From NCBI GenBank assembly GCA_017516465.1, contig JAFXCR010000015.1, forward strand, positions 1 to 53,416: 53,416 bases of DNA. Reading direction: 5' to 3'. Every line of letters begins with the position of its first letter. Positions within the stretch are counted from its first letter, which is position 1. Origin of the DNA: Ruminococcus sp. GTDB lineage: Bacteria; Bacillota; Clostridia; Oscillospirales; Ruminococcaceae. Below, one piece after another: positions 1-53,416 of the stretch. A program made the translations under genes and the position numbers. Under the pieces are notes generated by a model. That model saw nothing but the letters and a program-made list of their open reading frames with translations. It was not told where the DNA came from and made no database searches.

Positions 1-46
1 CAACTGCAATTATATATGCAACAACTCGCAAAATCAACCGACGCAT
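1..46 (-). CDS. possible start of a leftward gene cut by the window edge
   Basis: On the minus strand an ATG at 46-44 opens a frame reading MRRLILRVVAYIIAV up to the edge, a basic start followed by hydrophobic residues, as in a signal or membrane anchor. It lies downstream of a strong minus-strand promoter at 205-233 with no other long frame between. No convincing Shine-Dalgarno sequence precedes it, and only 15 codons are visible, so this is tentative and the product is unknown. Confidence 0.25.
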   Translation of the reverse strand, partial: MRRLILRVVAYIIAV

Positions 47-97
47 CGTTTACCTACGAAAAAATTGTTATTTCACGCACTCTACGCATCGTTTACC
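41..97. repeat. 14-bp direct repeat ACGCATCGTTTACC
   Basis: The same 14 bases occur at 41-54 and 84-97. On the minus strand each copy reads GGTAAACGATGCGT and contains an ATG; the second is the candidate start codon of the edge gene. The first ATG opens only an 11-codon frame. The repeats could be operator half-sites or a small leader duplication; function unknown. Confidence 0.5.
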
Positions 98-204
98 ATC
101 CTTTTACCATAGCGAATTGCATCTTCATCATTAGAAATATCTTCTGTTTTGCATTTATAAACTCATGCAAAAATTCTTATTTATCGGTCTGCCCGACTTC
201 CTAT

Positions 205-233
205 ATTATACCACATACCACAGATAGTTGCAA
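205..233 (-). promoter_or_regulatory. sigma-A promoter firing off the left edge
   Basis: On the minus strand a TTGCAA -35 (228-233) and a perfect TATAAT -10 (205-210) are separated by exactly 17 bp. Transcription would start near 198 and run leftward out of the window. It sits immediately after the terminator of the tRNA gene, so it begins a separate transcript. Confidence 0.7.
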
Positions 234-234
234 C

Positions 235-266
235 AAAAAACCTCTGATGCAAAAACATCAGAGGTT
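235..266 (-). terminator. intrinsic terminator of the tRNA-Gln gene
   Basis: The minus strand has a 9-bp perfect stem, CCTCTGATG pairing with CATCAGAGG (241-249 with 256-264), followed by six T residues (235-240). Confidence 0.85.
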
Positions 267-269
267 TAC

Positions 270-345
270 TGGTTGGGGTGGAAGGATTTGAACCCTCGAA
301 ATAACGGAGTCAGAGTCCGCTGCCTTACCGCTTGGCGACACCCCA
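270..345 (-). tRNA. tRNA-Gln (anticodon CUG)
   Basis: On the minus strand the acceptor arm TGGGGTG (345-339) pairs with CACCCCA (280-274), followed by discriminator A (273) and an encoded CCA (272-270). The anticodon stem closes a seven-base loop CTCTGAC, giving anticodon CUG (plus-strand 311-313), which reads CAG glutamine codons. The T arm carries GGTTCAAATCC. It is a single tRNA, ended by its own terminator. Confidence 0.93.
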
Positions 346-448
346 GTATTTTGTGCTGTGTGATTCAGCTTTATTATTATAGCACTGTTTTTCTGTAATG
401 TCAATAGGTATGGGAATATTTTTTTATTTTAATTAATTCTGACCGTAC

Positions 449-476
449 TTGAAATTTTTTCAAAAAGTATTATAAT
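449..476 (+). promoter_or_regulatory. promoter of the lipid kinase gene
   Basis: TTGAAA (449-454) and TATAAT (471-476) with a 16-bp spacer lie 32 bp before the start codon of the next gene. Confidence 0.65.
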
Positions 477-508
477 ATAATTATCATATATATAGGGGGA
501 CAGATAAA

Positions 509-1501
509 ATGAAAAAAATGTATTTTATCGTTAATCTTATTGCGGGAAAGGCTGTTATCGCCAAAAAGCTCGGAAGAATCATTGACGAGTTCGTAAAGGC
601 TGATTATGAGGTCACGGTTCATACCACTCAGAGCAGCGACGATGTTGTAACAGCAACACAGTATGCCTGTAATTCAAACTTCGATCTTATTGTATGTGCC
701 GGTGGGGACGGCACTCTCAGCAATTGTCTTCAGGCGATGATGCGAAGTGAGAAAAAGCTTCCTCTCGGATATATTCCGGCTGGAACTACAAACGATTTTG
801 CCAAAGGTCTGAATATCCCAAAGGATACTATGGCGGCTGTAAGGCAGATAATCGAGGGAACTCCCATGCCGCAGGACGTAGGCGGCTTCAATGATGATTA
901 TTTCACATATATCGTGGCATTCGGAGCGTTTACAAGTATCACATATGAGACATCTCAGCAGATAAAGAATATTTTCGGACACTCAGCGTATGTTCTCAAC
1001 GCCCTTTTGCAGCTTACAAATATCCATGCAACACCAATGAAAATAGAATATGATGATAAGGTTATCGAGGATGAATTTGTTTTCGGCATGGTATCGAATA
1101 CAGCTTCTGTTGCCGGACTTTTCTCCGTGAACGATTTCAAGCTCGACGACGGAGTTTTCGAGGTTCTTCTGATAAAGAAGCCGGCAAATCCGCTTCAGCT
1201 TCAGCAGATACTTCATTCACTGCTGAATATGAGGGAGGATATCGACAAGGATTACATCAAATTTTTCCGTACAAATAAAATTACTTTCACCTGTGTGGGC
1301 GATGAGACAGTTTCATGGACCCGTGACGGAGAATTCGGCGGCGATTCAAGAGAAAATACGATTTTCAACTATAACAAGGCTGTTTCGTTTATCGTGGGCA
1401 AGGAGGGAAGTCCAAATCTCACCGGCGAAGATGATCGTGATTTTGATTATGAGTATGACGGAATTTATACACTTGATTATGATACAGAATTCCTTAACTG
1501 A
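509..1501 (+). CDS. YegS/DagK-family lipid kinase
   Basis: 330 aa, the usual length for diacylglycerol kinase-like lipid kinases that phosphorylate diacylglycerol or related lipids at the inner membrane face using ATP. The N-terminal Rossmann-like half carries the nucleotide-binding GGDGTLSN motif near residue 66 and PAGTTNDFAKGL near residue 91, both diagnostic of the family. The beta-rich C-terminal half includes the conserved TRDGE-type segment (WTRDGEFGG). The tail is acidic (DDRDFDYEYDG). An AGGGGGA ribosome-binding site is about 9 bp before the ATG. It is monocistronic, with its own promoter and terminator. Lipid substrate cannot be told from sequence. Confidence 0.9.
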   Translation: MKKMYFIVNLIAGKAVIAKKLGRIIDEFVKADYEVTVHTTQSSDDVVTATQYACNSNFDLIVCAGGDGTLSNCLQAMMRSEKKLPLGYIPAGTTNDFAKGLNIPKDTMAAVRQIIEGTPMPQDVGGFNDDYFTYIVAFGAFTSITYETSQQIKNIFGHSAYVLNALLQLTNIHATPMKIEYDDKVIEDEFVFGMVSNTASVAGLFSVNDFKLDDGVFEVLLIKKPANPLQLQQILHSLLNMREDIDKDYIKFFRTNKITFTCVGDETVSWTRDGEFGGDSRENTIFNYNKAVSFIVGKEGSPNLTGEDDRDFDYEYDGIYTLDYDTEFLN

Positions 1502-1502
1502 A

Positions 1503-1537
1503 AAAAAGCACTGCACAGTTCATGTGTAGTGCTTTTT
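1503..1537. terminator. intrinsic terminator after the lipid kinase gene
   Basis: An AGCACTGCACA/TGTGTAGTGCT stem is flanked by A and T runs on either side, starting one base after the stop codon. It could act in both directions. Confidence 0.8.
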
Positions 1538-1639
1538 AATGATAAACGATAAAAAATTATTGTTAAAATTGCACCGGCAAGCTTGAATTTGATATTCACT
1601 TTTATGTGCAACATTACAAATTTAATGATAAACGATAAA
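1535..1639. repeat. 19-bp direct repeats upstream of the DUF2975/HTH operon
   Basis: TTTAATGATAAACGATAAA occurs identically at 1535-1553 and 1621-1639; each copy contains GATAAA twice. The second copy ends just upstream of the -35 box at 1646, where a regulator would be expected to bind. The likely ligand is the HTH protein at 2394-2615 (inference). Confidence 0.6.
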
Positions 1640-1645
1640 TAATTG

Positions 1646-1674
1646 TTGACATTCGGTAAATCTTCTGCTATAAT
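1646..1674 (+). promoter_or_regulatory. consensus promoter of the DUF2975/HTH operon
   Basis: A perfect TTGACA (1646-1651) and a perfect TATAAT (1669-1674) are separated by 17 bp, a full sigma-A consensus. Such a strong promoter beside repeat sequences suggests repression. Confidence 0.8.
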
Positions 1675-1726
1675 ACAATCATGGAAAGCACAGAGGTGCA
1701 AAAATGATTTTAAAGGAGATTTTATT

Positions 1727-2386
1727 ATGAAAAACGAAAACGTAGCAAAAATCAACAAGCTTGGCAAAATCAGCCGTATATTTATTAATATTATGCGTGT
1801 CATTGTTGTTATCGGACTTGTCATCGTGCCAATCGCCGGTGCTATGGTTATGATGATTCCGAATGATTCTCTGAAGGCGACAGGATCGGGTTATGCACAG
1901 ATAATCGTTGAGGATAATAAATTTCTTGAAGAAATAGTGGATCTTCGTTTTGAAGAAACTGATCTTGATGCAAAATTCTGGGGAATGAACATAAAATTGC
2001 TTGTAAACGAAGAAAGAGACGCAGATGATAACCGTGTTGTGAGTTTTGAAGGAGAGATAAAAGAACTTTCAGTAAAACAGATAAAGCTTATGGCAATTAT
2101 AAGTGCTTTTGCAGCTGAACTATTTCTTGTATGTGTCCTGATTGCTCTTTCCTATGCAAAGAAGCTTGCAATCGCTCTCGAAAACTGCAACTCACCGTTT
2201 GAGGAAGAAGTACTCAGGAGAATGAAGGGATTCGGAATAGCTCTTGCCGTATGGGCAGGCATAGTACTTCTGTTAGGAGGTATCAGCGGAATTGCTGCGG
2301 TATTTGTCGTACTTATTGTTCTGTTGTTTATTTCGATATTCAAGTACGGTGCACAGCTTCAGCAGGAATCCGACGAAACATTGTGA
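1727..2386 (+). CDS. DUF2975 family membrane protein
   Basis: 219 aa from the ATG at 1727, which has an AAGGAGA ribosome-binding site; an upstream in-frame ATG at 1643 lies inside the promoter and is rejected. There are four likely membrane segments: around residues 20-45 (IMRVIVVIGLVIVPIAGAMV), one near 125-145, and two close to the C-terminus. A soluble extracytoplasmic stretch of about 80 residues follows the first segment. DUF2975 proteins of Firmicutes are commonly encoded just before a small Xre-type regulator (as in B. subtilis yoaS-yozG), as here. The biochemical function is unknown; a sensor or partner role for the regulator is inference. Confidence 0.8.
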   Translation: MKNENVAKINKLGKISRIFINIMRVIVVIGLVIVPIAGAMVMMIPNDSLKATGSGYAQIIVEDNKFLEEIVDLRFEETDLDAKFWGMNIKLLVNEERDADDNRVVSFEGEIKELSVKQIKLMAIISAFAAELFLVCVLIALSYAKKLAIALENCNSPFEEEVLRRMKGFGIALAVWAGIVLLLGGISGIAAVFVVLIVLLFISIFKYGAQLQQESDETL

Positions 2387-2393
2387 GGTGCCT

Positions 2394-2615
2394 ATGTCGA
2401 TAATTTTAAGACTTGACCGTGTAATGGCGGATAGAAAAATCAGCCTCAATGAACTGAGTGAGCGTGTCGGCGTGAGTAATGTCAATCTGTCAAAACTAAA
2501 GACCGGAAAGGTCAGCGCTATCAGATTTTCAACGCTTAACGCTATCTGTAAGGCTCTCGACTGCCAGCCGGGTGATATTCTCGAATTCAACAACGACGAT
2601 GATGAAGAACTGTAA
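2394..2615 (+). CDS. small Xre/Cro-type regulator (YozG-like)
   Basis: 73 aa from the ATG at 2394 (GAGGTG ribosome-binding site), starting 7 bp after the DUF2975 gene. A helix-turn-helix fills the protein: ISLNELSERVGVSNVNLSKL is the recognition region, followed by FSTLNAICKALDCQPGDILE, typical of the YozG-like HTH family. The tail is acidic (NNDDDEEL). A longer upstream frame overlaps the DUF2975 gene and has no ribosome-binding site. It probably autoregulates the operon through the 19-bp repeats at 1535-1639 (inference). Confidence 0.88.
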   Translation: MSIILRLDRVMADRKISLNELSERVGVSNVNLSKLKTGKVSAIRFSTLNAICKALDCQPGDILEFNNDDDEEL

Positions 2616-2641
2616 TGTTCTTACAGGAGTTTTACACGTTT

Positions 2642-2862
2642 TTATTGAGGAAAACCCTTTTGAAAAAGGGTTGTTCCTCAAACTCCTTTCCTAAAACTTT
2701 CAGTATTAAATTTCCGCCTGACAGGGTGTACTCAAGGAGAAATATGGATTTCTCAATTAGTTGGTAAGTATACCCTGTCAGGCGGAAATTTTAGTATTAA
2801 AAGTCTTTGGAAGGGGGTTCGGGGGAGAACCTTTCCTCAGAAAGGTTTCCCCCGATAAATAC
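2642..2862. repeat. compound palindromic intergenic element
   Basis: The gap between the HTH gene and htpG is a nested palindrome. The core has a 20-bp perfect inverted repeat (AAATTTCCGCCTGACAGGGT at 2708-2727, its complement at 2772-2791) with a small inner hairpin, GAGAAA/TTTCTC. The core is bracketed by AGTATTAAA direct repeats (2702-2710 and 2794-2802). The outer arms each hold a hairpin (GAGGAAAACCC.../...TTCCTC on the left, AACCTTTC/GAAAGGTT on the right) and are themselves roughly complementary. It looks like a MITE-like unit inside an older palindromic repeat and may also terminate both flanking genes. Confidence 0.7.
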
Positions 2863-2892
2863 ATATAGAATTTCTATAAGAAAATCACTGTT

Positions 2893-4797
2893 TTACATCA
2901 ACTCGCAGATGAGGTTTGAGAATTCGACAGGATTTTCGATATTGATTCCCTCGATAAGGAGAGCCTGATCGTAGAGAAGTTTAGCATATTTAGCAAGTTT
3001 ATCGTTATCGCCGGATTCCTTTACAGCAGTAAGTTTTCCGAAAATCTCATGTTCGGGGTTAATTTCAAGAACCTTCTGTGCATAAACCTTCTGATCTGTG
3101 GGCATTGCGTTAAGGACTTTTTCCATTTCAAGTGAAATTTCTCCCTCGCTTGTAAGGCATACGGGGTGAGTTTTAAGTCTCTGAGAGAGAACGACCTTAG
3201 TTACCTTGCCGTCAAGAGCCTTTGCAAGATCTTCGAGCATTCCGGAAGCTTCTTCTTCCTTAGCCTTGATTTCTTCCTTCTTTTCGGGAGATTCAAGTCC
3301 GAGATCGTCGGAGGAAACAGATCTGAATTCCTTATCCTTGTACTTTCCGATAGATTTTACTGCAAATTCGTCGATGTTGTCGGTGAGATAGAGAATCTCA
3401 AAGCCATTGTCCCTTACAAGCTCTGTCTGCGGAAGCTGGCTGATTCTTGCGGTGCTTTCACCTGTTGCGTAGTAGATATATTTCTGATCCTCACGCATAG
3501 CTGTAACGTACTCGTCAAGAGTTACAAGCTTGTTTTCGTTGGAGGAAGTGAACAGCAGAAGATCCTGAAGCTTTTCCTTATTCATTCCGTAGTCGCTGTA
3601 AATACCGTATTTCATCTGGAGACCGAAAGCTTTCCAGAATTCCTCGTACTTTTCACGCTCGTTTTTGAGCATTTTTTTGAGCTCGCTGCTGATAGTTTTT
3701 TCGATGCTCTTAGCGATTACCTTGAGCTGTCTGTCGTGCTGGAGCATCTCACGGGAGATGTTGAGTGAAAGATCTTCAGAGTCCACAAGACCTCTTACGA
3801 AGCTGAAATAATCTGGGAGAAGATCAGAGCATTTGTCCATGATGAGAACACCGTTTGAGTAGAGCTGAAGTCCCTTTTCGTACTCCTTTGAGTAGTAGTC
3901 GTAGGGAGCCTTTGAGGGAATATAGAGCAGAGCGTTGTAGTTTGCGGCACCCTCGTTCTTGACGTGGGAGTATTTAAGAGGAGGATTATAGTCAAAGAAC
4001 TTTTCAGCGTAGAAGTGCTTGTAGTCTTCTTCTTTAAGCTCAGTTTTGTTCTTTTTCCAGAGCGGAACCATGCTGTTGAGGGTTTCGATTTCAAGATATT
4101 CCTCGAATTCAGGCGATTTGCCGGCTTCTCTGTCCTCGTCGGACATCTCAACCTGACGGCTGTGAGTAACCTCCATTTTAATGGGGAAGCGGATGTAGTC
4201 GGAATACTTCTTAACGAGAGATTTCAGTCTGTACTGATCGAGGAAACCGGAGTAATCCTCGTCCTCAGAATCAGGGAGAAGTTCAAGGATAATATCTGTA
4301 CCGACAGATTTTTTGTCAGCCTCAGTGATAGTGTAGCCGTCAACGCCCTCAGATTCCCACTGATAAGCCTTGTCGCTGCCGTAAGCCTTTGAGATTACAG
4401 TAACCTTTTTAGCAACCATGAAAGCGGAGTAGAAGCCTACACCGAACTGACCGATTATCTGATTATCTTCATCAAGCTTGTTTTCGCTCTTGAATTTAAG
4501 GGAGCCGCTTTCAGCGATAGTTCCGAGGTGTGATTCAAGCTCCTCGGCAGTCATACCGATACCGTTATCAGATATTTTAAGTCTGTTGCCTTCTTTGTCA
4601 ACAGAGAGCCAGATAGCGAAATCTTCCTTGTTAAGACCTACCTTGTCGTCTGTAAGTGACTTGAAATAGAGCTTGTCGATAGCATCGCTGGCATTGGAGA
4701 TAAGCTCTCTGAGAAAAATTTCCTTATGGGTATAGATCGAGTGAATCATCATTTCGAGAAGTTTTTTGGATTCAGCCTTGAACTGTTTTGTTTCCAT
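2893..4797 (-). CDS. htpG: HtpG, bacterial Hsp90 chaperone
   Basis: 634 aa, full length for bacterial Hsp90, an ATP-driven cytosolic dimeric chaperone. The N-terminal GHKL ATPase domain shows [20 protein letters not shown] and [13 protein letters not shown]. The middle domain contains [10 protein letters not shown] with the conserved arginine that reaches the ATP site. The C-terminal dimerisation domain ends ICELM, without the eukaryotic MEEVD tail. GAAAGGA precedes the ATG. The gene has its own promoter overlapped by a CIRCE operator (4854-4880), so it should be a class I heat-shock gene repressed by HrcA. It is monocistronic. Confidence 0.97.
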
Positions 4798-4853
4798 TTT
4801 TAAAGATCCTTTCTATATCTGCCTGATAAGCAGGCGTAATGAACGATGTGTTT

Positions 4854-4880
4854 TTAGCACTCTCGGTTGTTGAGTGCTAA
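4854..4880. promoter_or_regulatory. CIRCE operator (HrcA site) of htpG
   Basis: TTAGCACTC (4854-4862), nine bases, then GAGTGCTAA (4872-4880): an exact match to the CIRCE consensus. It lies just downstream of the htpG -10 box, at the expected transcription start, so bound HrcA would block initiation. Confidence 0.95.
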
Positions 4881-4884
4881 AAAT

Positions 4885-4913
4885 ATTATATAACTTTTGA
4901 ACTTAAAAATCAA
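4885..4913 (-). promoter_or_regulatory. htpG promoter
   Basis: On the minus strand TTGATT (4908-4913), a 17-bp spacer and TATAAT (4885-4890) precede the CIRCE palindrome. Confidence 0.8.
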
Positions 4914-4974
4914 GCACACAGAGAAATGTTTACAGTTTATTCATATTTTGCACCCCTAAATTATAAAAAAGCCG

Positions 4975-5003
4975 TTGACATTTTGTACACTATGAGTTAA
5001 AAT
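4975..5003 (+). promoter_or_regulatory. promoter of the orphan antitoxin gene
   Basis: Perfect TTGACA (4975-4980) and TAAAAT (4998-5003) with a 17-bp spacer. Confidence 0.7.
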
Positions 5004-5065
5004 AATAATAGATTGTGCAGACATTTGTTAAATGCACACAGCGTCTTTTGAAGGGAGTGCATAAC

Positions 5066-5332
5066 ATGATAAGTATAAAACATGAAGATTTCAGTAAAAA
5101 TTACGAACTGTTTGCAAGGCTTTGTGAAATAACCGCTGAACCCGTCAGGATAACTGGTTCCGGCTTTCCTGATCTCGTGGTTGTGAACGCTGATACATAT
5201 ATGCGGCGAAAAAAGATGCTTGATCTTAGAGAAAAGCTTCTCCGTGTGAACGAGGAAGAACTTTTTCAGGAAAAAGGTGTGAGCTTCAAAGAGCTTGAAA
5301 AGTATCTCGATGAAATAGAAAAAAATGTGTAA
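5066..5332 (+). CDS. Phd/YefM-like antitoxin, orphan
   Basis: 88 aa from the ATG at 5066 with a GAAGGGAG ribosome-binding site. The N-terminal half, DFSKNYELFARLCEITAEPV followed by RITGSGFPDLVVVNADTYMR, matches the Phd/YefM fold: a DNA-binding dimer with the conserved pattern ending VVxxxxxY/WxxxxxxLxLREKLL. The helical C-terminus (LRVNEEELFQEKGVSFKELE) would be the toxin-binding part. No RelE/YoeB/Doc-type toxin follows; the next gene, pspA, has its own promoter 55 bp on. It could be a solitary antitoxin, a regulator, or the remnant of a toxin-antitoxin pair. Confidence 0.7.
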   Translation: MISIKHEDFSKNYELFARLCEITAEPVRITGSGFPDLVVVNADTYMRRKKMLDLREKLLRVNEEELFQEKGVSFKELEKYLDEIEKNV

Positions 5333-5387
5333 AAGTAATACGCGTATAACAAATTGATGAAAATTTGATGAAATTGTACGGGAATTC

Positions 5388-5416
5388 TTGACAACCTGAC
5401 CGTTTGTGTCTATAAT
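5388..5416 (+). promoter_or_regulatory. consensus promoter of pspA
   Basis: Perfect TTGACA (5388-5393), 17-bp spacer, perfect TATAAT (5411-5416), 68 bp before the pspA start codon. Confidence 0.8.
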
Positions 5417-5483
5417 AAATATAACGGCAGTGGGGTTGCCGTACATTAAAAATAAAATAAACATGAAACAGGAGGATTAAAAA

Positions 5484-6197
5484 ATGGGTATTTTTCGTAG
5501 ATTAAGCGATATACTTAAGTCAAATGTTAACGATCTTATCGACAGAGCTGAGGATCCGGAGAAGATGGTCAAGCAGATCATCATTGATATGCAGAAGGAA
5601 CTCACAAATGCTACTCAAAATTACGGAAAGGCTAAGGCAAGTGAACGCCTCGCTGAAAAGAAGTATCTTGAAGCTAAAAAGGTTTCCGAAAATTGGGAAA
5701 GCAAGGCTAAAATGGCACTTTCTCAGGGAAATGCTGATCTTGCAAAGCAGGCTCTTGCCAAGAAGGTAAAGGCAGACGAGGATGTTGCTGCATATAAGGA
5801 AATGTATGATTCCATTTCAGCTCAGACAGATGCTATCGGCGATCAGGTAGAGGTTCTCAAGTCAAAGCTTGATGAGGCTAAGGCTCGTCAGGCAATGCTT
5901 ATTGCACGTTCACAGATGGCTGATACTCAGAAGAATCTTGCAAAGTCCACAGGCGGCTTTGACGGAAATTCTGCAATGGAAAAGTTCGACAGAATGGAAG
6001 AGAAAATCAGAGTAAAGGAAGCTGAAGCTGCTGCATTTACAGAAATTGCAGACGCTGGTGAGGACGACGATCTTAACGACGCTTTTGAGCAGATCGAGTC
6101 TGCAGCTAAGGTTGACGCAGAACTTGCAAGACTTATGGCTGAAATAAACGGCGAACCAAGTGCTGAGCCGGCGGTAGAAGCTCCTGCTGCAGAATAA
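5484..6197 (+). CDS. pspA: PspA/IM30 (ESCRT-III-like) membrane stress protein
   Basis: 237 aa. PspA/Vipp1 proteins bind stressed inner membranes through an N-terminal amphipathic helix and form ESCRT-III-like polymers. Here the start MGIFRRLSDILKSNVNDLI is that helix, and DRAEDPEKMVKQ is the conserved family signature. Most of the rest is predicted coiled coil rich in Ala, Glu and Lys (residues 25-145 and 160-220). The tail AEPAVEAPAAE is low complexity. AGGAGGA lies 8 bp before the ATG. No pspBC or pspF partners are present; a small one-TM protein follows 19 bp downstream and probably shares the transcript. Confidence 0.93.
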   Translation: MGIFRRLSDILKSNVNDLIDRAEDPEKMVKQIIIDMQKELTNATQNYGKAKASERLAEKKYLEAKKVSENWESKAKMALSQGNADLAKQALAKKVKADEDVAAYKEMYDSISAQTDAIGDQVEVLKSKLDEAKARQAMLIARSQMADTQKNLAKSTGGFDGNSAMEKFDRMEEKIRVKEAEAAAFTEIADAGEDDDLNDAFEQIESAAKVDAELARLMAEINGEPSAEPAVEAPAAE

Positions 6198-6216
6198 CTT
6201 GAATAGAGGTTTTTAT

Positions 6217-6381
6217 ATGAACGAAAGAGACTGTCAATCCAGTAGATTAATAAGCGAATCACTTCCCATACTCGGTGCAGTTTTTGTTGCTATTGCTTCC
6301 GTTGCATATATCCTGTGCAAGAGCTGGAGCAATAAGCTTTATGCCGAAAAATGGAAGGATTACGAGGACTGCGGAATCTGA
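6217..6381 (+). CDS. small single-TM protein co-transcribed with pspA
   Basis: 54 aa from the ATG at 6217, preceded by AGAGG. One membrane segment, roughly residues 17-35 (LPILGAVFVAIASVAYILC), is followed by a charged C-terminus (KLYAEKWKDYEDCGI). A TTG at 6199 in the same frame lacks a ribosome-binding site. No family recognised. Its place between pspA and a terminator suggests it could act as a membrane docking partner for PspA, as PspB/PspC do in enterobacteria (inference, no homology seen). Confidence 0.65.
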   Translation: MNERDCQSSRLISESLPILGAVFVAIASVAYILCKSWSNKLYAEKWKDYEDCGI

Positions 6382-6392
6382 TCAAAAAATCA

Positions 6393-6428
6393 AGGCTGCT
6401 GCATCATTGAGATGCGGCAGCCTTTTTG
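6393..6428 (+). terminator. terminator of the pspA operon
   Basis: AGGCTGCTGCATC pairs with GATGCGGCAGCCT and is followed by TTTTT. Confidence 0.9.
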
Positions 6429-6462
6429 TTTGCTGAATTAGTTAAAGTAATGGGATTTAAAA

Positions 6463-6488
6463 GGACGCCTTGCAAGTGAAGGCGTCCC
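6463..6488 (-). terminator. terminator of the repeat-bearing membrane protein gene
   Basis: GGACGCC/GGCGTCC stem; on the minus strand it is followed by TTTT. It lies 16 bp beyond the stop codon of the leftward gene. Confidence 0.75.
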
Positions 6489-6503
6489 CTAAAATCTTAT
6501 TTA

Positions 6504-7613
6504 TCAATCGATGTCTTTTTTGAAGTAAAGTCCTACGGCTTCACTTGAAGAAAGCATGAAGAACGCAAGTACAGTGCAGATAAGCGATACACCATAGAGA
6601 ATTCCTACAATTGCAAGATTTCCATCGTGCTGCGGTATCATGACTACTCCGGGGAATAGCTGTATTATACCGGACAGCACATATACAAGCGAAGCAAACG
6701 ATTTGCATGCACCAACGCCCGTAACGAGAAGGAATGAAACTATTCCCATGATAGCGGCGATGTACAGTGAACATTCTTTAACAGTTTCGCCCATGCCGCT
6801 GAAATCCTTATCATAACCGACAATCGTTCCGGAATAAAGCAAATAGAATGCTACTGCGGCGATAACGCCTATCAATGCGATGATAAGAGATACCTTGAAG
6901 CCCTTCTTGGCAAGCTCGGCTCTGCGTTCTTCCTTGAGCTGAAGCATCATTCGCAGACTTTCCTTTGAATCCTTCTGATCTGATACAAGCTGAGAAGATA
7001 CAGCCTTTTTTGCGCCTTCTCTTTTAGCTCTTTCGAGATCCTCGTCAACGAATTTGGGAACGTATTTTGTCGGTTCCGGAGCGTCATCAAGAATCGGAGC
7101 AGTTACCGGTTCAGACGGCTTCGGAGGTTCTTCTTTTTTCGGGGGAGGTGTATAATTATCCTCGTCAAGAACAGGTGCTGTGACAACAGGCTTAGGAGCC
7201 TCAACTCCAAGCTGTGCACGTCTTAAATCAAGAACCTTCTGCTGATTTGCAGCAGGAAGCTTGTTGAATGTCTCCAGCTGATCCGGAGTAAATCCAGCGA
7301 TTATCTCCTCATCGGTCATGACAACCTTTTCAGGCTCAGAGGACTGATACGGAGTATCTGCATCATCCAGCACCGGAGCGGAAACACCGGTGGGACCGCC
7401 TTTTTTCGATGTATCAGGGGAATATGATGCCATGTCATCGAGTACAGGAGCAGAAACTCCCTGAGGGCCGTCCTTTTTCGATGTCGGAGCAACATAATCT
7501 ATGTCGTCAAGAACAGGTGCAGTTACATTCTGGGACATAGCGTTTTTCTTTTCGGGAGCATTGTATTCAATTTCGTCCAGCGGAGAGCCGCCGAAGTTGT
7601 TTCCATCGTTCAT
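6504..7613 (-). CDS. membrane protein with repeated APVLDD motifs, unknown function
   Basis: 369 aa, no family recognised. The cytoplasmic N-terminal ~220 residues are Pro/Asp/Lys-rich and disordered-looking. They carry five copies of a short motif (T/S)AP(V/I)LD(D/E) (TAPVLDDIDY, SAPVLDDMAS, SAPVLDDADT, TAPVLDEDNY, TAPILDDAPE) plus a weaker N-terminal one, SPLDEIEY. A folded patch, DEEIIAGFTPDQLETFNKLP, lies mid-way. A basic helical stretch precedes about four membrane segments in the last 130 residues (SLIIALIGVIAAVAFYLL, LYIAAIMGIVSFLLVTGV and two more). GAGGTG precedes the ATG. It follows purA by 48 bp and probably shares its transcript. The motif repeats suggest a multivalent docking region (inference). 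Confidence 0.75.
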   Translation of the reverse strand: MNDGNNFGGSPLDEIEYNAPEKKNAMSQNVTAPVLDDIDYVAPTSKKDGPQGVSAPVLDDMASYSPDTSKKGGPTGVSAPVLDDADTPYQSSEPEKVVMTDEEIIAGFTPDQLETFNKLPAANQQKVLDLRRAQLGVEAPKPVVTAPVLDEDNYTPPPKKEEPPKPSEPVTAPILDDAPEPTKYVPKFVDEDLERAKREGAKKAVSSQLVSDQKDSKESLRMMLQLKEERRAELAKKGFKVSLIIALIGVIAAVAFYLLYSGTIVGYDKDFSGMGETVKECSLYIAAIMGIVSFLLVTGVGACKSFASLVYVLSGIIQLFPGVVMIPQHDGNLAIVGILYGVSLICTVLAFFMLSSSEAVGLYFKKDID

Positions 7614-7661
7614 TTATTTCACCTCAATGTAGAAATATGTGATAATTCCGACAGAATCTGA

Positions 7662-8939
7662 TTATCTTTCGAGGATCTGTGATCTGTCAGGACCGATACC
7701 TACCATGCTTACATGGCATCCAACGAGTTCTTCAAGACGAGCGATATACTTCTTGCAGTTCTCAGGAAGCTCATCGAAGCTTGTGCACTTTGAGATATCC
7801 TCAGTAAATCCGGGGAATTCCTCATATACAGGCTCGCAGCCTTCAAGATCTTCAAGAGCAGCCGGGAAGTGTTCAGTTACAGTACCGTCGGGCTTCTTGT
7901 AAGCCACGCACATCTTGAGTGTATCAATGCCGGAAAGTGTATCAAGCTTGTTGATAGCAAGGCTGTCAAGACCATTTACTCTTACGGAGTGACGGATGAT
8001 AACAGCATCGAACCAGCCTGTTCTTCTGGGACGTCCAGTAGTAGTACCGAATTCACCGCCGACATTTCTGATACGCTCGCCGATCTCATCGTCAAGTTCT
8101 GTCGGGAAAGGTCCCTTGCCTACACGGGTAGTATAAGCCTTTGCAACACCGATGATATTTGTGATAACCTTAGGGCCTACACCTGTTCCTACGCATACGC
8201 CTGCTGAAACAGGGTGTGAGGAAGTAACATAGGGATATGTACCATAGTCGATATCAAGGAGAGTAGCCTGAGCACCCTCGAACATGATAGTTTTGCCAGC
8301 CTTATCAGCCTCGAAGGTGAGGACAGAAACGTCATCAACATAAGGAGCAAGACGCTTGCCGTATTCGATATATTCAGCAGTTACAGCGTCGAGATCGAAA
8401 GCTTCGCCGCCGTAAACTTCAGTGATGATCTTATTCTTGAGCTTGCCGGTTGACTGGATTTTTTCAGCAAGAACTTCGGGGTGGATAAGGTCGTATATTC
8501 TGATTCCGCAGCGTTCATACTTATCCATATATGTGGGACCGATGCCACGCTTTGTTGTGCCGATATCCTTTCCGCCTCTGAAAGCTTCAGAAAGTCCATC
8601 CAGAGTGATGTGCCATGGCATTACAACATGAGCACGGGGATCTATTTTAAGATGTCCCTCAGTTACGATACCTCTTTCAGCAAGGCTGTCAAGCTCGCCG
8701 ATGAAGTCCTTGGGATCGAGTACAACTCCGGCACCGATAAGGCAGAGAGTATTCGGATAGAGAATACCAGAGGGAATAAGGTGAAGCTTGTAGACCTCTC
8801 CGTTGTTTACAACAGTATGACCGGCATTATTACCGCCCTGTGAACGAACGACTACGTCTGCACGGGAAGCAAGGATATCAATGATTTTACCCTTTCCTTC
8901 ATCTCCCCACTGAGTTCCGATAACAATATTAGCAGGCAT
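7662..8939 (-). CDS. purA: adenylosuccinate synthetase
   Basis: 425 aa, normal length. It condenses IMP and aspartate with GTP hydrolysis to form adenylosuccinate, the first committed step to AMP. The P-loop-like start IGTQWGDEGKGKIID, then RSQGGNNAGHTVV, TTKRGIGPTYMDK, EGAQATLLDIDYGTYPYVT and TTGRPRRTGWFD are all family signatures. The start MPANIV at 8939 has AGAGGA seven bases upstream; an in-frame ATG at 8957 overlaps that ribosome-binding site and is rejected. A strong promoter lies at 8995-9023. The next gene downstream is the APVLDD membrane protein. Confidence 0.98.
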   Translation of the reverse strand: MPANIVIGTQWGDEGKGKIIDILASRADVVVRSQGGNNAGHTVVNNGEVYKLHLIPSGILYPNTLCLIGAGVVLDPKDFIGELDSLAERGIVTEGHLKIDPRAHVVMPWHITLDGLSEAFRGGKDIGTTKRGIGPTYMDKYERCGIRIYDLIHPEVLAEKIQSTGKLKNKIITEVYGGEAFDLDAVTAEYIEYGKRLAPYVDDVSVLTFEADKAGKTIMFEGAQATLLDIDYGTYPYVTSSHPVSAGVCVGTGVGPKVITNIIGVAKAYTTRVGKGPFPTELDDEIGERIRNVGGEFGTTTGRPRRTGWFDAVIIRHSVRVNGLDSLAINKLDTLSGIDTLKMCVAYKKPDGTVTEHFPAALEDLEGCEPVYEEFPGFTEDISKCTSFDELPENCKKYIARLEELVGCHVSMVGIGPDRSQILER

Positions 8940-8994
8940 TTGTTTTCCTCTTTTCATTAAAGTGATTTAATGTACAAAAGCACAATTACACTTA

Positions 8995-9023
8995 ATTATA
9001 TCATACTTTTCATGATAATGCAA
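8995..9023 (-). promoter_or_regulatory. purA promoter
   Basis: On the minus strand TTGCAT (9018-9023), 17-bp spacer, TATAAT (8995-9000). No PurR box or guanine riboswitch is recognisable in the short leader. Confidence 0.75.
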
Positions 9024-9057
9024 TAGGTAAAGCAAATTTATTTATGAATAAACAAAA

Positions 9058-9082
9058 GAACTGCCGTTATGCACAGCAGTTC
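9058..9082 (-). terminator. terminator of the yicC-spoVM operon
   Basis: GAACTGC/GCAGTTC stem followed on the minus strand by TTTTGTTTATT, 18 bp after the last stop codon of the long operon. Confidence 0.75.
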
Positions 9083-9099
9083 CGCAATAAGTATGGGGA

Positions 9100-9186
9100 T
9101 TATTCACAATCTTCCTTTTTTATTCTGAATATGACCCTGAGAATCCCAGAGAGAAATTTCGGGCTTTTGATAACAACTACCTTCAT
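9100..9186 (-). CDS. spoVM: SpoVM-like small amphipathic protein
   Basis: 28 codons starting at 9186 with a strong AAGGAGG ribosome-binding site. The peptide reads MKVVVIKSPKFLSGILRV and ends IKKEDCE. It aligns without gaps with Bacillus SpoVM (26 aa): the KxPKFLxGIxR core, including the proline at position 9 that shapes its curvature-sensing amphipathic helix, is retained. SpoVM anchors the spore coat protein SpoIVA to the forespore surface. In B. subtilis spoVM follows prpC-prkC-rsgA-rpe-thiN; here it follows prpC-prkC-rsgA-thiN, so synteny supports the call. These ruminococci are usually regarded as non-sporing, so the present role is open. A longer frame from 9312 overlaps thiN and is rejected. 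Confidence 0.85.
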   Translation of the reverse strand: MKVVVIKSPKFLSGILRVIFRIKKEDCE

Positions 9187-9244
9187 AAGCTGTTCCTCCT
9201 TATCGTGATATAACATTATATTCACAGGAAGGAAATTTGTTACT

Positions 9245-9871
9245 TCATGACTGAATGACAAGTGCAAGACCGTATTCAATATCAAGGAAAGCCTGCCTCT
9301 CAGTAATCTCATTGCTCACTCCTATGGGGAATGAGGGCTTCATATCGTAATTTTCAAGGGGATATTTTACTCCTCTGAGACTTTTTATTCTCACCGTATC
9401 GGTAATGGCAAACACAGAGAAATACTTTTCACCGTACTTCTTTCCATGGGGGTACATAGCTTCTCCGGCACCTTGCAGATATATATTTTCGTCACCGATG
9501 CAGATAAGCTTTGCTCCGTGTTTGTGGGCGTATATCATGGTCTGGATATTCGCAAAGGCATGATCGAAGCGTGAACCTCCGATTGCACCGTAAAGATAGA
9601 TCAGATCATATCCACGTTCTATCGCTATTTTCACAGCCATAAGCGTGTCGGTATCATCCTTTTCCGGAACAGTACGGTATATCTCGGTATTCTCCGGAAG
9701 TCTGCCTGTATAGGAATCAAAATCGCCGACTATGATATCAGGTTCAAGACCGAGCTTTACTGCATGCTTGTAGCCGCTGTCGGCACAGATGATAAATCCG
9801 TGGTGTGTGGAAAACCATGTCCGGTCGATTTTTCCGAGATCGCCGCCGGCAAAAATATGGCATCTTTTCAT
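9245..9871 (-). CDS. thiN: thiamine pyrophosphokinase
   Basis: 208 aa, full length. It transfers pyrophosphate from ATP to thiamine, giving thiamine diphosphate. Family motifs: ICADSGYKHAVKLGLEPDIIVGDFDS (split here as ADSGYKHA and PDIIVGDFDS), the EKDDTDTLMAV acidic catalytic patch, and YGAIGGSRFDHAFANI. The C-terminal beta domain ends with GVSNEITERQAFLDIEYGLALVI, including the usual SNE. Its start overlaps the rsgA stop (ATG at 9871, rsgA ending at 9868), so the two are translationally coupled. The rpe gene found between rsgA and thiN in Bacillus is absent. Confidence 0.95.
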   Translation of the reverse strand: MKRCHIFAGGDLGKIDRTWFSTHHGFIICADSGYKHAVKLGLEPDIIVGDFDSYTGRLPENTEIYRTVPEKDDTDTLMAVKIAIERGYDLIYLYGAIGGSRFDHAFANIQTMIYAHKHGAKLICIGDENIYLQGAGEAMYPHGKKYGEKYFSVFAITDTVRIKSLRGVKYPLENYDMKPSFPIGVSNEITERQAFLDIEYGLALVIQS

Positions 9872-10746
9872 TTAAGCTCCCACTCCTTGAGTTGTTTTGC
9901 CTCGTCGTACATCGTACAGTAGCTTGTGTGGCGGCTTTCAGAAATCTTTCCTTCACCGAGAGCTTCCAGCACCGCACAGCCTTTTTCGCAGGTGTGAGAG
10001 CAGTCCTTGAAGCGGCACTGATCGGTAAATTCAGCTATTTCACGGAAGCATCCGGCGAGTTCTTCCTTGCGGATGATATCGTAGCGGTTTGTCTCAAAGG
10101 TGGAGAATCCCGGAGTATCAGCGATATATCCACCGCTTTCAAGTTTGTAGAGTTCAGCGTGACGTGTCGTGTGGCGTCCTCTGCCGAGCTTTCTGCTTAT
10201 CTCAGCAGTCGGGATTTCAAGTGCAGGATCAACGGCATTGAGAAGTGTTGATTTTCCAGCACCGGAATTTCCTGTAAAGGCACTGATTTTTCCGGTAAGA
10301 AGATTCCTTATTGCGTCAATAGTATTTTTGTCATTGTAGTCGATTGATATAATATCAATGCCGATGCTTCCGTATATATCAATTATTTCGTGACTGCTTC
10401 CGAGGTCGGTCTTTGTAACGGCAACGACCGGCTTGATTCCCTTGTATTCTGCAATGGCAATGAATTTGTCAAGCAGAAGATAATTTGGTGCCGGATCGCA
10501 GGTGGAAACAATAAAAATAAGCTGATCGAGATTTGCAAGAGGGGGTCGGATAATGCAATTTCTGCGTTCAGCCACAGCGGTTATCACTTCGTCCTGAAAT
10601 TCCACGCTGTCGCCGACGCACGGACTTATGCCCTTGCTGCGGAAAACACCTCTTGCTTTGCAGCTGAATATGCCGTCAGGGGACTCTACTGTATAGAGTC
10701 CCCCTAAGCATTTCGTTATAATTCCGCTTTTTACAGTGCTGTTCAT
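9868..10746 (-). CDS. rsgA: ribosome small-subunit maturation GTPase RsgA
   Basis: 292 aa from the ATG at 10746, which overlaps the prkC stop by one base (TGATG). RsgA is a circularly permuted GTPase that checks late 30S assembly. After an OB-fold (VESPDGIFSCKARGVFR), the G motifs come in permuted order: G4 VAVTKTDL, then G1 GNSGAGKSTLLNAV, G2-region RGRHTTRHAELY, then G3 DTPGFSTF. The C-terminal zinc knuckle is CRFKDCSHTCEKGC. The frame is open 26 codons further upstream inside prkC, but that would give a non-conserved extension. Confidence 0.96.
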   Translation of the reverse strand: MNSTVKSGIITKCLGGLYTVESPDGIFSCKARGVFRSKGISPCVGDSVEFQDEVITAVAERRNCIIRPPLANLDQLIFIVSTCDPAPNYLLLDKFIAIAEYKGIKPVVAVTKTDLGSSHEIIDIYGSIGIDIISIDYNDKNTIDAIRNLLTGKISAFTGNSGAGKSTLLNAVDPALEIPTAEISRKLGRGRHTTRHAELYKLESGGYIADTPGFSTFETNRYDIIRKEELAGCFREIAEFTDQCRFKDCSHTCEKGCAVLEALGEGKISESRHTSYCTMYDEAKQLKEWELK

Positions 10747-13121
10747 CAATACCATACCCAGATGGTTTCGCCTGTATCCTGAGTTACCCAGTCGCCGTTT
10801 ACACCAGGCTGATATGGAATCCATTCTCCTGTGGTGAGGTGATATTCACCGTCAACACCGGGAACATATCCTGGCTGAGGCTCCGGAACAGTAGGTTCCT
10901 CAACAGGAGGCTCCTCAACAGGAGGCTCTGTTATTGGTTCAGTTTCAGGCTCTGGTTCAGTTTCAGGTTCTTCCGGTTCAGGGAATCCTCCTACAAGCAT
11001 GAAGGCATAGTCTACATCCTCGCTGATGGCATTAACACTGCCGGTAGCAAAGTTGAAGTAATATGATCCGATAGTTGCGATTGCACCTGTATTCAGATTA
11101 GTAAGCTTAACAGTTACAAGAACATTTTCGCCGGAACCCTTGATATCCTGAGTCCATGACGGCATTTCAGGAATGATAAGTGTACCTGATGAAGTTGTAG
11201 TTGTTCTGTTTTCCTCGCCCTTGAGGATGAAGTCAATAACGAATCTTCCGTTTGCTTCAACAGGGAAGTTTACAGTGAAAGGAATTTCACCGTCAGGGCT
11301 TACACCTGTACTGATGTAGAGGATGATTTCAGTACCCTGTTCAACCTTTTCTCCCTTTGCGATGCTCTGTTCAACAACCTTGCCCTCGTCCTCGTAGGAG
11401 TCCTTCATATCTGTCTTGACTTTAAGTCCCTTGTACTGAGCGATAGCAACAGCGTCCTTGGCTTCCATGCCTACATAGCTTTCAACTTCTATCTGCTCAG
11501 TGTTTGCACCCATGCTGACATATACAAGAACTGTTGTACCTTTGTGTACTTCTTCTCCGGCTTTGGGTTCAGTTTTGATTACATTGTTTTCCTTTATTAC
11601 GGGGTCTGATTGAGTGATAATTTCAGCTTTAAGCCCCTTCATATCAAGCTGATCCTCAGCAAGTGCCTGATTCATGTCAACTATATCAGGAACAGTAGTT
11701 TTTTCCTGTCCCTTACTGAGCTTTACTTTGAGTGTATCACCCTTCTTGTATTCTGAATCTGGATCAATACTCTGCCAGATAATTGTATTTTCATCAGCAG
11801 CATTATATTCATAGCCTTCGACTTCAAATTTGATGTTGTTGCCATATTTGCTCTGAGCAGTACTGTAATCCATGCCTGTGAAGTCCTGCATTTTATAGTC
11901 GTTCTTTGCCTTGTCGCCCTTAAGCAGACCGCTGAGCATAGTTGCAACGAAAATAACCGCAACGATAATTACTACTACTACAACTGCAGTAAGTACCGGA
12001 ATAACGAGTGATGAACGTTCCTCCTCATCATCGTCATCATCCTCATCATCATAATAATCCTTATAGGTGATAGGCTTCTGCTGAGGAAAATTACCGTATC
12101 TCTGAGCTGCTGAAGCTCCTGCGTATGCAGCTGCACCGACTCCGGCTGCAACTGCTGCTCCGTTAGAATTAAAAGCAGAATCGCTGCTGTCTGGGATATC
12201 ACGGTAAGCATCGTTGTTTACGGGTGAACTGAAGTTAATTGTATTTTCAGCAGGGGGGGTATCTTCCTCCTGATAGTATCCGAAGGTGATAGTGGGATCT
12301 ACCTTGAATTTTTCAATATCAGCGATCATATCGGCAGTTGAAGGATATCTGTCGTCAGGAGTCTTTTCCATAGCTCTGAGAACAATTTCTTCAAGACCGT
12401 CCGGAATATCAGGGTTGACAGCTCTGGGGCGTTCAGGGATATCGTGCATGTGCATAACTGCGATAGCAACCGGATTATCGCTGTCAAAAGGCTTTCTTCC
12501 GGCGAGCATTTCATACATCATTGCACCTACGGAATATATATCGCTCTTAGCGTCAGTAACGTTGCCGCTTGCCGGTTCAGGGCTGATATAGTGAACGCTT
12601 CCGATAGCCTGATCGGTAGCTGTTTTGCCTTCTTCACGGGCAAACTTGGCAATGCCGAAGTCCATGACCTTGATAGTGCCGTCAGTGAACATCATGATGT
12701 TCTGGGGCTTAATGTCACGGTGAACGATGCCCTTGTCATGGGCGTGCTGTAAGGCTCTGAGAATCTGTATCACGAAGTGAACAGTATCCTTCCATGTGAG
12801 GACTTTTTCTTCCTCGATGTATTCTTTGAGAGTAATACCGTCGATGTATTCCATGACGATATACTGAATCTTCTCAGAAAATCCGACATCATATATCTTT
12901 ACGATGTTGGGATGAGAAAGAACTGCAATTGCCTTTGATTCATTTCTGAATCTTCGTAGGAATTCTTCGTTTTCTGCATATTCTTTTTTCAGGATTTTGA
13001 TGGCTACGGTCTTGTTGTCGATAACATCAACGCCTTTGTAAACCTCAGCCATTCCGCCGACGCCGATAAGTTCTGTAATCTCATATCTTCCGTCGAGCTT
13101 TTTGCCAATGTTTTTATCCAT
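10746..13121 (-). CDS. prkC: PrkC-type transmembrane Ser/Thr kinase with PASTA domains
   Basis: 791 aa from the ATG at 13121 (AGGAGG). The cytoplasmic Hanks kinase has the Gly-loop GVGGMAEVYKG, HRDIKPQNIM, DFGIAK and the activation-end SPEP. An acidic and Ala-rich juxtamembrane stretch precedes one TM segment around residues 372-395. Three extracellular PASTA domains follow; such repeats bind muropeptides or lipid II. After these comes a beta domain not typical of PrkC, then a Pro/Glu-rich spacer (PETEPEPETEPITEPPVEE) and a C-terminal tail with two GEW/GDW-type repeats ending ETIWVWY. It is coupled to the phosphatase prpC 10 bp upstream. The role is control of growth, wall synthesis and, in sporeformers, germination. 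Confidence 0.96.
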   Translation of the reverse strand: MDKNIGKKLDGRYEITELIGVGGMAEVYKGVDVIDNKTVAIKILKKEYAENEEFLRRFRNESKAIAVLSHPNIVKIYDVGFSEKIQYIVMEYIDGITLKEYIEEEKVLTWKDTVHFVIQILRALQHAHDKGIVHRDIKPQNIMMFTDGTIKVMDFGIAKFAREEGKTATDQAIGSVHYISPEPASGNVTDAKSDIYSVGAMMYEMLAGRKPFDSDNPVAIAVMHMHDIPERPRAVNPDIPDGLEEIVLRAMEKTPDDRYPSTADMIADIEKFKVDPTITFGYYQEEDTPPAENTINFSSPVNNDAYRDIPDSSDSAFNSNGAAVAAGVGAAAYAGASAAQRYGNFPQQKPITYKDYYDDEDDDDDEEERSSLVIPVLTAVVVVVIIVAVIFVATMLSGLLKGDKAKNDYKMQDFTGMDYSTAQSKYGNNIKFEVEGYEYNAADENTIIWQSIDPDSEYKKGDTLKVKLSKGQEKTTVPDIVDMNQALAEDQLDMKGLKAEIITQSDPVIKENNVIKTEPKAGEEVHKGTTVLVYVSMGANTEQIEVESYVGMEAKDAVAIAQYKGLKVKTDMKDSYEDEGKVVEQSIAKGEKVEQGTEIILYISTGVSPDGEIPFTVNFPVEANGRFVIDFILKGEENRTTTTSSGTLIIPEMPSWTQDIKGSGENVLVTVKLTNLNTGAIATIGSYYFNFATGSVNAISEDVDYAFMLVGGFPEPEEPETEPEPETEPITEPPVEEPPVEEPTVPEPQPGYVPGVDGEYHLTTGEWIPYQPGVNGDWVTQDTGETIWVWY

Positions 13122-13131
13122 TTTGTTCCTC

Positions 13132-13857
13132 CTAATCCGATATGACAGCAACAGTAACATTATCGCTGCCACCCTTGCTGTTAGCAAGCTTTATCAATTC
13201 TTCTGCAACGTTATCAAAGGATGAGTTGAGAATAACGTTATACATTTCTTCGTCACTGCAATATCCTGAAAGACCGTCAGAGCATAGCAGCAGGCTGATC
13301 TTATCCTCGTAGTCAAGGATAAAGGTATCAGGGAGTACTGTTTTTTCTACTCCCACAGCTCTTACAAGCATATGCCGCTGAGGATGTTCTTCCATTTCCT
13401 CCTCTGTTATTTTCCCCTTTTCGTAGAGGAGGGCAGCTACATTATGGTCAGTAGTAACCTTTAGCAGATTTTTATCAGTAATAAGATACGCTCTGCTGTC
13501 GCCGACATTTATTATAAATGCCGATTTGCTGTTTATATATGCTGCAACGCAGGTAGTTCCCATACCGAAGTTCTTGAAATCAAGGCGGGCACGGGTATAT
13601 ATAACCGAATTAGCGGCAGAAACCGAGGATATGAGAAGCTTTCGGATCTGCTCATCATCAAGGCTTTCGGAGTATCCGGCAGAGAATCGCTGGAAAAATT
13701 CATCAATAGCGATGGTGCTTGCTTCTTTTCCGGCACGTTCACCACCCATACCGTCGCACACGACCGCAAGAACGTTATGACCGAAATATTCACATCTGAC
13801 AGCGTCCTGATTTTCGTCACGCTTCAGACCGATATCTGTTCCGAATCTGAATCTCAA
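13132..13857 (-). CDS. prpC: PP2C-family Ser/Thr phosphatase PrpC/Stp
   Basis: 241 aa. The metal-dependent PPM phosphatase reverses PrkC phosphorylation. Seen motifs: TDIGLKRDENQDA with the RxxNxD signature, AVVCDGMGGERAGKEAS, NVGDSRAYLI, TTDHN, LLLCSDGLSGY and GGSDNVTVAVI, which together provide the aspartates for the metal centre. It begins 4 bp inside the end of rlmN (ATG at 13857, rlmN stop 13854) and is followed closely by prkC, the usual Firmicute pair. Confidence 0.97.
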   Translation of the reverse strand: MRFRFGTDIGLKRDENQDAVRCEYFGHNVLAVVCDGMGGERAGKEASTIAIDEFFQRFSAGYSESLDDEQIRKLLISSVSAANSVIYTRARLDFKNFGMGTTCVAAYINSKSAFIINVGDSRAYLITDKNLLKVTTDHNVAALLYEKGKITEEEMEEHPQRHMLVRAVGVEKTVLPDTFILDYEDKISLLLCSDGLSGYCSDEEMYNVILNSSFDNVAEELIKLANSKGGSDNVTVAVISD

Positions 13858-14900
13858 TTATCCGTACCTCCTTTGCTTCCGGCGTCACGTCGGAGCTGTC
13901 CGCACGCCGCTTCTATATCACTGCCGAGAGTTCGTCTGACAGTAGCGTTTATACCTCTGTCACCGAGGCGTTTAGCAAAATCTGCAACGCCAGAACGGGC
14001 AGTTTTGTAATTTCTTTCTTTTACCTGATTTACTGGAATAAGGTTGACATGGCAGTTCATACCTCTGAGCAGAGCTGCCAGCCTGTCCGCATCCTTTTCT
14101 GATGAATTAACATTGTCGATGACAGCGTATTCAAAGGTTACGCGTCTGCCTGTCGTATCAATGTAGTACCGGCAGGCTTTCATAAGCTCGTCTATATTAT
14201 ATGTCCTGTTGACAGGCATTATTTCACTTCTTTTGTCGTTATACGGGCTATGTAGTGAAACCGACAGCGTAAGCTGAAGCTTCATATCTGCCAGCTCGTA
14301 TATTTTCGGAACAATTCCGCAGGTTGAAAGCGAAACATGACGGAGACTGAGATTGTCTCCGTCCTTGTCGGAAAGCAGCTTCAGAAATTTCAGAACGTTG
14401 CTGAAATTATCAAGCGGTTCGCCAATACCCATAAGTACAACACCGGAAACTCTTGTGCCGGCATCACGTTCTGTCTCGTAGATCTGCATAAGTATTTCAG
14501 AAGGTTCAAGGGATCTGACAAATCCGGCGATAGCAGAAGCGCAGAAATTGCATCCCATTTTGCATCCTACCTGAGTAGATACACAGATACTTTTCCCGTG
14601 ATGATAGTCCATAAGAACAGTTTCGACAAAGTTCCCATCAGAGAGTCTATAAAGATATTTTACAGTATTATCTATATGAGATTCAAGTCTTTTTTGCATA
14701 AATAGTCCATTTATACAAAAATTTTCTTTCAGAAAGTGCCTCAGTTGGACAGATATATCAGTCATTTTGTCAAAATCCATGACTTTTTTTACATGAAGCC
14801 ACTGAAAAACCTGCTTTGCACGGAATTTTTTTTCTCCGTATGCAACGAGAAGCTGTTCAAGTTCTTCAAGACTGAGACTGAGGATATCTGTTTTTTCCAA
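13854..14900 (-). CDS. rlmN: 23S rRNA (A2503-C2)/tRNA (A37-C2) methyltransferase RlmN
   Basis: 348 aa if begun at the TTG at 14900, the start best placed behind GAAAGGGTGA; a GTG at 14909 is an alternative and no ATG fits. RlmN is a radical-SAM enzyme that methylates C2 of A2503 in 23S rRNA and A37 of some tRNAs. The cluster motif CKMGCNFC (CxxxCxxC) is present, as are GIGEPLDNF, LSTCGIVP, the SLHSPYNDKRSEIMPVN stretch and a conserved C-terminal Cys (EAACGQLR) used in the mechanism. The start lies 17 bp beyond the rsmB stop. The non-ATG start is the only oddity. Confidence 0.95.
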   Translation of the reverse strand: MEKTDILSLSLEELEQLLVAYGEKKFRAKQVFQWLHVKKVMDFDKMTDISVQLRHFLKENFCINGLFMQKRLESHIDNTVKYLYRLSDGNFVETVLMDYHHGKSICVSTQVGCKMGCNFCASAIAGFVRSLEPSEILMQIYETERDAGTRVSGVVLMGIGEPLDNFSNVLKFLKLLSDKDGDNLSLRHVSLSTCGIVPKIYELADMKLQLTLSVSLHSPYNDKRSEIMPVNRTYNIDELMKACRYYIDTTGRRVTFEYAVIDNVNSSEKDADRLAALLRGMNCHVNLIPVNQVKERNYKTARSGVADFAKRLGDRGINATVRRTLGSDIEAACGQLRRDAGSKGGTDN

Positions 14901-14917
14901 TTGATTCACCCTTTCTG

Positions 14918-16222
14918 TTATCTGATTTTTCTGAATTTTGCAATGAAGAAGCCATCGCTTCCGAAGTGTATGGGGAAGATACTTGCTTTTTCCCCGAATT
15001 TTTCGCCAGCGATTCCGCCGAGCGTACATGGTTCAAGCTCCGGATGAGCCTTGAGAAGTCTGTCGCATACGCTGTCGTTTTCGTCCTTCCGGAGAGTACA
15101 GGTGGAATAGACCATTTCTCCGCCGGCGGCAAGATATTTTACAGCGTTGTCAGCGATAGCAAACTGGATATCGGGGAGAGTTCTGAACTCCGAGATAGCC
15201 TTGTATTTTATTTCCGGTTTTCTGCCGATAACACCGATACCGGAGCATGGTACGTCACAGAGAATTTTTGTGAACTGCGGAAGTTCCGGATTGAACTTTG
15301 AAGCGTCACCGACGGCAGCAGTAACATTGGTAAGACCAAGTCTTTCAGCACCGTCACGGATAAGCTTCACACGTTTTTCGTGAAGATCGAATGCGAAGAT
15401 CTTTCCCTTGCCGTTCATCATTTCCGCCATTGTGAAGGTTTTTCCTCCGGGAGCGGCACAAATATCAAGAACGATATCGTTTTCAGTCGGTGCAAGGGCG
15501 GCACAGCAAAGCTGCGAGGAAAGATCCTGAACGTGGAAGAAGCCTTTTCTGAACGCTTCAAGACCGGCAGGATCACCGCAGTCAAGGTGGTAGCAATGCT
15601 CCAGAAACTGAGATTTTTCCACAGTTATTCCATCAAGAGCCGCAAGGAATTCCTTGTCGGAGCATTTCAGCTGATTGTGCCTTACGGAGATATCCGGCTT
15701 TCCGAGAGCGGCTTCAAGGAGGTTTTCTGCATTCTCACGTCCGTAATCGGAAATAAGAGCCTTCACAAGCTCAGGCGGAGCAGAATACTCAATCGAAGCA
15801 CGCATTATATCATCAGCCGGAAGATTTATTTTTTTGTTGCTTCGGATAAAATTACGCAGAATAGCGTTTATCATACCCGAAGCACTTGTTTTTTTCATAG
15901 TTTTTGCAAGCTTTACGCTTTCGTTTACTGCCGCATTATCTGGGATTCCGTCCATGTACATGATCTGGAAAATACCGCAGCGAAGAATATTCAGCACAGA
16001 AGCGTCAAGCTTGGAAAGAGGGCGTGAGGAAAGTCCGCTGATGATGTGATCAAGAGTGAGCTTTCTCTCTATAACACCATAGTACAGTGCAGAACAGAGC
16101 TTTTTTTCTCTCGGCTCCATGTCCGCTGAGCTAAGTGCACTGCCCAGCTGAATATTTGAATAGCTTCCGGTTTCAAAGGTCTTGCAGAGAAGCTTTACTG
16201 CAAGATGACGTGAATCAGCCAT
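14918..16222 (-). CDS. rsmB: 16S rRNA m5C967 methyltransferase RsmB
   Basis: 434 aa. An N-terminal NusB-like RNA-binding domain (residues 1-140, VKLLCKTFETGSYSNIQL) is followed by the SAM-dependent methyltransferase domain. Motif I is VLDICAAPGGKTFTMAE. The two cysteines of the m5C mechanism are in PCSGIGVIGRKPEIKY and VYSTCTL. It lies two bases after the yugP-like gene in the reading direction, within the long operon. Confidence 0.96.
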   Translation of the reverse strand: MADSRHLAVKLLCKTFETGSYSNIQLGSALSSADMEPREKKLCSALYYGVIERKLTLDHIISGLSSRPLSKLDASVLNILRCGIFQIMYMDGIPDNAAVNESVKLAKTMKKTSASGMINAILRNFIRSNKKINLPADDIMRASIEYSAPPELVKALISDYGRENAENLLEAALGKPDISVRHNQLKCSDKEFLAALDGITVEKSQFLEHCYHLDCGDPAGLEAFRKGFFHVQDLSSQLCCAALAPTENDIVLDICAAPGGKTFTMAEMMNGKGKIFAFDLHEKRVKLIRDGAERLGLTNVTAAVGDASKFNPELPQFTKILCDVPCSGIGVIGRKPEIKYKAISEFRTLPDIQFAIADNAVKYLAAGGEMVYSTCTLRKDENDSVCDRLLKAHPELEPCTLGGIAGEKFGEKASIFPIHFGSDGFFIAKFRKIR

Positions 16223-16224
16223 TA

Positions 16225-16896
16225 TCAGTTATTTCTTACAGCAGCAAGAAGTCTGAGAAGCTGCATGATAGATGTGATGAGAGCTGCAACGTATGTGAAA
16301 GCAGCTGCCATGAGAACCTTTTTAGCCTTGGGAACTTCTCTGTAATCGAGAATTCCGTCAGCTTCAAGTGTTCTGAGAGCTCTGCCGCTTGCGTCAAGCT
16401 CAGTGGGGAGAGTTACAGCCTGAAAAATAACAACAGCTGAGAACATGATGATTCCGAGGTAAGCAAGTGCCGGAAATGCCTCGAAAAGGAATACACCAAG
16501 AAGGAATGTGATATACCAGAGCTTTGAACATACGTTTGTAACAGGAACGATAGCAGTTCTGAGTCTGATAGGAGCGTAATCCTCAGCGTGCTGACAAGCG
16601 TGACCGCATTCATGGGCGGCAACACCGATAGCCGCAACAGAAGTACTTCCGTAAACGGAGTCAGAAAGTCTGATAACGTTTGCAGTAGGATCGTAATGGT
16701 CAGTAAGATTTCCGCCGATTCTTTCTACACGGATATGGTAGAGACCGTTGCTGTCGAGTATCTGTCTTGCTACCTGATCGGCAGTAAGTCCTCTTGAATT
16801 GTGGACATCCTTATACTTGTTAAAGGTGGATGATACCATTATCTGTGCGATAAGCGGCAGAATAAGCATTATGATAAAGAATACGATAGGTGACAT
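16225..16896 (-). CDS. YugP-like membrane zinc metallopeptidase
   Basis: 223 aa. DUF-type neutral zinc metallopeptidases of the B. subtilis YugP family. The zincin motif HECGHACQHAEDY (HExxH) sits near residue 92 between an N-terminal TM anchor (IVFFIIMLILPLIAQIMV) and three C-terminal hydrophobic segments (YITFLLGVFLFEAFPALA, IIMFSAVVIFQAVTL, and one at the end). The conserved SLRxD-like ERIGGNLTDHYDPTANVIRL stretch precedes the active site. Substrate unknown; a membrane-protein quality-control role is a guess from architecture. It lies between fmt and rsmB. Confidence 0.9.
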   Translation of the reverse strand: MSPIVFFIIMLILPLIAQIMVSSTFNKYKDVHNSRGLTADQVARQILDSNGLYHIRVERIGGNLTDHYDPTANVIRLSDSVYGSTSVAAIGVAAHECGHACQHAEDYAPIRLRTAIVPVTNVCSKLWYITFLLGVFLFEAFPALAYLGIIMFSAVVIFQAVTLPTELDASGRALRTLEADGILDYREVPKAKKVLMAAAFTYVAALITSIMQLLRLLAAVRNN

Positions 16897-16899
16897 AAA

Positions 16900-17838
16900 T
16901 TATACCTCCTGATTAAGAATTTTACCTGTTGAGAGTTTGTTTCCACGAAGAAAGTCAGAAACGTTCATGCGTTTTTTTCCTTCGGGCTGAACTTCGAGGA
17001 ATCGGATGATCTGTCCGTCACCGCATTTTACATCGAAGGAAGCAGTATCAACGATTTCGCCGTTTGCTGCGTCTGCTGATGTTTTTCCGGTGAGCAATGA
17101 AGCGAAAATTTTGAGTCTTTTTCCGTCGAGCATAGCAAATCCGGTAACGCCTCTGATAGTATTGTGTACCTCAGCGGCAGATTTATTAAAGTCAAGGGCA
17201 CTCATTTCCTTTGTTATCATAGGTGAGTAGCAGGTGAGGGAATCATCCTGTTTCTCCGGAGTAAGAGTACCGTTTTCGATAGCGGAAAGAGTATCCATAA
17301 GAACCTCAGCACCCATATCTGACAGGCGGCTGTAAAGCTCCTGATAAGTTTCGTTTTCGCCTATTTCAGTTGATCTTTTTATGAGCATATCGCCGGTATC
17401 AAGTCCCTCGCCCATCTGCATGGATGTGATTCCTGTTTCCTTTTCGCCGTTGAGGATTACCCAGTTTATAGGAGCAGCACCTCTGTATTTCGGCAGGAGA
17501 GAAGCGTGGATATTTACGCAGCCATATTTCGGGAGTTCAAGAATCTCCTTGGGGAGAATCTGACCGTAAGCCGCAACAATTATAATATCGGGAGCAAGCT
17601 CACGCAGAAGCTTCATAGATTTTTCCGCATCATCGCCCTTTTTGAGCGAAAGAGGCTGATAAACGGGTATGTCATATTCAGCCGCAGCAGTCTTGACGGG
17701 CGTAGGAATCATCTTGTAGCCACGTCCCTTTGGCTTGTCGGGCTGTGTAAATACTGCCATTACTTCGTGGTTGCTTTCAGCAAGAGCTTTCAGGCAGGGT
17801 ACAGCGAAGTCGGGCGTTCCCATGAAAATTGTCTTCAT
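16900..17838 (-). CDS. fmt: methionyl-tRNA formyltransferase
   Basis: 312 aa from the ATG at 17838 with GAGGAG upstream; an earlier in-frame ATG (17850) overlaps the def end. It formylates initiator Met-tRNA using 10-formyl-THF. The formyltransferase domain has FMGTPDFAVPCL, the catalytic NIHASLLPKYRGAAPINW with Asn/His, and GITSMQMGEGLDTGDML with the catalytic Asp. The C-terminal OB-like domain is present. It follows def in the operon, the usual pairing of formylation and deformylation. Confidence 0.97.
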   Translation of the reverse strand: MKTIFMGTPDFAVPCLKALAESNHEVMAVFTQPDKPKGRGYKMIPTPVKTAAAEYDIPVYQPLSLKKGDDAEKSMKLLRELAPDIIIVAAYGQILPKEILELPKYGCVNIHASLLPKYRGAAPINWVILNGEKETGITSMQMGEGLDTGDMLIKRSTEIGENETYQELYSRLSDMGAEVLMDTLSAIENGTLTPEKQDDSLTCYSPMITKEMSALDFNKSAAEVHNTIRGVTGFAMLDGKRLKIFASLLTGKTSADAANGEIVDTASFDVKCGDGQIIRFLEVQPEGKKRMNVSDFLRGNKLSTGKILNQEV

Positions 17839-17846
17839 ATATATTA

Positions 17847-18305
17847 TCACTCCTCAGGAACAAAAAATTCTTCTACTATCTCAGTAAAAACATGACCGTC
17901 AAGATGATCGTTTTCGTGACAGGTGCACTGTGCACCAAGTTCTGTGAAATCACGCTCGAACCAATTTCCGTTGCGGTCCTGAGCCTTGAGGCGGCATTTC
18001 ATAGGACGTGTAACGTATCCCCATACATTAGGGCAGGAGAGACATCCTTCCTCGACACGCTGCTTGCCCTCGCAGTTTGTGACCTCTGGATTTATAGCCT
18101 CTATGATTCCATCTTCAAGGTGCATGATGAAGATTCTGCGGCATATTCCTATCTGTGGAGCAGCAAGACCAACACCCATAGCCTTGTCGAGAGTTTCGTG
18201 CATATCGTCAAGGAGCTGAGCAAGCTTATCGTCGAATTTTTCTACCGGCTTGCATATCTTGTGCAGAGTTTCATCTTTGTCAGTCAAAATTTTTCTGAGT
18301 GCCAT
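17847..18305 (-). CDS. def: peptide deformylase
   Basis: 152 aa, a short type I/II deformylase. It removes formyl from nascent peptides with a Fe/Zn centre. The three motifs are GVGLAAPQIG, EGCLSCP and CHENDHLDGHVF (HExDH). The residue before the last motif is Cys rather than the common Gln-His spacing QHE, a mild variation. The stop is 8 bp past the fmt start. Confidence 0.97.
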   Translation of the reverse strand: MALRKILTDKDETLHKICKPVEKFDDKLAQLLDDMHETLDKAMGVGLAAPQIGICRRIFIMHLEDGIIEAINPEVTNCEGKQRVEEGCLSCPNVWGYVTRPMKCRLKAQDRNGNWFERDFTELGAQCTCHENDHLDGHVFTEIVEEFFVPEE

Positions 18306-18323
18306 ATAATATAATCCTTTCTT

Positions 18324-20774
18324 TTATACGCCCGTATCGCCGTTCATATCGGCATAAAGCGTGACTTTTTTCATTTCTTTTATCTGAGCCGCCTTTGAAG
18401 TAAGATTTCTTATGAAACCTCTTATTTCGGCGGTATTTTTGCATTTCATGATGATTCTGTAACGGTATTTTCCGCTTATTTTTCCATATGAACATCTTAC
18501 CGGTCCAAGAACTCTCACAGGAGATTTAGGCTGAAGCTCACGGAGCATCGTGTTCATCAGGGAAAGAACTGCATCCGCACCGTTTCTGACGAGAGCTTCA
18601 TCAGCGGCGGAAAAGCAGAGAATACACATATCGCACAGCGGCGGAAATATCATTGCTCTCCTGATAGCTATTTCTTCATTGTAGAAACCCTTGTAATCCT
18701 GCATTGCAGCAAGATTCATCACATAATGCTCCGGCATGAAGGTCTGGAGAACTGCTCTGCCCTGACGATTTCCTCTGCCGCTTCTGCCGACCACCTGAGT
18801 GATAAGCGAAAAGGTACGCTCGTAGCTGCGGAAATCTCCGGCATAGAGTGCCTTGTCAACGGAAAGTACACCCACCAGCGTGACATCGGGGAAATCAAGT
18901 CCTTTGCCTATCATCTGTGTGCCGATCATTATGTCGTATTTCCCGTTCCGGAAATCAGTGAAATTCTTTTCATAGGAATGACGGGAAAAAGCTGTATCTG
19001 CATCCATTCTCAGGATTCTTGCCTGAGGGAACATGACAGAAAGTTCAGCTTCGAGCTTCTGTGTGCCGAATCCCATGTTTTTGAGTCTTTGTGAACCGCA
19101 TGACGGGCAGACGGTCACAGGTTCACAGGTATGTCCGCAGTAGTGGCACATCATCATATCATTTTTCCTGTGATATGTCAGCGGAACTGAGCAGTTCGGG
19201 CAGTATACCGGCTGATAGCAGTCGCAGCAGCTTACAATCGTGTGGAAGCCTCTGCGGTTCAGCAGAAGTATCGTCTGTTCGCCATTCTGCAGATTATCGT
19301 TGATTTCCGCCGTAAGGGAACGGCTGAATTCTGAGGGATTTCCCTCCATGCGTTCGTTGTTCATATCTATGATACTTACCTCAGGGAGGGGATTGCTGTG
19401 AAAGCGTTTTTTCATTTCAAGCAGCCTGTAAACGCCTTTTTCGGCAAGATAATAGCTTTCGATAGAAGGTGTGGCAGACGCAAGAAGCAGTGCGGCTCCG
19501 TGATAAGAACATCTCTGTTTTGCCACATCGTGGGTAGAGTATCGTGGTGAAGTTTCGGATTTGTATGAGCGTTCGCCCTCTTCGTCGATTATGATAAGTC
19601 CGATATTGTCAAGTGGAGCAAATATCGCACTTCGTGTGCCGATAACAATATCAGCGTCACCTCGTCTGATTCTCTTGTATTCATCAAGACGCTGTCCCAT
19701 TGAAAGTCCGCTGTGGATAACAGCAACCCTTTCTCCGAAAAGTGACCTGAATCGTCTGAGAACCTGTGGGGTAAGACCTATTTCCGGAACAAGAAGCATT
19801 GCCTGACGTCCGAGAGTTACGGTATCGGAAATAAGCTTTTCAAAAACGGAAGTCTTTCCGCTGCCGGTGACTCCGTGCAGCAGGAAGGGAGCATATTTTC
19901 TTTCAAAGATCCTTGCAAAAACGGCATCATGAGCCGCTTGCTGTTCTTCGGAAAGAACTATATCCGCCGGATTACAGCGTTCCTCAGATCCGTCGTCAAC
20001 GCTTCTGAGAACTTCTGCTTCGTATTCGACAGCCGCACCGTTGGCACAAAGCCGCTTGATGACATCGGTTGTAACACCGCACATATAAGCAGCTTCCTTC
20101 ACGGCAGAAGCTCCGTATTCCCTCAGAAAATCAGCTGTTTTCTTCTGTTTCGGTGTGAGTCGGAAGTTTTCCGGAATGTTCAGGTATTCATCTGAGAGAC
20201 GCACCATTTTCAGTGAAGCGTCTCCGGCTGCTCTCTGGAAGGTATTATTCGGGATAAGTGCTCCTGCATAGGTAAGCTCATCAATGAGAGTTCTGCCGTT
20301 TCTGTCGATGAAATCTCCAATAAGCTGGTTAAGCTCTTTGGCATTTCTGGCATACAAGAGATTTTCAAGAAGTTCTGCGGCATTTTCTGACAATCCGGTA
20401 TATTCTGATGTTTTTGCAGGCAGTGAGAATTTTTCACGAACGGAAATACTCATAGCAGGGGGGAGCATAGCCTTTACTGCGTCAAAATAGGTGCAGAAGG
20501 TGTGGTCACGGAGATAAAAGGCAAGCTCCAGCAGTTCTCCGGAGAGAACGGGTTCATTGTCTGCGAGGGATACCACAGATTTGAGCTCTGATGTATCTCC
20601 TTCATAAATCCGCATGACAATGCCGATTCTGTGCTTATTTCCCTTTCCGAAGGGGACGAGAACACGGCATCCGCACGAAATCTCATTCTCCATGAAACAG
20701 GGAACGCCGTAGCTGAACAGCATATCGAAAGAATAGGCAGTTCCACTGACGGCAGTTTCAGCGATAAGCGACAT
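18324..20774 (-). CDS. priA: primosomal replication restart helicase PriA
   Basis: 816 aa, full length. PriA recognises stalled forks and reloads the replicative helicase. The N-terminal fork-binding domain is followed by helicase domain 1 with GVTGSGKTSVFEKL (Walker A), IIIDEEGERSYKSE (Walker B; most relatives have DEEHxxSYKQ) and LASATPSIES. The zinc-binding insertion has paired cysteines: CCDC, CPNC, CHYCGH and CPSCGS. Helicase domain 2 contains RMDADTAF, IGTQMIGKGLDFPDVTLVGV and QVVGRSGRG. Its ATG overlaps the rpoZ stop by one base (TAATG). Confidence 0.97.
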   Translation of the reverse strand: MSLIAETAVSGTAYSFDMLFSYGVPCFMENEISCGCRVLVPFGKGNKHRIGIVMRIYEGDTSELKSVVSLADNEPVLSGELLELAFYLRDHTFCTYFDAVKAMLPPAMSISVREKFSLPAKTSEYTGLSENAAELLENLLYARNAKELNQLIGDFIDRNGRTLIDELTYAGALIPNNTFQRAAGDASLKMVRLSDEYLNIPENFRLTPKQKKTADFLREYGASAVKEAAYMCGVTTDVIKRLCANGAAVEYEAEVLRSVDDGSEERCNPADIVLSEEQQAAHDAVFARIFERKYAPFLLHGVTGSGKTSVFEKLISDTVTLGRQAMLLVPEIGLTPQVLRRFRSLFGERVAVIHSGLSMGQRLDEYKRIRRGDADIVIGTRSAIFAPLDNIGLIIIDEEGERSYKSETSPRYSTHDVAKQRCSYHGAALLLASATPSIESYYLAEKGVYRLLEMKKRFHSNPLPEVSIIDMNNERMEGNPSEFSRSLTAEINDNLQNGEQTILLLNRRGFHTIVSCCDCYQPVYCPNCSVPLTYHRKNDMMMCHYCGHTCEPVTVCPSCGSQRLKNMGFGTQKLEAELSVMFPQARILRMDADTAFSRHSYEKNFTDFRNGKYDIMIGTQMIGKGLDFPDVTLVGVLSVDKALYAGDFRSYERTFSLITQVVGRSGRGNRQGRAVLQTFMPEHYVMNLAAMQDYKGFYNEEIAIRRAMIFPPLCDMCILCFSAADEALVRNGADAVLSLMNTMLRELQPKSPVRVLGPVRCSYGKISGKYRYRIIMKCKNTAEIRGFIRNLTSKAAQIKEMKKVTLYADMNGDTGV

Positions 20775-20983
20775 TATTCAGAGTGCTGAGAAGCAGTGCT
20801 TACGATCTTGCATTTTCCGCTTGCTATTTCTTCAACAGCGGTTTTTACGGGCTTTTCTTCAAGAGTCTCGTTGTTCTGGTAAAGCTCCTCCGAGATTTCT
20901 CTTGCACGCTTTGCAACAGCGATTACAAGGGAGTAGCAGCTTTCATTTTTTGAAATAATCTGGTTTACAGCTGGTCTGAGCAT
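20774..20983 (-). CDS. rpoZ: RNA polymerase omega subunit
   Basis: 69 aa. Small subunit that stabilises the beta-prime subunit. MLRPAVNQIISKNESCYSLV followed by IAVAKRAREI is the family core; the polar C-terminus varies between species. It lies between gmk (5 bp upstream) and priA (1 bp overlap), the usual Firmicute position. Confidence 0.93.
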   Translation of the reverse strand: MLRPAVNQIISKNESCYSLVIAVAKRAREISEELYQNNETLEEKPVKTAVEEIASGKCKIVSTASQHSE

Positions 20984-20988
20984 ATCAA

Positions 20989-21600
20989 TTACACCTCATC
21001 TAAAATTTTATCTATAAGCTCTCCGGAATATTCGCTTTTCAGTTTTTCTGCACGGATAACTGCAAAAAAGTCGCTGACAGCGTCCTCAAGAGCATCATTA
21101 ACAATAATGTAGTCATAATTTCCGGCGAGTGAAATTTCACCGGCTGCCTGAGAAACACGATTCTCGATGACATCTTCTGACTCCGTACCTCTCTTGTTAA
21201 GACGGCGGCGGAGTTCCTTTATTGACGGCGGAACGATGAATACGAAAAGAGCATCCGGACGGAGCGTTCTTATCTTCATTGCACCCTGAACCTCGATTTC
21301 GAGGATAACGTCAATGCCCTTTTCAAGGTAGGGATCAACCTCGCTTTTGAGAGTTCCGTAGCTGTTTTCGCAGTATACAGCGTGTTCAAGGAACTCATCT
21401 GCTTCTACTTTTTTATTGAAGTCCTCACGGCTGAGGAAGTGGTAGGAAACTCCGTTCACTTCGCCCGCACGGGGATTTCTTGTAGTAGCTGAAACTGCTG
21501 TTCTGAAGCTGTCATTTTTGAGAATTTCCTCAAGCATAGTGCCTTTTCCGCAGCCCGAAGGTGCAGAAAATACGATCAATCTGCCTTTAGTCATTTTCAT
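20989..21600 (-). CDS. gmk: guanylate kinase
   Basis: 203 aa from the ATG at 21600, which has AGGAGG six bases upstream and overlaps the remA end by 14 bp. It phosphorylates GMP to GDP. The P-loop is [11 protein letters not shown]; the GMP-binding region includes [19 protein letters not shown] and the lid region has [14 protein letters not shown]. An in-frame start 11 codons upstream would lie wholly inside remA and has a poorer ribosome-binding site. Confidence 0.96.
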
Positions 21601-21844
21601 TGCTGCCTCCTGTTTCGTTAATTCTTGCGGCAAGAGTATCAGTTATCAGGGATGAAAGGACGATATGTCCGCTGTCCATGATGATAACGGCTCTTGTTTT
21701 TCTGCCAAAAGTTGCATCGATAGCCATTCCGCTGTCGCGTGCTTCCTGAATAAGCCTTTTTATGGGAGCAGATTCAGGACTTACAATTGATATGATTCTG
21801 GCAGGGGAGATCATATTTCCGTAACCGATATTTATCATATTCAT
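21587..21844 (-). CDS. remA: RemA/DUF370 family regulator
   Basis: 85 aa from the ATG at 21844; ATGs at 21859 and 21874 overlap yicC and are less likely. The sequence [20 protein letters not shown] and [37 protein letters not shown] are hallmarks of RemA (YlzA). RemA is a DNA-binding activator of matrix and osmoprotection genes in B. subtilis, thought to form ring-like oligomers. The yicC-remA-gmk-rpoZ order matches Bacillus. A target in this organism cannot be named. Confidence 0.93.
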
Positions 21845-21848
21845 AGTA

Positions 21849-22727
21849 TTACTCAACATTCTGGATCTGTTCACGGATCTTTTCGATTTCAGACTTCATA
21901 TCGACCACGATTCTGGTAATATTAAGATCCTGTGCCTTTGAGCCTATTGTGTTGACCTCACGGTTGATTTCCTGAACAATAAAGTCAAGCTTTCTGCCGA
22001 CAGATTCATCGGATTCAAGGATATCACGGAGTTGGGAAATGTGGCTTCTGAGACGTACAGTTTCCTCATCGACAGCGATTTTTTCAGAGAAGATGGCTGC
22101 TTCAGTGATTATACGCTGTTCGTCAATGTTCTTGTCAGCGAGGATTTCACTGAGTTTTTTATAGAGCTTGTTTCTGTAAGCTTCGACGGTCAGGGGAGAC
22201 TGTTCCTCAACCATTCCGACTCTTTCGATAATGAAGTCAGCCTTTTCGAGGATATCGTTTTTTAGACGTTCTCCTTCTGTTTCTCTCATAGCGACGAAAC
22301 GTTCAAGAGCCTCTGCAGTAACCTCTGAAACATCGGCACAGATTTGTTCCTCGTCATCGGGAGTTTTCTGTATATTGAAGATATCCGGAATTCTGATAAG
22401 CTTTGAGAGAGTGAGGTCGTCATCGAGATTAAGCTCGCCGGATATGCTTCTGAGAGCCGTAACATATCCTTCTGCGACGCCCTTATTGACAGCAATCTGA
22501 GAGTCCTTGCCTTCGATATTGTTGATTGTAACGGAAATCTCCACCTTACCTCTTGAAACGGAGGATTTAAGGAGAGCCTTGAGTTTTTCGTCGATGTAGC
22601 TGTAAGTTCTCGGAACTCTTGATGAATATTCATAGTATCTATGGTTTACAGAACGGATCTCAACAGAAATATCACGTCCGTTAATAATTTTCTGTGATCT
22701 GCCGTAGCCAGTCATACTTCTGAGCAT
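21849..22727 (-). CDS. YicC-family endoribonuclease
   Basis: 292 aa from the ATG at 22727 (AGAGGG upstream). The N-terminal YicC domain begins [11 protein letters not shown], the family signature, followed by [11 protein letters not shown]. The C-terminal DUF1732 domain ends with [20 protein letters not shown] and [20 protein letters not shown], which are also strongly conserved. YicC proteins are now reported as endoribonucleases acting on small RNAs in enterobacteria; the role in Firmicutes is less clear. It is the first gene of the long operon, behind its own promoter. Confidence 0.95.
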
Positions 22728-22780
22728 TTTTTCGCCCTCTTTCGTAATATAATTGCGTCTACGCATAAATATACATATAT

Positions 22781-22809
22781 ATTATAGCACCAAATATTTG
22801 AAAATGCAA
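22781..22809 (-). promoter_or_regulatory. promoter of the yicC-spoVM operon
   Basis: On the minus strand TTGCAT (22804-22809), 17-bp spacer and TATAAT (22781-22786). It is the only strong promoter I see for the roughly 13.6-kb run of closely spaced or overlapping genes to 9100; internal promoters are not excluded. Confidence 0.75.
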
Positions 22810-22827
22810 GGGTTTTGTAAACAAAAA

Positions 22828-22852
22828 AAGACGGTGCCGAAGCACCGTCTTT
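22828..22852 (-). terminator. terminator of the GH48 gene
   Basis: AAAGACGGTGC/GCACCGTCTTT stem with a four-base loop followed on the minus strand by a T run, 12 bp past the stop codon. Confidence 0.9.
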
Positions 22853-22864
22853 GGTTATATTTAA

Positions 22865-25345
22865 TTAGCCTTTAACGAAATCCTTAGGATCGAGAGAAGT
22901 TACCGACTTAAGGAGGTACTTCTGGATCTGGAGAGCATCGTTATTTGTAAGACCAGTGCCGTTTTCGTAAACGTCAGCGTTAGCCTTACCCTGGTCTGTG
23001 ATCTTATACTCATCGGGGTTACCGAGAGACTGGAGAATGAGGATAGCGTCGTTCAGGAGAACCTGATCGTCACAGTTTGTATCGCCCCAGAGAGTTGCGC
23101 CGGGAACTGGATCATCTGTAATCGGATCGTCACCCTTATAAGGCTCAACATCAGGATAGAGAAGTGCCATACCACCGTAGGACATAAGAGCGTCACCCAT
23201 ATGCCAGAATCTGTGGAGCTTGAACTTGTAGCCTGTTGTTTCCTTAGTATCGTCGTAAACCTTCTTGAGTTCCTGGAACATAGGATCCTTCTCGTAGTTC
23301 TGACGGATGGAGATAAATGTAGCACCATTCTCGAGCTTAGAACCGTCAGGCATTTCGCCCTTGTAGTTTGTAGGAATGTAAACATCCTGTGTGAATACTC
23401 TCTTAAGGCTTCCGTTGCTGTCTTCGAATGCAAGACCGATATCGTCACGGCCTTCATTCCACTGCATTGTGAGGAGCTTGTTAGCAAGACGGAGACCCTT
23501 AGCAGCTACTGAATCATCCTTAGCTGTATCTGCCTGAGCTTCAGAAGCAGGAATGCCCTTAGCAGCAGCGTAGTAGATAAGAGTGTTACAGAGTGAAGAT
23601 ACACAACCGATATCTCCCTGACCGTAACCACCGATTGTACAGTGGAGGTTCTGGTTGCCGTTAGGATCGTATTCACCTGTCCATGTATCGGGTGCACATG
23701 AGTAGTCTGTATCATTATCGCCCCAGTCAAGAGTTGAAGGAATAGCGTAAGAAAGGGTTCTTCCATCCTCAGTAACGTAATCGAATACTGTTTCCTCTTC
23801 AAACCAAGAGATCCATCTTTCAAGAACAGCATCGAGAGCGTCTTCGAGTGACATACCAGCAGGCTTAACATTGCTCTTGTCGCCCTTTGTAACTACATAG
23901 TAGTAGAGCTCAGCAAGACGCTGTGTTGACCATACCTGGTTACCAATCCAGTGGTTTGAACCAGGGTCAGCATATACAGGGTGAGGAACATAAACCATTT
24001 TGTAGAATGTCGGGTATCCGCTCGGATACTTCTCGTAACGTCCTCTGTAAGAGTTTGTACATCCGCCTGCGAAAGGACCTTCAACAGACTGGAGCCAGAG
24101 GTACATTTCAATCTGTCTCTTGAGAGACTCTTCGTAGTCATCTGTAGCCTTAGAAGACTGCATACCACTGTTGATCCACTCGTCAGTGATAAGAGCGTAA
24201 GCAGCAAGGGGATTCTGGTAGAACTGATGTGAATGTGAACAACCGATCTGCCATGCCCAGTCATATTTATCAAGAGCACCGCCCCATGATGTATACCAAG
24301 CCATGAGGTAATGCTGAGACTTTGTACCAGCACTTCCGGAAGCCATAATATCCTGACAACCGATTTCGTGGTAGTACTTATCGAACATATCGTTACGGCA
24401 CTGGTCACCCATCTTACCAGCAAGACCTGAGAGTTCACCGCAGTCAACGCCCCACTGATTTGCAAAGTAGATTGCCTGAATAGCACGGTCCTCAGCGTCA
24501 GGAGCGTTTGTGAAAGCGTACTGAGCAGCAACGTTTCCTACGCCGTTGAAGATACCCTTGATACCGTCAGTTGTGTTACCATACTTGAGTTCTTCGATAC
24601 ATGGATGAGGAACTGTTTCGAAACATGATTCCTGCTCACCACGCTGGAATGTATTGATGAATGTGAAGTTGCCGCTGCCGCCGCCGAAGCCATACCAGTC
24701 ATCAACGTCAGCGAGCCAGTGCATGAGGTAGTAACCTTTATCTCCACCGTAAGAAGACTTCATTTCAGAGAAGATAGGGTTGATAGCGTCTACGCCGGCA
24801 TTGGATGTAGGATACTCCTGAGGAGTGTCAAGTTCCTTAGCTGTATCAGCCTTAAGTCTTGACTGTGTCCAGAGTGAGTCATACTTGATTGTGTTGTTGA
24901 TGCCTGAAGCCTCAGACCAACCAGGAATGATAGCTTCGAGAGTTTTCCAGCCCTTTTCGAGATCGCCAGCACTACCGTCAATAGTACCCTGCTCAACGAG
25001 TACATCGTGCATAGCTGTTACCCAAGCAATGTAGGACATAGCTTCTGATGTTGTTTCGTGACCGTAGTCAGGAGCCTCGATAACGAGAGTTTCCTTAGCG
25101 TGGTAAGGAATACCGAATGAATCGCCGCCATTGTTCTGCTTGCTGAGATAGCCGCTTGCCTGACCGTTAGTGATAACGTCATCGTAAAGTGACTCGAACA
25201 TTGCAGCGTAGCTTTCGTTAGCACCGTTTTCTGTTGCGTACTTAGTCGGTTCAGCAGCTGAGCCCATAGCAGGCATTACAGCTGAAGCGGAAGTAGCTGC
25301 TGCGAGAATTCCGGCAACGAGAGCCTTGTTCTTTTTGCTAATCAT
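22865..25345 (-). CDS. GH48 cellobiohydrolase with C-terminal dockerin
   Basis: 826 aa. Family 48 processive cellulases release cellobiose from chain ends and are usually the dominant exo-enzyme of cellulosomes. A signal peptide (KKNKALVAGILAAATSASAV, residues 4-23) is followed by the GH48 (alpha/alpha)6 barrel to about residue 735. The motif APDYGHETTSEAMSYIAW (92-109) contains the predicted proton-donor Glu101. Later motifs include YLMHWLADVDDWYGFG and GNQVWSTQRLAELYYY. A short linker, DDPITDDPVPGA, leads to a type I dockerin (754-815): a first calcium loop, GDTNCDDQVLLNDA, with Asp replacing the usual Gly6, and a second, expanded loop, DVYENGTGLTNNDA. The ribosome-binding site is GAGAGGGG. 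It is monocistronic with a strong promoter and a structured leader. Confidence 0.97.
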   Translation of the reverse strand: MISKKNKALVAGILAAATSASAVMPAMGSAAEPTKYATENGANESYAAMFESLYDDVITNGQASGYLSKQNNGGDSFGIPYHAKETLVIEAPDYGHETTSEAMSYIAWVTAMHDVLVEQGTIDGSAGDLEKGWKTLEAIIPGWSEASGINNTIKYDSLWTQSRLKADTAKELDTPQEYPTSNAGVDAINPIFSEMKSSYGGDKGYYLMHWLADVDDWYGFGGGSGNFTFINTFQRGEQESCFETVPHPCIEELKYGNTTDGIKGIFNGVGNVAAQYAFTNAPDAEDRAIQAIYFANQWGVDCGELSGLAGKMGDQCRNDMFDKYYHEIGCQDIMASGSAGTKSQHYLMAWYTSWGGALDKYDWAWQIGCSHSHQFYQNPLAAYALITDEWINSGMQSSKATDDYEESLKRQIEMYLWLQSVEGPFAGGCTNSYRGRYEKYPSGYPTFYKMVYVPHPVYADPGSNHWIGNQVWSTQRLAELYYYVVTKGDKSNVKPAGMSLEDALDAVLERWISWFEEETVFDYVTEDGRTLSYAIPSTLDWGDNDTDYSCAPDTWTGEYDPNGNQNLHCTIGGYGQGDIGCVSSLCNTLIYYAAAKGIPASEAQADTAKDDSVAAKGLRLANKLLTMQWNEGRDDIGLAFEDSNGSLKRVFTQDVYIPTNYKGEMPDGSKLENGATFISIRQNYEKDPMFQELKKVYDDTKETTGYKFKLHRFWHMGDALMSYGGMALLYPDVEPYKGDDPITDDPVPGATLWGDTNCDDQVLLNDAILILQSLGNPDEYKITDQGKANADVYENGTGLTNNDALQIQKYLLKSVTSLDPKDFVKG

Positions 25346-25397
25346 AGTTTTTTTCCCCTCTCATAAAATATAGTTTTAAAGTGATTTGGAAAATGTA

Positions 25398-25467
25398 GAT
25401 TGTCCTGTTCTTCGCCGAGAACAGAACCATGAAAATATTGTACTGTGTGCTGTCAGACGGGACAATC
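25398..25467 (-). promoter_or_regulatory. structured 5' leader element of the GH48 mRNA
   Basis: On the minus strand GATTGTCC (25467-25460) pairs at a distance with GGACAATC (25405-25398). Just inside lies a 7-bp hairpin, CTGTTCT/AGAACAG (25424-25405), with loop CGGCGA. The element sits in an approximately 145-nt untranslated leader between the promoter and the start codon. It has no T run directly after it, so it is not an obvious terminator; mRNA stability or a cis-regulatory role is possible. No known riboswitch class recognised. Confidence 0.5.
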
Positions 25468-25496
25468 ACACAATTTTCAAGTTATTTTCATTTATA

Positions 25497-25525
25497 ATTA
25501 TATTCTACATTCGACTGCCTGTCAA
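25497..25525 (-). promoter_or_regulatory. full-consensus promoter of the GH48 gene
   Basis: Perfect TTGACA (25520-25525), 17-bp spacer, perfect TATAAT (25497-25502) on the minus strand. Transcription would begin about 145 nt before the start codon, consistent with high expression of the main exocellulase. Confidence 0.85.
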
Positions 25526-25831
25526 CAGTTTAGAGTATTTTCATTTTTTCTTAACCAATTTTTTGGTGCAATGCACACAATGCCAGCATCCTTTTTGTCT
25601 ATTTTGTCTATCAAAGAAAAAATCGGATTCTTTTTATTATTGAGAAAATGTGTATGGATATCAATATTTAACTAAATGTCTGAAAATTCACCTCATACTC
25701 AGTAAACTTTCACTAAATATACACAAAGCGGATATAAGATTTATCTGCTTCAATACATACATGACATAATAATGTACTTGGATTTAATAATTAGTTCATA
25801 ATCTGTTAACATTATATCTATGTTTTTCTGA
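25526..25831. other. AT-rich intergenic stretch without a recognisable gene
   Basis: Between the two divergent promoters I see no coding frame with a ribosome-binding site and no strong hairpin. It could carry upstream binding sites for either the GH48 gene or the ABC operon, but none is recognisable. Confidence 0.5.
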
Positions 25832-25853
25832 TATAATATGATAGTATACTATC
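25832..25853 (+). promoter_or_regulatory. -10 box and palindromic operator before the ABC cassette
   Basis: TATAAT at 25832-25837 is followed directly by a perfect 14-bp palindrome, GATAGTATACTATC (25840-25853), spanning the expected transcription start. No good -35 box is visible at 17 bp. A repressor, for example of the GntR/YtrA type that often controls ABC operons, could bind here (inference); no such regulator gene is adjacent. Confidence 0.5.
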
Positions 25854-25889
25854 GTGTATGGGATTATATTTTTCAGAAAGGAGAAACTC

Positions 25890-26927
25890 ATGATTAAAAT
25901 TGAAAATTTAACTAAGTATTACGGCAAGAATAAAGCCGTTAATAATATCAGCTTTGTTATCAATGACAATGAGATTCTTGGTTTTCTCGGACCAAATGGT
26001 GCCGGTAAATCCACAACAATGAATATGATTTCAGGATTTCTGCCCATGTCCGACGGAAGCGTCAGCATCAATGGCACGGATATTAAAAGAGATCCGGTAA
26101 AGGCGAAAAGGAATATAGGCTATCTGCCGGAAAATCCGCCAGTCTATCCTGACCTCAAGGTATCAGAATACCTTTCATTCTGTGCGGGACTCAAGGGTAT
26201 CGCCAGAAGCAAGCGTAAGGACGAAATAAAACGTGTGACCGATCTCCTCGGCATTAAGGATGTAAGTGGCAAGCTTATCCGCAATCTTTCAAAGGGATAT
26301 AAGCAGCGCGTGGGATTCGCTCAGGCTCTCTTAGGCGATCCGAAGTTCATTATTCTTGATGAGCCGACTGTCGGACTTGACCCGAATCAGGTTATTGAAG
26401 TAAGAAGGCTTATCAAAAGCTTGAAAAAGGATCACACTGTTATCTTCAGCTCCCACATTCTGAGTGAAGTGAGCGAGGTCTGCGACAGAGTTATCATCAT
26501 CAATAAGGGTGATATCAGAGCCATTGATACTATTGAAAATCTTGAAAAATCCTTCAATGCAACCCTTACCCTTCATATTAAAATAAAGGGTTCTAAAAGT
26601 AGGGCGGCTTCTATCATTGAGATTACTGACGGCGTCAAGGAAATCATCTCCATTGATGACGAGGGAAATGATATCTGGTCCTTCGATGTTCTTCTTGACG
26701 GCAATGCTGAGGATATCCGTAACAGACTTATGGCAGAGCTTGTTAAAAACAGAGTCAGCATTATGGAAATTTATGCTGACAAGCCTAATCTTGAAAACGT
26801 GTTTATCGAGCTTATAAACCGCCCTGTCAAAAAAACAAGTCTTATGGATCTTGTTGATGAAATCGTTCCGGAAAACAGCGAAGAAAAGAATGATGATATC
26901 AGTAGCTGCGAAAAGGAGGAAAAATAA
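25890..26927 (+). CDS. ABC transporter ATPase, GldA/CcmA type
   Basis: 345 aa from the ATG at 25890 with AAAGGAG upstream; a frame-extending ATG at 25857 overlaps the promoter. The nucleotide-binding domain has GFLGPNGAGKSTTMNMI (Walker A), NLSKGYKQRVGFAQALLG (signature; LSKG in place of LSGG), FIILDEPTVGLDP (Walker B) and SSHIL (H-loop). A C-terminal ~100-residue extension ends in a Glu/Asp-rich tail. It is the first gene of a four-gene rightward unit with a permease, an auxiliary protein and a DUF4340 protein, the arrangement known from gldA-gldF-gldG of gliding bacteria but widespread in non-gliding ones. Substrate unknown. Confidence 0.93.
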   Translation: MIKIENLTKYYGKNKAVNNISFVINDNEILGFLGPNGAGKSTTMNMISGFLPMSDGSVSINGTDIKRDPVKAKRNIGYLPENPPVYPDLKVSEYLSFCAGLKGIARSKRKDEIKRVTDLLGIKDVSGKLIRNLSKGYKQRVGFAQALLGDPKFIILDEPTVGLDPNQVIEVRRLIKSLKKDHTVIFSSHILSEVSEVCDRVIIINKGDIRAIDTIENLEKSFNATLTLHIKIKGSKSRAASIIEITDGVKEIISIDDEGNDIWSFDVLLDGNAEDIRNRLMAELVKNRVSIMEIYADKPNLENVFIELINRPVKKTSLMDLVDEIVPENSEEKNDDISSCEKEEK

Positions 26928-27674
26928 ATGTTTTCGATCTACAAAAAGGAACTGCAGTCCTTTTTCTATACACCCTTTGCCTATGCACTGACTGCATTGT
27001 TCATGCTTCTCTTTACTTACATATTCGCAAACAAGATCGGTTCGCTTGAATCAGGCAACACTGTTCTTGTTCCCTTTGTAAGTATATTCTATGATGTAAT
27101 TTTCTTCTTTATGTTCCTCATTCCTCTTATTACAATGAGAACATTTGCCGACGAGAGAAAGTTCGGCACAGAAGTACTGCTTATGACATCTCCTGTCAGC
27201 GTTCTTAAGATAGTCCTTGGAAAATTCTTTGCAAATGTGACAGTTTTCCTTTTCATGCTTGCAGGAACAGCTATCTTCCCGATCATCACAGATCATTATG
27301 CCGGTGAAGGCGGCGGCGTTATCGAAAGTCAGCTTATCTGTGCATATATCGGCTTCTTCTTCTGGGGAACAATGTTCATTACTCTCGGAATGCTGATATC
27401 CTCTTTCACTGAAAGCTCGATCATTGCCGCTATAATCGGTGAGCTTGTAATGTTCGTATTCCTTTTCCTTGATGATTTCGCTTATACTGCGTTTATCAGC
27501 CAGTTCCCGAAGATCCAGTCTGTACTTATCGCTTTTGCGGCTCAGTCAAGATTCCATTATTTTTCACAGGGCGTAATCAGACGCTCCGATCTGATATTCT
27601 TTGTATCAGCAATAATCGTTCTTCTTGCGTGGACATACATTTCCATTGAGAAGAGACGCTGGAAGAGGGGGTAA
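26928..27674 (+). CDS. ABC-2 type permease, GldF-like
   Basis: 248 aa, starting on the base after the ATPase stop. Six membrane segments are predicted, including YALTALFMLLFTYIFANK near the N-terminus and a final one before EKRRWKRG. The loop TMRTFADERKFGTEVLLMTS is the conserved cytoplasmic coupling segment of the ABC-2 family. It forms the channel driven by the preceding ATPase. Confidence 0.92.
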   Translation: MFSIYKKELQSFFYTPFAYALTALFMLLFTYIFANKIGSLESGNTVLVPFVSIFYDVIFFFMFLIPLITMRTFADERKFGTEVLLMTSPVSVLKIVLGKFFANVTVFLFMLAGTAIFPIITDHYAGEGGGVIESQLICAYIGFFFWGTMFITLGMLISSFTESSIIAAIIGELVMFVFLFLDDFAYTAFISQFPKIQSVLIAFAAQSRFHYFSQGVIRRSDLIFFVSAIIVLLAWTYISIEKRRWKRG

Positions 27675-27680
27675 ACTTTG

Positions 27681-29252
27681 ATGGAAAATAAAAAAGAAGC
27701 TGTAAATCTTGATAAGGCAAAAAAGAAAAAAATTAATCTTTCCGGTTCGATAGCCTTTGTAGTAGCTTTCCTTGTTCTGTTGGTATTTGTTCCGGTAAAC
27801 CTTATTGTCAGCTATTACGATGATTTCTACGATATGACTCCGAATAAGAAATATACTCTTGATTCTGTAACAGTAGATCTTCTTGAGGAAAACAAGGATA
27901 AGGATATAAAAATATACTTCCTTGCAGAGCTCAGAGGTCTTAAGGAGGATCCCACATATCTGCCACTCTATCATACAATGACGAGACTTGACGATTTCGA
28001 CAACGTTGAGCTTATCTGCGTTGATCCTGATGATAATCCGGAGATTGCAGATGTTCTTGATCCTACGGGAATTCACGGCATTGAAGCCGCAGATATCTTT
28101 GTGAAATGCGGTGATATCGTAAAGAAGGTCAATAAGCGTATGATCTTCCAGAATTACAATGAAGTAAACCACACCTCCGACTATGCAGGAGAAGAACAGA
28201 TCACAAATGCTATCAAGATCGTTACAAACGGCTCTCTCCCGACTGTATATTTCCTTACAGGACACGGAGAAGAATCAATAGAGGACAGATACAAGGATTA
28301 TGCCGACCATCTTAAGGCAAATACCTATGATGTTAAAGAACTTAACCTTGATGAAGCAAGTGCGATTCCTTCAAACGCTGAGATAATTTATGTTGCCGGT
28401 CCTCAGAAGGATATCACAGATAATGAAAAGGAACTTCTTAAAGGATATCTCAATAATCCTGTAAATCCCGGATCAGTTTCCTTCCTCATGTCTCCCTGTG
28501 ATACAGAAGGCACCTTCGACAATATAGAAGAGATTCTCTATGAATATGGTCTTAATATGGACTATAATATTATCAAGGAAACAGATACTATCAATATGCT
28601 TAATGATATAAAGAACAAGCAGCTTCCTGAAATTATGAGAATACACTATATGCTTCCGTCTGAAGATCTTAAGGAGGATCTTACAACAGACGTTATTACT
28701 CTCTGCAACGATGGAGGACTTTCAGCAGGTATCTCAAACACAAGAAGCGTAGGAAGAATTCCTGATGATAAGTTCCCGCAGTATGAGGAGTATGAGCGTG
28801 CTTCACTTATCGAGAATATTCCCGGATCATCCGAAACAATTGACGGAATGACAACCTATTCAGACTATACAACTGAAAGTATCGCTATGGGCGGTGATAA
28901 GCTTACTGCGGCAGAGGCTGAGAGGCTTTCCGGCGAGCAGCTTGCGTATGCCTACTATTCTCTTAACAAGACAAACAACAGCAAGGTTATTCTCTTCGGT
29001 ACTACTGATATGATAGATTCAGAAAAACTTGCTCCTTCAATAAGCGGAACAAATATGCTTTCACTTTTCTCTAACACATGGCTTTATGATACAGAAATAT
29101 CTGCCGGTGTAGATGTTAAGAAGGAAGCTATTGACAAAATGACATTCAAGGACGCAGATGAGGCTACAACCGCTATTGCAATCACCGTTATTGTTCCGCT
29201 TTGTGTGGCAATCATTGGTGTTATTGTATGGCTAAAGAGACGTCACGCATAA
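27681..29252 (+). CDS. GldG-like auxiliary component of the ABC cassette
   Basis: 523 aa from the ATG at 27681, seven bases after the permease stop. There is an N-terminal TM segment (SGSIAFVVAFLVLLVFVPVN) and a C-terminal one (ATTAIAITVIVPLCVAIIGV) ending in basic KRRHA. Between lies a large extracytoplasmic domain of the ABC_transp_aux type (VYFLTGHGEESIEDRYKDYA is a family landmark). Proteins of this type accompany GldA/GldF-like transporters; molecular function unknown. Confidence 0.88.
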   Translation: MENKKEAVNLDKAKKKKINLSGSIAFVVAFLVLLVFVPVNLIVSYYDDFYDMTPNKKYTLDSVTVDLLEENKDKDIKIYFLAELRGLKEDPTYLPLYHTMTRLDDFDNVELICVDPDDNPEIADVLDPTGIHGIEAADIFVKCGDIVKKVNKRMIFQNYNEVNHTSDYAGEEQITNAIKIVTNGSLPTVYFLTGHGEESIEDRYKDYADHLKANTYDVKELNLDEASAIPSNAEIIYVAGPQKDITDNEKELLKGYLNNPVNPGSVSFLMSPCDTEGTFDNIEEILYEYGLNMDYNIIKETDTINMLNDIKNKQLPEIMRIHYMLPSEDLKEDLTTDVITLCNDGGLSAGISNTRSVGRIPDDKFPQYEEYERASLIENIPGSSETIDGMTTYSDYTTESIAMGGDKLTAAEAERLSGEQLAYAYYSLNKTNNSKVILFGTTDMIDSEKLAPSISGTNMLSLFSNTWLYDTEISAGVDVKKEAIDKMTFKDADEATTAIAITVIVPLCVAIIGVIVWLKRRHA

Positions 29253-29302
29253 TAATGCAAAAAAATGTCTCTGTATGACGAAAACTACTTAGGAGCTTAA
29301 TA

Positions 29303-30700
29303 ATGAAAAAACATATTATTGCATTTCTGATACTTCTTATAGCAGCAGGAGTCTCTGTGGGAGTTTTCCTGAAGGTCAGAGACAAAAAGGAAAAAGAAAC
29401 AAAACAGAAGGAAGTCGAAATAGCAGATTTAAGTCTGTTCAGCTTTGATTCGTCTGTTATAGACAAGATTGAAATAAAAAATCCGGAAGGAAGTTATACA
29501 GCTCAGCTTCAGGATAAAAAGTGGGTTCTTACTGACGGCGGGGATTTTGTTCTGGATCAGGATTATATGATTCTGATGTGTACATACTTTTCCACGCTCA
29601 CAGCATCGGATACACATACTGGTTCACCAGAATCGTATGGTCTTGACGAAGCAAATGCCAGTACGATTACTTTAAGCGGCGGCGGTCAGAGCTATACCAT
29701 CAATATCGGAAATGTTTCCCCGACAAAGGAATACTACTATGTGACGGTTGAAGGAAAGTCAAAAATATACTCAGTGGCTTCTGTTTATGATGGCGGAAAT
29801 AATTTCAGCACTGAAAAGATGATTCTTAAGTCGAAGCATCTTGTCGAGTACGGCGACAACGATATCTCGCAGATTACAATAATCAGAGACGGAAAGATTG
29901 TGTGTGACCTCACCTACGATGAGGAGAGTGCAAAATGGAGTCTTCCTGAAGAATATTCGCTCTTTGAACTTGATGTAACAGCTGTAACGTCAATGATAAA
30001 CGTTATGACTCGTCTTGAAGCAGAGCAGATGCTTGATGAAGATCTTACTGATATGTCAAAATATGGTTTTGATGATCCTTATGCCGAGGTTATAGTAAAG
30101 GGTAAGGACGGCACTGAACGTCATATTATCGCAGGAGATTTCTCCGGAGACCTCAACTATGCGTATCTGCTCGTTTATAACGGAGACGAAAAGGATAAGA
30201 ATCAGACAGAGCTGTATTTCAGATATGACGTTGATTTTATCGACTCAAATCCGATTGACTTCATAAATACAACAGTTTATAATCCGAGTCTGTACGATAT
30301 CGTTGCTCTCAATGTGGAATATAACGATCAGAAATATGAATTCACTCTTGATCAGGAACAGAAAAAATGTACATATAAGGGACAGAGTATTCAGTTGGGA
30401 ATTGCGAATATTCTCACAGCATTCACCAATTATTACAACTCCTTCTCCATATATGTGATTGAGGAAATAAATACTGATATTTCTCCTGAGCTGAAGGATC
30501 CGCTGTTTACAGCCGAATATATTTATGATGACGGTGAAAAAATAGTATATCAGCTTGTGGATGCCGGAAATGAGCAGTGCTATGTGTTCGTCAACGGTGA
30601 ATATACAGGTGAAATAATCAGTGACAGCTGCCTGATCGGAAATAATTCTGTTGATAATTATTTTGATATTCTTAAATCAGCTGCAGATATTGATGAATAA
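29303..30700 (+). CDS. DUF4340 membrane-anchored protein
   Basis: 465 aa with TTAGGAG upstream. A single N-terminal TM anchor (HIIAFLILLIAAGVSVGVFL) is followed by an extracytoplasmic repeat-rich domain. The DUF4340 features are the IDKIEIKNPEGSYTAQLQDK opening and the SPESYGLDEANASTITL segment; a second module resembles the first (ISQITIIRDGKIVCDL). These proteins regularly follow GldG-like genes in Firmicutes and Bacteroidetes. It completes the four-gene ABC unit, which ends at the terminator at 30709-30732. Confidence 0.88.
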   Translation: MKKHIIAFLILLIAAGVSVGVFLKVRDKKEKETKQKEVEIADLSLFSFDSSVIDKIEIKNPEGSYTAQLQDKKWVLTDGGDFVLDQDYMILMCTYFSTLTASDTHTGSPESYGLDEANASTITLSGGGQSYTINIGNVSPTKEYYYVTVEGKSKIYSVASVYDGGNNFSTEKMILKSKHLVEYGDNDISQITIIRDGKIVCDLTYDEESAKWSLPEEYSLFELDVTAVTSMINVMTRLEAEQMLDEDLTDMSKYGFDDPYAEVIVKGKDGTERHIIAGDFSGDLNYAYLLVYNGDEKDKNQTELYFRYDVDFIDSNPIDFINTTVYNPSLYDIVALNVEYNDQKYEFTLDQEQKKCTYKGQSIQLGIANILTAFTNYYNSFSIYVIEEINTDISPELKDPLFTAEYIYDDGEKIVYQLVDAGNEQCYVFVNGEYTGEIISDSCLIGNNSVDNYFDILKSAADIDE

Positions 30701-30708
30701 AATGAAGC

Positions 30709-30732
30709 TCAAGGGGGATAATTCCCCCTTGA
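30709..30732 (+). terminator. terminator of the ABC cassette
   Basis: TCAAGGGGGA/TCCCCCTTGA stem with a four-base loop, followed by TTTG. Confidence 0.75.
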
Positions 30733-30756
30733 TTTGTAAGTAAAAGAGGTAAAGCT

Positions 30757-31377
30757 ATGAGTAAAAAAGTCAAGGGAATTGCGGCGTCAGGAGCTTCAGT
30801 GCTTGTTCTCCTGATCGGTGCAATATTCGGAATCAATCTTTCATCTGATAAAAATGATCAGACCTCCGGTTCTTCTGATATACCGGCAGTTACAACAATT
30901 ACAACGACAGTCCAGACAGCAGAAGACGCTGGAATACAGACTACAACTGCAATCAGTACGAAAAAAACTACGGCTGTAAAAACAAAAGCAAAGCTCACAA
31001 CTGTAAAAACAACAACAAAGAAATCTTCAATAACCGTAAAGGTTACAACGACTGCAAAGGCAACAGAAGCTCCCACAGAAACGTCAGCTTCTTACGTTGA
31101 TTATTATTTCAGGAATGAAAGACTTCTGAAAGATCATTTCAGCAAGCATGGCAGTGAGTTTGAAGGCGATTTCGATTACAGGACTGCCGAGGATTACGAA
31201 AAGGGTGCAAGCGATGTTATCAACAATCCTGACGCTCTTTACAAGCTCGAATCTGAGGATAAAGACCACGTTTATTACCTTGAGGAGACAAATGAATTTG
31301 TCGTTCTCTCACAGGACGGATACATCAGAACGTATTTCAGACCGAGTGCAGGAAAAAAATATTTCGATAGACAATAG
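30757..31377 (+). CDS. membrane-anchored or secreted protein with possible BECR-type nuclease domain
   Basis: 206 aa. An N-terminal hydrophobic anchor (AASGASVLVLLIGAIFGI, ~9-26) is followed by a Thr-rich linker (~40-110) like those of wall-exposed proteins. The C-terminal ~95-residue domain has LLKDHFSKHGSEFEGDF, a YxxxxDYEKGAS helix and TNEFVVLSQDGYIRTYFRP. This pattern (KHG...F, then TNxFxVVxxDGxIxTxFxP) I associate with barnase/EndoU/colicin-E5-like (BECR) RNase domains found at the ends of polymorphic toxins; the assignment is from memory and needs a profile search. No immunity gene is adjacent: uvrC starts 11 bp later. AGAGG precedes the ATG. Confidence 0.55.
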   Translation: MSKKVKGIAASGASVLVLLIGAIFGINLSSDKNDQTSGSSDIPAVTTITTTVQTAEDAGIQTTTAISTKKTTAVKTKAKLTTVKTTTKKSSITVKVTTTAKATEAPTETSASYVDYYFRNERLLKDHFSKHGSEFEGDFDYRTAEDYEKGASDVINNPDALYKLESEDKDHVYYLEETNEFVVLSQDGYIRTYFRPSAGKKYFDRQ

Positions 31378-31388
31378 GCGGTGAAAAA

Positions 31389-33212
31389 ATGAATCCGAGA
31401 CTTCCTTATCTTCGTGAAAAAACCTCGAAGCTTACATCCTCGCCTGGAGTCTATATAATGAAAAACAAGGAAGGAAGTATTATCTATATCGGAAAGGCAA
31501 AGAATCTCCGCAACAGAGTGAGCAGCTATTTCCGTGAAAATCCAGATCATACACCGAAGGTTGCGGCAATGGTATCGAATGTCTGCGACTACGATTTCAT
31601 TGTAACCGACAGTGAATATGAGGCTCTGCTTCTGGAATGCAGTCTCATCAAGCAGCACAAGCCGAAATATAATATTCTGCTGAAGGACGACAAGGGATAC
31701 CATTATATAAGGATATCAGACGGAGAATTTCCGAGGATAACTACGGAAAAGAATACAAAGGAAGCCGGAAAATATCTCGGTCCGTACACAAGCGGATTTA
31801 TCACAAAGGAAGCCGTAAACGAAGCCAATCGTGTATTCATGCTGCCGACCTGTTCAAAGGTTTTTCCGAGAGATTTCGGCAAGGGCAGACCGTGTCTGAA
31901 TTATCATATCAGGAACTGCATGGGACTTTGCCGTGGAAAAATCAGTCGTGAGGAGTACGCAAATACTGTCGCTCAGGCGGTGGAATTCATAAAAAACGGC
32001 AGTATCGAATCGGTTGAGCGTATGCAGCAGGAAATGGAAAAGGCAGCGGAGAACCTTGATTTCGAGAAAGCGGCTCTGCTTCGTGACAGGATAATTGCTG
32101 TGAAAAAAGCATCTGAAAAGCAGAAGATAATCAACAGCGTTGTTGAGTCCGCAGATGTTGTCGGAATCGCAGAATTTGACGATATATTGTTTATTTCCGT
32201 ACTGATGTACCGTGAAAGCCGGCTCTATGACAAGGCTGTTTTCGAGTTTGAGAAGCCTGATTCCGGAGAAGATGTTCTCAGTTCCTTTCTGATGCAGTTC
32301 TACTACGGCAGAAACGATATCCCAAAATCAGTTGTTGTTGAACGTCTGCCGGCAGAATCGGAGCTTCTGGAGCAGCTGATGGAAAGGCAGTCCGGACGTA
32401 AAGTGAAATTCCATGTTCCTCAGAAGGGAAAGCAGTCGGAGCTTCTGCGTCTTGCGAAAAACAACAGTGCCGAGTATGCCGCATTGAAAAACAATCGTAC
32501 CGGTAGGGAAGTCATAGCTCTTGAACAGCTCGGACGAAGTCTGGGACTGAAAAAAACTCCGAAATATATCGAAGCGTATGATATTTCAAACCTGTCGTCA
32601 GAATCAATGGTAGCCGGAATGGTTGTATTTGAAGACGGCAGACCGTTGAAAAAGGCATACAAACGGTTCACAATAAAGGAACAGCAGTATCAGAACGACT
32701 ACGGCAGTATGCAGGAGGTTCTGCGGCGCAGACTAATGCATATTGTTTCCGGCGAGGGCGATGAGTATTTCACACGCACTCCCGATCTGATACTTCTTGA
32801 CGGCGGAAAGGGACATGTTCACGCAGTTGAGCCAATTATACGTGAGCTTGGGCTGGATATTCCTGTTTTCGGAATGGTCAAGGATAATAAGCACCGGACA
32901 AGAGCAATCGCTGCTGAGGGACGGGAAATCCAGATAAACGAGCTGAAATCTGTGTTCAACCTCGTGACGAGGATACAGGATGAGGTTCATAGATATTCCG
33001 TAAGCTTTATGCATTCAAGACATAAAAAGAAAACCTATGTCTCGGAGCTGACGTCAGTTCGTGGAATAGGTGAAAAAAAGGCGGCAAAGCTTATGATGAA
33101 GTATAAGACAAAGGAAAATCTGAGTAATGCTTCACTGGAAGAACTCGCAGCCGCTGCCGGAGTTTCTCAGGAAACTGGCTTGGAACTGTGGAAGCTTATT
33201 CATGGTGAATGA
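31389..33212 (+). CDS. uvrC: excinuclease ABC subunit C
   Basis: 607 aa, full length. UvrC makes both incisions in nucleotide excision repair with UvrAB. The GIY-YIG nuclease domain (SSPGVYIMKNKEGSIIYIGK, then AKNLRNRVSSYF) makes the 3' cut. A central UVR motif (MQQEMEKAAENLDFEKAALL) binds UvrB. The RNase H-like half (IEAYDISNLSSESMVAGMVVF) makes the 5' cut, and the C-terminal helix-hairpin-helix pair (SVRGIGEKKAAKLM; SLEELAAAAGVS) binds DNA. The start follows the possible nuclease gene by 11 bp (AGGCGGTG), so the two may share a transcript. Confidence 0.97.
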   Translation: MNPRLPYLREKTSKLTSSPGVYIMKNKEGSIIYIGKAKNLRNRVSSYFRENPDHTPKVAAMVSNVCDYDFIVTDSEYEALLLECSLIKQHKPKYNILLKDDKGYHYIRISDGEFPRITTEKNTKEAGKYLGPYTSGFITKEAVNEANRVFMLPTCSKVFPRDFGKGRPCLNYHIRNCMGLCRGKISREEYANTVAQAVEFIKNGSIESVERMQQEMEKAAENLDFEKAALLRDRIIAVKKASEKQKIINSVVESADVVGIAEFDDILFISVLMYRESRLYDKAVFEFEKPDSGEDVLSSFLMQFYYGRNDIPKSVVVERLPAESELLEQLMERQSGRKVKFHVPQKGKQSELLRLAKNNSAEYAALKNNRTGREVIALEQLGRSLGLKKTPKYIEAYDISNLSSESMVAGMVVFEDGRPLKKAYKRFTIKEQQYQNDYGSMQEVLRRRLMHIVSGEGDEYFTRTPDLILLDGGKGHVHAVEPIIRELGLDIPVFGMVKDNKHRTRAIAAEGREIQINELKSVFNLVTRIQDEVHRYSVSFMHSRHKKKTYVSELTSVRGIGEKKAAKLMMKYKTKENLSNASLEELAAAAGVSQETGLELWKLIHGE

Positions 33213-33230
33213 TATATTAGTTGTAAAAAA

Positions 33231-33259
33231 GGACGACCTGACGGTCGTCCATGTTTTTT
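33231..33259 (+). terminator. uvrC terminator
   Basis: GGACGACC/GGTCGTCC stem followed by a run of T residues, 18 bp past the uvrC stop. Confidence 0.9.
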
Positions 33260-33263
33260 GTTG

Positions 33264-33396
33264 TAAGGAGCTGCTCTCTCTTGCAGAGCGCTTTATGTGG
33301 GGTTTTACCCCACACTCCACCAGAGGTGCTGCCTCTGGACTTCGCCAAAGGGTTATCAACCCTTTGGAAACCCAGTATTATACCAATCACCAATGA
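33264..33396. repeat. intergenic element with three tandem hairpins
   Basis: Three perfect or near-perfect hairpins follow in order: TGTGGGGTTTTACCCCACA (33296-33314), CCAGAGGTGCTGCCTCTGG (33320-33338), and a CCAAAGGGTT/AACCCTTTGG hairpin (33345-33367). Downstream is TATACCAATC and a small CAATCA/TGATTG hairpin. The loop-and-stem pattern is typical of dispersed repeats in ruminococcal intergenic regions (from memory). The ATACCAATC end is shared with the element at 37808-37972. Confidence 0.6.
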
Positions 33397-33403
33397 TTGC
33401 AAC

Positions 33404-34333
33404 TTAGTCAAAGAAAAGCGGTGTTGAGAAGTAGCGTTCTGCTGTATCCGGAAGGATAGTCACGACAGTTTTTCCTTCGCCGAGTTTTTCGGCTAATTTC
33501 AGAGCAGCAGCAACATTAGTTCCGCTGGAAATTCCGCACATGATACCTTCCTTTGAAGCAAGATCTCTTGCGGTCTGAATAGCTTCTTCATCGCTTACGA
33601 TGTAGATATTATCATAGATTTTTGTATTGAGGATATCAGGGATAATACCGTCGCCGATACCCATTTGAAGATGAGTTCCGATAGTTCCTCCGGCGAGAAT
33701 AGCGGCATTTTCAGGTTCAACAGCCCAGATTTCGAGATCGGGGTACTGTGCTCTGAGAGCTTCACCGATACCTGTGATAGTTCCGCCCGTACCGATTCCG
33801 GAGCAGAAACCGTCGATTCTTCCGGCTGTCTGTTCAAGAATTTCAAGAGCGGTATGATACTTGTGAGCATAGATGTTATTGGGATTTGCAAACTGCTGCG
33901 GAACAAAGACATTTTCATTTTCTTCTGCCATTTTAAGAGCTGTATTGAGACATTCCTCGATACATTTTCCGATATCTCCAGCGTCATGGATGAGGATAAC
34001 ATCCGCACCGTAGTGACGAACGAGTTTTCTGCGTTCTTCGCTGACGGAATCGGGCATAATGATTATAGTTTTGTAGCCTCTTACAGCACCCACAAGAGCG
34101 AGACCGATTCCCTGATTTCCGCTTGTAGGCTCTACTATAATGGTATCCTTGTTGATTTTTCCTTCCTTTTCAGCATTGCGTATCATGTTGTAAGCAGTTC
34201 TTGTCTTGATTGAACCGCCAACGTTAAGGCCTTCAAATTTTACAAGAACTTCGGCATTGCCGGGTTTATTCATGCGGCTGAGTCTGATCATCGGGGTGTG
34301 TCCCATTGCTTCTATGATGTTATTATAAATCAT
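33404..34333 (-). CDS. cysK: cysteine synthase (PLP-dependent O-acetylserine sulfhydrylase family)
   Basis: 309 aa, the usual length. The fold-type II PLP enzyme replaces acetate of O-acetylserine with sulfide. The PLP lysine lies in NVGGSIKTRTAYNM (relatives mostly have SSVKDR, so Asp is Thr here). Other motifs: VEPTSGNQGIGLALVGA (substrate loop), GIGTGGTITGIGE (phosphate-binding glycines) and GISSGTNVAAAL. The C-terminus ends AERYFSTPLFFD. TAAGGAGA precedes the ATG. The altered active-site neighbourhood leaves open a related beta-replacement activity. Confidence 0.9.
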   Translation of the reverse strand: MIYNNIIEAMGHTPMIRLSRMNKPGNAEVLVKFEGLNVGGSIKTRTAYNMIRNAEKEGKINKDTIIVEPTSGNQGIGLALVGAVRGYKTIIIMPDSVSEERRKLVRHYGADVILIHDAGDIGKCIEECLNTALKMAEENENVFVPQQFANPNNIYAHKYHTALEILEQTAGRIDGFCSGIGTGGTITGIGEALRAQYPDLEIWAVEPENAAILAGGTIGTHLQMGIGDGIIPDILNTKIYDNIYIVSDEEAIQTARDLASKEGIMCGISSGTNVAAALKLAEKLGEGKTVVTILPDTAERYFSTPLFFD

Positions 34334-34366
34334 TTAAATATCTCCTTAAAAAAAGCTGCATTACTA

Positions 34367-34394
34367 TTATATACCATTTTGCAGATATTTGCAA
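34367..34394 (-). promoter_or_regulatory. cysK promoter
   Basis: On the minus strand TTGCAA (34389-34394), 16-bp spacer, TATAAT (34367-34372). No T-box or S-box leader seen. Confidence 0.7.
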
Positions 34395-34398
34395 TAAT

Positions 34399-34752
34399 TT
34401 AGGGTAAATTTCTCCATATACCGAACAGAATAAGTAAAATAACTGAAATTATCCCCACAGCCTTCAGAAATTTTTCACCTTTGTCGAAAAGCCAGAGTAT
34501 AATGCAGATCCCCCACACCGGAAGCATTGAAAAAATCGCCTGATTACAGTGGAAGGCTCCGGCGATATCGAGTTCTGCAAGCCGCATGAACATTCGGGAG
34601 ATACCGCATCCGGGACATTGAATTCTGTTTCCGGACATAAGATTTATGGGGCAGGGGATTCCAAGATCAGTCAGTTTTACAAAAATAAAATAGGCTGTTC
34701 CGAGAATAAGTGCAACTATAATTTTCTTTAATTTATATATATTCATCTTCAT
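34399..34752 (-). CDS. DUF2752 family small membrane protein
   Basis: About 117 aa from the ATG at 34752 (alternatives: GTG 34764 or ATG 34746; no clear ribosome-binding site). Three hydrophobic segments: IIVALILGTAYFIFV, IFSMLPVWGICIILWLF and the C-terminal AVGIISVILLILFGIW. The family signature is CPINLMSGNRIQCPGCGISR followed by MFMRLAELDIAGAFHCN, with its two-cysteine CPGCG motif. Function unknown. It lies after the DUF4234 gene, beyond a hairpin. Confidence 0.85.
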   Translation of the reverse strand: MKMNIYKLKKIIVALILGTAYFIFVKLTDLGIPCPINLMSGNRIQCPGCGISRMFMRLAELDIAGAFHCNQAIFSMLPVWGICIILWLFDKGEKFLKAVGIISVILLILFGIWRNLP

Positions 34753-34774
34753 AATATGAATCACACACCAAAAA

Positions 34775-34792
34775 TGCCCCTTTTACGGGGCA
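34775..34792 (-). terminator. terminator after the DUF4234 gene
   Basis: TGCCCC/GGGGCA stem followed by TTTTT on the minus strand, between two leftward genes; a T run on the other side makes it near symmetric. The downstream DUF2752 gene may depend on read-through. Confidence 0.65.
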
Positions 34793-34799
34793 ATGTTTT

Positions 34800-35300
34800 T
34801 TATACGGCAAGCTTGTTTATTTCATTCTGCATAAGGCTGAATGAGACAATAACTCCTATATATGGTACCAGAATAAGTACAAGGTAGATAATTCCCATTT
34901 TTGTCGGCGGCAGATTTTTTATCATGCGTGCCTTGTCGATTCTTTCGCCCTGCATGTAAGACCAGTATAAAAGATAGATTCCACAGGTGAAAATAGAATA
35001 AAGAACAGCTGGTGTACCGGTTGTCGGCTTGGGCTCACGGGAGAGGAAGTTTGATTCGTCATTGAGGTTTGACATCCATATAAGCAGATAAAGTCCGCAG
35101 GTAATCAGACAAAGTACAATACATAGCAAAATAGATCTTACTTTTACACCTGCGTAGTACTGTATATAATTATCATTGGTTATTTTTTTCGGATCAGTTG
35201 TGAAATTACCGGATGGTTCTATTTTGTCAGCCGGAGCAAATGCACCACAGTTGGGGCATTTCGGGGCATTGAACGTATATCCGCAATATTCGCATTTCAT
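34800..35300 (-). CDS. zinc-ribbon plus DUF4234 membrane protein
   Basis: 166 aa. An N-terminal zinc ribbon (CEYCGYTFNAPKCPNCG, two CxxC pairs) is followed by a polar linker. The DUF4234 region has about four membrane segments, including VRSILLCIVLCLITCGLYLL, AVLYSIFTCGIYLLYWSYMQ and a final pair around IYLVLILVPYIGVIVSF. The twin TCGLY/TCGIY motifs are typical of the family. Function unknown. It has its own promoter at 35332-35360. Confidence 0.85.
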   Translation of the reverse strand: MKCEYCGYTFNAPKCPNCGAFAPADKIEPSGNFTTDPKKITNDNYIQYYAGVKVRSILLCIVLCLITCGLYLLIWMSNLNDESNFLSREPKPTTGTPAVLYSIFTCGIYLLYWSYMQGERIDKARMIKNLPPTKMGIIYLVLILVPYIGVIVSFSLMQNEINKLAV

Positions 35301-35331
35301 AAAATCACTCTTTCTTATGAATATTACATAT

Positions 35332-35360
35332 ATTATATCATATCTGCATTGATTTTACAA
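35332..35360 (-). promoter_or_regulatory. promoter of the DUF4234 gene
   Basis: On the minus strand TTGTAA (35355-35360), 17-bp spacer, TATAAT (35332-35337). Confidence 0.65.
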
Positions 35361-35408
35361 TAGCGTAATTCTACAATAATACCGTAGTTTATTTGGCAGA
35401 TTTGTGAT

Positions 35409-36560
35409 TCAGTACAGGGCGTAACCGTCTGCGGATGAGGATTTTACAAGCTCAATCTGACGGCTGATTATATCGGGATTGTCTATCCATTCGTTTTCTC
35501 CTGCGGAGCCAGCCCATTTATCGGTTTTTCCTTGTTTGTAGGCGGCAAGTCCGATTATCAGCTTTACGCGACTATCACCACGAAGCTCCTCCCAGCGGTT
35601 CAGTGTTAGTTCAAACGGGCACGAAGCATTTTTAAATCCGAAGTAAATCTGCGGCACGATGTAATCGCAGTAGCCCTCACTGCCAGCCCAGAGTTTCACG
35701 TCGGCGTACTGAGAAGTATAATTTGCCTCGATATTACCCTGAGGACTTATGCCGAAAAGAATACGTTTATCATGAGATTTTACCGAATCATAGAGGTTTC
35801 TGACAAGGCGTGTGCAGTTGGAAAGCCTCCACTGTGCAAGATCGGTTCTGCCGCTTTTCTGAAATTCCGCTTTGTCGAAATTTTTGTCCGTTGTGGGGTA
35901 GAAGTAATCGTCAATGTGGATTCCGTCCAGATCATAATTTTCAAGGAGTTCCGTCACACAGCTGCGGAGAAGTTCAGCCGTTTCAGAGTATGACGGATCG
36001 AGATACCAGCGGTCGCCGACAAGCTTTGCAACGGGATGTTCTTTATCCTCAGTCCACTTTTTTATGATGAAATCATCCGGAAGTTCCGCCATTTGCTGAG
36101 CAGTCTGACAGCGCAGGGGATTCAGCCAGCCATGTGCCGAAAGTCCGAGTTTGTGGGCTTCTTCCAGCATGATCGCAAGCGGATCGTAATTGCCGTCAAG
36201 GAAAACGCCTTTCGGGAAGATCTCCGATTCATAGTAAGCGTCGCCACAAGGGTGAATGTGCAGATATATGGTGTTTATTCCGTTGTTTTTCGCCTGTGTG
36301 AAGCGGTCACGGACAGCACTCCGGAATTCCTCTGCCGACTTGCCGTACATATACTCCTCGTACTGCATATAGGGAAACCACTGACCGGTCTGATATCTGA
36401 AGTTCAGCGGAACATATCCTTCCGGCACATCCATGTGAAGCTGTTCAAAATCCTGAATGTAGGCTGTTGCTGGAATATCTGAAATGGCAGAATTTTCGCT
36501 GACGTGGGTGCTGCATGAGCAGAAAATAAGCGGCAAAAGCAGAAATAATAAAAATTTCAT
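35409..36560 (-). CDS. lipoprotein with GHL10/YngK-like glycoside hydrolase domain
   Basis: 383 aa. A lipoprotein signal (KFLLFLLLPLIFCSC) has a Cys at 14 or 16 for lipidation. The TIM-barrel of the glycosyl-hydrolase-like GHL10 family (DUF187) shows FTQAKNNGINTIYLHIHPCG, GLSAHGWLNPLR, LDPSYSETAELLRSC and YDLDGIHIDDYFYPT with the paired aspartates expected at the active site. Later, FGISPQGN and CDYIVPQIYFGF are also conserved. It ends abruptly at SSADGYALY, a little shorter than relatives that continue past this strand. The likely role is cell-surface or envelope glycan hydrolysis; substrate not known. AAAGGA precedes the ATG. Confidence 0.88.
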   Translation of the reverse strand: MKFLLFLLLPLIFCSCSTHVSENSAISDIPATAYIQDFEQLHMDVPEGYVPLNFRYQTGQWFPYMQYEEYMYGKSAEEFRSAVRDRFTQAKNNGINTIYLHIHPCGDAYYESEIFPKGVFLDGNYDPLAIMLEEAHKLGLSAHGWLNPLRCQTAQQMAELPDDFIIKKWTEDKEHPVAKLVGDRWYLDPSYSETAELLRSCVTELLENYDLDGIHIDDYFYPTTDKNFDKAEFQKSGRTDLAQWRLSNCTRLVRNLYDSVKSHDKRILFGISPQGNIEANYTSQYADVKLWAGSEGYCDYIVPQIYFGFKNASCPFELTLNRWEELRGDSRVKLIIGLAAYKQGKTDKWAGSAGENEWIDNPDIISRQIELVKSSSADGYALY

Positions 36561-36601
36561 GGAGACATCCTTTCGTTTTTTTTATGTATATTCTATATTT
36601 C

Positions 36602-36645
36602 AGCAGAAAATTCTGCTTGCAAAAAATCCGACAATGATGTATAAT
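36602..36645 (+). promoter_or_regulatory. promoter of the DUF4317 gene with overlapping palindrome
   Basis: TTGCAA (36617-36622), 17-bp spacer and TATAAT (36640-36645). AGCAGAA-AA-TTCTGCT (36602-36617) abuts the -35 box in the divergent region and could be an operator. Confidence 0.6.
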
Positions 36646-36678
36646 AAAATAACCGATTAAAAGAAAGGAATACCAGAA

Positions 36679-37809
36679 ATGAATAAAAAGGAAACAGCAG
36701 AAATAAAAAAGAATTTTTCAGATAAAAGCGGATTTTTCATCATGGAAAGGCTTCTTACAGGCTTCATTGATGCCGAGAAGAATCTCCGCTGTCACCAGAT
36801 AAATTCATGTCTCACCATGTCCGTTGAGGAGCACGATGTCTACGAGGAAACTCTCAAAAAAGTTCTCAACACCAACGTTGGAAAGTCCTTTGTGGAGTAT
36901 GAATTCCCTAACGAAGCGTATGAAGAAGGTAAACCGCAGAATATCCTGTATACACTTCTTAAATCCGAGCTGAAGGATGAAACGGTCTGCGAGGATTTCC
37001 TCAATCACATTGCAAATAACAGAGTATGTGAAGGACCTTTTGCCGTACTTACCGCATATTGTACATACACGATCAGACGCAAGGACAAAAACGACGAGTT
37101 TTCTGACGGTGAAGATGAGGTCTACCGCTACATACTTACTGCACTCTGCCCTGTAAATACCGGAAGTGACGGCTTTATTTTCGATTCCTTCAACAACGAG
37201 ATCACCAAGAAAGTCAATACCGAGCTTATTATAAGCAAATCGCCTTCAGATGGTTTTCTGTTCCCTGTTTTCAGCAACAGAAGCAGTGATATTAATCATG
37301 TCATGTACTACACAAAATCAGCGAAATCTCCCGATATTTCGATTGTTGAGAACGTTCTCGGCTGTAATTTCGTGATGTCGGCAGATAACGAAAAGGCTAA
37401 TTTCCAGAGCATTCTCAAAAGCGTTGCCGGCGATGATCTTGACTATATGCTCATAAAAACAGTGAACGAAAAAATCAGCGATGTTGTCGAGGAATGCAAG
37501 GATGAAACCGACAAAGCAGTTATCGAGCCGACTGTTCTCAGGGATATCTTTATCGACGCCGGTCTGCCGCAGGAGCGTGTCGATATGGTTCAGCCTGTGT
37601 ATGAGAAGGTTTGCGGAAATGCTCCGCTTACTGCTGTGAATCTTGTGGAGACAAAGACAGTTCTTTCTTCGCCCGGAATCACCGTGAACATCAAGCCTTC
37701 TGCTGCTGATAAGGTACGCACAAGTGTTGTTGACGGCAGAAGATGCCTTCTTATCGACATTGACGATCCTACAATTGAGATAAACGGTCTGCCGGTAACA
37801 CTCAACTGA
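36679..37809 (+). CDS. DUF4317 family protein
   Basis: 376 aa, cytosolic, no membrane segment. The opening MNKKETAEIKKNFSDKSGFF and the later FIFDSFNNEI and FSNRSSDINHVMYYTKSA stretches match the clostridial DUF4317 family, whose function is unknown. AAGAAAGGA precedes the ATG. It is monocistronic, with its own promoter and a hairpin-rich element after the stop. Confidence 0.85.
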   Translation: MNKKETAEIKKNFSDKSGFFIMERLLTGFIDAEKNLRCHQINSCLTMSVEEHDVYEETLKKVLNTNVGKSFVEYEFPNEAYEEGKPQNILYTLLKSELKDETVCEDFLNHIANNRVCEGPFAVLTAYCTYTIRRKDKNDEFSDGEDEVYRYILTALCPVNTGSDGFIFDSFNNEITKKVNTELIISKSPSDGFLFPVFSNRSSDINHVMYYTKSAKSPDISIVENVLGCNFVMSADNEKANFQSILKSVAGDDLDYMLIKTVNEKISDVVEECKDETDKAVIEPTVLRDIFIDAGLPQERVDMVQPVYEKVCGNAPLTAVNLVETKTVLSSPGITVNIKPSAADKVRTSVVDGRRCLLIDIDDPTIEINGLPVTLN

Positions 37810-37972
37810 TACTAATCCCAATAAATCCTGTATACACAGAATTTATTGGGTACGCCTGCAAAGCAGGCTGCAATTAGCTGCACTAATTACCGTCTCATAC
37901 AATCCTTTACGCTGTCATTGACAGCTAAATTCCAGCAGACTTTTGTCTGCTGGAATTAAAAGGATTGGTATG
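37808..37972. repeat. multi-hairpin intergenic element with terminal inverted repeat
   Basis: The ends TGATACTAATCC and GGATTGGTATGA are near-perfect inverted repeats. Inside are successive hairpins: CCCAATAAAT/ATTTATTGGG (37817-37850), GCCTGCAAAGCAGGC, AATTAG/CTAATT, GCTGTCATTGACAGC, and a 13-bp perfect AATTCCAGCAGAC/GTCTGCTGGAATT stem (37928-37957). The whole could fold as a multi-branched RNA or DNA structure. No coding frame. It resembles a non-autonomous dispersed repeat. Confidence 0.6.
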
Positions 37973-38054
37973 ATTCATAATTCTGACTGCTTCCGCATAT
38001 ACTTTGTATGGCACCGGTCTGCATGGTGCAACACCAGATTACGGAGGAGATAGT

Positions 38055-39884
38055 ATGTGCGGAATTGCAGGAGCTATAAGCTTTTCTGAGGATATGCGCA
38101 GCGACATGAAGATATACGAGAAAATGCAGCGGGCAATGATACATCGTGGTCCCGACCAGCGTGGAATTGTTCTTACCCGTGAGGCTGCACTTATTCACAC
38201 AAGACTGGCGGTTATTGATATTTCCGGAGGACGTCAGCCGATGAGCTGTTCTTACGGAGAAAAAAATTACATCATCGTTTATAATGGCGAGCTTTACAAT
38301 ACCAGTGAACTTCGTGAAGAACTTGAGACGGATTTTGCTTTTGAGACTGATTCTGATACGGAAGTAGTGCTGAAAAGCTACATCAAATGGGGAAAATCAT
38401 GCGTTGACCGCTTCAACGGGATATTCGCATTTGTCGTCTATGACGAACACGAACACAGTGTTTTTCTTTCGAGAGACAGGATTGGTGTAAAGCCGCTTTT
38501 TTATTATGATACCGGAGATAAGCTGATTTTTGCATCGGAACTTCCGGTATTGCTGGAACACCCAGATATTCCGCATGAAATAGATGAAAATGGTGCGGCA
38601 GAGCTGATACTTATGGCTCCCGGAAGAACTCCCGGATGCGGCGTTGTCAGGGGAGTAAAGGAAGTTTTACCAGGCTGGAGAGGATTATACAGCGAGCGTG
38701 GGCTGAAGCTTGAGGAATACTGGCGGCTTCGTGCTTATCCGCTTGACGAGACATTTGAGCAGACAGCCGAGCACGTCCGTGAGCTTCTTCTTGATTCGAT
38801 ACGCCGTCAGCTTGTGTCGGATGTTCCGGTGTGTACATTTCTTTCGGGCGGTCTTGATTCAAGCCTGATATCGAGCATTGCGGCGGATGAATTCAGAAAA
38901 CAGGGAAAAAAGCTGAGTACATTTTCCGTTGATTATCGTGATAACGACAGATATTTCACGAAAAGCCATTTTCAGCCGAACAGCGATCCCGAATATATAA
39001 AGTGCATGGCTGAATATCTTGGCAGCGATCATCACTGGCTTGTAGTCGATACGCCGGAGCTTGTCAATGCTCTCGATGAAGCAGTTGAAGCAAGAGGACT
39101 TCCCGGAATGGCAGATGTTGACGCATCCATGCTTTTACTATGTCGTGAGATTAAAAAATACGGAACAGTTGCTCTTTCCGGCGAGTGTGCCGATGAGATA
39201 TTCGGTGGCTATCCGTGGTATCGTGACAAGGATATCCGCATGACGGATGGTTTTCCGTGGGCGCAGAGTACTGCATACCGCCGGACTTTTCTTGGTGAGG
39301 ATTATATCCGGAAAATTGACGCTGATGATTATGTATACAGTGCGTATAGAAAAACAGCCGACAGTGCAGTGAAGCTTCATGGCGAAAACGTGCTTGAATC
39401 ACGGATGAGAGAGATGACGCAGCTTAATTTCAGCTGGTTTATGCAGAATCTTCTTGACCGCAAGGACAGGATGAGTATGTTCAGCGGACTTGAAGTCAGG
39501 GTGCCGTTCTGTGATTATCGTATTGCGGAGTATCTCTACAATGTGTGCTGGGAGTACAAGGATCACAACGGACAGGAAAAGGGACTTCTTCGTGAGGCAA
39601 TGAAGGAATGGCTGCCGGAAAAGGTTCTTAACCGCAAGAAAAGTCCGTATCCCAAGACGCATAATCCGGCATTTCTGGAAGCAGTTACATCGAAGCTGTG
39701 CAGTATCCTTGATGACAGAGACAGTCCGCTGACGGAGCTTGTAAGCCGTCCGGCACTGGAAAAGCTTCTAACGCATGACGACCATGTTCAGTGGTACGGC
39801 CAGCTGATGAATCTGCCGCAGACGATAGCATTTTTCACGCAGCTTGACTACTGGCTCAGAAGATATAAAATACGTTTTGTATAA
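38055..39884 (+). CDS. asnB: asparagine synthase (glutamine-hydrolysing)
   Basis: 609 aa from the ATG at 38055 (GGAGGAG upstream); this start places the catalytic Cys2 correctly (MCGIAGAISF). An N-terminal class II glutaminase domain (HRGPDQRG, YNGELYN, SDTEVVL) releases ammonia. The synthetase domain activates aspartate with ATP through the PP-loop FLSGGLDSSLI. Other landmarks are SRDRIGVKPLFYY, ALSGECADEIFGGYPWYRD and RVPFCDYRIAEYLYNV. The frame extends 17 codons upstream without conservation. It ends 5 bp before a strong terminator. Confidence 0.96.
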   Translation: MCGIAGAISFSEDMRSDMKIYEKMQRAMIHRGPDQRGIVLTREAALIHTRLAVIDISGGRQPMSCSYGEKNYIIVYNGELYNTSELREELETDFAFETDSDTEVVLKSYIKWGKSCVDRFNGIFAFVVYDEHEHSVFLSRDRIGVKPLFYYDTGDKLIFASELPVLLEHPDIPHEIDENGAAELILMAPGRTPGCGVVRGVKEVLPGWRGLYSERGLKLEEYWRLRAYPLDETFEQTAEHVRELLLDSIRRQLVSDVPVCTFLSGGLDSSLISSIAADEFRKQGKKLSTFSVDYRDNDRYFTKSHFQPNSDPEYIKCMAEYLGSDHHWLVVDTPELVNALDEAVEARGLPGMADVDASMLLLCREIKKYGTVALSGECADEIFGGYPWYRDKDIRMTDGFPWAQSTAYRRTFLGEDYIRKIDADDYVYSAYRKTADSAVKLHGENVLESRMREMTQLNFSWFMQNLLDRKDRMSMFSGLEVRVPFCDYRIAEYLYNVCWEYKDHNGQEKGLLREAMKEWLPEKVLNRKKSPYPKTHNPAFLEAVTSKLCSILDDRDSPLTELVSRPALEKLLTHDDHVQWYGQLMNLPQTIAFFTQLDYWLRRYKIRFV

Positions 39885-39888
39885 ATTT

Positions 39889-39917
39889 ATCCCCCTAAGA
39901 TAATATCTTAGGGGGAT
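39889..39917. terminator. terminator after asnB
   Basis: ATCCCCCTAAGAT pairs perfectly with ATCTTAGGGGGAT and is followed by GTTT; it also lies 57 bp beyond the stop of the opposing anti-sigma gene. Confidence 0.8.
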
Positions 39918-39973
39918 GTTTATTGAACTTTCTTTTGTGGTAAGCGGGTTACCGATAAGGTTATCTGTTCTGT

Positions 39974-41539
39974 TTATTGTTGTTCAGAAGTCTTCTGTTG
40001 GCTTGATTCATTTTTTGAAACTTCCCGACTTCTTTCTGCTTCTTCAGCCTTTTGTCGCTCTCGCTCTGCTTCCTCAACCTTTTGGCGTTCTTGTTCTTCA
40101 TATTTTGAGCCCATAGCCAGTTTGGTAAACTTAAAATCAAGCTCAAGGTTTTCGATTTCAGTGAGTAGTTTCTGTTTTTCAATTTCGCAGGCAGTTTTTT
40201 TAGCGTCAGTCAGAGTTGATTTTTTTTCTTCAAGTTCAAGCTGAGTCAGTTCATCGTTGAATCTTGCCAATGTGTCATCAATATCGACAGTACCGTCTGC
40301 TTTTGTAAGCTCCATTGTACTATAATATGTCTTGCTGTTTTCGGCTTCTTCAAGAGAGAATGCAACAGGAGCTTTTTTACCGATATATAACCGGAGTCTG
40401 CGCTGGAATGATGCGTCGTATGGTAAAGATATCTGGTTGAGAATCTCGCCGGTTGTCTCGTAGCTGTTGTGAACTTCGACGGTATATTCCTCTGTCGGAG
40501 ATGCCTGATTCCATGGATATATAGACCATGGGGTGATGTACCAGACGTCGCTTTCTGTTTCATAGCTTTCTGAGAAAATTTCAGTTTTGTTCATGACTTC
40601 CGGTGATTCAAGCGATATATAAACCGGACCGTCACTGTAAAAGACATTTTCCCATGAATCCCTTTCGATGGGCATTTTTTCACCATCGCCATCTGTATAC
40701 ATGATATCGTAATAGTAATCGCCGCCGTAATTATAGCGGTAGTAGATTACATCTGTCTGTATCGTTGATGTGGTATTGCCTTCCTTATATAATGAGATGT
40801 TTGAAAAGCCAGCAACTGATAAAGGATTTCCATCTTTATCGGTAAGCATACCGTCAGAATCACATTCAAATGAAGCGGCTACGGTATCGAGGTTGCCATA
40901 TTCATATAAGAACATGGTAGAGAACATCGCAGTAGTAGAGACTTCATCTGAAGAAAAGCTGACTCCGGTTTCAGCCACAGCAACAATATTTTCTTCGGAG
41001 TAGGTATCATGATACTGGACTGCATATACCTGATTTGTTCTGAGTCCGCCGACAATCTTTGTAAATATCCGCACATTCATATCAGATGTACTTTTTCTGA
41101 ACGGACAGCTGTAAAGAGGTGTAACAAGAACATCACGGCTGATGTAGTCGCTCAGAGGCATATTTTCGATATAATAGCTTCCGGATTCTGTTTCCTCCTG
41201 AATTTCCTTGAGGAGTCCGGAGAAATCTGTGACCTCTGAGGAACTTGAGTCGGAGTCACGCAGACTGTTTATGATGGCGGTTTTGGGAATTACGCCTATG
41301 CAGAGGACGATAGCCGCCGCCGCAGACACCCATCTGAATACAGGAGGAAATCTGCGTTTTCCCGTTACGTTTTCAAGGTCGCTTACGGTAAGCCCGCAGT
41401 CGGAAAAATCCGAATCCTTTTCAGGAAAAGCTCTTGCGGAAATTTTGTTAAAGCAATCCACAGAGGTTGAAAGTTCATTCATTTTCTCTTTCAGTAATTT
41501 TTCAAATTCCTGATTTGAATTGAAGTCATTCTTTTTCAC
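39974..41539 (-). CDS. probable anti-sigma factor, membrane-anchored
   Basis: 521 aa. No family domain is clearly recognised. The cytoplasmic N-terminus of ~85 residues includes FEKLLKEKMNELSTSVDCFN and would bind the sigma factor. One TM segment (WVSAAAAIVLCIGVIPKTAI, ~90-109) is followed by a ~330-residue extracytoplasmic domain rich in Tyr, Ser and Asp. The last ~90 residues form a charged coiled coil with EEAERERQKAEEAERSREVS and a Gln/Ser tail. It starts in a 4-bp ATGA overlap with the sigma gene stop, which is the main evidence for its role. Confidence 0.7.
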   Translation of the reverse strand: MKKNDFNSNQEFEKLLKEKMNELSTSVDCFNKISARAFPEKDSDFSDCGLTVSDLENVTGKRRFPPVFRWVSAAAAIVLCIGVIPKTAIINSLRDSDSSSSEVTDFSGLLKEIQEETESGSYYIENMPLSDYISRDVLVTPLYSCPFRKSTSDMNVRIFTKIVGGLRTNQVYAVQYHDTYSEENIVAVAETGVSFSSDEVSTTAMFSTMFLYEYGNLDTVAASFECDSDGMLTDKDGNPLSVAGFSNISLYKEGNTTSTIQTDVIYYRYNYGGDYYYDIMYTDGDGEKMPIERDSWENVFYSDGPVYISLESPEVMNKTEIFSESYETESDVWYITPWSIYPWNQASPTEEYTVEVHNSYETTGEILNQISLPYDASFQRRLRLYIGKKAPVAFSLEEAENSKTYYSTMELTKADGTVDIDDTLARFNDELTQLELEEKKSTLTDAKKTACEIEKQKLLTEIENLELDFKFTKLAMGSKYEEQERQKVEEAERERQKAEEAERSREVSKNESSQQKTSEQQ

Positions 41540-42126
41540 TTGTCTGCACCTGCCTTTTCCTGTAAAATATTCATTGCACGTTTGTACCTTGATTTAACCG
41601 TAGTTTCGGGACATTTCAGAGTTTTTGCAATTTCTTTGAACGTCATTTCAGCACAGCATTTCATGATAATGATCTGCCGCTGTTTGTCATTCAGATGCTT
41701 TAAAAGCTGATTTATATAAATACTGTCCTCGACAGTTTTTTCAGCGTCGCCGTAGCTCTGGATTATATAGCTGTTGATTTCTTTTTTATAGCGCCGGCGA
41801 AGCTCTGATGCAACGTTGCGTGCGGTTGTGATGATGAATCCCTTGCCGTCACCCTTATGCGGGTTGAAATTTTTCACCTGAGTTAGTCTTACAAAGGTTT
41901 CTGCGACGCAGTCCTCTGAAAGGTGATAATCGGCTGTAATACCATAAGCTACTGCAAAAACAGTAGATTTGAACATGATATACAGTTTTTCAAGACTGTC
42001 TCTGGAGGTGCTGCAGGTGGATATCAGCAGATTGACCTCACCTACATCCTGAGATGATATATTGTTATGATTGAATGCAAAAATGATAAGGTCACCTCCG
42101 GGATTTGTCTTAGTATTGGCAAGCAT
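41536..42126 (-). CDS. ECF-type RNA polymerase sigma factor
   Basis: 196 aa. Sigma region 2 spans SLEKLYIMFKSTVFAVAYGI and DYHLSEDCVAETFVRL. Region 4 spans LNDKQRQIIIMKCCAEMTFK and EIAKTLKCPETTVKSRYKRA, a helix-turn-helix. The start at 42126 has AGAGGGTGAG upstream. An N-terminal extension of ~35 residues before region 2 is not conserved. It is coupled to the anti-sigma gene by overlapping stop/start codons. The target regulon is unknown; autoregulation is likely. Confidence 0.9.
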   Translation of the reverse strand: MLANTKTNPGGDLIIFAFNHNNISSQDVGEVNLLISTCSTSRDSLEKLYIMFKSTVFAVAYGITADYHLSEDCVAETFVRLTQVKNFNPHKGDGKGFIITTARNVASELRRRYKKEINSYIIQSYGDAEKTVEDSIYINQLLKHLNDKQRQIIIMKCCAEMTFKEIAKTLKCPETTVKSRYKRAMNILQEKAGADK

Positions 42127-42186
42127 AGTCTCACCCTCTTTTTTTGATGATTCAGACGGTGTTGAGAAGCCGCCTGATGAAAGCTT

Positions 42187-42200
42187 TCACTAATAAGTGA
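42187..42200. promoter_or_regulatory. small palindrome upstream of the sigma gene
   Basis: TCACTAATAAGTGA, TCACT/AGTGA arms around AATA, 61 bp before the sigma start. It is a candidate operator in the leader or promoter region. Between it and the gene is a CAGGCGG/CCGTCTG hairpin (42152-42175). Confidence 0.35.
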
Positions 42201-42293
42201 CTTTAGAGGGCAAAAAAGACGAACTTTTTTGAAAAATTTTTGAAAAAGTTGTTATCAGAGGCTAACATCATAAATATTATGAGAATAATGTGG

Positions 42294-43103
42294 TCAGATA
42301 TTCATGAATTCACGGAAGTTTCCGGCAAGAATTCTTTTCAGCTCCTCGTTGCTGAGACCAAGTGCCATCAGACGTTCAAGCTCAGTATCATGCGACCACA
42401 TCGGGAAGTCAGTACCAAAGAAGCAGTTTTCGGCTCCGAATCCACGAATGCGTTCAAGAGCTGTTTCCGGAGACATGAATGCAAGCGAACTGCACAAATC
42501 AATACGTACGTTTTCAAATCCACGCAGACAGGACTGAGCTTCATCCCAGAGCTGATATCCTCCGAGGTGAGATGCAATGAGTTTAAGCTTTGGGAAGTTC
42601 TTTGCAATATTGGCGATTCTTTCTGGATGGGAATATTCATATCTCTCATCACCGCAGTGAATCAGAAGCGGCAAGGAGCCTTCAATGATTTCGTAAATTT
42701 TGAAAGCTTCGGGAGAATCAGCGTTGAATGCCTGGAAATCAGGATGAAGCTTTACCCCTCTGAGTCCGAGTGATTTTATCTGTTCAATATCGTCCTGAAT
42801 GTTTTCTGAAAGCGGATGTGCGGCTCCAAGCCCGAAAAAACAATTGTATTTGCTGCATTCCTGAGCGATAAATTCGTTTATGTTGCTTACCTGATGCGGT
42901 GTTGTAGCAACTGAGCATACAAGATAAAGGGATGTACCTATTTTGTTTCCGGATTTTATAAGCTCCTCAGAGCTGCCGCAGTTATCCATGTGAAGATCGT
43001 AGAATTTTCCTATATTTACTGTTGCCTTTTCTGCTATTGAAGCAGGAAATATATGTGAATGAGAGTCAATTATCTCGTAATCAGCGTAAATTTCTTTTTC
43101 CAT
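42294..43103 (-). CDS. amidohydrolase-family metal-dependent hydrolase
   Basis: 269 aa from the ATG at 43103, placed 11 bases after GGAGG; the ATG at 43112 is only two bases from it. TIM-barrel amidohydrolase: IIDSHSHIFPAS gives the HxH metal ligands, GVKLHPDFQAF and LLIHCGDERYEYSHPERI the later strands, LIASHLGGYQLWDEA a third His, and FFGTDFPMWSH the catalytic Asp. Related to the Amidohydro_2 (decarboxylase/hydrolase) group; substrate not predictable. It appears monocistronic. Confidence 0.88.
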   Translation of the reverse strand: MEKEIYADYEIIDSHSHIFPASIAEKATVNIGKFYDLHMDNCGSSEELIKSGNKIGTSLYLVCSVATTPHQVSNINEFIAQECSKYNCFFGLGAAHPLSENIQDDIEQIKSLGLRGVKLHPDFQAFNADSPEAFKIYEIIEGSLPLLIHCGDERYEYSHPERIANIAKNFPKLKLIASHLGGYQLWDEAQSCLRGFENVRIDLCSSLAFMSPETALERIRGFGAENCFFGTDFPMWSHDTELERLMALGLSNEELKRILAGNFREFMNI

Positions 43104-43179
43104 ATTAATCATATCCTCCGGTGTGTTTTATCTTTTTTAATTATACTACTGTATTTTTGAAAAGTCAATGCCGGAAGTC

Positions 43180-43208
43180 TTGATTTACCGATGATTATAT
43201 GCTATAAT
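43180..43208 (+). promoter_or_regulatory. promoter of the propeller kinase gene
   Basis: TTGATT (43180-43185), 17-bp spacer, TATAAT (43203-43208), about 90 bp before the start codon. Confidence 0.7.
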
Positions 43209-43298
43209 AAAATAAATATGTATTTTCGTAGTTCCTGTTGCGGTGAATTTAGTTATTTTCCGCAGAACAGCAGTATAAACAAGAAATAAGGTGCCTAT

Positions 43299-45461
43299 AT
43301 GAGCGATATCCATGCAATTATCAGAAGTCAGATAAAACAGCCCCTATGGGATAACTGGTACATAAAAGAAGAACTTGGCAGGGGAGCAACCGGTGTAGTT
43401 TACCGGATTGAAGCCAAAAGAGAAAACAGAACAGATGTGTCTGCTCTCAAGATAGAGCCTATTGTTGCAGACGATGCAATATATGTCGATGAAGTTAAAA
43501 GGCGTGAATATCTTGACAGAAAACGCAAAGAAGCTGAAAATGAAACCGCTATCATGTACAAGCTTCGTTCATCGCCCAATATCGTCCTTTATGAGGATGA
43601 AAGTATCAAGCCGCTTATAGTAGACAACAAGCAGATAGGATACTATATCATGATACGAATGGAGTGTCTTGACTGTCTGCAAAAACAGATGAAACAGAAA
43701 CGATTTGATACTTCTGAAAAAAATGTCCTGAAAATGGCTATTGACATCGGAAGCGGAATCAAAGCGGCTCATGAGCTTGGCGTTATTCATCGTGATGTTA
43801 AGCCGGGAAATTTCTTCGTATCGGACAACGGAACCTATAAGCTGGGTGACTTCAATATTTCCAAGAAATCCGTTTCCACGAGATCCTTTGCCGGCACAGA
43901 AGGATATATCGCTCCGGAGATATACTACGCACGATATGGAAGCGACGGGTATACCAAGCAGGCTGATATTTATTCCTTCGGTATTTCTCTCTACTGCATA
44001 ATGAATAATTATCAGTTTCCTTTCGGTGATATGTGTCTGCCGGAAGAAGCAATCGAAAGACGTATGAACGGTGAAAATCTTCCTCGTCCAAAGAACGCTT
44101 CAGAAGCATTCGCAAAGGTGATTCTGAAAGCCTGTGCTTTCAATACGGCTGACCGATATCAGAATATGACCAATATGCTGAACGATCTTAAGGCTGTAAG
44201 AGACGGAAATATTAATCCTCATGTACAGCAGCCAGTGGTTTACGTTCCGCCGCAGCCTATGCCTCAGCCTATACCACGACCAATACCTCAGCCGGAGAGT
44301 TATGATAACAGAAGTTCAGCGGCGACAAAGGTTATCCTTGCGTGCGGAATTGTAATTCTGCTGGCGATACTGACTATACTTGTAGTTTTTCTTGTAAAGG
44401 ATCGCAGTGAAGAAAAAGACAGAGCGAGTGATACTCCCGTGATTGTCGAGCCAGAAGCAACGGAAGAACCGGAAACTACTGAGCCTGACAAAACCATAGA
44501 GCCGGAAGAAACCTCTGTTACAGAGATAACAACAAGAACAACTGAAACTACTACAACTACCACTATTGCCGAAACTACTGCCATGATGACCACGACAACG
44601 GCTCCGGTAACTACATCGCCAACGGTATTGTCGATTCCGATGGACTCAAGAGGCGTCGGAAGCGGAAATGTCATAAACGGCGGTTATGCGGCAACGGATG
44701 GAAATACTCTCTACTACTCCGATGAGACTGAATGTATATATGCTGTGAAAAACGATGTAAAAGAACCGATATACAATACAAGAGCAAGCTGCATTAATGT
44801 AGTGGGAGATAACCTTATCTTCTGCAACTGGAGTGCCGGAAATTACATATGCAGTATCCGTAAGGACGGCAACGGCTTCAACATACTCAATCCGGCATAC
44901 TGCTATGAGCTGACGTATTACGACGGCTGGCTGTACTTTACAGAGGTGACTGATCCCAATAATCACGGTACAGGAAATTATATATGCCGTATGAAACCGG
45001 ATGGCTCAGAGTATACACGTCTCAGGCAGGTACATTGCTGGTATATGAATGTTGCTGACGGAAAAATCTTCTATGTGAACTACAATAATAACTTCTCACT
45101 TGATGTCATGAATGTAGATGGCAGCGGTCATACTGTTGTAAAGGATAATGTTTCTGATATCTGTGTATCAGGCGGCAGGATATATTATTCCCACAGCAGG
45201 AATGACAGATATCTTTATTCCATGAATTACGACGGCTCTGACAACTATCTCATAAGGGACGGATATACAAAGTGTATCAATGTGATCGGAAATACCATAT
45301 ACTGCGTTGATGAAAACGATCATCTTATGGTTATAGACCTTGCAAATTCTTCCGGACTGGTTTATCCTGATCTTGGATATGTCGGATATCCGGTTGTTGT
45401 AGGTTCAAATCTGTATTCTATGGACAAGAATAATAATATAAGAATATATACATTTGAGTAG
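43299..45461 (+). CDS. transmembrane Ser/Thr kinase with extracytoplasmic DUF5050-like propeller
   Basis: 720 aa (AAGGTG upstream). The cytoplasmic Hanks kinase spans ~20-300: Gly-loop LGRGATGVVYR, VAIK-equivalent SALKIEP, HRDVKPGN with HRD at 164-166, and GTEGYIAPEIY. The DFG motif is DFN (184-186), keeping the metal-binding Asp. A Pro-rich stretch (PPQPMPQPIPRPIPQP) leads to one TM segment at ~345-366, then a Glu/Thr-rich linker (~370-445). The outer ~270 residues hold repeats of the type (I)YYSDE.., FCNWSAGNYICSIRKDG, LYFTEV.., YICRMKPDG, typical of DUF5050 six-bladed propellers. It is probably a receptor kinase; ligand unknown. It faces the two dockerin genes across a shared terminator. 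Confidence 0.9.
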   Translation: MSDIHAIIRSQIKQPLWDNWYIKEELGRGATGVVYRIEAKRENRTDVSALKIEPIVADDAIYVDEVKRREYLDRKRKEAENETAIMYKLRSSPNIVLYEDESIKPLIVDNKQIGYYIMIRMECLDCLQKQMKQKRFDTSEKNVLKMAIDIGSGIKAAHELGVIHRDVKPGNFFVSDNGTYKLGDFNISKKSVSTRSFAGTEGYIAPEIYYARYGSDGYTKQADIYSFGISLYCIMNNYQFPFGDMCLPEEAIERRMNGENLPRPKNASEAFAKVILKACAFNTADRYQNMTNMLNDLKAVRDGNINPHVQQPVVYVPPQPMPQPIPRPIPQPESYDNRSSAATKVILACGIVILLAILTILVVFLVKDRSEEKDRASDTPVIVEPEATEEPETTEPDKTIEPEETSVTEITTRTTETTTTTTIAETTAMMTTTTAPVTTSPTVLSIPMDSRGVGSGNVINGGYAATDGNTLYYSDETECIYAVKNDVKEPIYNTRASCINVVGDNLIFCNWSAGNYICSIRKDGNGFNILNPAYCYELTYYDGWLYFTEVTDPNNHGTGNYICRMKPDGSEYTRLRQVHCWYMNVADGKIFYVNYNNNFSLDVMNVDGSGHTVVKDNVSDICVSGGRIYYSHSRNDRYLYSMNYDGSDNYLIRDGYTKCINVIGNTIYCVDENDHLMVIDLANSSGLVYPDLGYVGYPVVVGSNLYSMDKNNNIRIYTFE

Positions 45462-45467
45462 ACGAAA

Positions 45468-45491
45468 AAACGGTGCTGAAAAGCACCGTTT
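45468..45491. terminator. shared terminator between kinase and dockerin genes
   Basis: AAACGGTGCT/AGCACCGTTT stem with GAAA loop and A/T runs on both sides, between convergent genes. Confidence 0.85.
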
Positions 45492-45501
45492 CGTTTATAT
45501 A

Positions 45502-46515
45502 TTATTCAGGCTTCAGAAGCTTTCTCTGTATAGTAAGAGCGTCAAGGTTTGTGATACCGTCAAAGTCACCGGCGATATCAGCGTTGTATTCGCCCTGAGC
45601 TGTAAGCTTGTATACGTCTGGATTTCCTATCGTCTGCATGATTGTAATTGCATCGGAAAGAGCAAGGTTTCCGTCATCGTTGGCATCGCCTTTGATGTTG
45701 TTGTGGAGGTCGATAAATGTGCTTTTTTCGTTACCGCCTGAAGCGTAATGCCATATAAACTGATTAAAACCTAAATCATCTTGTATTTGCTTGGAAAGGG
45801 CAGCGAGATCAGCTGTTGAAATTTCCTCGTCCGGGATAACAGCTACGCTGAACTGTGTTTTTTCAATATGACATTTCAGGTCAATATTGTTTATATACTG
45901 TTCAAGCTGTTCGATTTCTTCAAGATCATCCGTAGGGTGAATCAAGAAATCTGTTATATAAGTCTGACCACACGATGCAAATACAGGATTCTTTTCATAA
46001 TTAAAAGAATGAATATCCGCAATCTCACCTAACTTTTTATAAATTTCAACAGCCTGCTCAAATTTGATTTCTTTTTTATAGGATTCTTCAAACGGAATTT
46101 TATCCTGCTTTGAGAAACCGAAAATACTTATAGAACATAAGCCGTTAGCTTCCTCCGACTTGGAAATTTCAACTTCCGGAAGAAGCTCCTTAATAATAGT
46201 CTCAGCCTTATCAAGGTCAGATTCATTCATTTTTATATTCACTTTGTTCGGTTCGCAGTATACAGCCCGACCAAATCCGATGTCTATATAATCATAAGTA
46301 CCAAACGAGCCAGGCTTATCACTTTTAGTCAGATATACATTGTTTATATAATAGGTTTCGTTTAGAGGAATATAGTATTCGCTGTTTGCGATTTTTTCTG
46401 CTATAACATCCTTATCACAAGCTCCTTCATCAGCACCGGCAGAAAGCGATGAAACAGCACCAGCTGTGATTACGGATGCAAGAAACATTGCGGATAATTT
46501 CTTAGTTTTTTTCAT
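45502..46515 (-). CDS. secreted dockerin protein A, unknown N-terminal domain
   Basis: 337 aa. A signal peptide (KKLSAMFLASVITAGAVSSL) is followed by ~245 residues of no recognised family, Glu/Lys/Ile-rich with cysteines. The C-terminal type I dockerin is at 276-337 (GDANDDGNLALSDAITIM; ADIAGDFDGITNLDALTIQ), with Asp/Asn calcium ligands at positions 1, 3, 5 and 12 of the first loop and an expanded second loop. It has AAGGAGGT and starts 35 bp after dockerin protein B, so the two form an operon. The dockerin DNA is almost identical to that of B. It is expected to be exported and held by a cohesin. Confidence 0.88.
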   Translation of the reverse strand: MKKTKKLSAMFLASVITAGAVSSLSAGADEGACDKDVIAEKIANSEYYIPLNETYYINNVYLTKSDKPGSFGTYDYIDIGFGRAVYCEPNKVNIKMNESDLDKAETIIKELLPEVEISKSEEANGLCSISIFGFSKQDKIPFEESYKKEIKFEQAVEIYKKLGEIADIHSFNYEKNPVFASCGQTYITDFLIHPTDDLEEIEQLEQYINNIDLKCHIEKTQFSVAVIPDEEISTADLAALSKQIQDDLGFNQFIWHYASGGNEKSTFIDLHNNIKGDANDDGNLALSDAITIMQTIGNPDVYKLTAQGEYNADIAGDFDGITNLDALTIQRKLLKPE

Positions 46516-46744
46516 AGTGATACCTCCTTGAAATTTATTTTCAGTTATACTTATTCAAGGCCAAGAAGCTTTCTCTGAATTGCAAGAGCGTCTGCGTTGG
46601 TGATACCGTCAAAGTCTCCGGCGATATCAGCGTTGTATTCGCCCTGAGCTGTAAGCTTGTATACGTCTGGATTTCCTATCGTCTGCATGATTGTAATTGC
46701 ATCAGAAAGAGCAAGGTTTCCGTCATCGTTGGCATCGCCTTTGA
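45551..46744. repeat. 145-bp near-identical dockerin-coding repeat pair
   Basis: Copies at 45551-45695 and 46600-46744 differ at only two positions by eye (GTCACC/GTCTCC and CATCGG/CATCAG), while the preceding N-terminal coding regions are diverged. Confidence 0.9.
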
Positions 46745-47654
46745 CGTTTGCGTGCATTTCAACAGAATAATCAGGTGTGTCAATAGGCTGTGTTTCTTTT
46801 TCAGGTCTAAAAACAGCAAATAAACCTTCGGTGATTCGTGCGATATCGTTGCAGATTGTCCAATACTCTGCCTCAGTATACTCCTTTGTCTGTTTCAAAT
46901 CACAGTATACCCATTCTATCTTCGGACAATCATCGGTTTCGCTGTGGCCTTCACGTTCAATGCATTCCTTGGAATTAGAATACTCCTTCGGAATATACTC
47001 AAAACCGGCACCTGTTTCTTCCAGATATGCGTCAAGAGCTTCGAGATTTTTTACAGGAAACATTGCGTAATCAAGAGAACCCACAGTATAAACTGCCTTA
47101 AAGGTCGGACCGTAATATTTGAATGTTTCGATGAAAAGATTATTTTCTGCAATAGTATTGTATATCAGGTTTATAAGCTCATCGCTCATGTATCTGCATG
47201 AATCAATGCCATAAGAAATATGGTAATTTCTGCCTCCGGATTCGTTAATTCCGGAGAGAATCAACTGTAAATCCGGATCGATTGAAGTAATAAGTTCGGT
47301 AACAAGTTTTTCCTCCGTTTCCTTTGACGTCCGGAAGTATATATAGTCATATCCTGTCTTATCTACATGTATTCCACTGAAGGTGCGTACATAGGATGTT
47401 TTTTCGTCAGAAACCGGTTTATAGTATGCACAAAATCTGTCTTCAAGAGAGTTATCAAGAATTAAGCCATGGTGTCCGTTATCGTACGCAAGATGAGCAG
47501 AAGACATTTTTACATAACCGCTGTCAATGAGGTACTGCTCATAATCCTCGTATGTTTTCGATATAGTACCGGCAGAAGCAGACATGGAAGTAAGAGAACC
47601 TCCGCATATGGTCAGTACAGATATAAGGGACAATATTCTTTTAGTTTTTTTCAT
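46551..47654 (-). CDS. secreted dockerin protein B, unknown N-terminal domain
   Basis: 367 aa. A signal peptide (RILSLISVLTICGGSLTSMS) is followed by ~270 residues of unrecognised sequence. Their order of segments (a ...PDLQLILSGIN stretch, then ISYGIDSCRYMSDE, then NLEALDAYLEETG) parallels protein A (LLPEVEISKSEEANG, SISIFGFS, EEIEQLEQYINN), so they look like diverged paralogues. The C-terminal dockerin is at 306-367 (GDANDDGNLALSDAITIM; GITNADALAIQRKLLGLE). AAGGAGGAA precedes the ATG. It is the first gene of a two-gene unit with a full-consensus promoter. Confidence 0.88.
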   Translation of the reverse strand: MKKTKRILSLISVLTICGGSLTSMSASAGTISKTYEDYEQYLIDSGYVKMSSAHLAYDNGHHGLILDNSLEDRFCAYYKPVSDEKTSYVRTFSGIHVDKTGYDYIYFRTSKETEEKLVTELITSIDPDLQLILSGINESGGRNYHISYGIDSCRYMSDELINLIYNTIAENNLFIETFKYYGPTFKAVYTVGSLDYAMFPVKNLEALDAYLEETGAGFEYIPKEYSNSKECIEREGHSETDDCPKIEWVYCDLKQTKEYTEAEYWTICNDIARITEGLFAVFRPEKETQPIDTPDYSVEMHANVKGDANDDGNLALSDAITIMQTIGNPDVYKLTAQGEYNADIAGDFDGITNADALAIQRKLLGLE

Positions 47655-47689
47655 GATGATTCCTCCTTAATTTTGGGATTCGAGTTTAC

Positions 47690-47714
47690 AGGTGTATGAA
47701 AAAAGGTACACCTT
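47690..47714 (-). promoter_or_regulatory. hairpin at the 5' end of the dockerin-pair mRNA
   Basis: On the minus strand AGGTGTACC and ATACACCT flank TTTTTTC, forming a hairpin just downstream of the predicted transcription start (near 47719). It could stabilise the mRNA or serve as an operator. Confidence 0.45.
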
Positions 47715-47725
47715 TCCTTATACTT

Positions 47726-47754
47726 ATTATATGATAGATAGTTTGAGATGTCAA
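47726..47754 (-). promoter_or_regulatory. full-consensus promoter of the dockerin pair
   Basis: Perfect TTGACA (47749-47754), 17-bp spacer, perfect TATAAT (47726-47731) on the minus strand. Confidence 0.85.
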
Positions 47755-47825
47755 TTTGCATAACACATGAATTTCCGGACTTGTTTTTGTGTATAAAACT
47801 GAAAACAGACTTCTCGTGAAAAAGA

Positions 47826-47858
47826 ACAACGGCACACAGAAAATTCCGGTGCCGTTGT
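47826..47858. other. strong isolated hairpin in the divergent intergenic region
   Basis: ACAACGGCAC pairs with GTGCCGTTGT; on the minus strand TTCTTTTT follows, so it resembles a leftward terminator although no leftward gene precedes it. From 47859 to 48006 I see only AT-rich sequence, apart from a doubtful 24-codon frame at 47877-47951. Confidence 0.5.
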
Positions 47859-48006
47859 CCTTTAAGGGTGGTTTATATGAAATTGTGGATGTCTTTACTT
47901 TACAATGAAATTATAACAAGCTATTATGTTCGTTTTGTGATACTTTTCTGAAAGTAAATGAAATTAAGGTGTTATCTTAAAATCGTGAATTGATATATTA
48001 TCAGGG

Positions 48007-48035
48007 TTGATTATCAGGAGAAAATGTGATATAAT
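48007..48035 (+). promoter_or_regulatory. promoter of the dockerin kinase operon
   Basis: TTGATT (48007-48012), 17-bp spacer, TATAAT (48030-48035), the same form as the promoter of the other kinase at 43180. Confidence 0.7.
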
Positions 48036-48088
48036 ATATAAAAAGTGTTTTTCGTGATAACTTAATAATAAGGGGATGAATAAGATTT

Positions 48089-49609
48089 ATGATTGATTTC
48101 CGAGCAATTATTGATGAAATACCTCAGCCGCTATGGGGGAGCTGGTATATCAAGGATAAAATTGAATCAGGAGTCCACAGTGAAGTTTACAGAATTGAAG
48201 CAGTGAAATCGGAGAGAATTGACTATTCTTCTCTTAAAATACAGCCGATTGTGATTGACAATGATGATATAACATACAGCGAGGAGCAGGAAAAGGCTCT
48301 TTTGGAGGAAATGCGGCAGGAAGTTATTAAAGAGAATATGGTGATGCACAAGCTTATAAAATGTCCGTATATCGCCGGATATCTTGACGAGGATATTCTT
48401 CCACTCAGCTGTATGAACGGATATGTACTGCTGATACGCACTGAATATCTTATGGAGCTTCCTGCACTTATGCAAAAAGGCGGATTCAATCCGACAGAAG
48501 ATAATATTCTGCGTCTGGCGTCTGATATAGGCAGAGGACTTAATGCTGCACATAAGCTGGGAATACATCATCGTGATATAAAGCCGTCAAATTTCTTTGC
48601 GGCACCGGACGGAACCTTTAGACTTGGCGATTTTAATATCTCTGGTTCAAAAGAATCATTGCGTACAGCTTCCGGAACAGCCGGATATATAGCTCCGGAA
48701 ATATACAATTCAATAAATACCAGAGATGTTGAATATACTGATAAAGCTGATATATATTCATTCGGAATGTGCCTTTATCAACTTATGAACGACTTTTTCT
48801 TCCCGTTTGAGGAAGAATGCAGTACAGAGCAGGCAGTTGAAAGACGAATGAACGGTGAGTTGCTTAAGCTTCCGAAAAATGCTTCTGTTGATTTCGGACG
48901 GATAATATTCAGGGCGTGTGCATATGATCCGGCAATGAGATACAACAATATGGATGAAATGCTCCGTGATCTTGAAAATCTCAGGGCTTGCCGAAGTGCA
49001 GGAATACCAGACGGTATGCGGACTTTTCCTGAAAACAACACTGTTTATGCAGATGCTTCGGAATCATCCGGCAGTGGGAATTTTCAGCCTGTTCCTGTAA
49101 GAAAGCTTCCTGAAAATAATACAGTCCATGCAGATTCTGCGGAGCCAAGTGACAAATTGGATATACGTTCAATCCCGTTGGAGCCGGAATTGGAATTTCA
49201 TAAATCCCACTTTAAGAGGGAGAAAAAAAGAAAATCGTCAAAGCGTATAATGATTATTCTGATTCTTGTGGTAATTGCAATAATTATTTTCCTACTTACG
49301 AGAAAAGATGACAACGATGATAATAACAGAAACAGAAAATCCGGCTCTGCATATTCTCTTGGCGATGTAGATGGCGACAGTGTAATAACTGAATCTGATG
49401 CTTCCTTGCTGCTCAAGGAATATACTCTTATCAGTGCAGAGAAAAGCTCGTTTTCTGAAAAACAGATCAAAGCATCAGATATAAACGGAGATGGCTTTGT
49501 TAATGGAGTAGATGCAACGCTTCTGCTTGGATATTGTACATATAAATCGGAACTTGATTCTGAGGAAAAGGCTATGACGCTGAAGAAATGGCTTAAGGAA
49601 AAGCAATAA
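48089..49609 (+). CDS. transmembrane Ser/Thr kinase with extracytoplasmic dockerin
   Basis: 506 aa. The Hanks kinase domain spans ~20-300: HRDIKPSN with HRD at 161-163, DFN at 181-183 in place of DFG, and GTAGYIAPEIY. The Gly-loop is degenerate (ESGVHSEVYR) but the Lys is kept in SSLKIQP. The opening QPLWxxWYIK is shared with the kinase at 43299. A polar juxtamembrane region with a repeated PENNTV(Y/H)AD motif and basic KREKKRKSSKR precede one TM segment at ~387-403. Outside follows a type I dockerin (425-487): GDVDGDSVITESDASLLLKE and SDINGDGFVNGVDATLLLGY, both loops with full calcium ligands. It differs in type from the dockerins of the GH48 and of proteins A and B. The PP2C gene follows after 23 bp. 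The ribosome-binding site (AGGGG) is rather distant. Confidence 0.9.
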   Translation: MIDFRAIIDEIPQPLWGSWYIKDKIESGVHSEVYRIEAVKSERIDYSSLKIQPIVIDNDDITYSEEQEKALLEEMRQEVIKENMVMHKLIKCPYIAGYLDEDILPLSCMNGYVLLIRTEYLMELPALMQKGGFNPTEDNILRLASDIGRGLNAAHKLGIHHRDIKPSNFFAAPDGTFRLGDFNISGSKESLRTASGTAGYIAPEIYNSINTRDVEYTDKADIYSFGMCLYQLMNDFFFPFEEECSTEQAVERRMNGELLKLPKNASVDFGRIIFRACAYDPAMRYNNMDEMLRDLENLRACRSAGIPDGMRTFPENNTVYADASESSGSGNFQPVPVRKLPENNTVHADSAEPSDKLDIRSIPLEPELEFHKSHFKREKKRKSSKRIMIILILVVIAIIIFLLTRKDDNDDNNRNRKSGSAYSLGDVDGDSVITESDASLLLKEYTLISAEKSSFSEKQIKASDINGDGFVNGVDATLLLGYCTYKSELDSEEKAMTLKKWLKEKQ

Positions 49610-49632
49610 ATCGTGTCTTATGAGGAGATAAT

Positions 49633-50445
49633 ATGAGAGAAACAAAGAAATATGCGGCAGGATTTCCTGTCTTTGTGAGCATTGCTGCCAATAAGGGCAA
49701 GGTGAGAACTGCTAATGAAGATAACTTTTATGCTGATATACTCGGAATCCGTGAGGCGGAAAATCTCTGCGGTCACCGTGTTCTGAGCCATTCGGACAGT
49801 TATGTATTCGGAGTCTGTGACGGTATGGGTGGAGAACAGTTCGGGGATATCGCATCTGAGCTTGCCGTACTTGCAATGAAGGATTTTTCGGATAAAATCA
49901 AGAACTCTTCTCCGGAAATGCTTCATACTGTGGTAAATGAATATTCCTGCGAAGCAAACAACAGAATCTGCCGTATGACAGAGGAACGTCAGGCTGAACT
50001 CAGCGGAAGTACCTTTGTTATGGCGTGCGTCAGGGAAAATCTTGCGTATACATTCAGCATAGGCGACAGCAGAATCTACTATATTGATGAGAATGGTATA
50101 CGTCAGGTTTCTGAGGATCAGACGCTGGCTATGAAGAAGCTGAAGGCGAATATATACACCGAAGAGGAAGCAAAAATGAGTTCGGACGCTCATAAGATCA
50201 CAATGTTCCTTGGCGTGGACAGCAGAAATATTGGCTTGAAGGCTCTTGCGTATGAGCCTCTTGATATCAGCAGAGGACAGCTTCTCCTTTGCAGTGACGG
50301 TCTGACGGATATGTGTACAGATGAGGAGATTCTCATGGTTATGACAAAATATAACGATGAATTCGCTGCACAGCACCTCGTTGAACTTGCTCTTGCACGA
50401 GGCGGTATTGATAATATTACCTGTTTGATAATCCGAAGAATATAA
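49633..50445 (+). CDS. second PP2C-family Ser/Thr phosphatase
   Basis: 270 aa, GAGGAG upstream. PPM motifs: KVRTANEDNFYAD, FGVCDGMGGEQFGDIASE, FSIGDSRIYYI, LLLCSDGLTDM and GGIDNITCLII, giving a complete metal centre. It is about 30 residues longer than PrpC at 13132-13857, mostly in an insert after the first motif (LGIREAENLCGHRVLSHSDS). It probably dephosphorylates targets of the dockerin kinase upstream, and perhaps of the propeller kinase (inference from operon). Confidence 0.93.
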   Translation: MRETKKYAAGFPVFVSIAANKGKVRTANEDNFYADILGIREAENLCGHRVLSHSDSYVFGVCDGMGGEQFGDIASELAVLAMKDFSDKIKNSSPEMLHTVVNEYSCEANNRICRMTEERQAELSGSTFVMACVRENLAYTFSIGDSRIYYIDENGIRQVSEDQTLAMKKLKANIYTEEEAKMSSDAHKITMFLGVDSRNIGLKALAYEPLDISRGQLLLCSDGLTDMCTDEEILMVMTKYNDEFAAQHLVELALARGGIDNITCLIIRRI

Positions 50446-50452
50446 ATAAAAG

Positions 50453-50492
50453 AATACCGCACAAAGCCGTTAGTCGGTCTTTGTGCGGTATT
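50453..50492. terminator. terminator between the PP2C gene and the ABC permease gene
   Basis: AATACCGCACAAAG pairs perfectly with CTTTGTGCGGTATT; convergent genes on both sides. Confidence 0.85.
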
Positions 50493-50540
50493 TCCTTAAT
50501 TAAAGAGTTTGAGGATAAATTCTCCTTAAGAATGTCACTG

Positions 50541-51356
50541 TTATTTTATATCTTTTTTATTGAAATGCCAGATACCGAGGGCAGTCACAGCCGCGGCAAG
50601 AATAGCAGCATAGAGTGGGAGAGCAACTGCGTCAAATCCCTTTGGAATAGCATATCCAGCTATATCAAGGACATCTATATCCTCCATCATCATTGCAAAG
50701 CCACCATAAGAATTACGGGACTGAATAATACTGAGCTGACTCATTGGGATAAAGTAGTTCAGGAACTCTACAACAGTCTTGTTTTTTATCAAGAGCATTA
50801 TACCAGTGAACATAGCACTGAGTTCATGAATGAAGTATGAGAAAATAGCTCCGGCAGTATTTCTTATACTCATTGTCATAGCAACTGTGATTGAATTAAA
50901 CGAAAGAAGCACTGGTATGCAGGCAAGTGAGTAATAAAGATTTACTTTTGTGAAAAGGTCACCAATATCAAATAAAACAGCAGCCACTCCTACTGAGACA
51001 ATAGTTGACATAATGTGGAACAGCAGAGTGATAAAAGAACATGTTATCCAGTTTGCCATATAGATTGCAGTTCTTGAATAACCGCTGATAATCTTGTTGC
51101 GGATAGTGTTCTGCTGAAAATCCTTTGCAATGAAAAGTCCGGGGGAGATCGCAATGAAAAGTGGAAGCATACCTAACATGAAGAATAAGCAGCTGTCTGC
51201 TGTCATGTCAACTTCGACATCATCAACGAATCGTGTGGACAGATATTTTGAAACGGAAATTATAAAAACTGGTATTAATATTACGAGTATAAGACAAACC
51301 TTGAAGCTTTTTGTTTTAAAAAGACGTGAGAATGATTCGTTTAGTAAATTACGCAT
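50541..51356 (-). CDS. ABC-2 type permease
   Basis: 271 aa from the ATG at 51356 (GGAGGTG five bases upstream), overlapping the ATPase gene by 8 bp. Six hydrophobic segments are predicted, starting VCLILVILIPVFIISVSKYL. The cytoplasmic AKDFQQNTIRNKIISGYSRT loop is the usual coupling helix of BcrB/LanFEG-like exporters. It pairs with the ATPase upstream; substrate unknown, possibly peptide or antibiotic export. Confidence 0.9.
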   Translation of the reverse strand: MRNLLNESFSRLFKTKSFKVCLILVILIPVFIISVSKYLSTRFVDDVEVDMTADSCLFFMLGMLPLFIAISPGLFIAKDFQQNTIRNKIISGYSRTAIYMANWITCSFITLLFHIMSTIVSVGVAAVLFDIGDLFTKVNLYYSLACIPVLLSFNSITVAMTMSIRNTAGAIFSYFIHELSAMFTGIMLLIKNKTVVEFLNYFIPMSQLSIIQSRNSYGGFAMMMEDIDVLDIAGYAIPKGFDAVALPLYAAILAAAVTALGIWHFNKKDIK

Positions 51357-52263
51357 TGTGAGCACCTCCGATAAGCTTAATGAAGTAGCTTTCGAGGCTC
51401 TCATTATTTTGTGTCATAGAAATTACATTGCATCCGTTGTCGTTAAGAGCAAGGACGAGGGGAGTAACTTCTGTATCAGAATATATTTCAGCCTCATGTT
51501 CAGAAATAATAGTATAGTTGAGATTCAATTTCTCCATAATCTCAGCAAATAATTTTGTGTCATTGACTGTAAGATGCATGGATTTTTTGCAGGCATTTTC
51601 AAGATCCTCGGCACTCATTTCCTTTATGAGCTTACCGCCGTCAATAAATCCGTAATGAGTAGCAAGTTTTGACAGCTCATCGAGGATATGGCTTGATATC
51701 AGGATAGTGATCTCGTGTTCATTGTGGAGTTTAAGGAGCAGCTCACGGACTTCAACGATTCCTTCCGGATCGAGACCGTTGATAGGTTCGTCAAGAATGA
51801 GGAAGTTCGGGTTGGAAATAAGAGAAAAAGCGATACTGAGTCTCTGACGCATACCGAGAGAGAAATCTCTTGCTTTTTTCTTGCCTGTATTCGGCAGACC
51901 AACGAGATTGAGAAGATCATTGAGCTCATCAGGGGCTTTTCCATGAAGCTTATATTGAAGCAGTAAGTTTTCTTTTGCGGTCAGATCGAGGTAAATTGAC
52001 GGTGTTTCAACGACTGCACCGAATTTTTTTCTGACCATGCCTATCTTACTGTCTTTATAGTCTGTGTTATAAAGTGAATAAGTGCCGCTTGTGGGATTGT
52101 TAAGTCCGCTGATAACACGCATAAGAGTAGTTTTTCCGGCACCGTTCTTGCCGACGAATCCATAAATAGATCCAACCGGAACATTCATGCACACGTTATC
52201 GAGTACATTTACTTTCTTTTTATAACTTTTTGACAAGTTATTTGTCTGTAGAATAAAATCCAT
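51349..52263 (-). CDS. ABC transporter ATPase, BcrA-like
   Basis: 304 aa from the ATG at 52263 (AAAGGAT upstream); ATGs further up lie in the tuf terminator region. FVGKNGAGKTTLMRVISGL (Walker A), DFSLGMRQRLSIAFSLI (signature, SLGMRQR as in bacitracin/lantibiotic-immunity ATPases), FLILDEPINGLDP (Walker B) and SSHILDEL (H-loop). The ~80-residue C-terminal extension is typical of the group. It forms a two-gene exporter with the following permease. Confidence 0.93.
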   Translation of the reverse strand: MDFILQTNNLSKSYKKKVNVLDNVCMNVPVGSIYGFVGKNGAGKTTLMRVISGLNNPTSGTYSLYNTDYKDSKIGMVRKKFGAVVETPSIYLDLTAKENLLLQYKLHGKAPDELNDLLNLVGLPNTGKKKARDFSLGMRQRLSIAFSLISNPNFLILDEPINGLDPEGIVEVRELLLKLHNEHEITILISSHILDELSKLATHYGFIDGGKLIKEMSAEDLENACKKSMHLTVNDTKLFAEIMEKLNLNYTIISEHEAEIYSDTEVTPLVLALNDNGCNVISMTQNNESLESYFIKLIGGAHNA

Positions 52264-52311
52264 ATTATAATCCTTTATCATATTAGTGAATTGAAGTGCA
52301 GGTGTAATAAG

Positions 52312-52343
52312 ACAGGCGGTAAGGAGTAATCCAAACCGCCTGT
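52312..52343 (-). terminator. probable tuf terminator
   Basis: ACAGGCGGT/ACCGCCTGT stem 33 bp after the tuf stop; the T tract after it (CTTATT) is weak, so read-through into the ABC genes is possible. Confidence 0.6.
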
Positions 52344-52375
52344 GCATTTCAAACGTTAGTTAACGCAACACCGAA

Positions 52376-53416
52376 TTATTCGTTGATAGCTGTAACAACG
52401 CCGGAACCAACTGTTCTACCACCCTCACGGATAGCGAAACGAAGTCCCTCTTCGATAGCGATAGGTGTGATGAGCTCAACGTTCATTGTAACGTTATCGC
52501 CAGGCATACACATTTCCTTGTCAGCAGGAAGTGTAACTACACCAGTAACGTCAGTTGTTCTGAAGTAGAACTGAGGTCTGTAATTGTTAAAGAAAGGAGT
52601 GTGACGTCCGCCTTCTTCCTTCTTAAGAACGTAAACCTGACCAGAGAACTTTGTGTGGGGCTGGATTGAGCCGGGCTTACAGAGAACCTGACCACGCTCA
52701 ACCTGATCTCTTGTGATACCACGGAGGAGAGCACCTACGTTATCACCAGCTTCACAGAAGTCAAGAGTCTTTCTGAACATTTCAAGACCTGTACATACTG
52801 TTGTAAGCTTTTCATCGGAAAGACCAACGATTTCAATCTGCTCGTTAACGTTAAGACGTCCACGCTCTACTCTACCTGTAACAACAGTACCACGACCAGA
52901 AATTGTCATAGTATCCTCAACAGGCATAAGGAAAGGCTTAGCATCGTCTCTCTCAGGGCTGGGGATGTACTCGTCAACAGCGTTCATGAGTTCGATAATA
53001 GGAGCGTAAGCGGGATCATTGATATCATCAGGAGCATTAAGAGCTGCGAGAGCAGAACCCTTGATGATAGGTGTATCGTCGCCAGGGAAATCGTAGGATG
53101 AGAGAAGGTCACGGATGTCCATCTCAACGAGCTCGAGGAGCTCTTCGTCGTCAACCTGATCAGCCTTGTTCATGAATACAACGATTGCAGGAACGCCAAC
53201 CTGACGAGCGAGAAGGATATGCTCTCTTGTCTGAGCCATAGGACCATCAGAAGCAGCACAAACGAGGATAGCACCGTCCATCTGAGCAGCACCTGTGATC
53301 ATGTTCTTAACGTAGTCAGCATGTCCGGGGCAGTCAACGTGTGCATAGTGACGAGCATCTGTCTCGTACTCAACGTGAGCTGTATTGATTGTGATACCAC
53401 GCTCTCTCTCCTCAGG
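52376..53416 (-). CDS. tuf: elongation factor Tu (5' end beyond the window)
   Basis: 346 codons visible, running in frame to the right edge; the first ~50 residues with the P-loop are missing. EF-Tu delivers aminoacyl-tRNA to the ribosome as a GTP complex. Visible: [19 protein letters not shown] (switch I), [20 protein letters not shown] (G3, DCPGH), [20 protein letters not shown] (G4, NKAD) and GSALAAL (G5), then domains 2 and 3, ending [14 protein letters not shown]. Codon use is strongly biased, as expected for a highly expressed gene. It is transcribed leftward. Confidence 0.98.

Follow-up and report, generated by a model that had tools for sequence, protein, structure and literature searches.

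A Ruminococcus transmembrane Ser/Thr kinase fused to a dockerin of the predicted ScaE-binding class, within a kinase family with interchangeable outer domains

The PASTA kinases PrkC and StkP combine a Hanks kinase, one membrane helix and an outer sensor part with a PP2C phosphatase as neighbor, and the same general plan is seen in two kinases, K1 and K2, encoded in a 53,416-nucleotide stretch of Ruminococcus sp. DNA (here, the window). Since both score far below the NCBIfam PknB_PASTA_kin cut-off of 450 (104.6 bits for K1 and 92.7 bits for K2), we rejected their assignment to the PASTA kinases (PrkC/Stk1). The window's genome also encodes a PASTA kinase (10746-13187; 549 bits), which has its own PP2C.

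A second described system is PknF of Mycobacterium tuberculosis, a kinase encoded in an operon with the double-FHA ABC transporter Rv1747 (extracts of PMC3908365 and PMC5549992). In cellulosome biology, the RsgI anti-sigma factors of Acetivibrio are membrane receptors thought to couple biomass outside the cell to the inside, and according to an extract of the same paper, only Acetivibrio-type systems use such dedicated polysaccharide receptors (PMC11557425). K2 resembles RsgI in being a predicted membrane receptor; RsgI, however, senses polysaccharide and regulates a sigma factor, whereas K2 would carry its kinase in the cytoplasm and its dockerin on the outer side. Cellulosome regulation in Ruminococcus is described as yet to be understood (PMC4081043, in part), and in FD-1 the regulation of scaE and cttA appears to be separate from that of scaA, scaB and scaC (PMC2721979, in part), so that the supply of anchors and that of cellulosomes can diverge.

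In the portions of PMC5301203 and PMC2930009 consulted, group 4 of the FD-1 dockerins comprises ScaH, ScaF, peptidase-Doc, CttA and ScaB XDoc. ScaE is the partner common to this group, the ScaH dockerin having bound ScaE by ELISA, and the cohesins of ScaG and ScaH are bound as well, more weakly in arrays (PMC5301203, in part). A literature search of open-licence papers found no dockerin-bearing Ser/Thr kinase named in titles or the first parts of abstracts. Dockerin and "kinase domain" do occur together in PMC8542988, where the passage concerned deals with a histidine kinase, and the word "kinase" is absent from the main text, supplements aside, of PMC2930009, PMC4081043, PMC2721979 and PMC11557425.

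The locus and its kinase family

All five genes that a sequence-only reading had proposed for this region are present as open reading frames where it had placed them (Table 1). Its description of two Hanks-type kinases, one with a dockerin and the other with DUF5050, is likewise borne out: Pkinase exceeds the Pfam cut-off of 31.7 in both K1 (114 bits) and K2 (85.6 bits), and the outer parts match DUF5050 in K1 (104.4 bits) and Dockerin_1 in K2 (42.8 bits; cut-off 22.9). Residues K50, E82, D163 of the HRD motif and N168 are invariant in all 18 aligned members of the kinase family, and D181 of the DFN motif, present in K1 and K2, is retained in at least 90% of them; as read from its sequence, K2 has all five, with a degenerate glycine loop. 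By domain content and catalytic residues, K1 and K2 thus classify as Hanks-type Ser/Thr kinases. The N-terminal QPLW..WYIK motif and the DFN variant had also been pointed out as common to these two kinases. Both motifs are indeed present, but P14, W16, W19, F182 and N183 are invariant in 18/18 members, so that they mark the whole family and therefore indicate no special K1-K2 tie.

Table 1. Features of the kinase locus (positions in the window)
Feature	Position	Strand	Length	Assignment	Basis
K1	43299-45461	+	720 aa	predicted transmembrane Ser/Thr kinase, DUF5050 ectodomain	Pfam; orthologues in other species
A	45502-46515	-	337 aa	predicted secreted, group-1 dockerin; probably outside the kinase module	
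B	46551-47654	-	367 aa	predicted secreted, group-1 dockerin; recently exchanged; probably outside the kinase module	
Hairpin and flank	47819-47893	+		conserved	comparison with L112 and L114; shuffle folding test
K2	48089-49609	+	506 aa	predicted transmembrane Ser/Thr kinase with extracellular group-4 (ScaE-type) dockerin	Pfam; in-frame fusion in 3 species
K2 kinase domain	48089-49003	+		predicted cytoplasmic	family alignment; dN/dS
K2 helix	49244-49300	+		single predicted transmembrane helix, residues 386-404	hydropathy
K2 dockerin module	49355-49549	+		dockerin	class models; dN/dS; PDB match
PP2C	49633-50445	+	270 aa	phosphatase	Pfam

The predicted K2 helix has a mean hydropathy of 3.21 over 19 residues (own script), and the dockerin starts about 20 residues past it; we infer a cytoplasmic kinase domain and an outer, C-terminal dockerin. 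Because the identical in-frame kinase-TM-dockerin fusion occurs in three metagenome-assembled genomes, namely that of the window, RGIG6339 (sheep rectum) and RGIG4258 (roe deer colon), an assembly artefact is an unlikely source.

K1 and K2 are members of a transmembrane Ser/Thr kinase family of Ruminococcus in which outer domains are interchangeable. Its ectodomains (n = 71) include DUF5050 (12), lectin (7), LRR (7), F5/8-type (6), VanY (3) and dockerin (3) domains, and SH3 is found as well. For some other members our hydropathy scan gave no convincing membrane helix, so some relatives may not be membrane proteins. A double-FHA ABC exporter lies beside the kinase in 17 of 63 named loci, usually together with a permease and a PP2C, a setting that recalls PknF-Rv1747 and that the sister kinases of K2 share. 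Rv1747 is one chain, whereas the FHA-ABC protein and the permease are separate genes in the sister loci. K2 itself departs further from that system: its outer domain is a dockerin and no FHA-ABC protein was found in the window's genome (95.25% complete), which speaks against signal output of K2 through such an exporter in this species.

The K2 proteins form a clade (100/100; stem branch 0.66) nested within a 10-row clade (100/99). Six of the seven non-K2 members of the latter have an FHA-ABC neighbor, and the contig of the seventh (L102) ends too soon; the sister rows of the K2 clade, at 98/90, bear a lectin-type domain. We picture a family of sensor kinases that exchange their outer domain, K2 being one member; in the K2 lineage, a group-4 dockerin would have replaced the probable lectin-type domain of an exporter-linked kinase.

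Our census of the kinase-dockerin fusion covered 125 Ruminococcus genomes plus one pattern-based scan of an 84,980-species collection. K2 was found in 3 of the 125 genus genomes. K1 has orthologues in four other species, and two of these, close relatives that keep K1, yielded no K2. The PP2C gene adjoins K2 in all three species that have it, and in the window starts 23 bases downstream. Its product scores above the Pfam PP2C cut-off (48.9 bits) and stays below that of NCBIfam Stp1/IreP (157 vs 230 bits). Conservation as neighbors, which had been expected of the whole five-gene island, thus holds for K1, K2 and PP2C among K2-bearing species and only in part for A and B.

The K2 dockerin and its predicted partner

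Against a group-4 model built from seven other group-4-like dockerins of the window's genome, the K2 dockerin scored 68.6 bits, vs 12.6 and 12.5 bits for two other classes (groups 1 and 6). The orthologous K2 dockerins reached 61.1 and 74.8 bits on the group-4 model, and K2 and its orthologues at most 24.7 bits on models of other classes. As controls, the seven group-4 sequences, each left out in turn, gave 79.2-92.0 bits on their own model and ≤21.4 bits on the others, while the FD-1 ScaH dockerin scored 66.3 and the CttA of the window's genome 43.1 bits on the group-4 model. The best Ruminococcus PDB match of the K2 dockerin is the ScaH dockerin 8ajy_B, and its two repeats are alike, as in group 4. 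These comparisons assign the K2 dockerin to group 4, the class predicted to bind ScaE.

Class and alike repeats are thus common to K2 and the group-4 proteins of FD-1. The latter, however, carry a Gly-Arg recognition pair, in place of which K2, a membrane kinase, has Glu-Ser and Gly-Val. The pair is also missing from CttA and other group-4-like dockerins of the window's genome, and K2 differs from these too.

The window's genome has 66 Dockerin_1 matches at E ≤0.1 and what we read as the start of a scaC-scaA-scaB cluster. It also encodes the final part of a CttA, after which ScaE follows. Over residues 1-201, the ScaE open reading frame (314 aa, contig C18) shares 40% identity with FD-1 ScaE; it also matches PDB 8ajy_A, a "Cell-wall anchoring protein" in the same entry as the ScaH dockerin (chain B). 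A whole ScaE was seen only here among the three K2 species: in the other two, the matches were limited to C-terminal stretches of 73-93 residues, in one case at the end of a contig. From its class, the dockerin would be expected to pair with the surface anchor ScaE, in agreement with the earlier proposal of a kinase responding to occupancy of surface cohesins; dockerin class, selection on the dockerin and the ScaE gene all speak for that part of the proposal, and against its other parts, a ligand role of A and B and a five-gene island, stand the data given below.

The drift of the K2 recognition positions, together with the weaker ScaG and ScaH binding known from FD-1, would also suit a dockerin that binds a cohesin other than that of ScaE, on an adaptor or stand-alone protein of the ScaG or ScaH kind. 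We regard this as improbable, as ScaE is the common group-4 partner in FD-1 (PMC5301203, in part) and the CttA of the window's genome, an expected ScaE binder, scores with the same class.

Purifying selection acts on the dockerin as strongly as on the K2 kinase domain. In the three species pairs, dN/dS was 0.15, 0.13 and 0.15 for the dockerin, 0.15 throughout for the kinase domain, and 0.43, 0.40 and 0.39 for the linker/TM region; the values are rough, given the high dS (0.84-1.62 for the kinase domain and the dockerin). Most calcium-loop residues are invariant in the three species. A chance fusion without function would be in keeping with the rarity of K2 and its long stem branch, but the reading frame is kept in three species, and the gap in dN/dS between dockerin (0.13-0.15) and linker (0.39-0.43), along with the invariant loop residues, weighs it down to a very low probability. 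For the 18-residue tail after the dockerin, constraint is not clear (one species pair gives a dN/dS of 0.84, and the ratio is undefined for the other two), and the AlphaFold model of the dockerin, from three input sequences, is poor (pLDDT 47.2).

Possible roles of the K2 dockerin

Our main reading, to which we give a probability of about 0.5, is that K2 is a single-pass receptor kinase whose dockerin engages ScaE or the cohesin of a related anchor, with the PP2C resetting its targets. Held some 20 residues from the membrane, the dockerin would dock when neither ScaB nor CttA occupies a site; docking would change the clustering or the state of the kinase, and the adjoining PP2C would reset the K2 targets. 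Both the binding to ScaE and its effect on kinase activity are put forward here as inferences. Several points count against this reading: the short tether may not reach wall-anchored ScaE, the Gly-Arg pair is missing, K2 was found in only 3/125 genomes with a whole ScaE seen in one of them, and neither the tail nor the AlphaFold model lends clear support.

If K2 can plug into the anchor, the cellulosome would have a direct feedback route, in which a cohesin-dockerin pair is used for signaling and not for assembly, and the cell may be able to sense the condition of the sites at which its cellulosomes attach. A narrower and decidedly more tentative version makes K2 a receptor for vacant anchors: its dockerin would vie with CttA and ScaB for the cohesins of ScaE. 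The ScaE molecules concerned would probably be freshly secreted, with sortase anchoring still to come or under way, and kinase output would follow the number of empty attachment sites. Were this true, the cell could match scaffoldin and enzyme production to its anchoring capacity.

Equally tentative is a tether in place of a sensor, in which the dockerin does no more than bring the kinase to ScaE or keep scaffoldins close to the membrane, and cohesin binding leaves kinase activity unaffected. The conservation of the dockerin as a module and the short linker, suited to holding proteins at the membrane, agree with a tether. The same slot, however, is filled elsewhere in the family by lectin, F5/8-type, DUF5050, SH3 and VanY domains, which looks like varied input, and K2 has lost neither its catalytic residues nor its PP2C neighbor. 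Whichever role applies, the locus reveals a broader Ruminococcus family of receptor kinases that differ in their exchangeable outer domains.

Proteins A and B

A and B, described earlier as dockerin proteins, fall below the Pfam Dockerin_1 cut-off of 22.9 (14.6 and 10.6 bits), yet the description is upheld by a model built from four group-1 dockerins that the window's genome encodes (85.7 and 84.9 bits). The best PDB match of A, queried alone, is the "Group I Dockerin" 5m2o_B (E 2e-14), and the group-1 IMQ..NP and AL.IQ segments are present in both proteins. Group-1 dockerins, as defined in PMC2930009 (in part), are unusual in their 13-residue second loop, and the FD-1 relatives bind the cohesins of ScaA and ScaB, not of ScaE (PMC5301203, in part). 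A and B would accordingly carry scaffoldin-binding dockerins of another class than that of K2. AlphaFold modeling of the N-terminal portion of protein A (pLDDT 52.7) gave some alpha/beta segments, to which we assign no fold.

The sequence-only reading had treated K1, K2, A, B and the PP2C as one module, with A and B acting on the kinase dockerin as soluble ligands or competitors. The genes are adjacent in the window, A and B run divergently from K2, and an A-like gene (44% identical) also sits between K1 and K2 in L107. Against a single module stands, besides the dockerin class, the inconstancy of A and B as neighbors: an A/B-type gene lies between K1 and K2 in two of the three K2-bearing species and none is found there in L115, and 13 of the 16 A/B-type family members scoring above 80 bits sit on contigs other than those of the kinases. 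B, moreover, was recently exchanged, since dS in its N-terminal part is only 0.115, far below the 1.07 of K1 and 1.48 of the PP2C in the same species pair. On these grounds we give a ligand role of A and B little weight; they are probably not part of the kinase module, and the one-module reading is the least probable of all considered here.

Rfam at gathering thresholds returned only an already known tRNA. The conserved hairpin and its flank lie beyond A and B in the window and directly after K1 in the relatives L112 and L114, an arrangement that also speaks against A and B as kinase ligands; the hairpin folds better than 200/200 shuffles (z -3.2) and was not flagged by a terminator scan. Because an A-like gene also occupies the K1-K2 interval in L107, such a gene may be old at this position, and A may reflect loss of the A-like gene in other species rather than insertion in the window. 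The terminator scan did detect another terminator-like hairpin directly after K1 (45468-45491), and a similar one is found in L107.

The kinase locus and its host cellulosome

An ORF check confirmed, with their coordinates, all five genes that a sequence-only reading had joined into one possible signalling island sensing surface cohesins. They comprise the transmembrane Ser/Thr kinases K1 and K2, a PP2C phosphatase gene paired with K2 and, on the reverse strand between the kinases, the genes of the secreted proteins A and B, whose C-terminal dockerins are group 1-like and fall below the Pfam cut-off. In our best reading, K2, a fusion of kinase and dockerin, is a receptor kinase: in its predicted topology the dockerin would plug into a ScaE-type anchor cohesin, K2 would be activated to report on that cohesin, and PP2C would reset the signal.

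Features of the window
Feature	Coordinates	Strand	Description
K1	43299-45461	+	kinase, predicted membrane helix, DUF5050 outer part
K2	48089-49609	+	kinase, predicted membrane helix, Dockerin_1 42.8 bits (cut-off 22.9)
PP2C	49633-50445	+	Pfam PP2C
PASTA kinase	10746-13857		with its own PP2C
CbhB match	22865-25345		474.7 bits (below cut-off 1950), group-1-like dockerin
sigma-70-family sigma factor and 521-aa protein	39974-42126		near K1; 521-aa protein without Pfam match

The window's genome, G000, a draft of 1.99 Mb in 55 contigs (95.25% complete), holds 66 Dockerin_1 matches at E up to 0.1 and five cohesin matches, three of them over the cut-off. One contig (C12) is read as a row of scaC-, scaA- and scaB-like genes ended by the contig edge; another (C18) carries the end of a CttA-like protein, then ScaE. 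Going by the closest relatives that bear a name, the organism is a Ruminococcus. The sigma factor and the 521-aa protein, perhaps its anti-sigma factor, have counterparts near K1 in the related loci L107, L112 and L114.

A kinase family with swappable outer domains

Close kinase matches were found in a subset of the genus, often in multiple copies, in a search of 80 relatives; 30 of 125 genus genomes matched with an E-value of 1e-60 or below, no more than 12 candidates being scored per genome. A scan of named genomes with two short patterns, which can miss members, gave 63 kinase loci, some of them sharing a genome, 62 of them labelled Ruminococcus, Oscillospiraceae, Clostridia or Clostridiales, R. 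flavefaciens FD-1 included. A contig labelled Alistipes senegalensis (L161), which is likely mis-binned, bears a short member of this Ruminococcus kinase family. Across 18 aligned members P14, W16, W19, F182 and N183 never vary, and at least 90% retain D181. The N-terminus and DFN variant that K1 and K2 have in common are thus marks of the whole family and no special tie between the two. Two kinases with GFN instead (L088 6163-8289, with a VanY domain by Pfam, and L089 7793-9895, similar in sequence) may be pseudokinases.

What varies is the outer part. Among 71 ectodomains, a Pfam tally of families matched, leaving aside members without a match, gave DUF5050 (12), Big_2 (10), LRR_5 and Lectin_C (7 each), NADase_transloc of F5/8 type C (6), DUF6273 (5), VanY and Dockerin_1 (3 each) and SH3_3 (2), the remaining families being rare or low-complexity. 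A dockerin occurs in 3 of 34 kinase ORFs from 29 fetched loci, all three K2 copies; among the ORFs of L071-L163, likewise, K2 copies alone have one.

At 17 of the 63 named loci the kinase has nearby a double-FHA protein that also contains an ABC ATPase, accompanied by a matching permease in 16 and by PP2C in 15; since many other contigs are short, 17 is a lower bound. This layout is similar to PknF-Rv1747 of Mycobacterium. A direct search of five genomes of the clade was positive in one, RGIG6339 (a sheep rectum MAG), and found no FHA-ABC exporter in G000, where only two other FHA proteins were detected.

A tree built from 70 kinase domains unites the dockerin kinases of the window, RGIG6339 and RGIG4258 (a roe deer colon MAG) in a single clade (100/100) with a long stem (0.66), nested among exporter-linked kinases in a clade of 10 rows (100/99). 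All four rows of its sister group (98/90) and two further rows of the 10-row clade have a lectin-type outer domain resembling the Lectin_C of L073 (Pfam; L111 represents that contig again); the L102 copy is truncated where its contig stops, and L106 is without the domain. In K2 the dockerin thus probably replaced such a domain, about as far from the membrane. K1 clusters with DUF5050 kinases. The genomes of L112 and L114 (G127 and G153 by matching contigs, each 99% complete) have the K1 locus, and K1 was the sole hit of the search there, so that K2 was lost or never there.

Dockerin class and predicted partner of K2

The dockerin groups of R. flavefaciens differ in partner: according to PMC5301203 and PMC2930009, the cohesins of ScaA and some of those of ScaB are bound by group 1, that of ScaC by groups 3 and 6, and that of ScaE by groups 2 and 4. 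On a group-4 model built from seven group-4-like G000 dockerins, K2 excluded and seeds classed by eye, the score was 68.6 bits for K2 and 61.1 and 74.8 for its orthologues; group-1 and group-6 models gave all three 12.0-24.7 bits. Left-out controls reached 64.8-99.8 bits when scored by the model of their own class and no more than 28.0 by the others. FD-1 ScaH, a reported ScaE binder (PMC5301203), scored 66.3 bits on the group-4 model, and the CttA dockerins 43.1 (G000) and 25.6 (FD-1). One seed belongs to a papain-like peptidase protein (L192 3273-6500, G000), and the same paper reports ScaE binding for an FD-1 protein of this kind. The group-4 class of the K2 dockerin is thus firm.

We predict ScaE as the exact partner. 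The best Ruminococcus PDB match of the K2 dockerin is 8ajy_B, the ScaH dockerin, with two entries named serine protease scoring slightly higher, and G000 ScaE matches chain A of 8ajy. Against this prediction, K2 is without the FD-1 Gly-Arg pair; the other G000 group-4-like dockerins are without it as well, but K2 is also different from these. In the other two K2 species ScaE was seen as C-terminal pieces only. Structure prediction for the K2 dockerin and the N-terminal part of A gave no usable fold or complex model.

The dockerin is under purifying selection, with dN/dS over 65 codons of 0.15, 0.13 and 0.15 in three species pairs, against 0.15 in every pair for the kinase domain and 0.43, 0.40 and 0.39 for linker plus membrane segment, values that are rough because dS is high. 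Calcium-loop residues are mostly identical among the three K2 dockerins; the short tail 3′ of the dockerin shows no clear constraint. The main rival has the dockerin acting as a passive tether. For a receptor reading ScaE, the stretch of about 20 residues that leads to the dockerin suggests that contact would be made close to the membrane, for instance while ScaE is being anchored or earlier.

Proteins A and B and other dockerin neighbours

A and B had been proposed as ligands or competitors. They score 85.7 and 84.9 bits on the group-1 model and 6.6 and 6.7 on the group-4 model, so competition with the K2 dockerin is not expected.

In both L112 and L114, K1 is directly followed by a hairpin (z -3.2) whose flank is conserved; the 16-base core of this element lies 54 and 44 bases, respectively, past the K1 stop. 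The distance is about 2.4 kb in the window, where A and B lie in between, 1.3 kb in L107, where an A-like gene does, and 0.3 kb in L115. The core occurs in 16 of 248 loci, all of them overlapping views of the K1 region from five species. The simplest reading of this arrangement is that the A/B genes were inserted between K1 and the hairpin element. There are other readings: a second terminator-like hairpin lies directly 3′ of K1 in the window and L107, K1 is inverted with respect to PP2C in L114, and other species may instead have lost an A-like gene.

In five genomes of the clade (G000, G110, G011, G127 and G153), 16 proteins of the A/B family score more than 80 bits, three encoded between K1 and K2 and the rest on non-kinase contigs. 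The N-terminal part of B, encoded at 46551-47654, differs from its RGIG6339 counterpart (L231 1501-2604) by a dS of 0.115, against 1.07 for K1 and 1.48 for PP2C in the same species pair, which points to recent exchange. The dockerins of A and B are 92% identical, that of B being closer to A's than to the RGIG6339 counterpart, consistent with gene conversion. Upstream of B lies a 12-of-12 promoter-like match, by consensus only; the scan gave 30 sites overall against 22.5 expected.

Short family kinases of 232-263 aa also lie near dockerin proteins (L095 7706-8479; L096 1-696, cut by the contig end; L097 6703-7494; L098 6510-7283), the L097 neighbour being a carbohydrate-binding protein of the Cthe_2159 type that has its dockerin at the N-terminus. 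Another Cthe_2159-type protein stands beside K1 in L114 (10336-12531), without a counterpart in the window. Large dockerin proteins adjoin K1-type kinases in L073 (3584-6013), L074 (13007-15418) and L077 (305-2932), the last a GH9-CBM3 protein.
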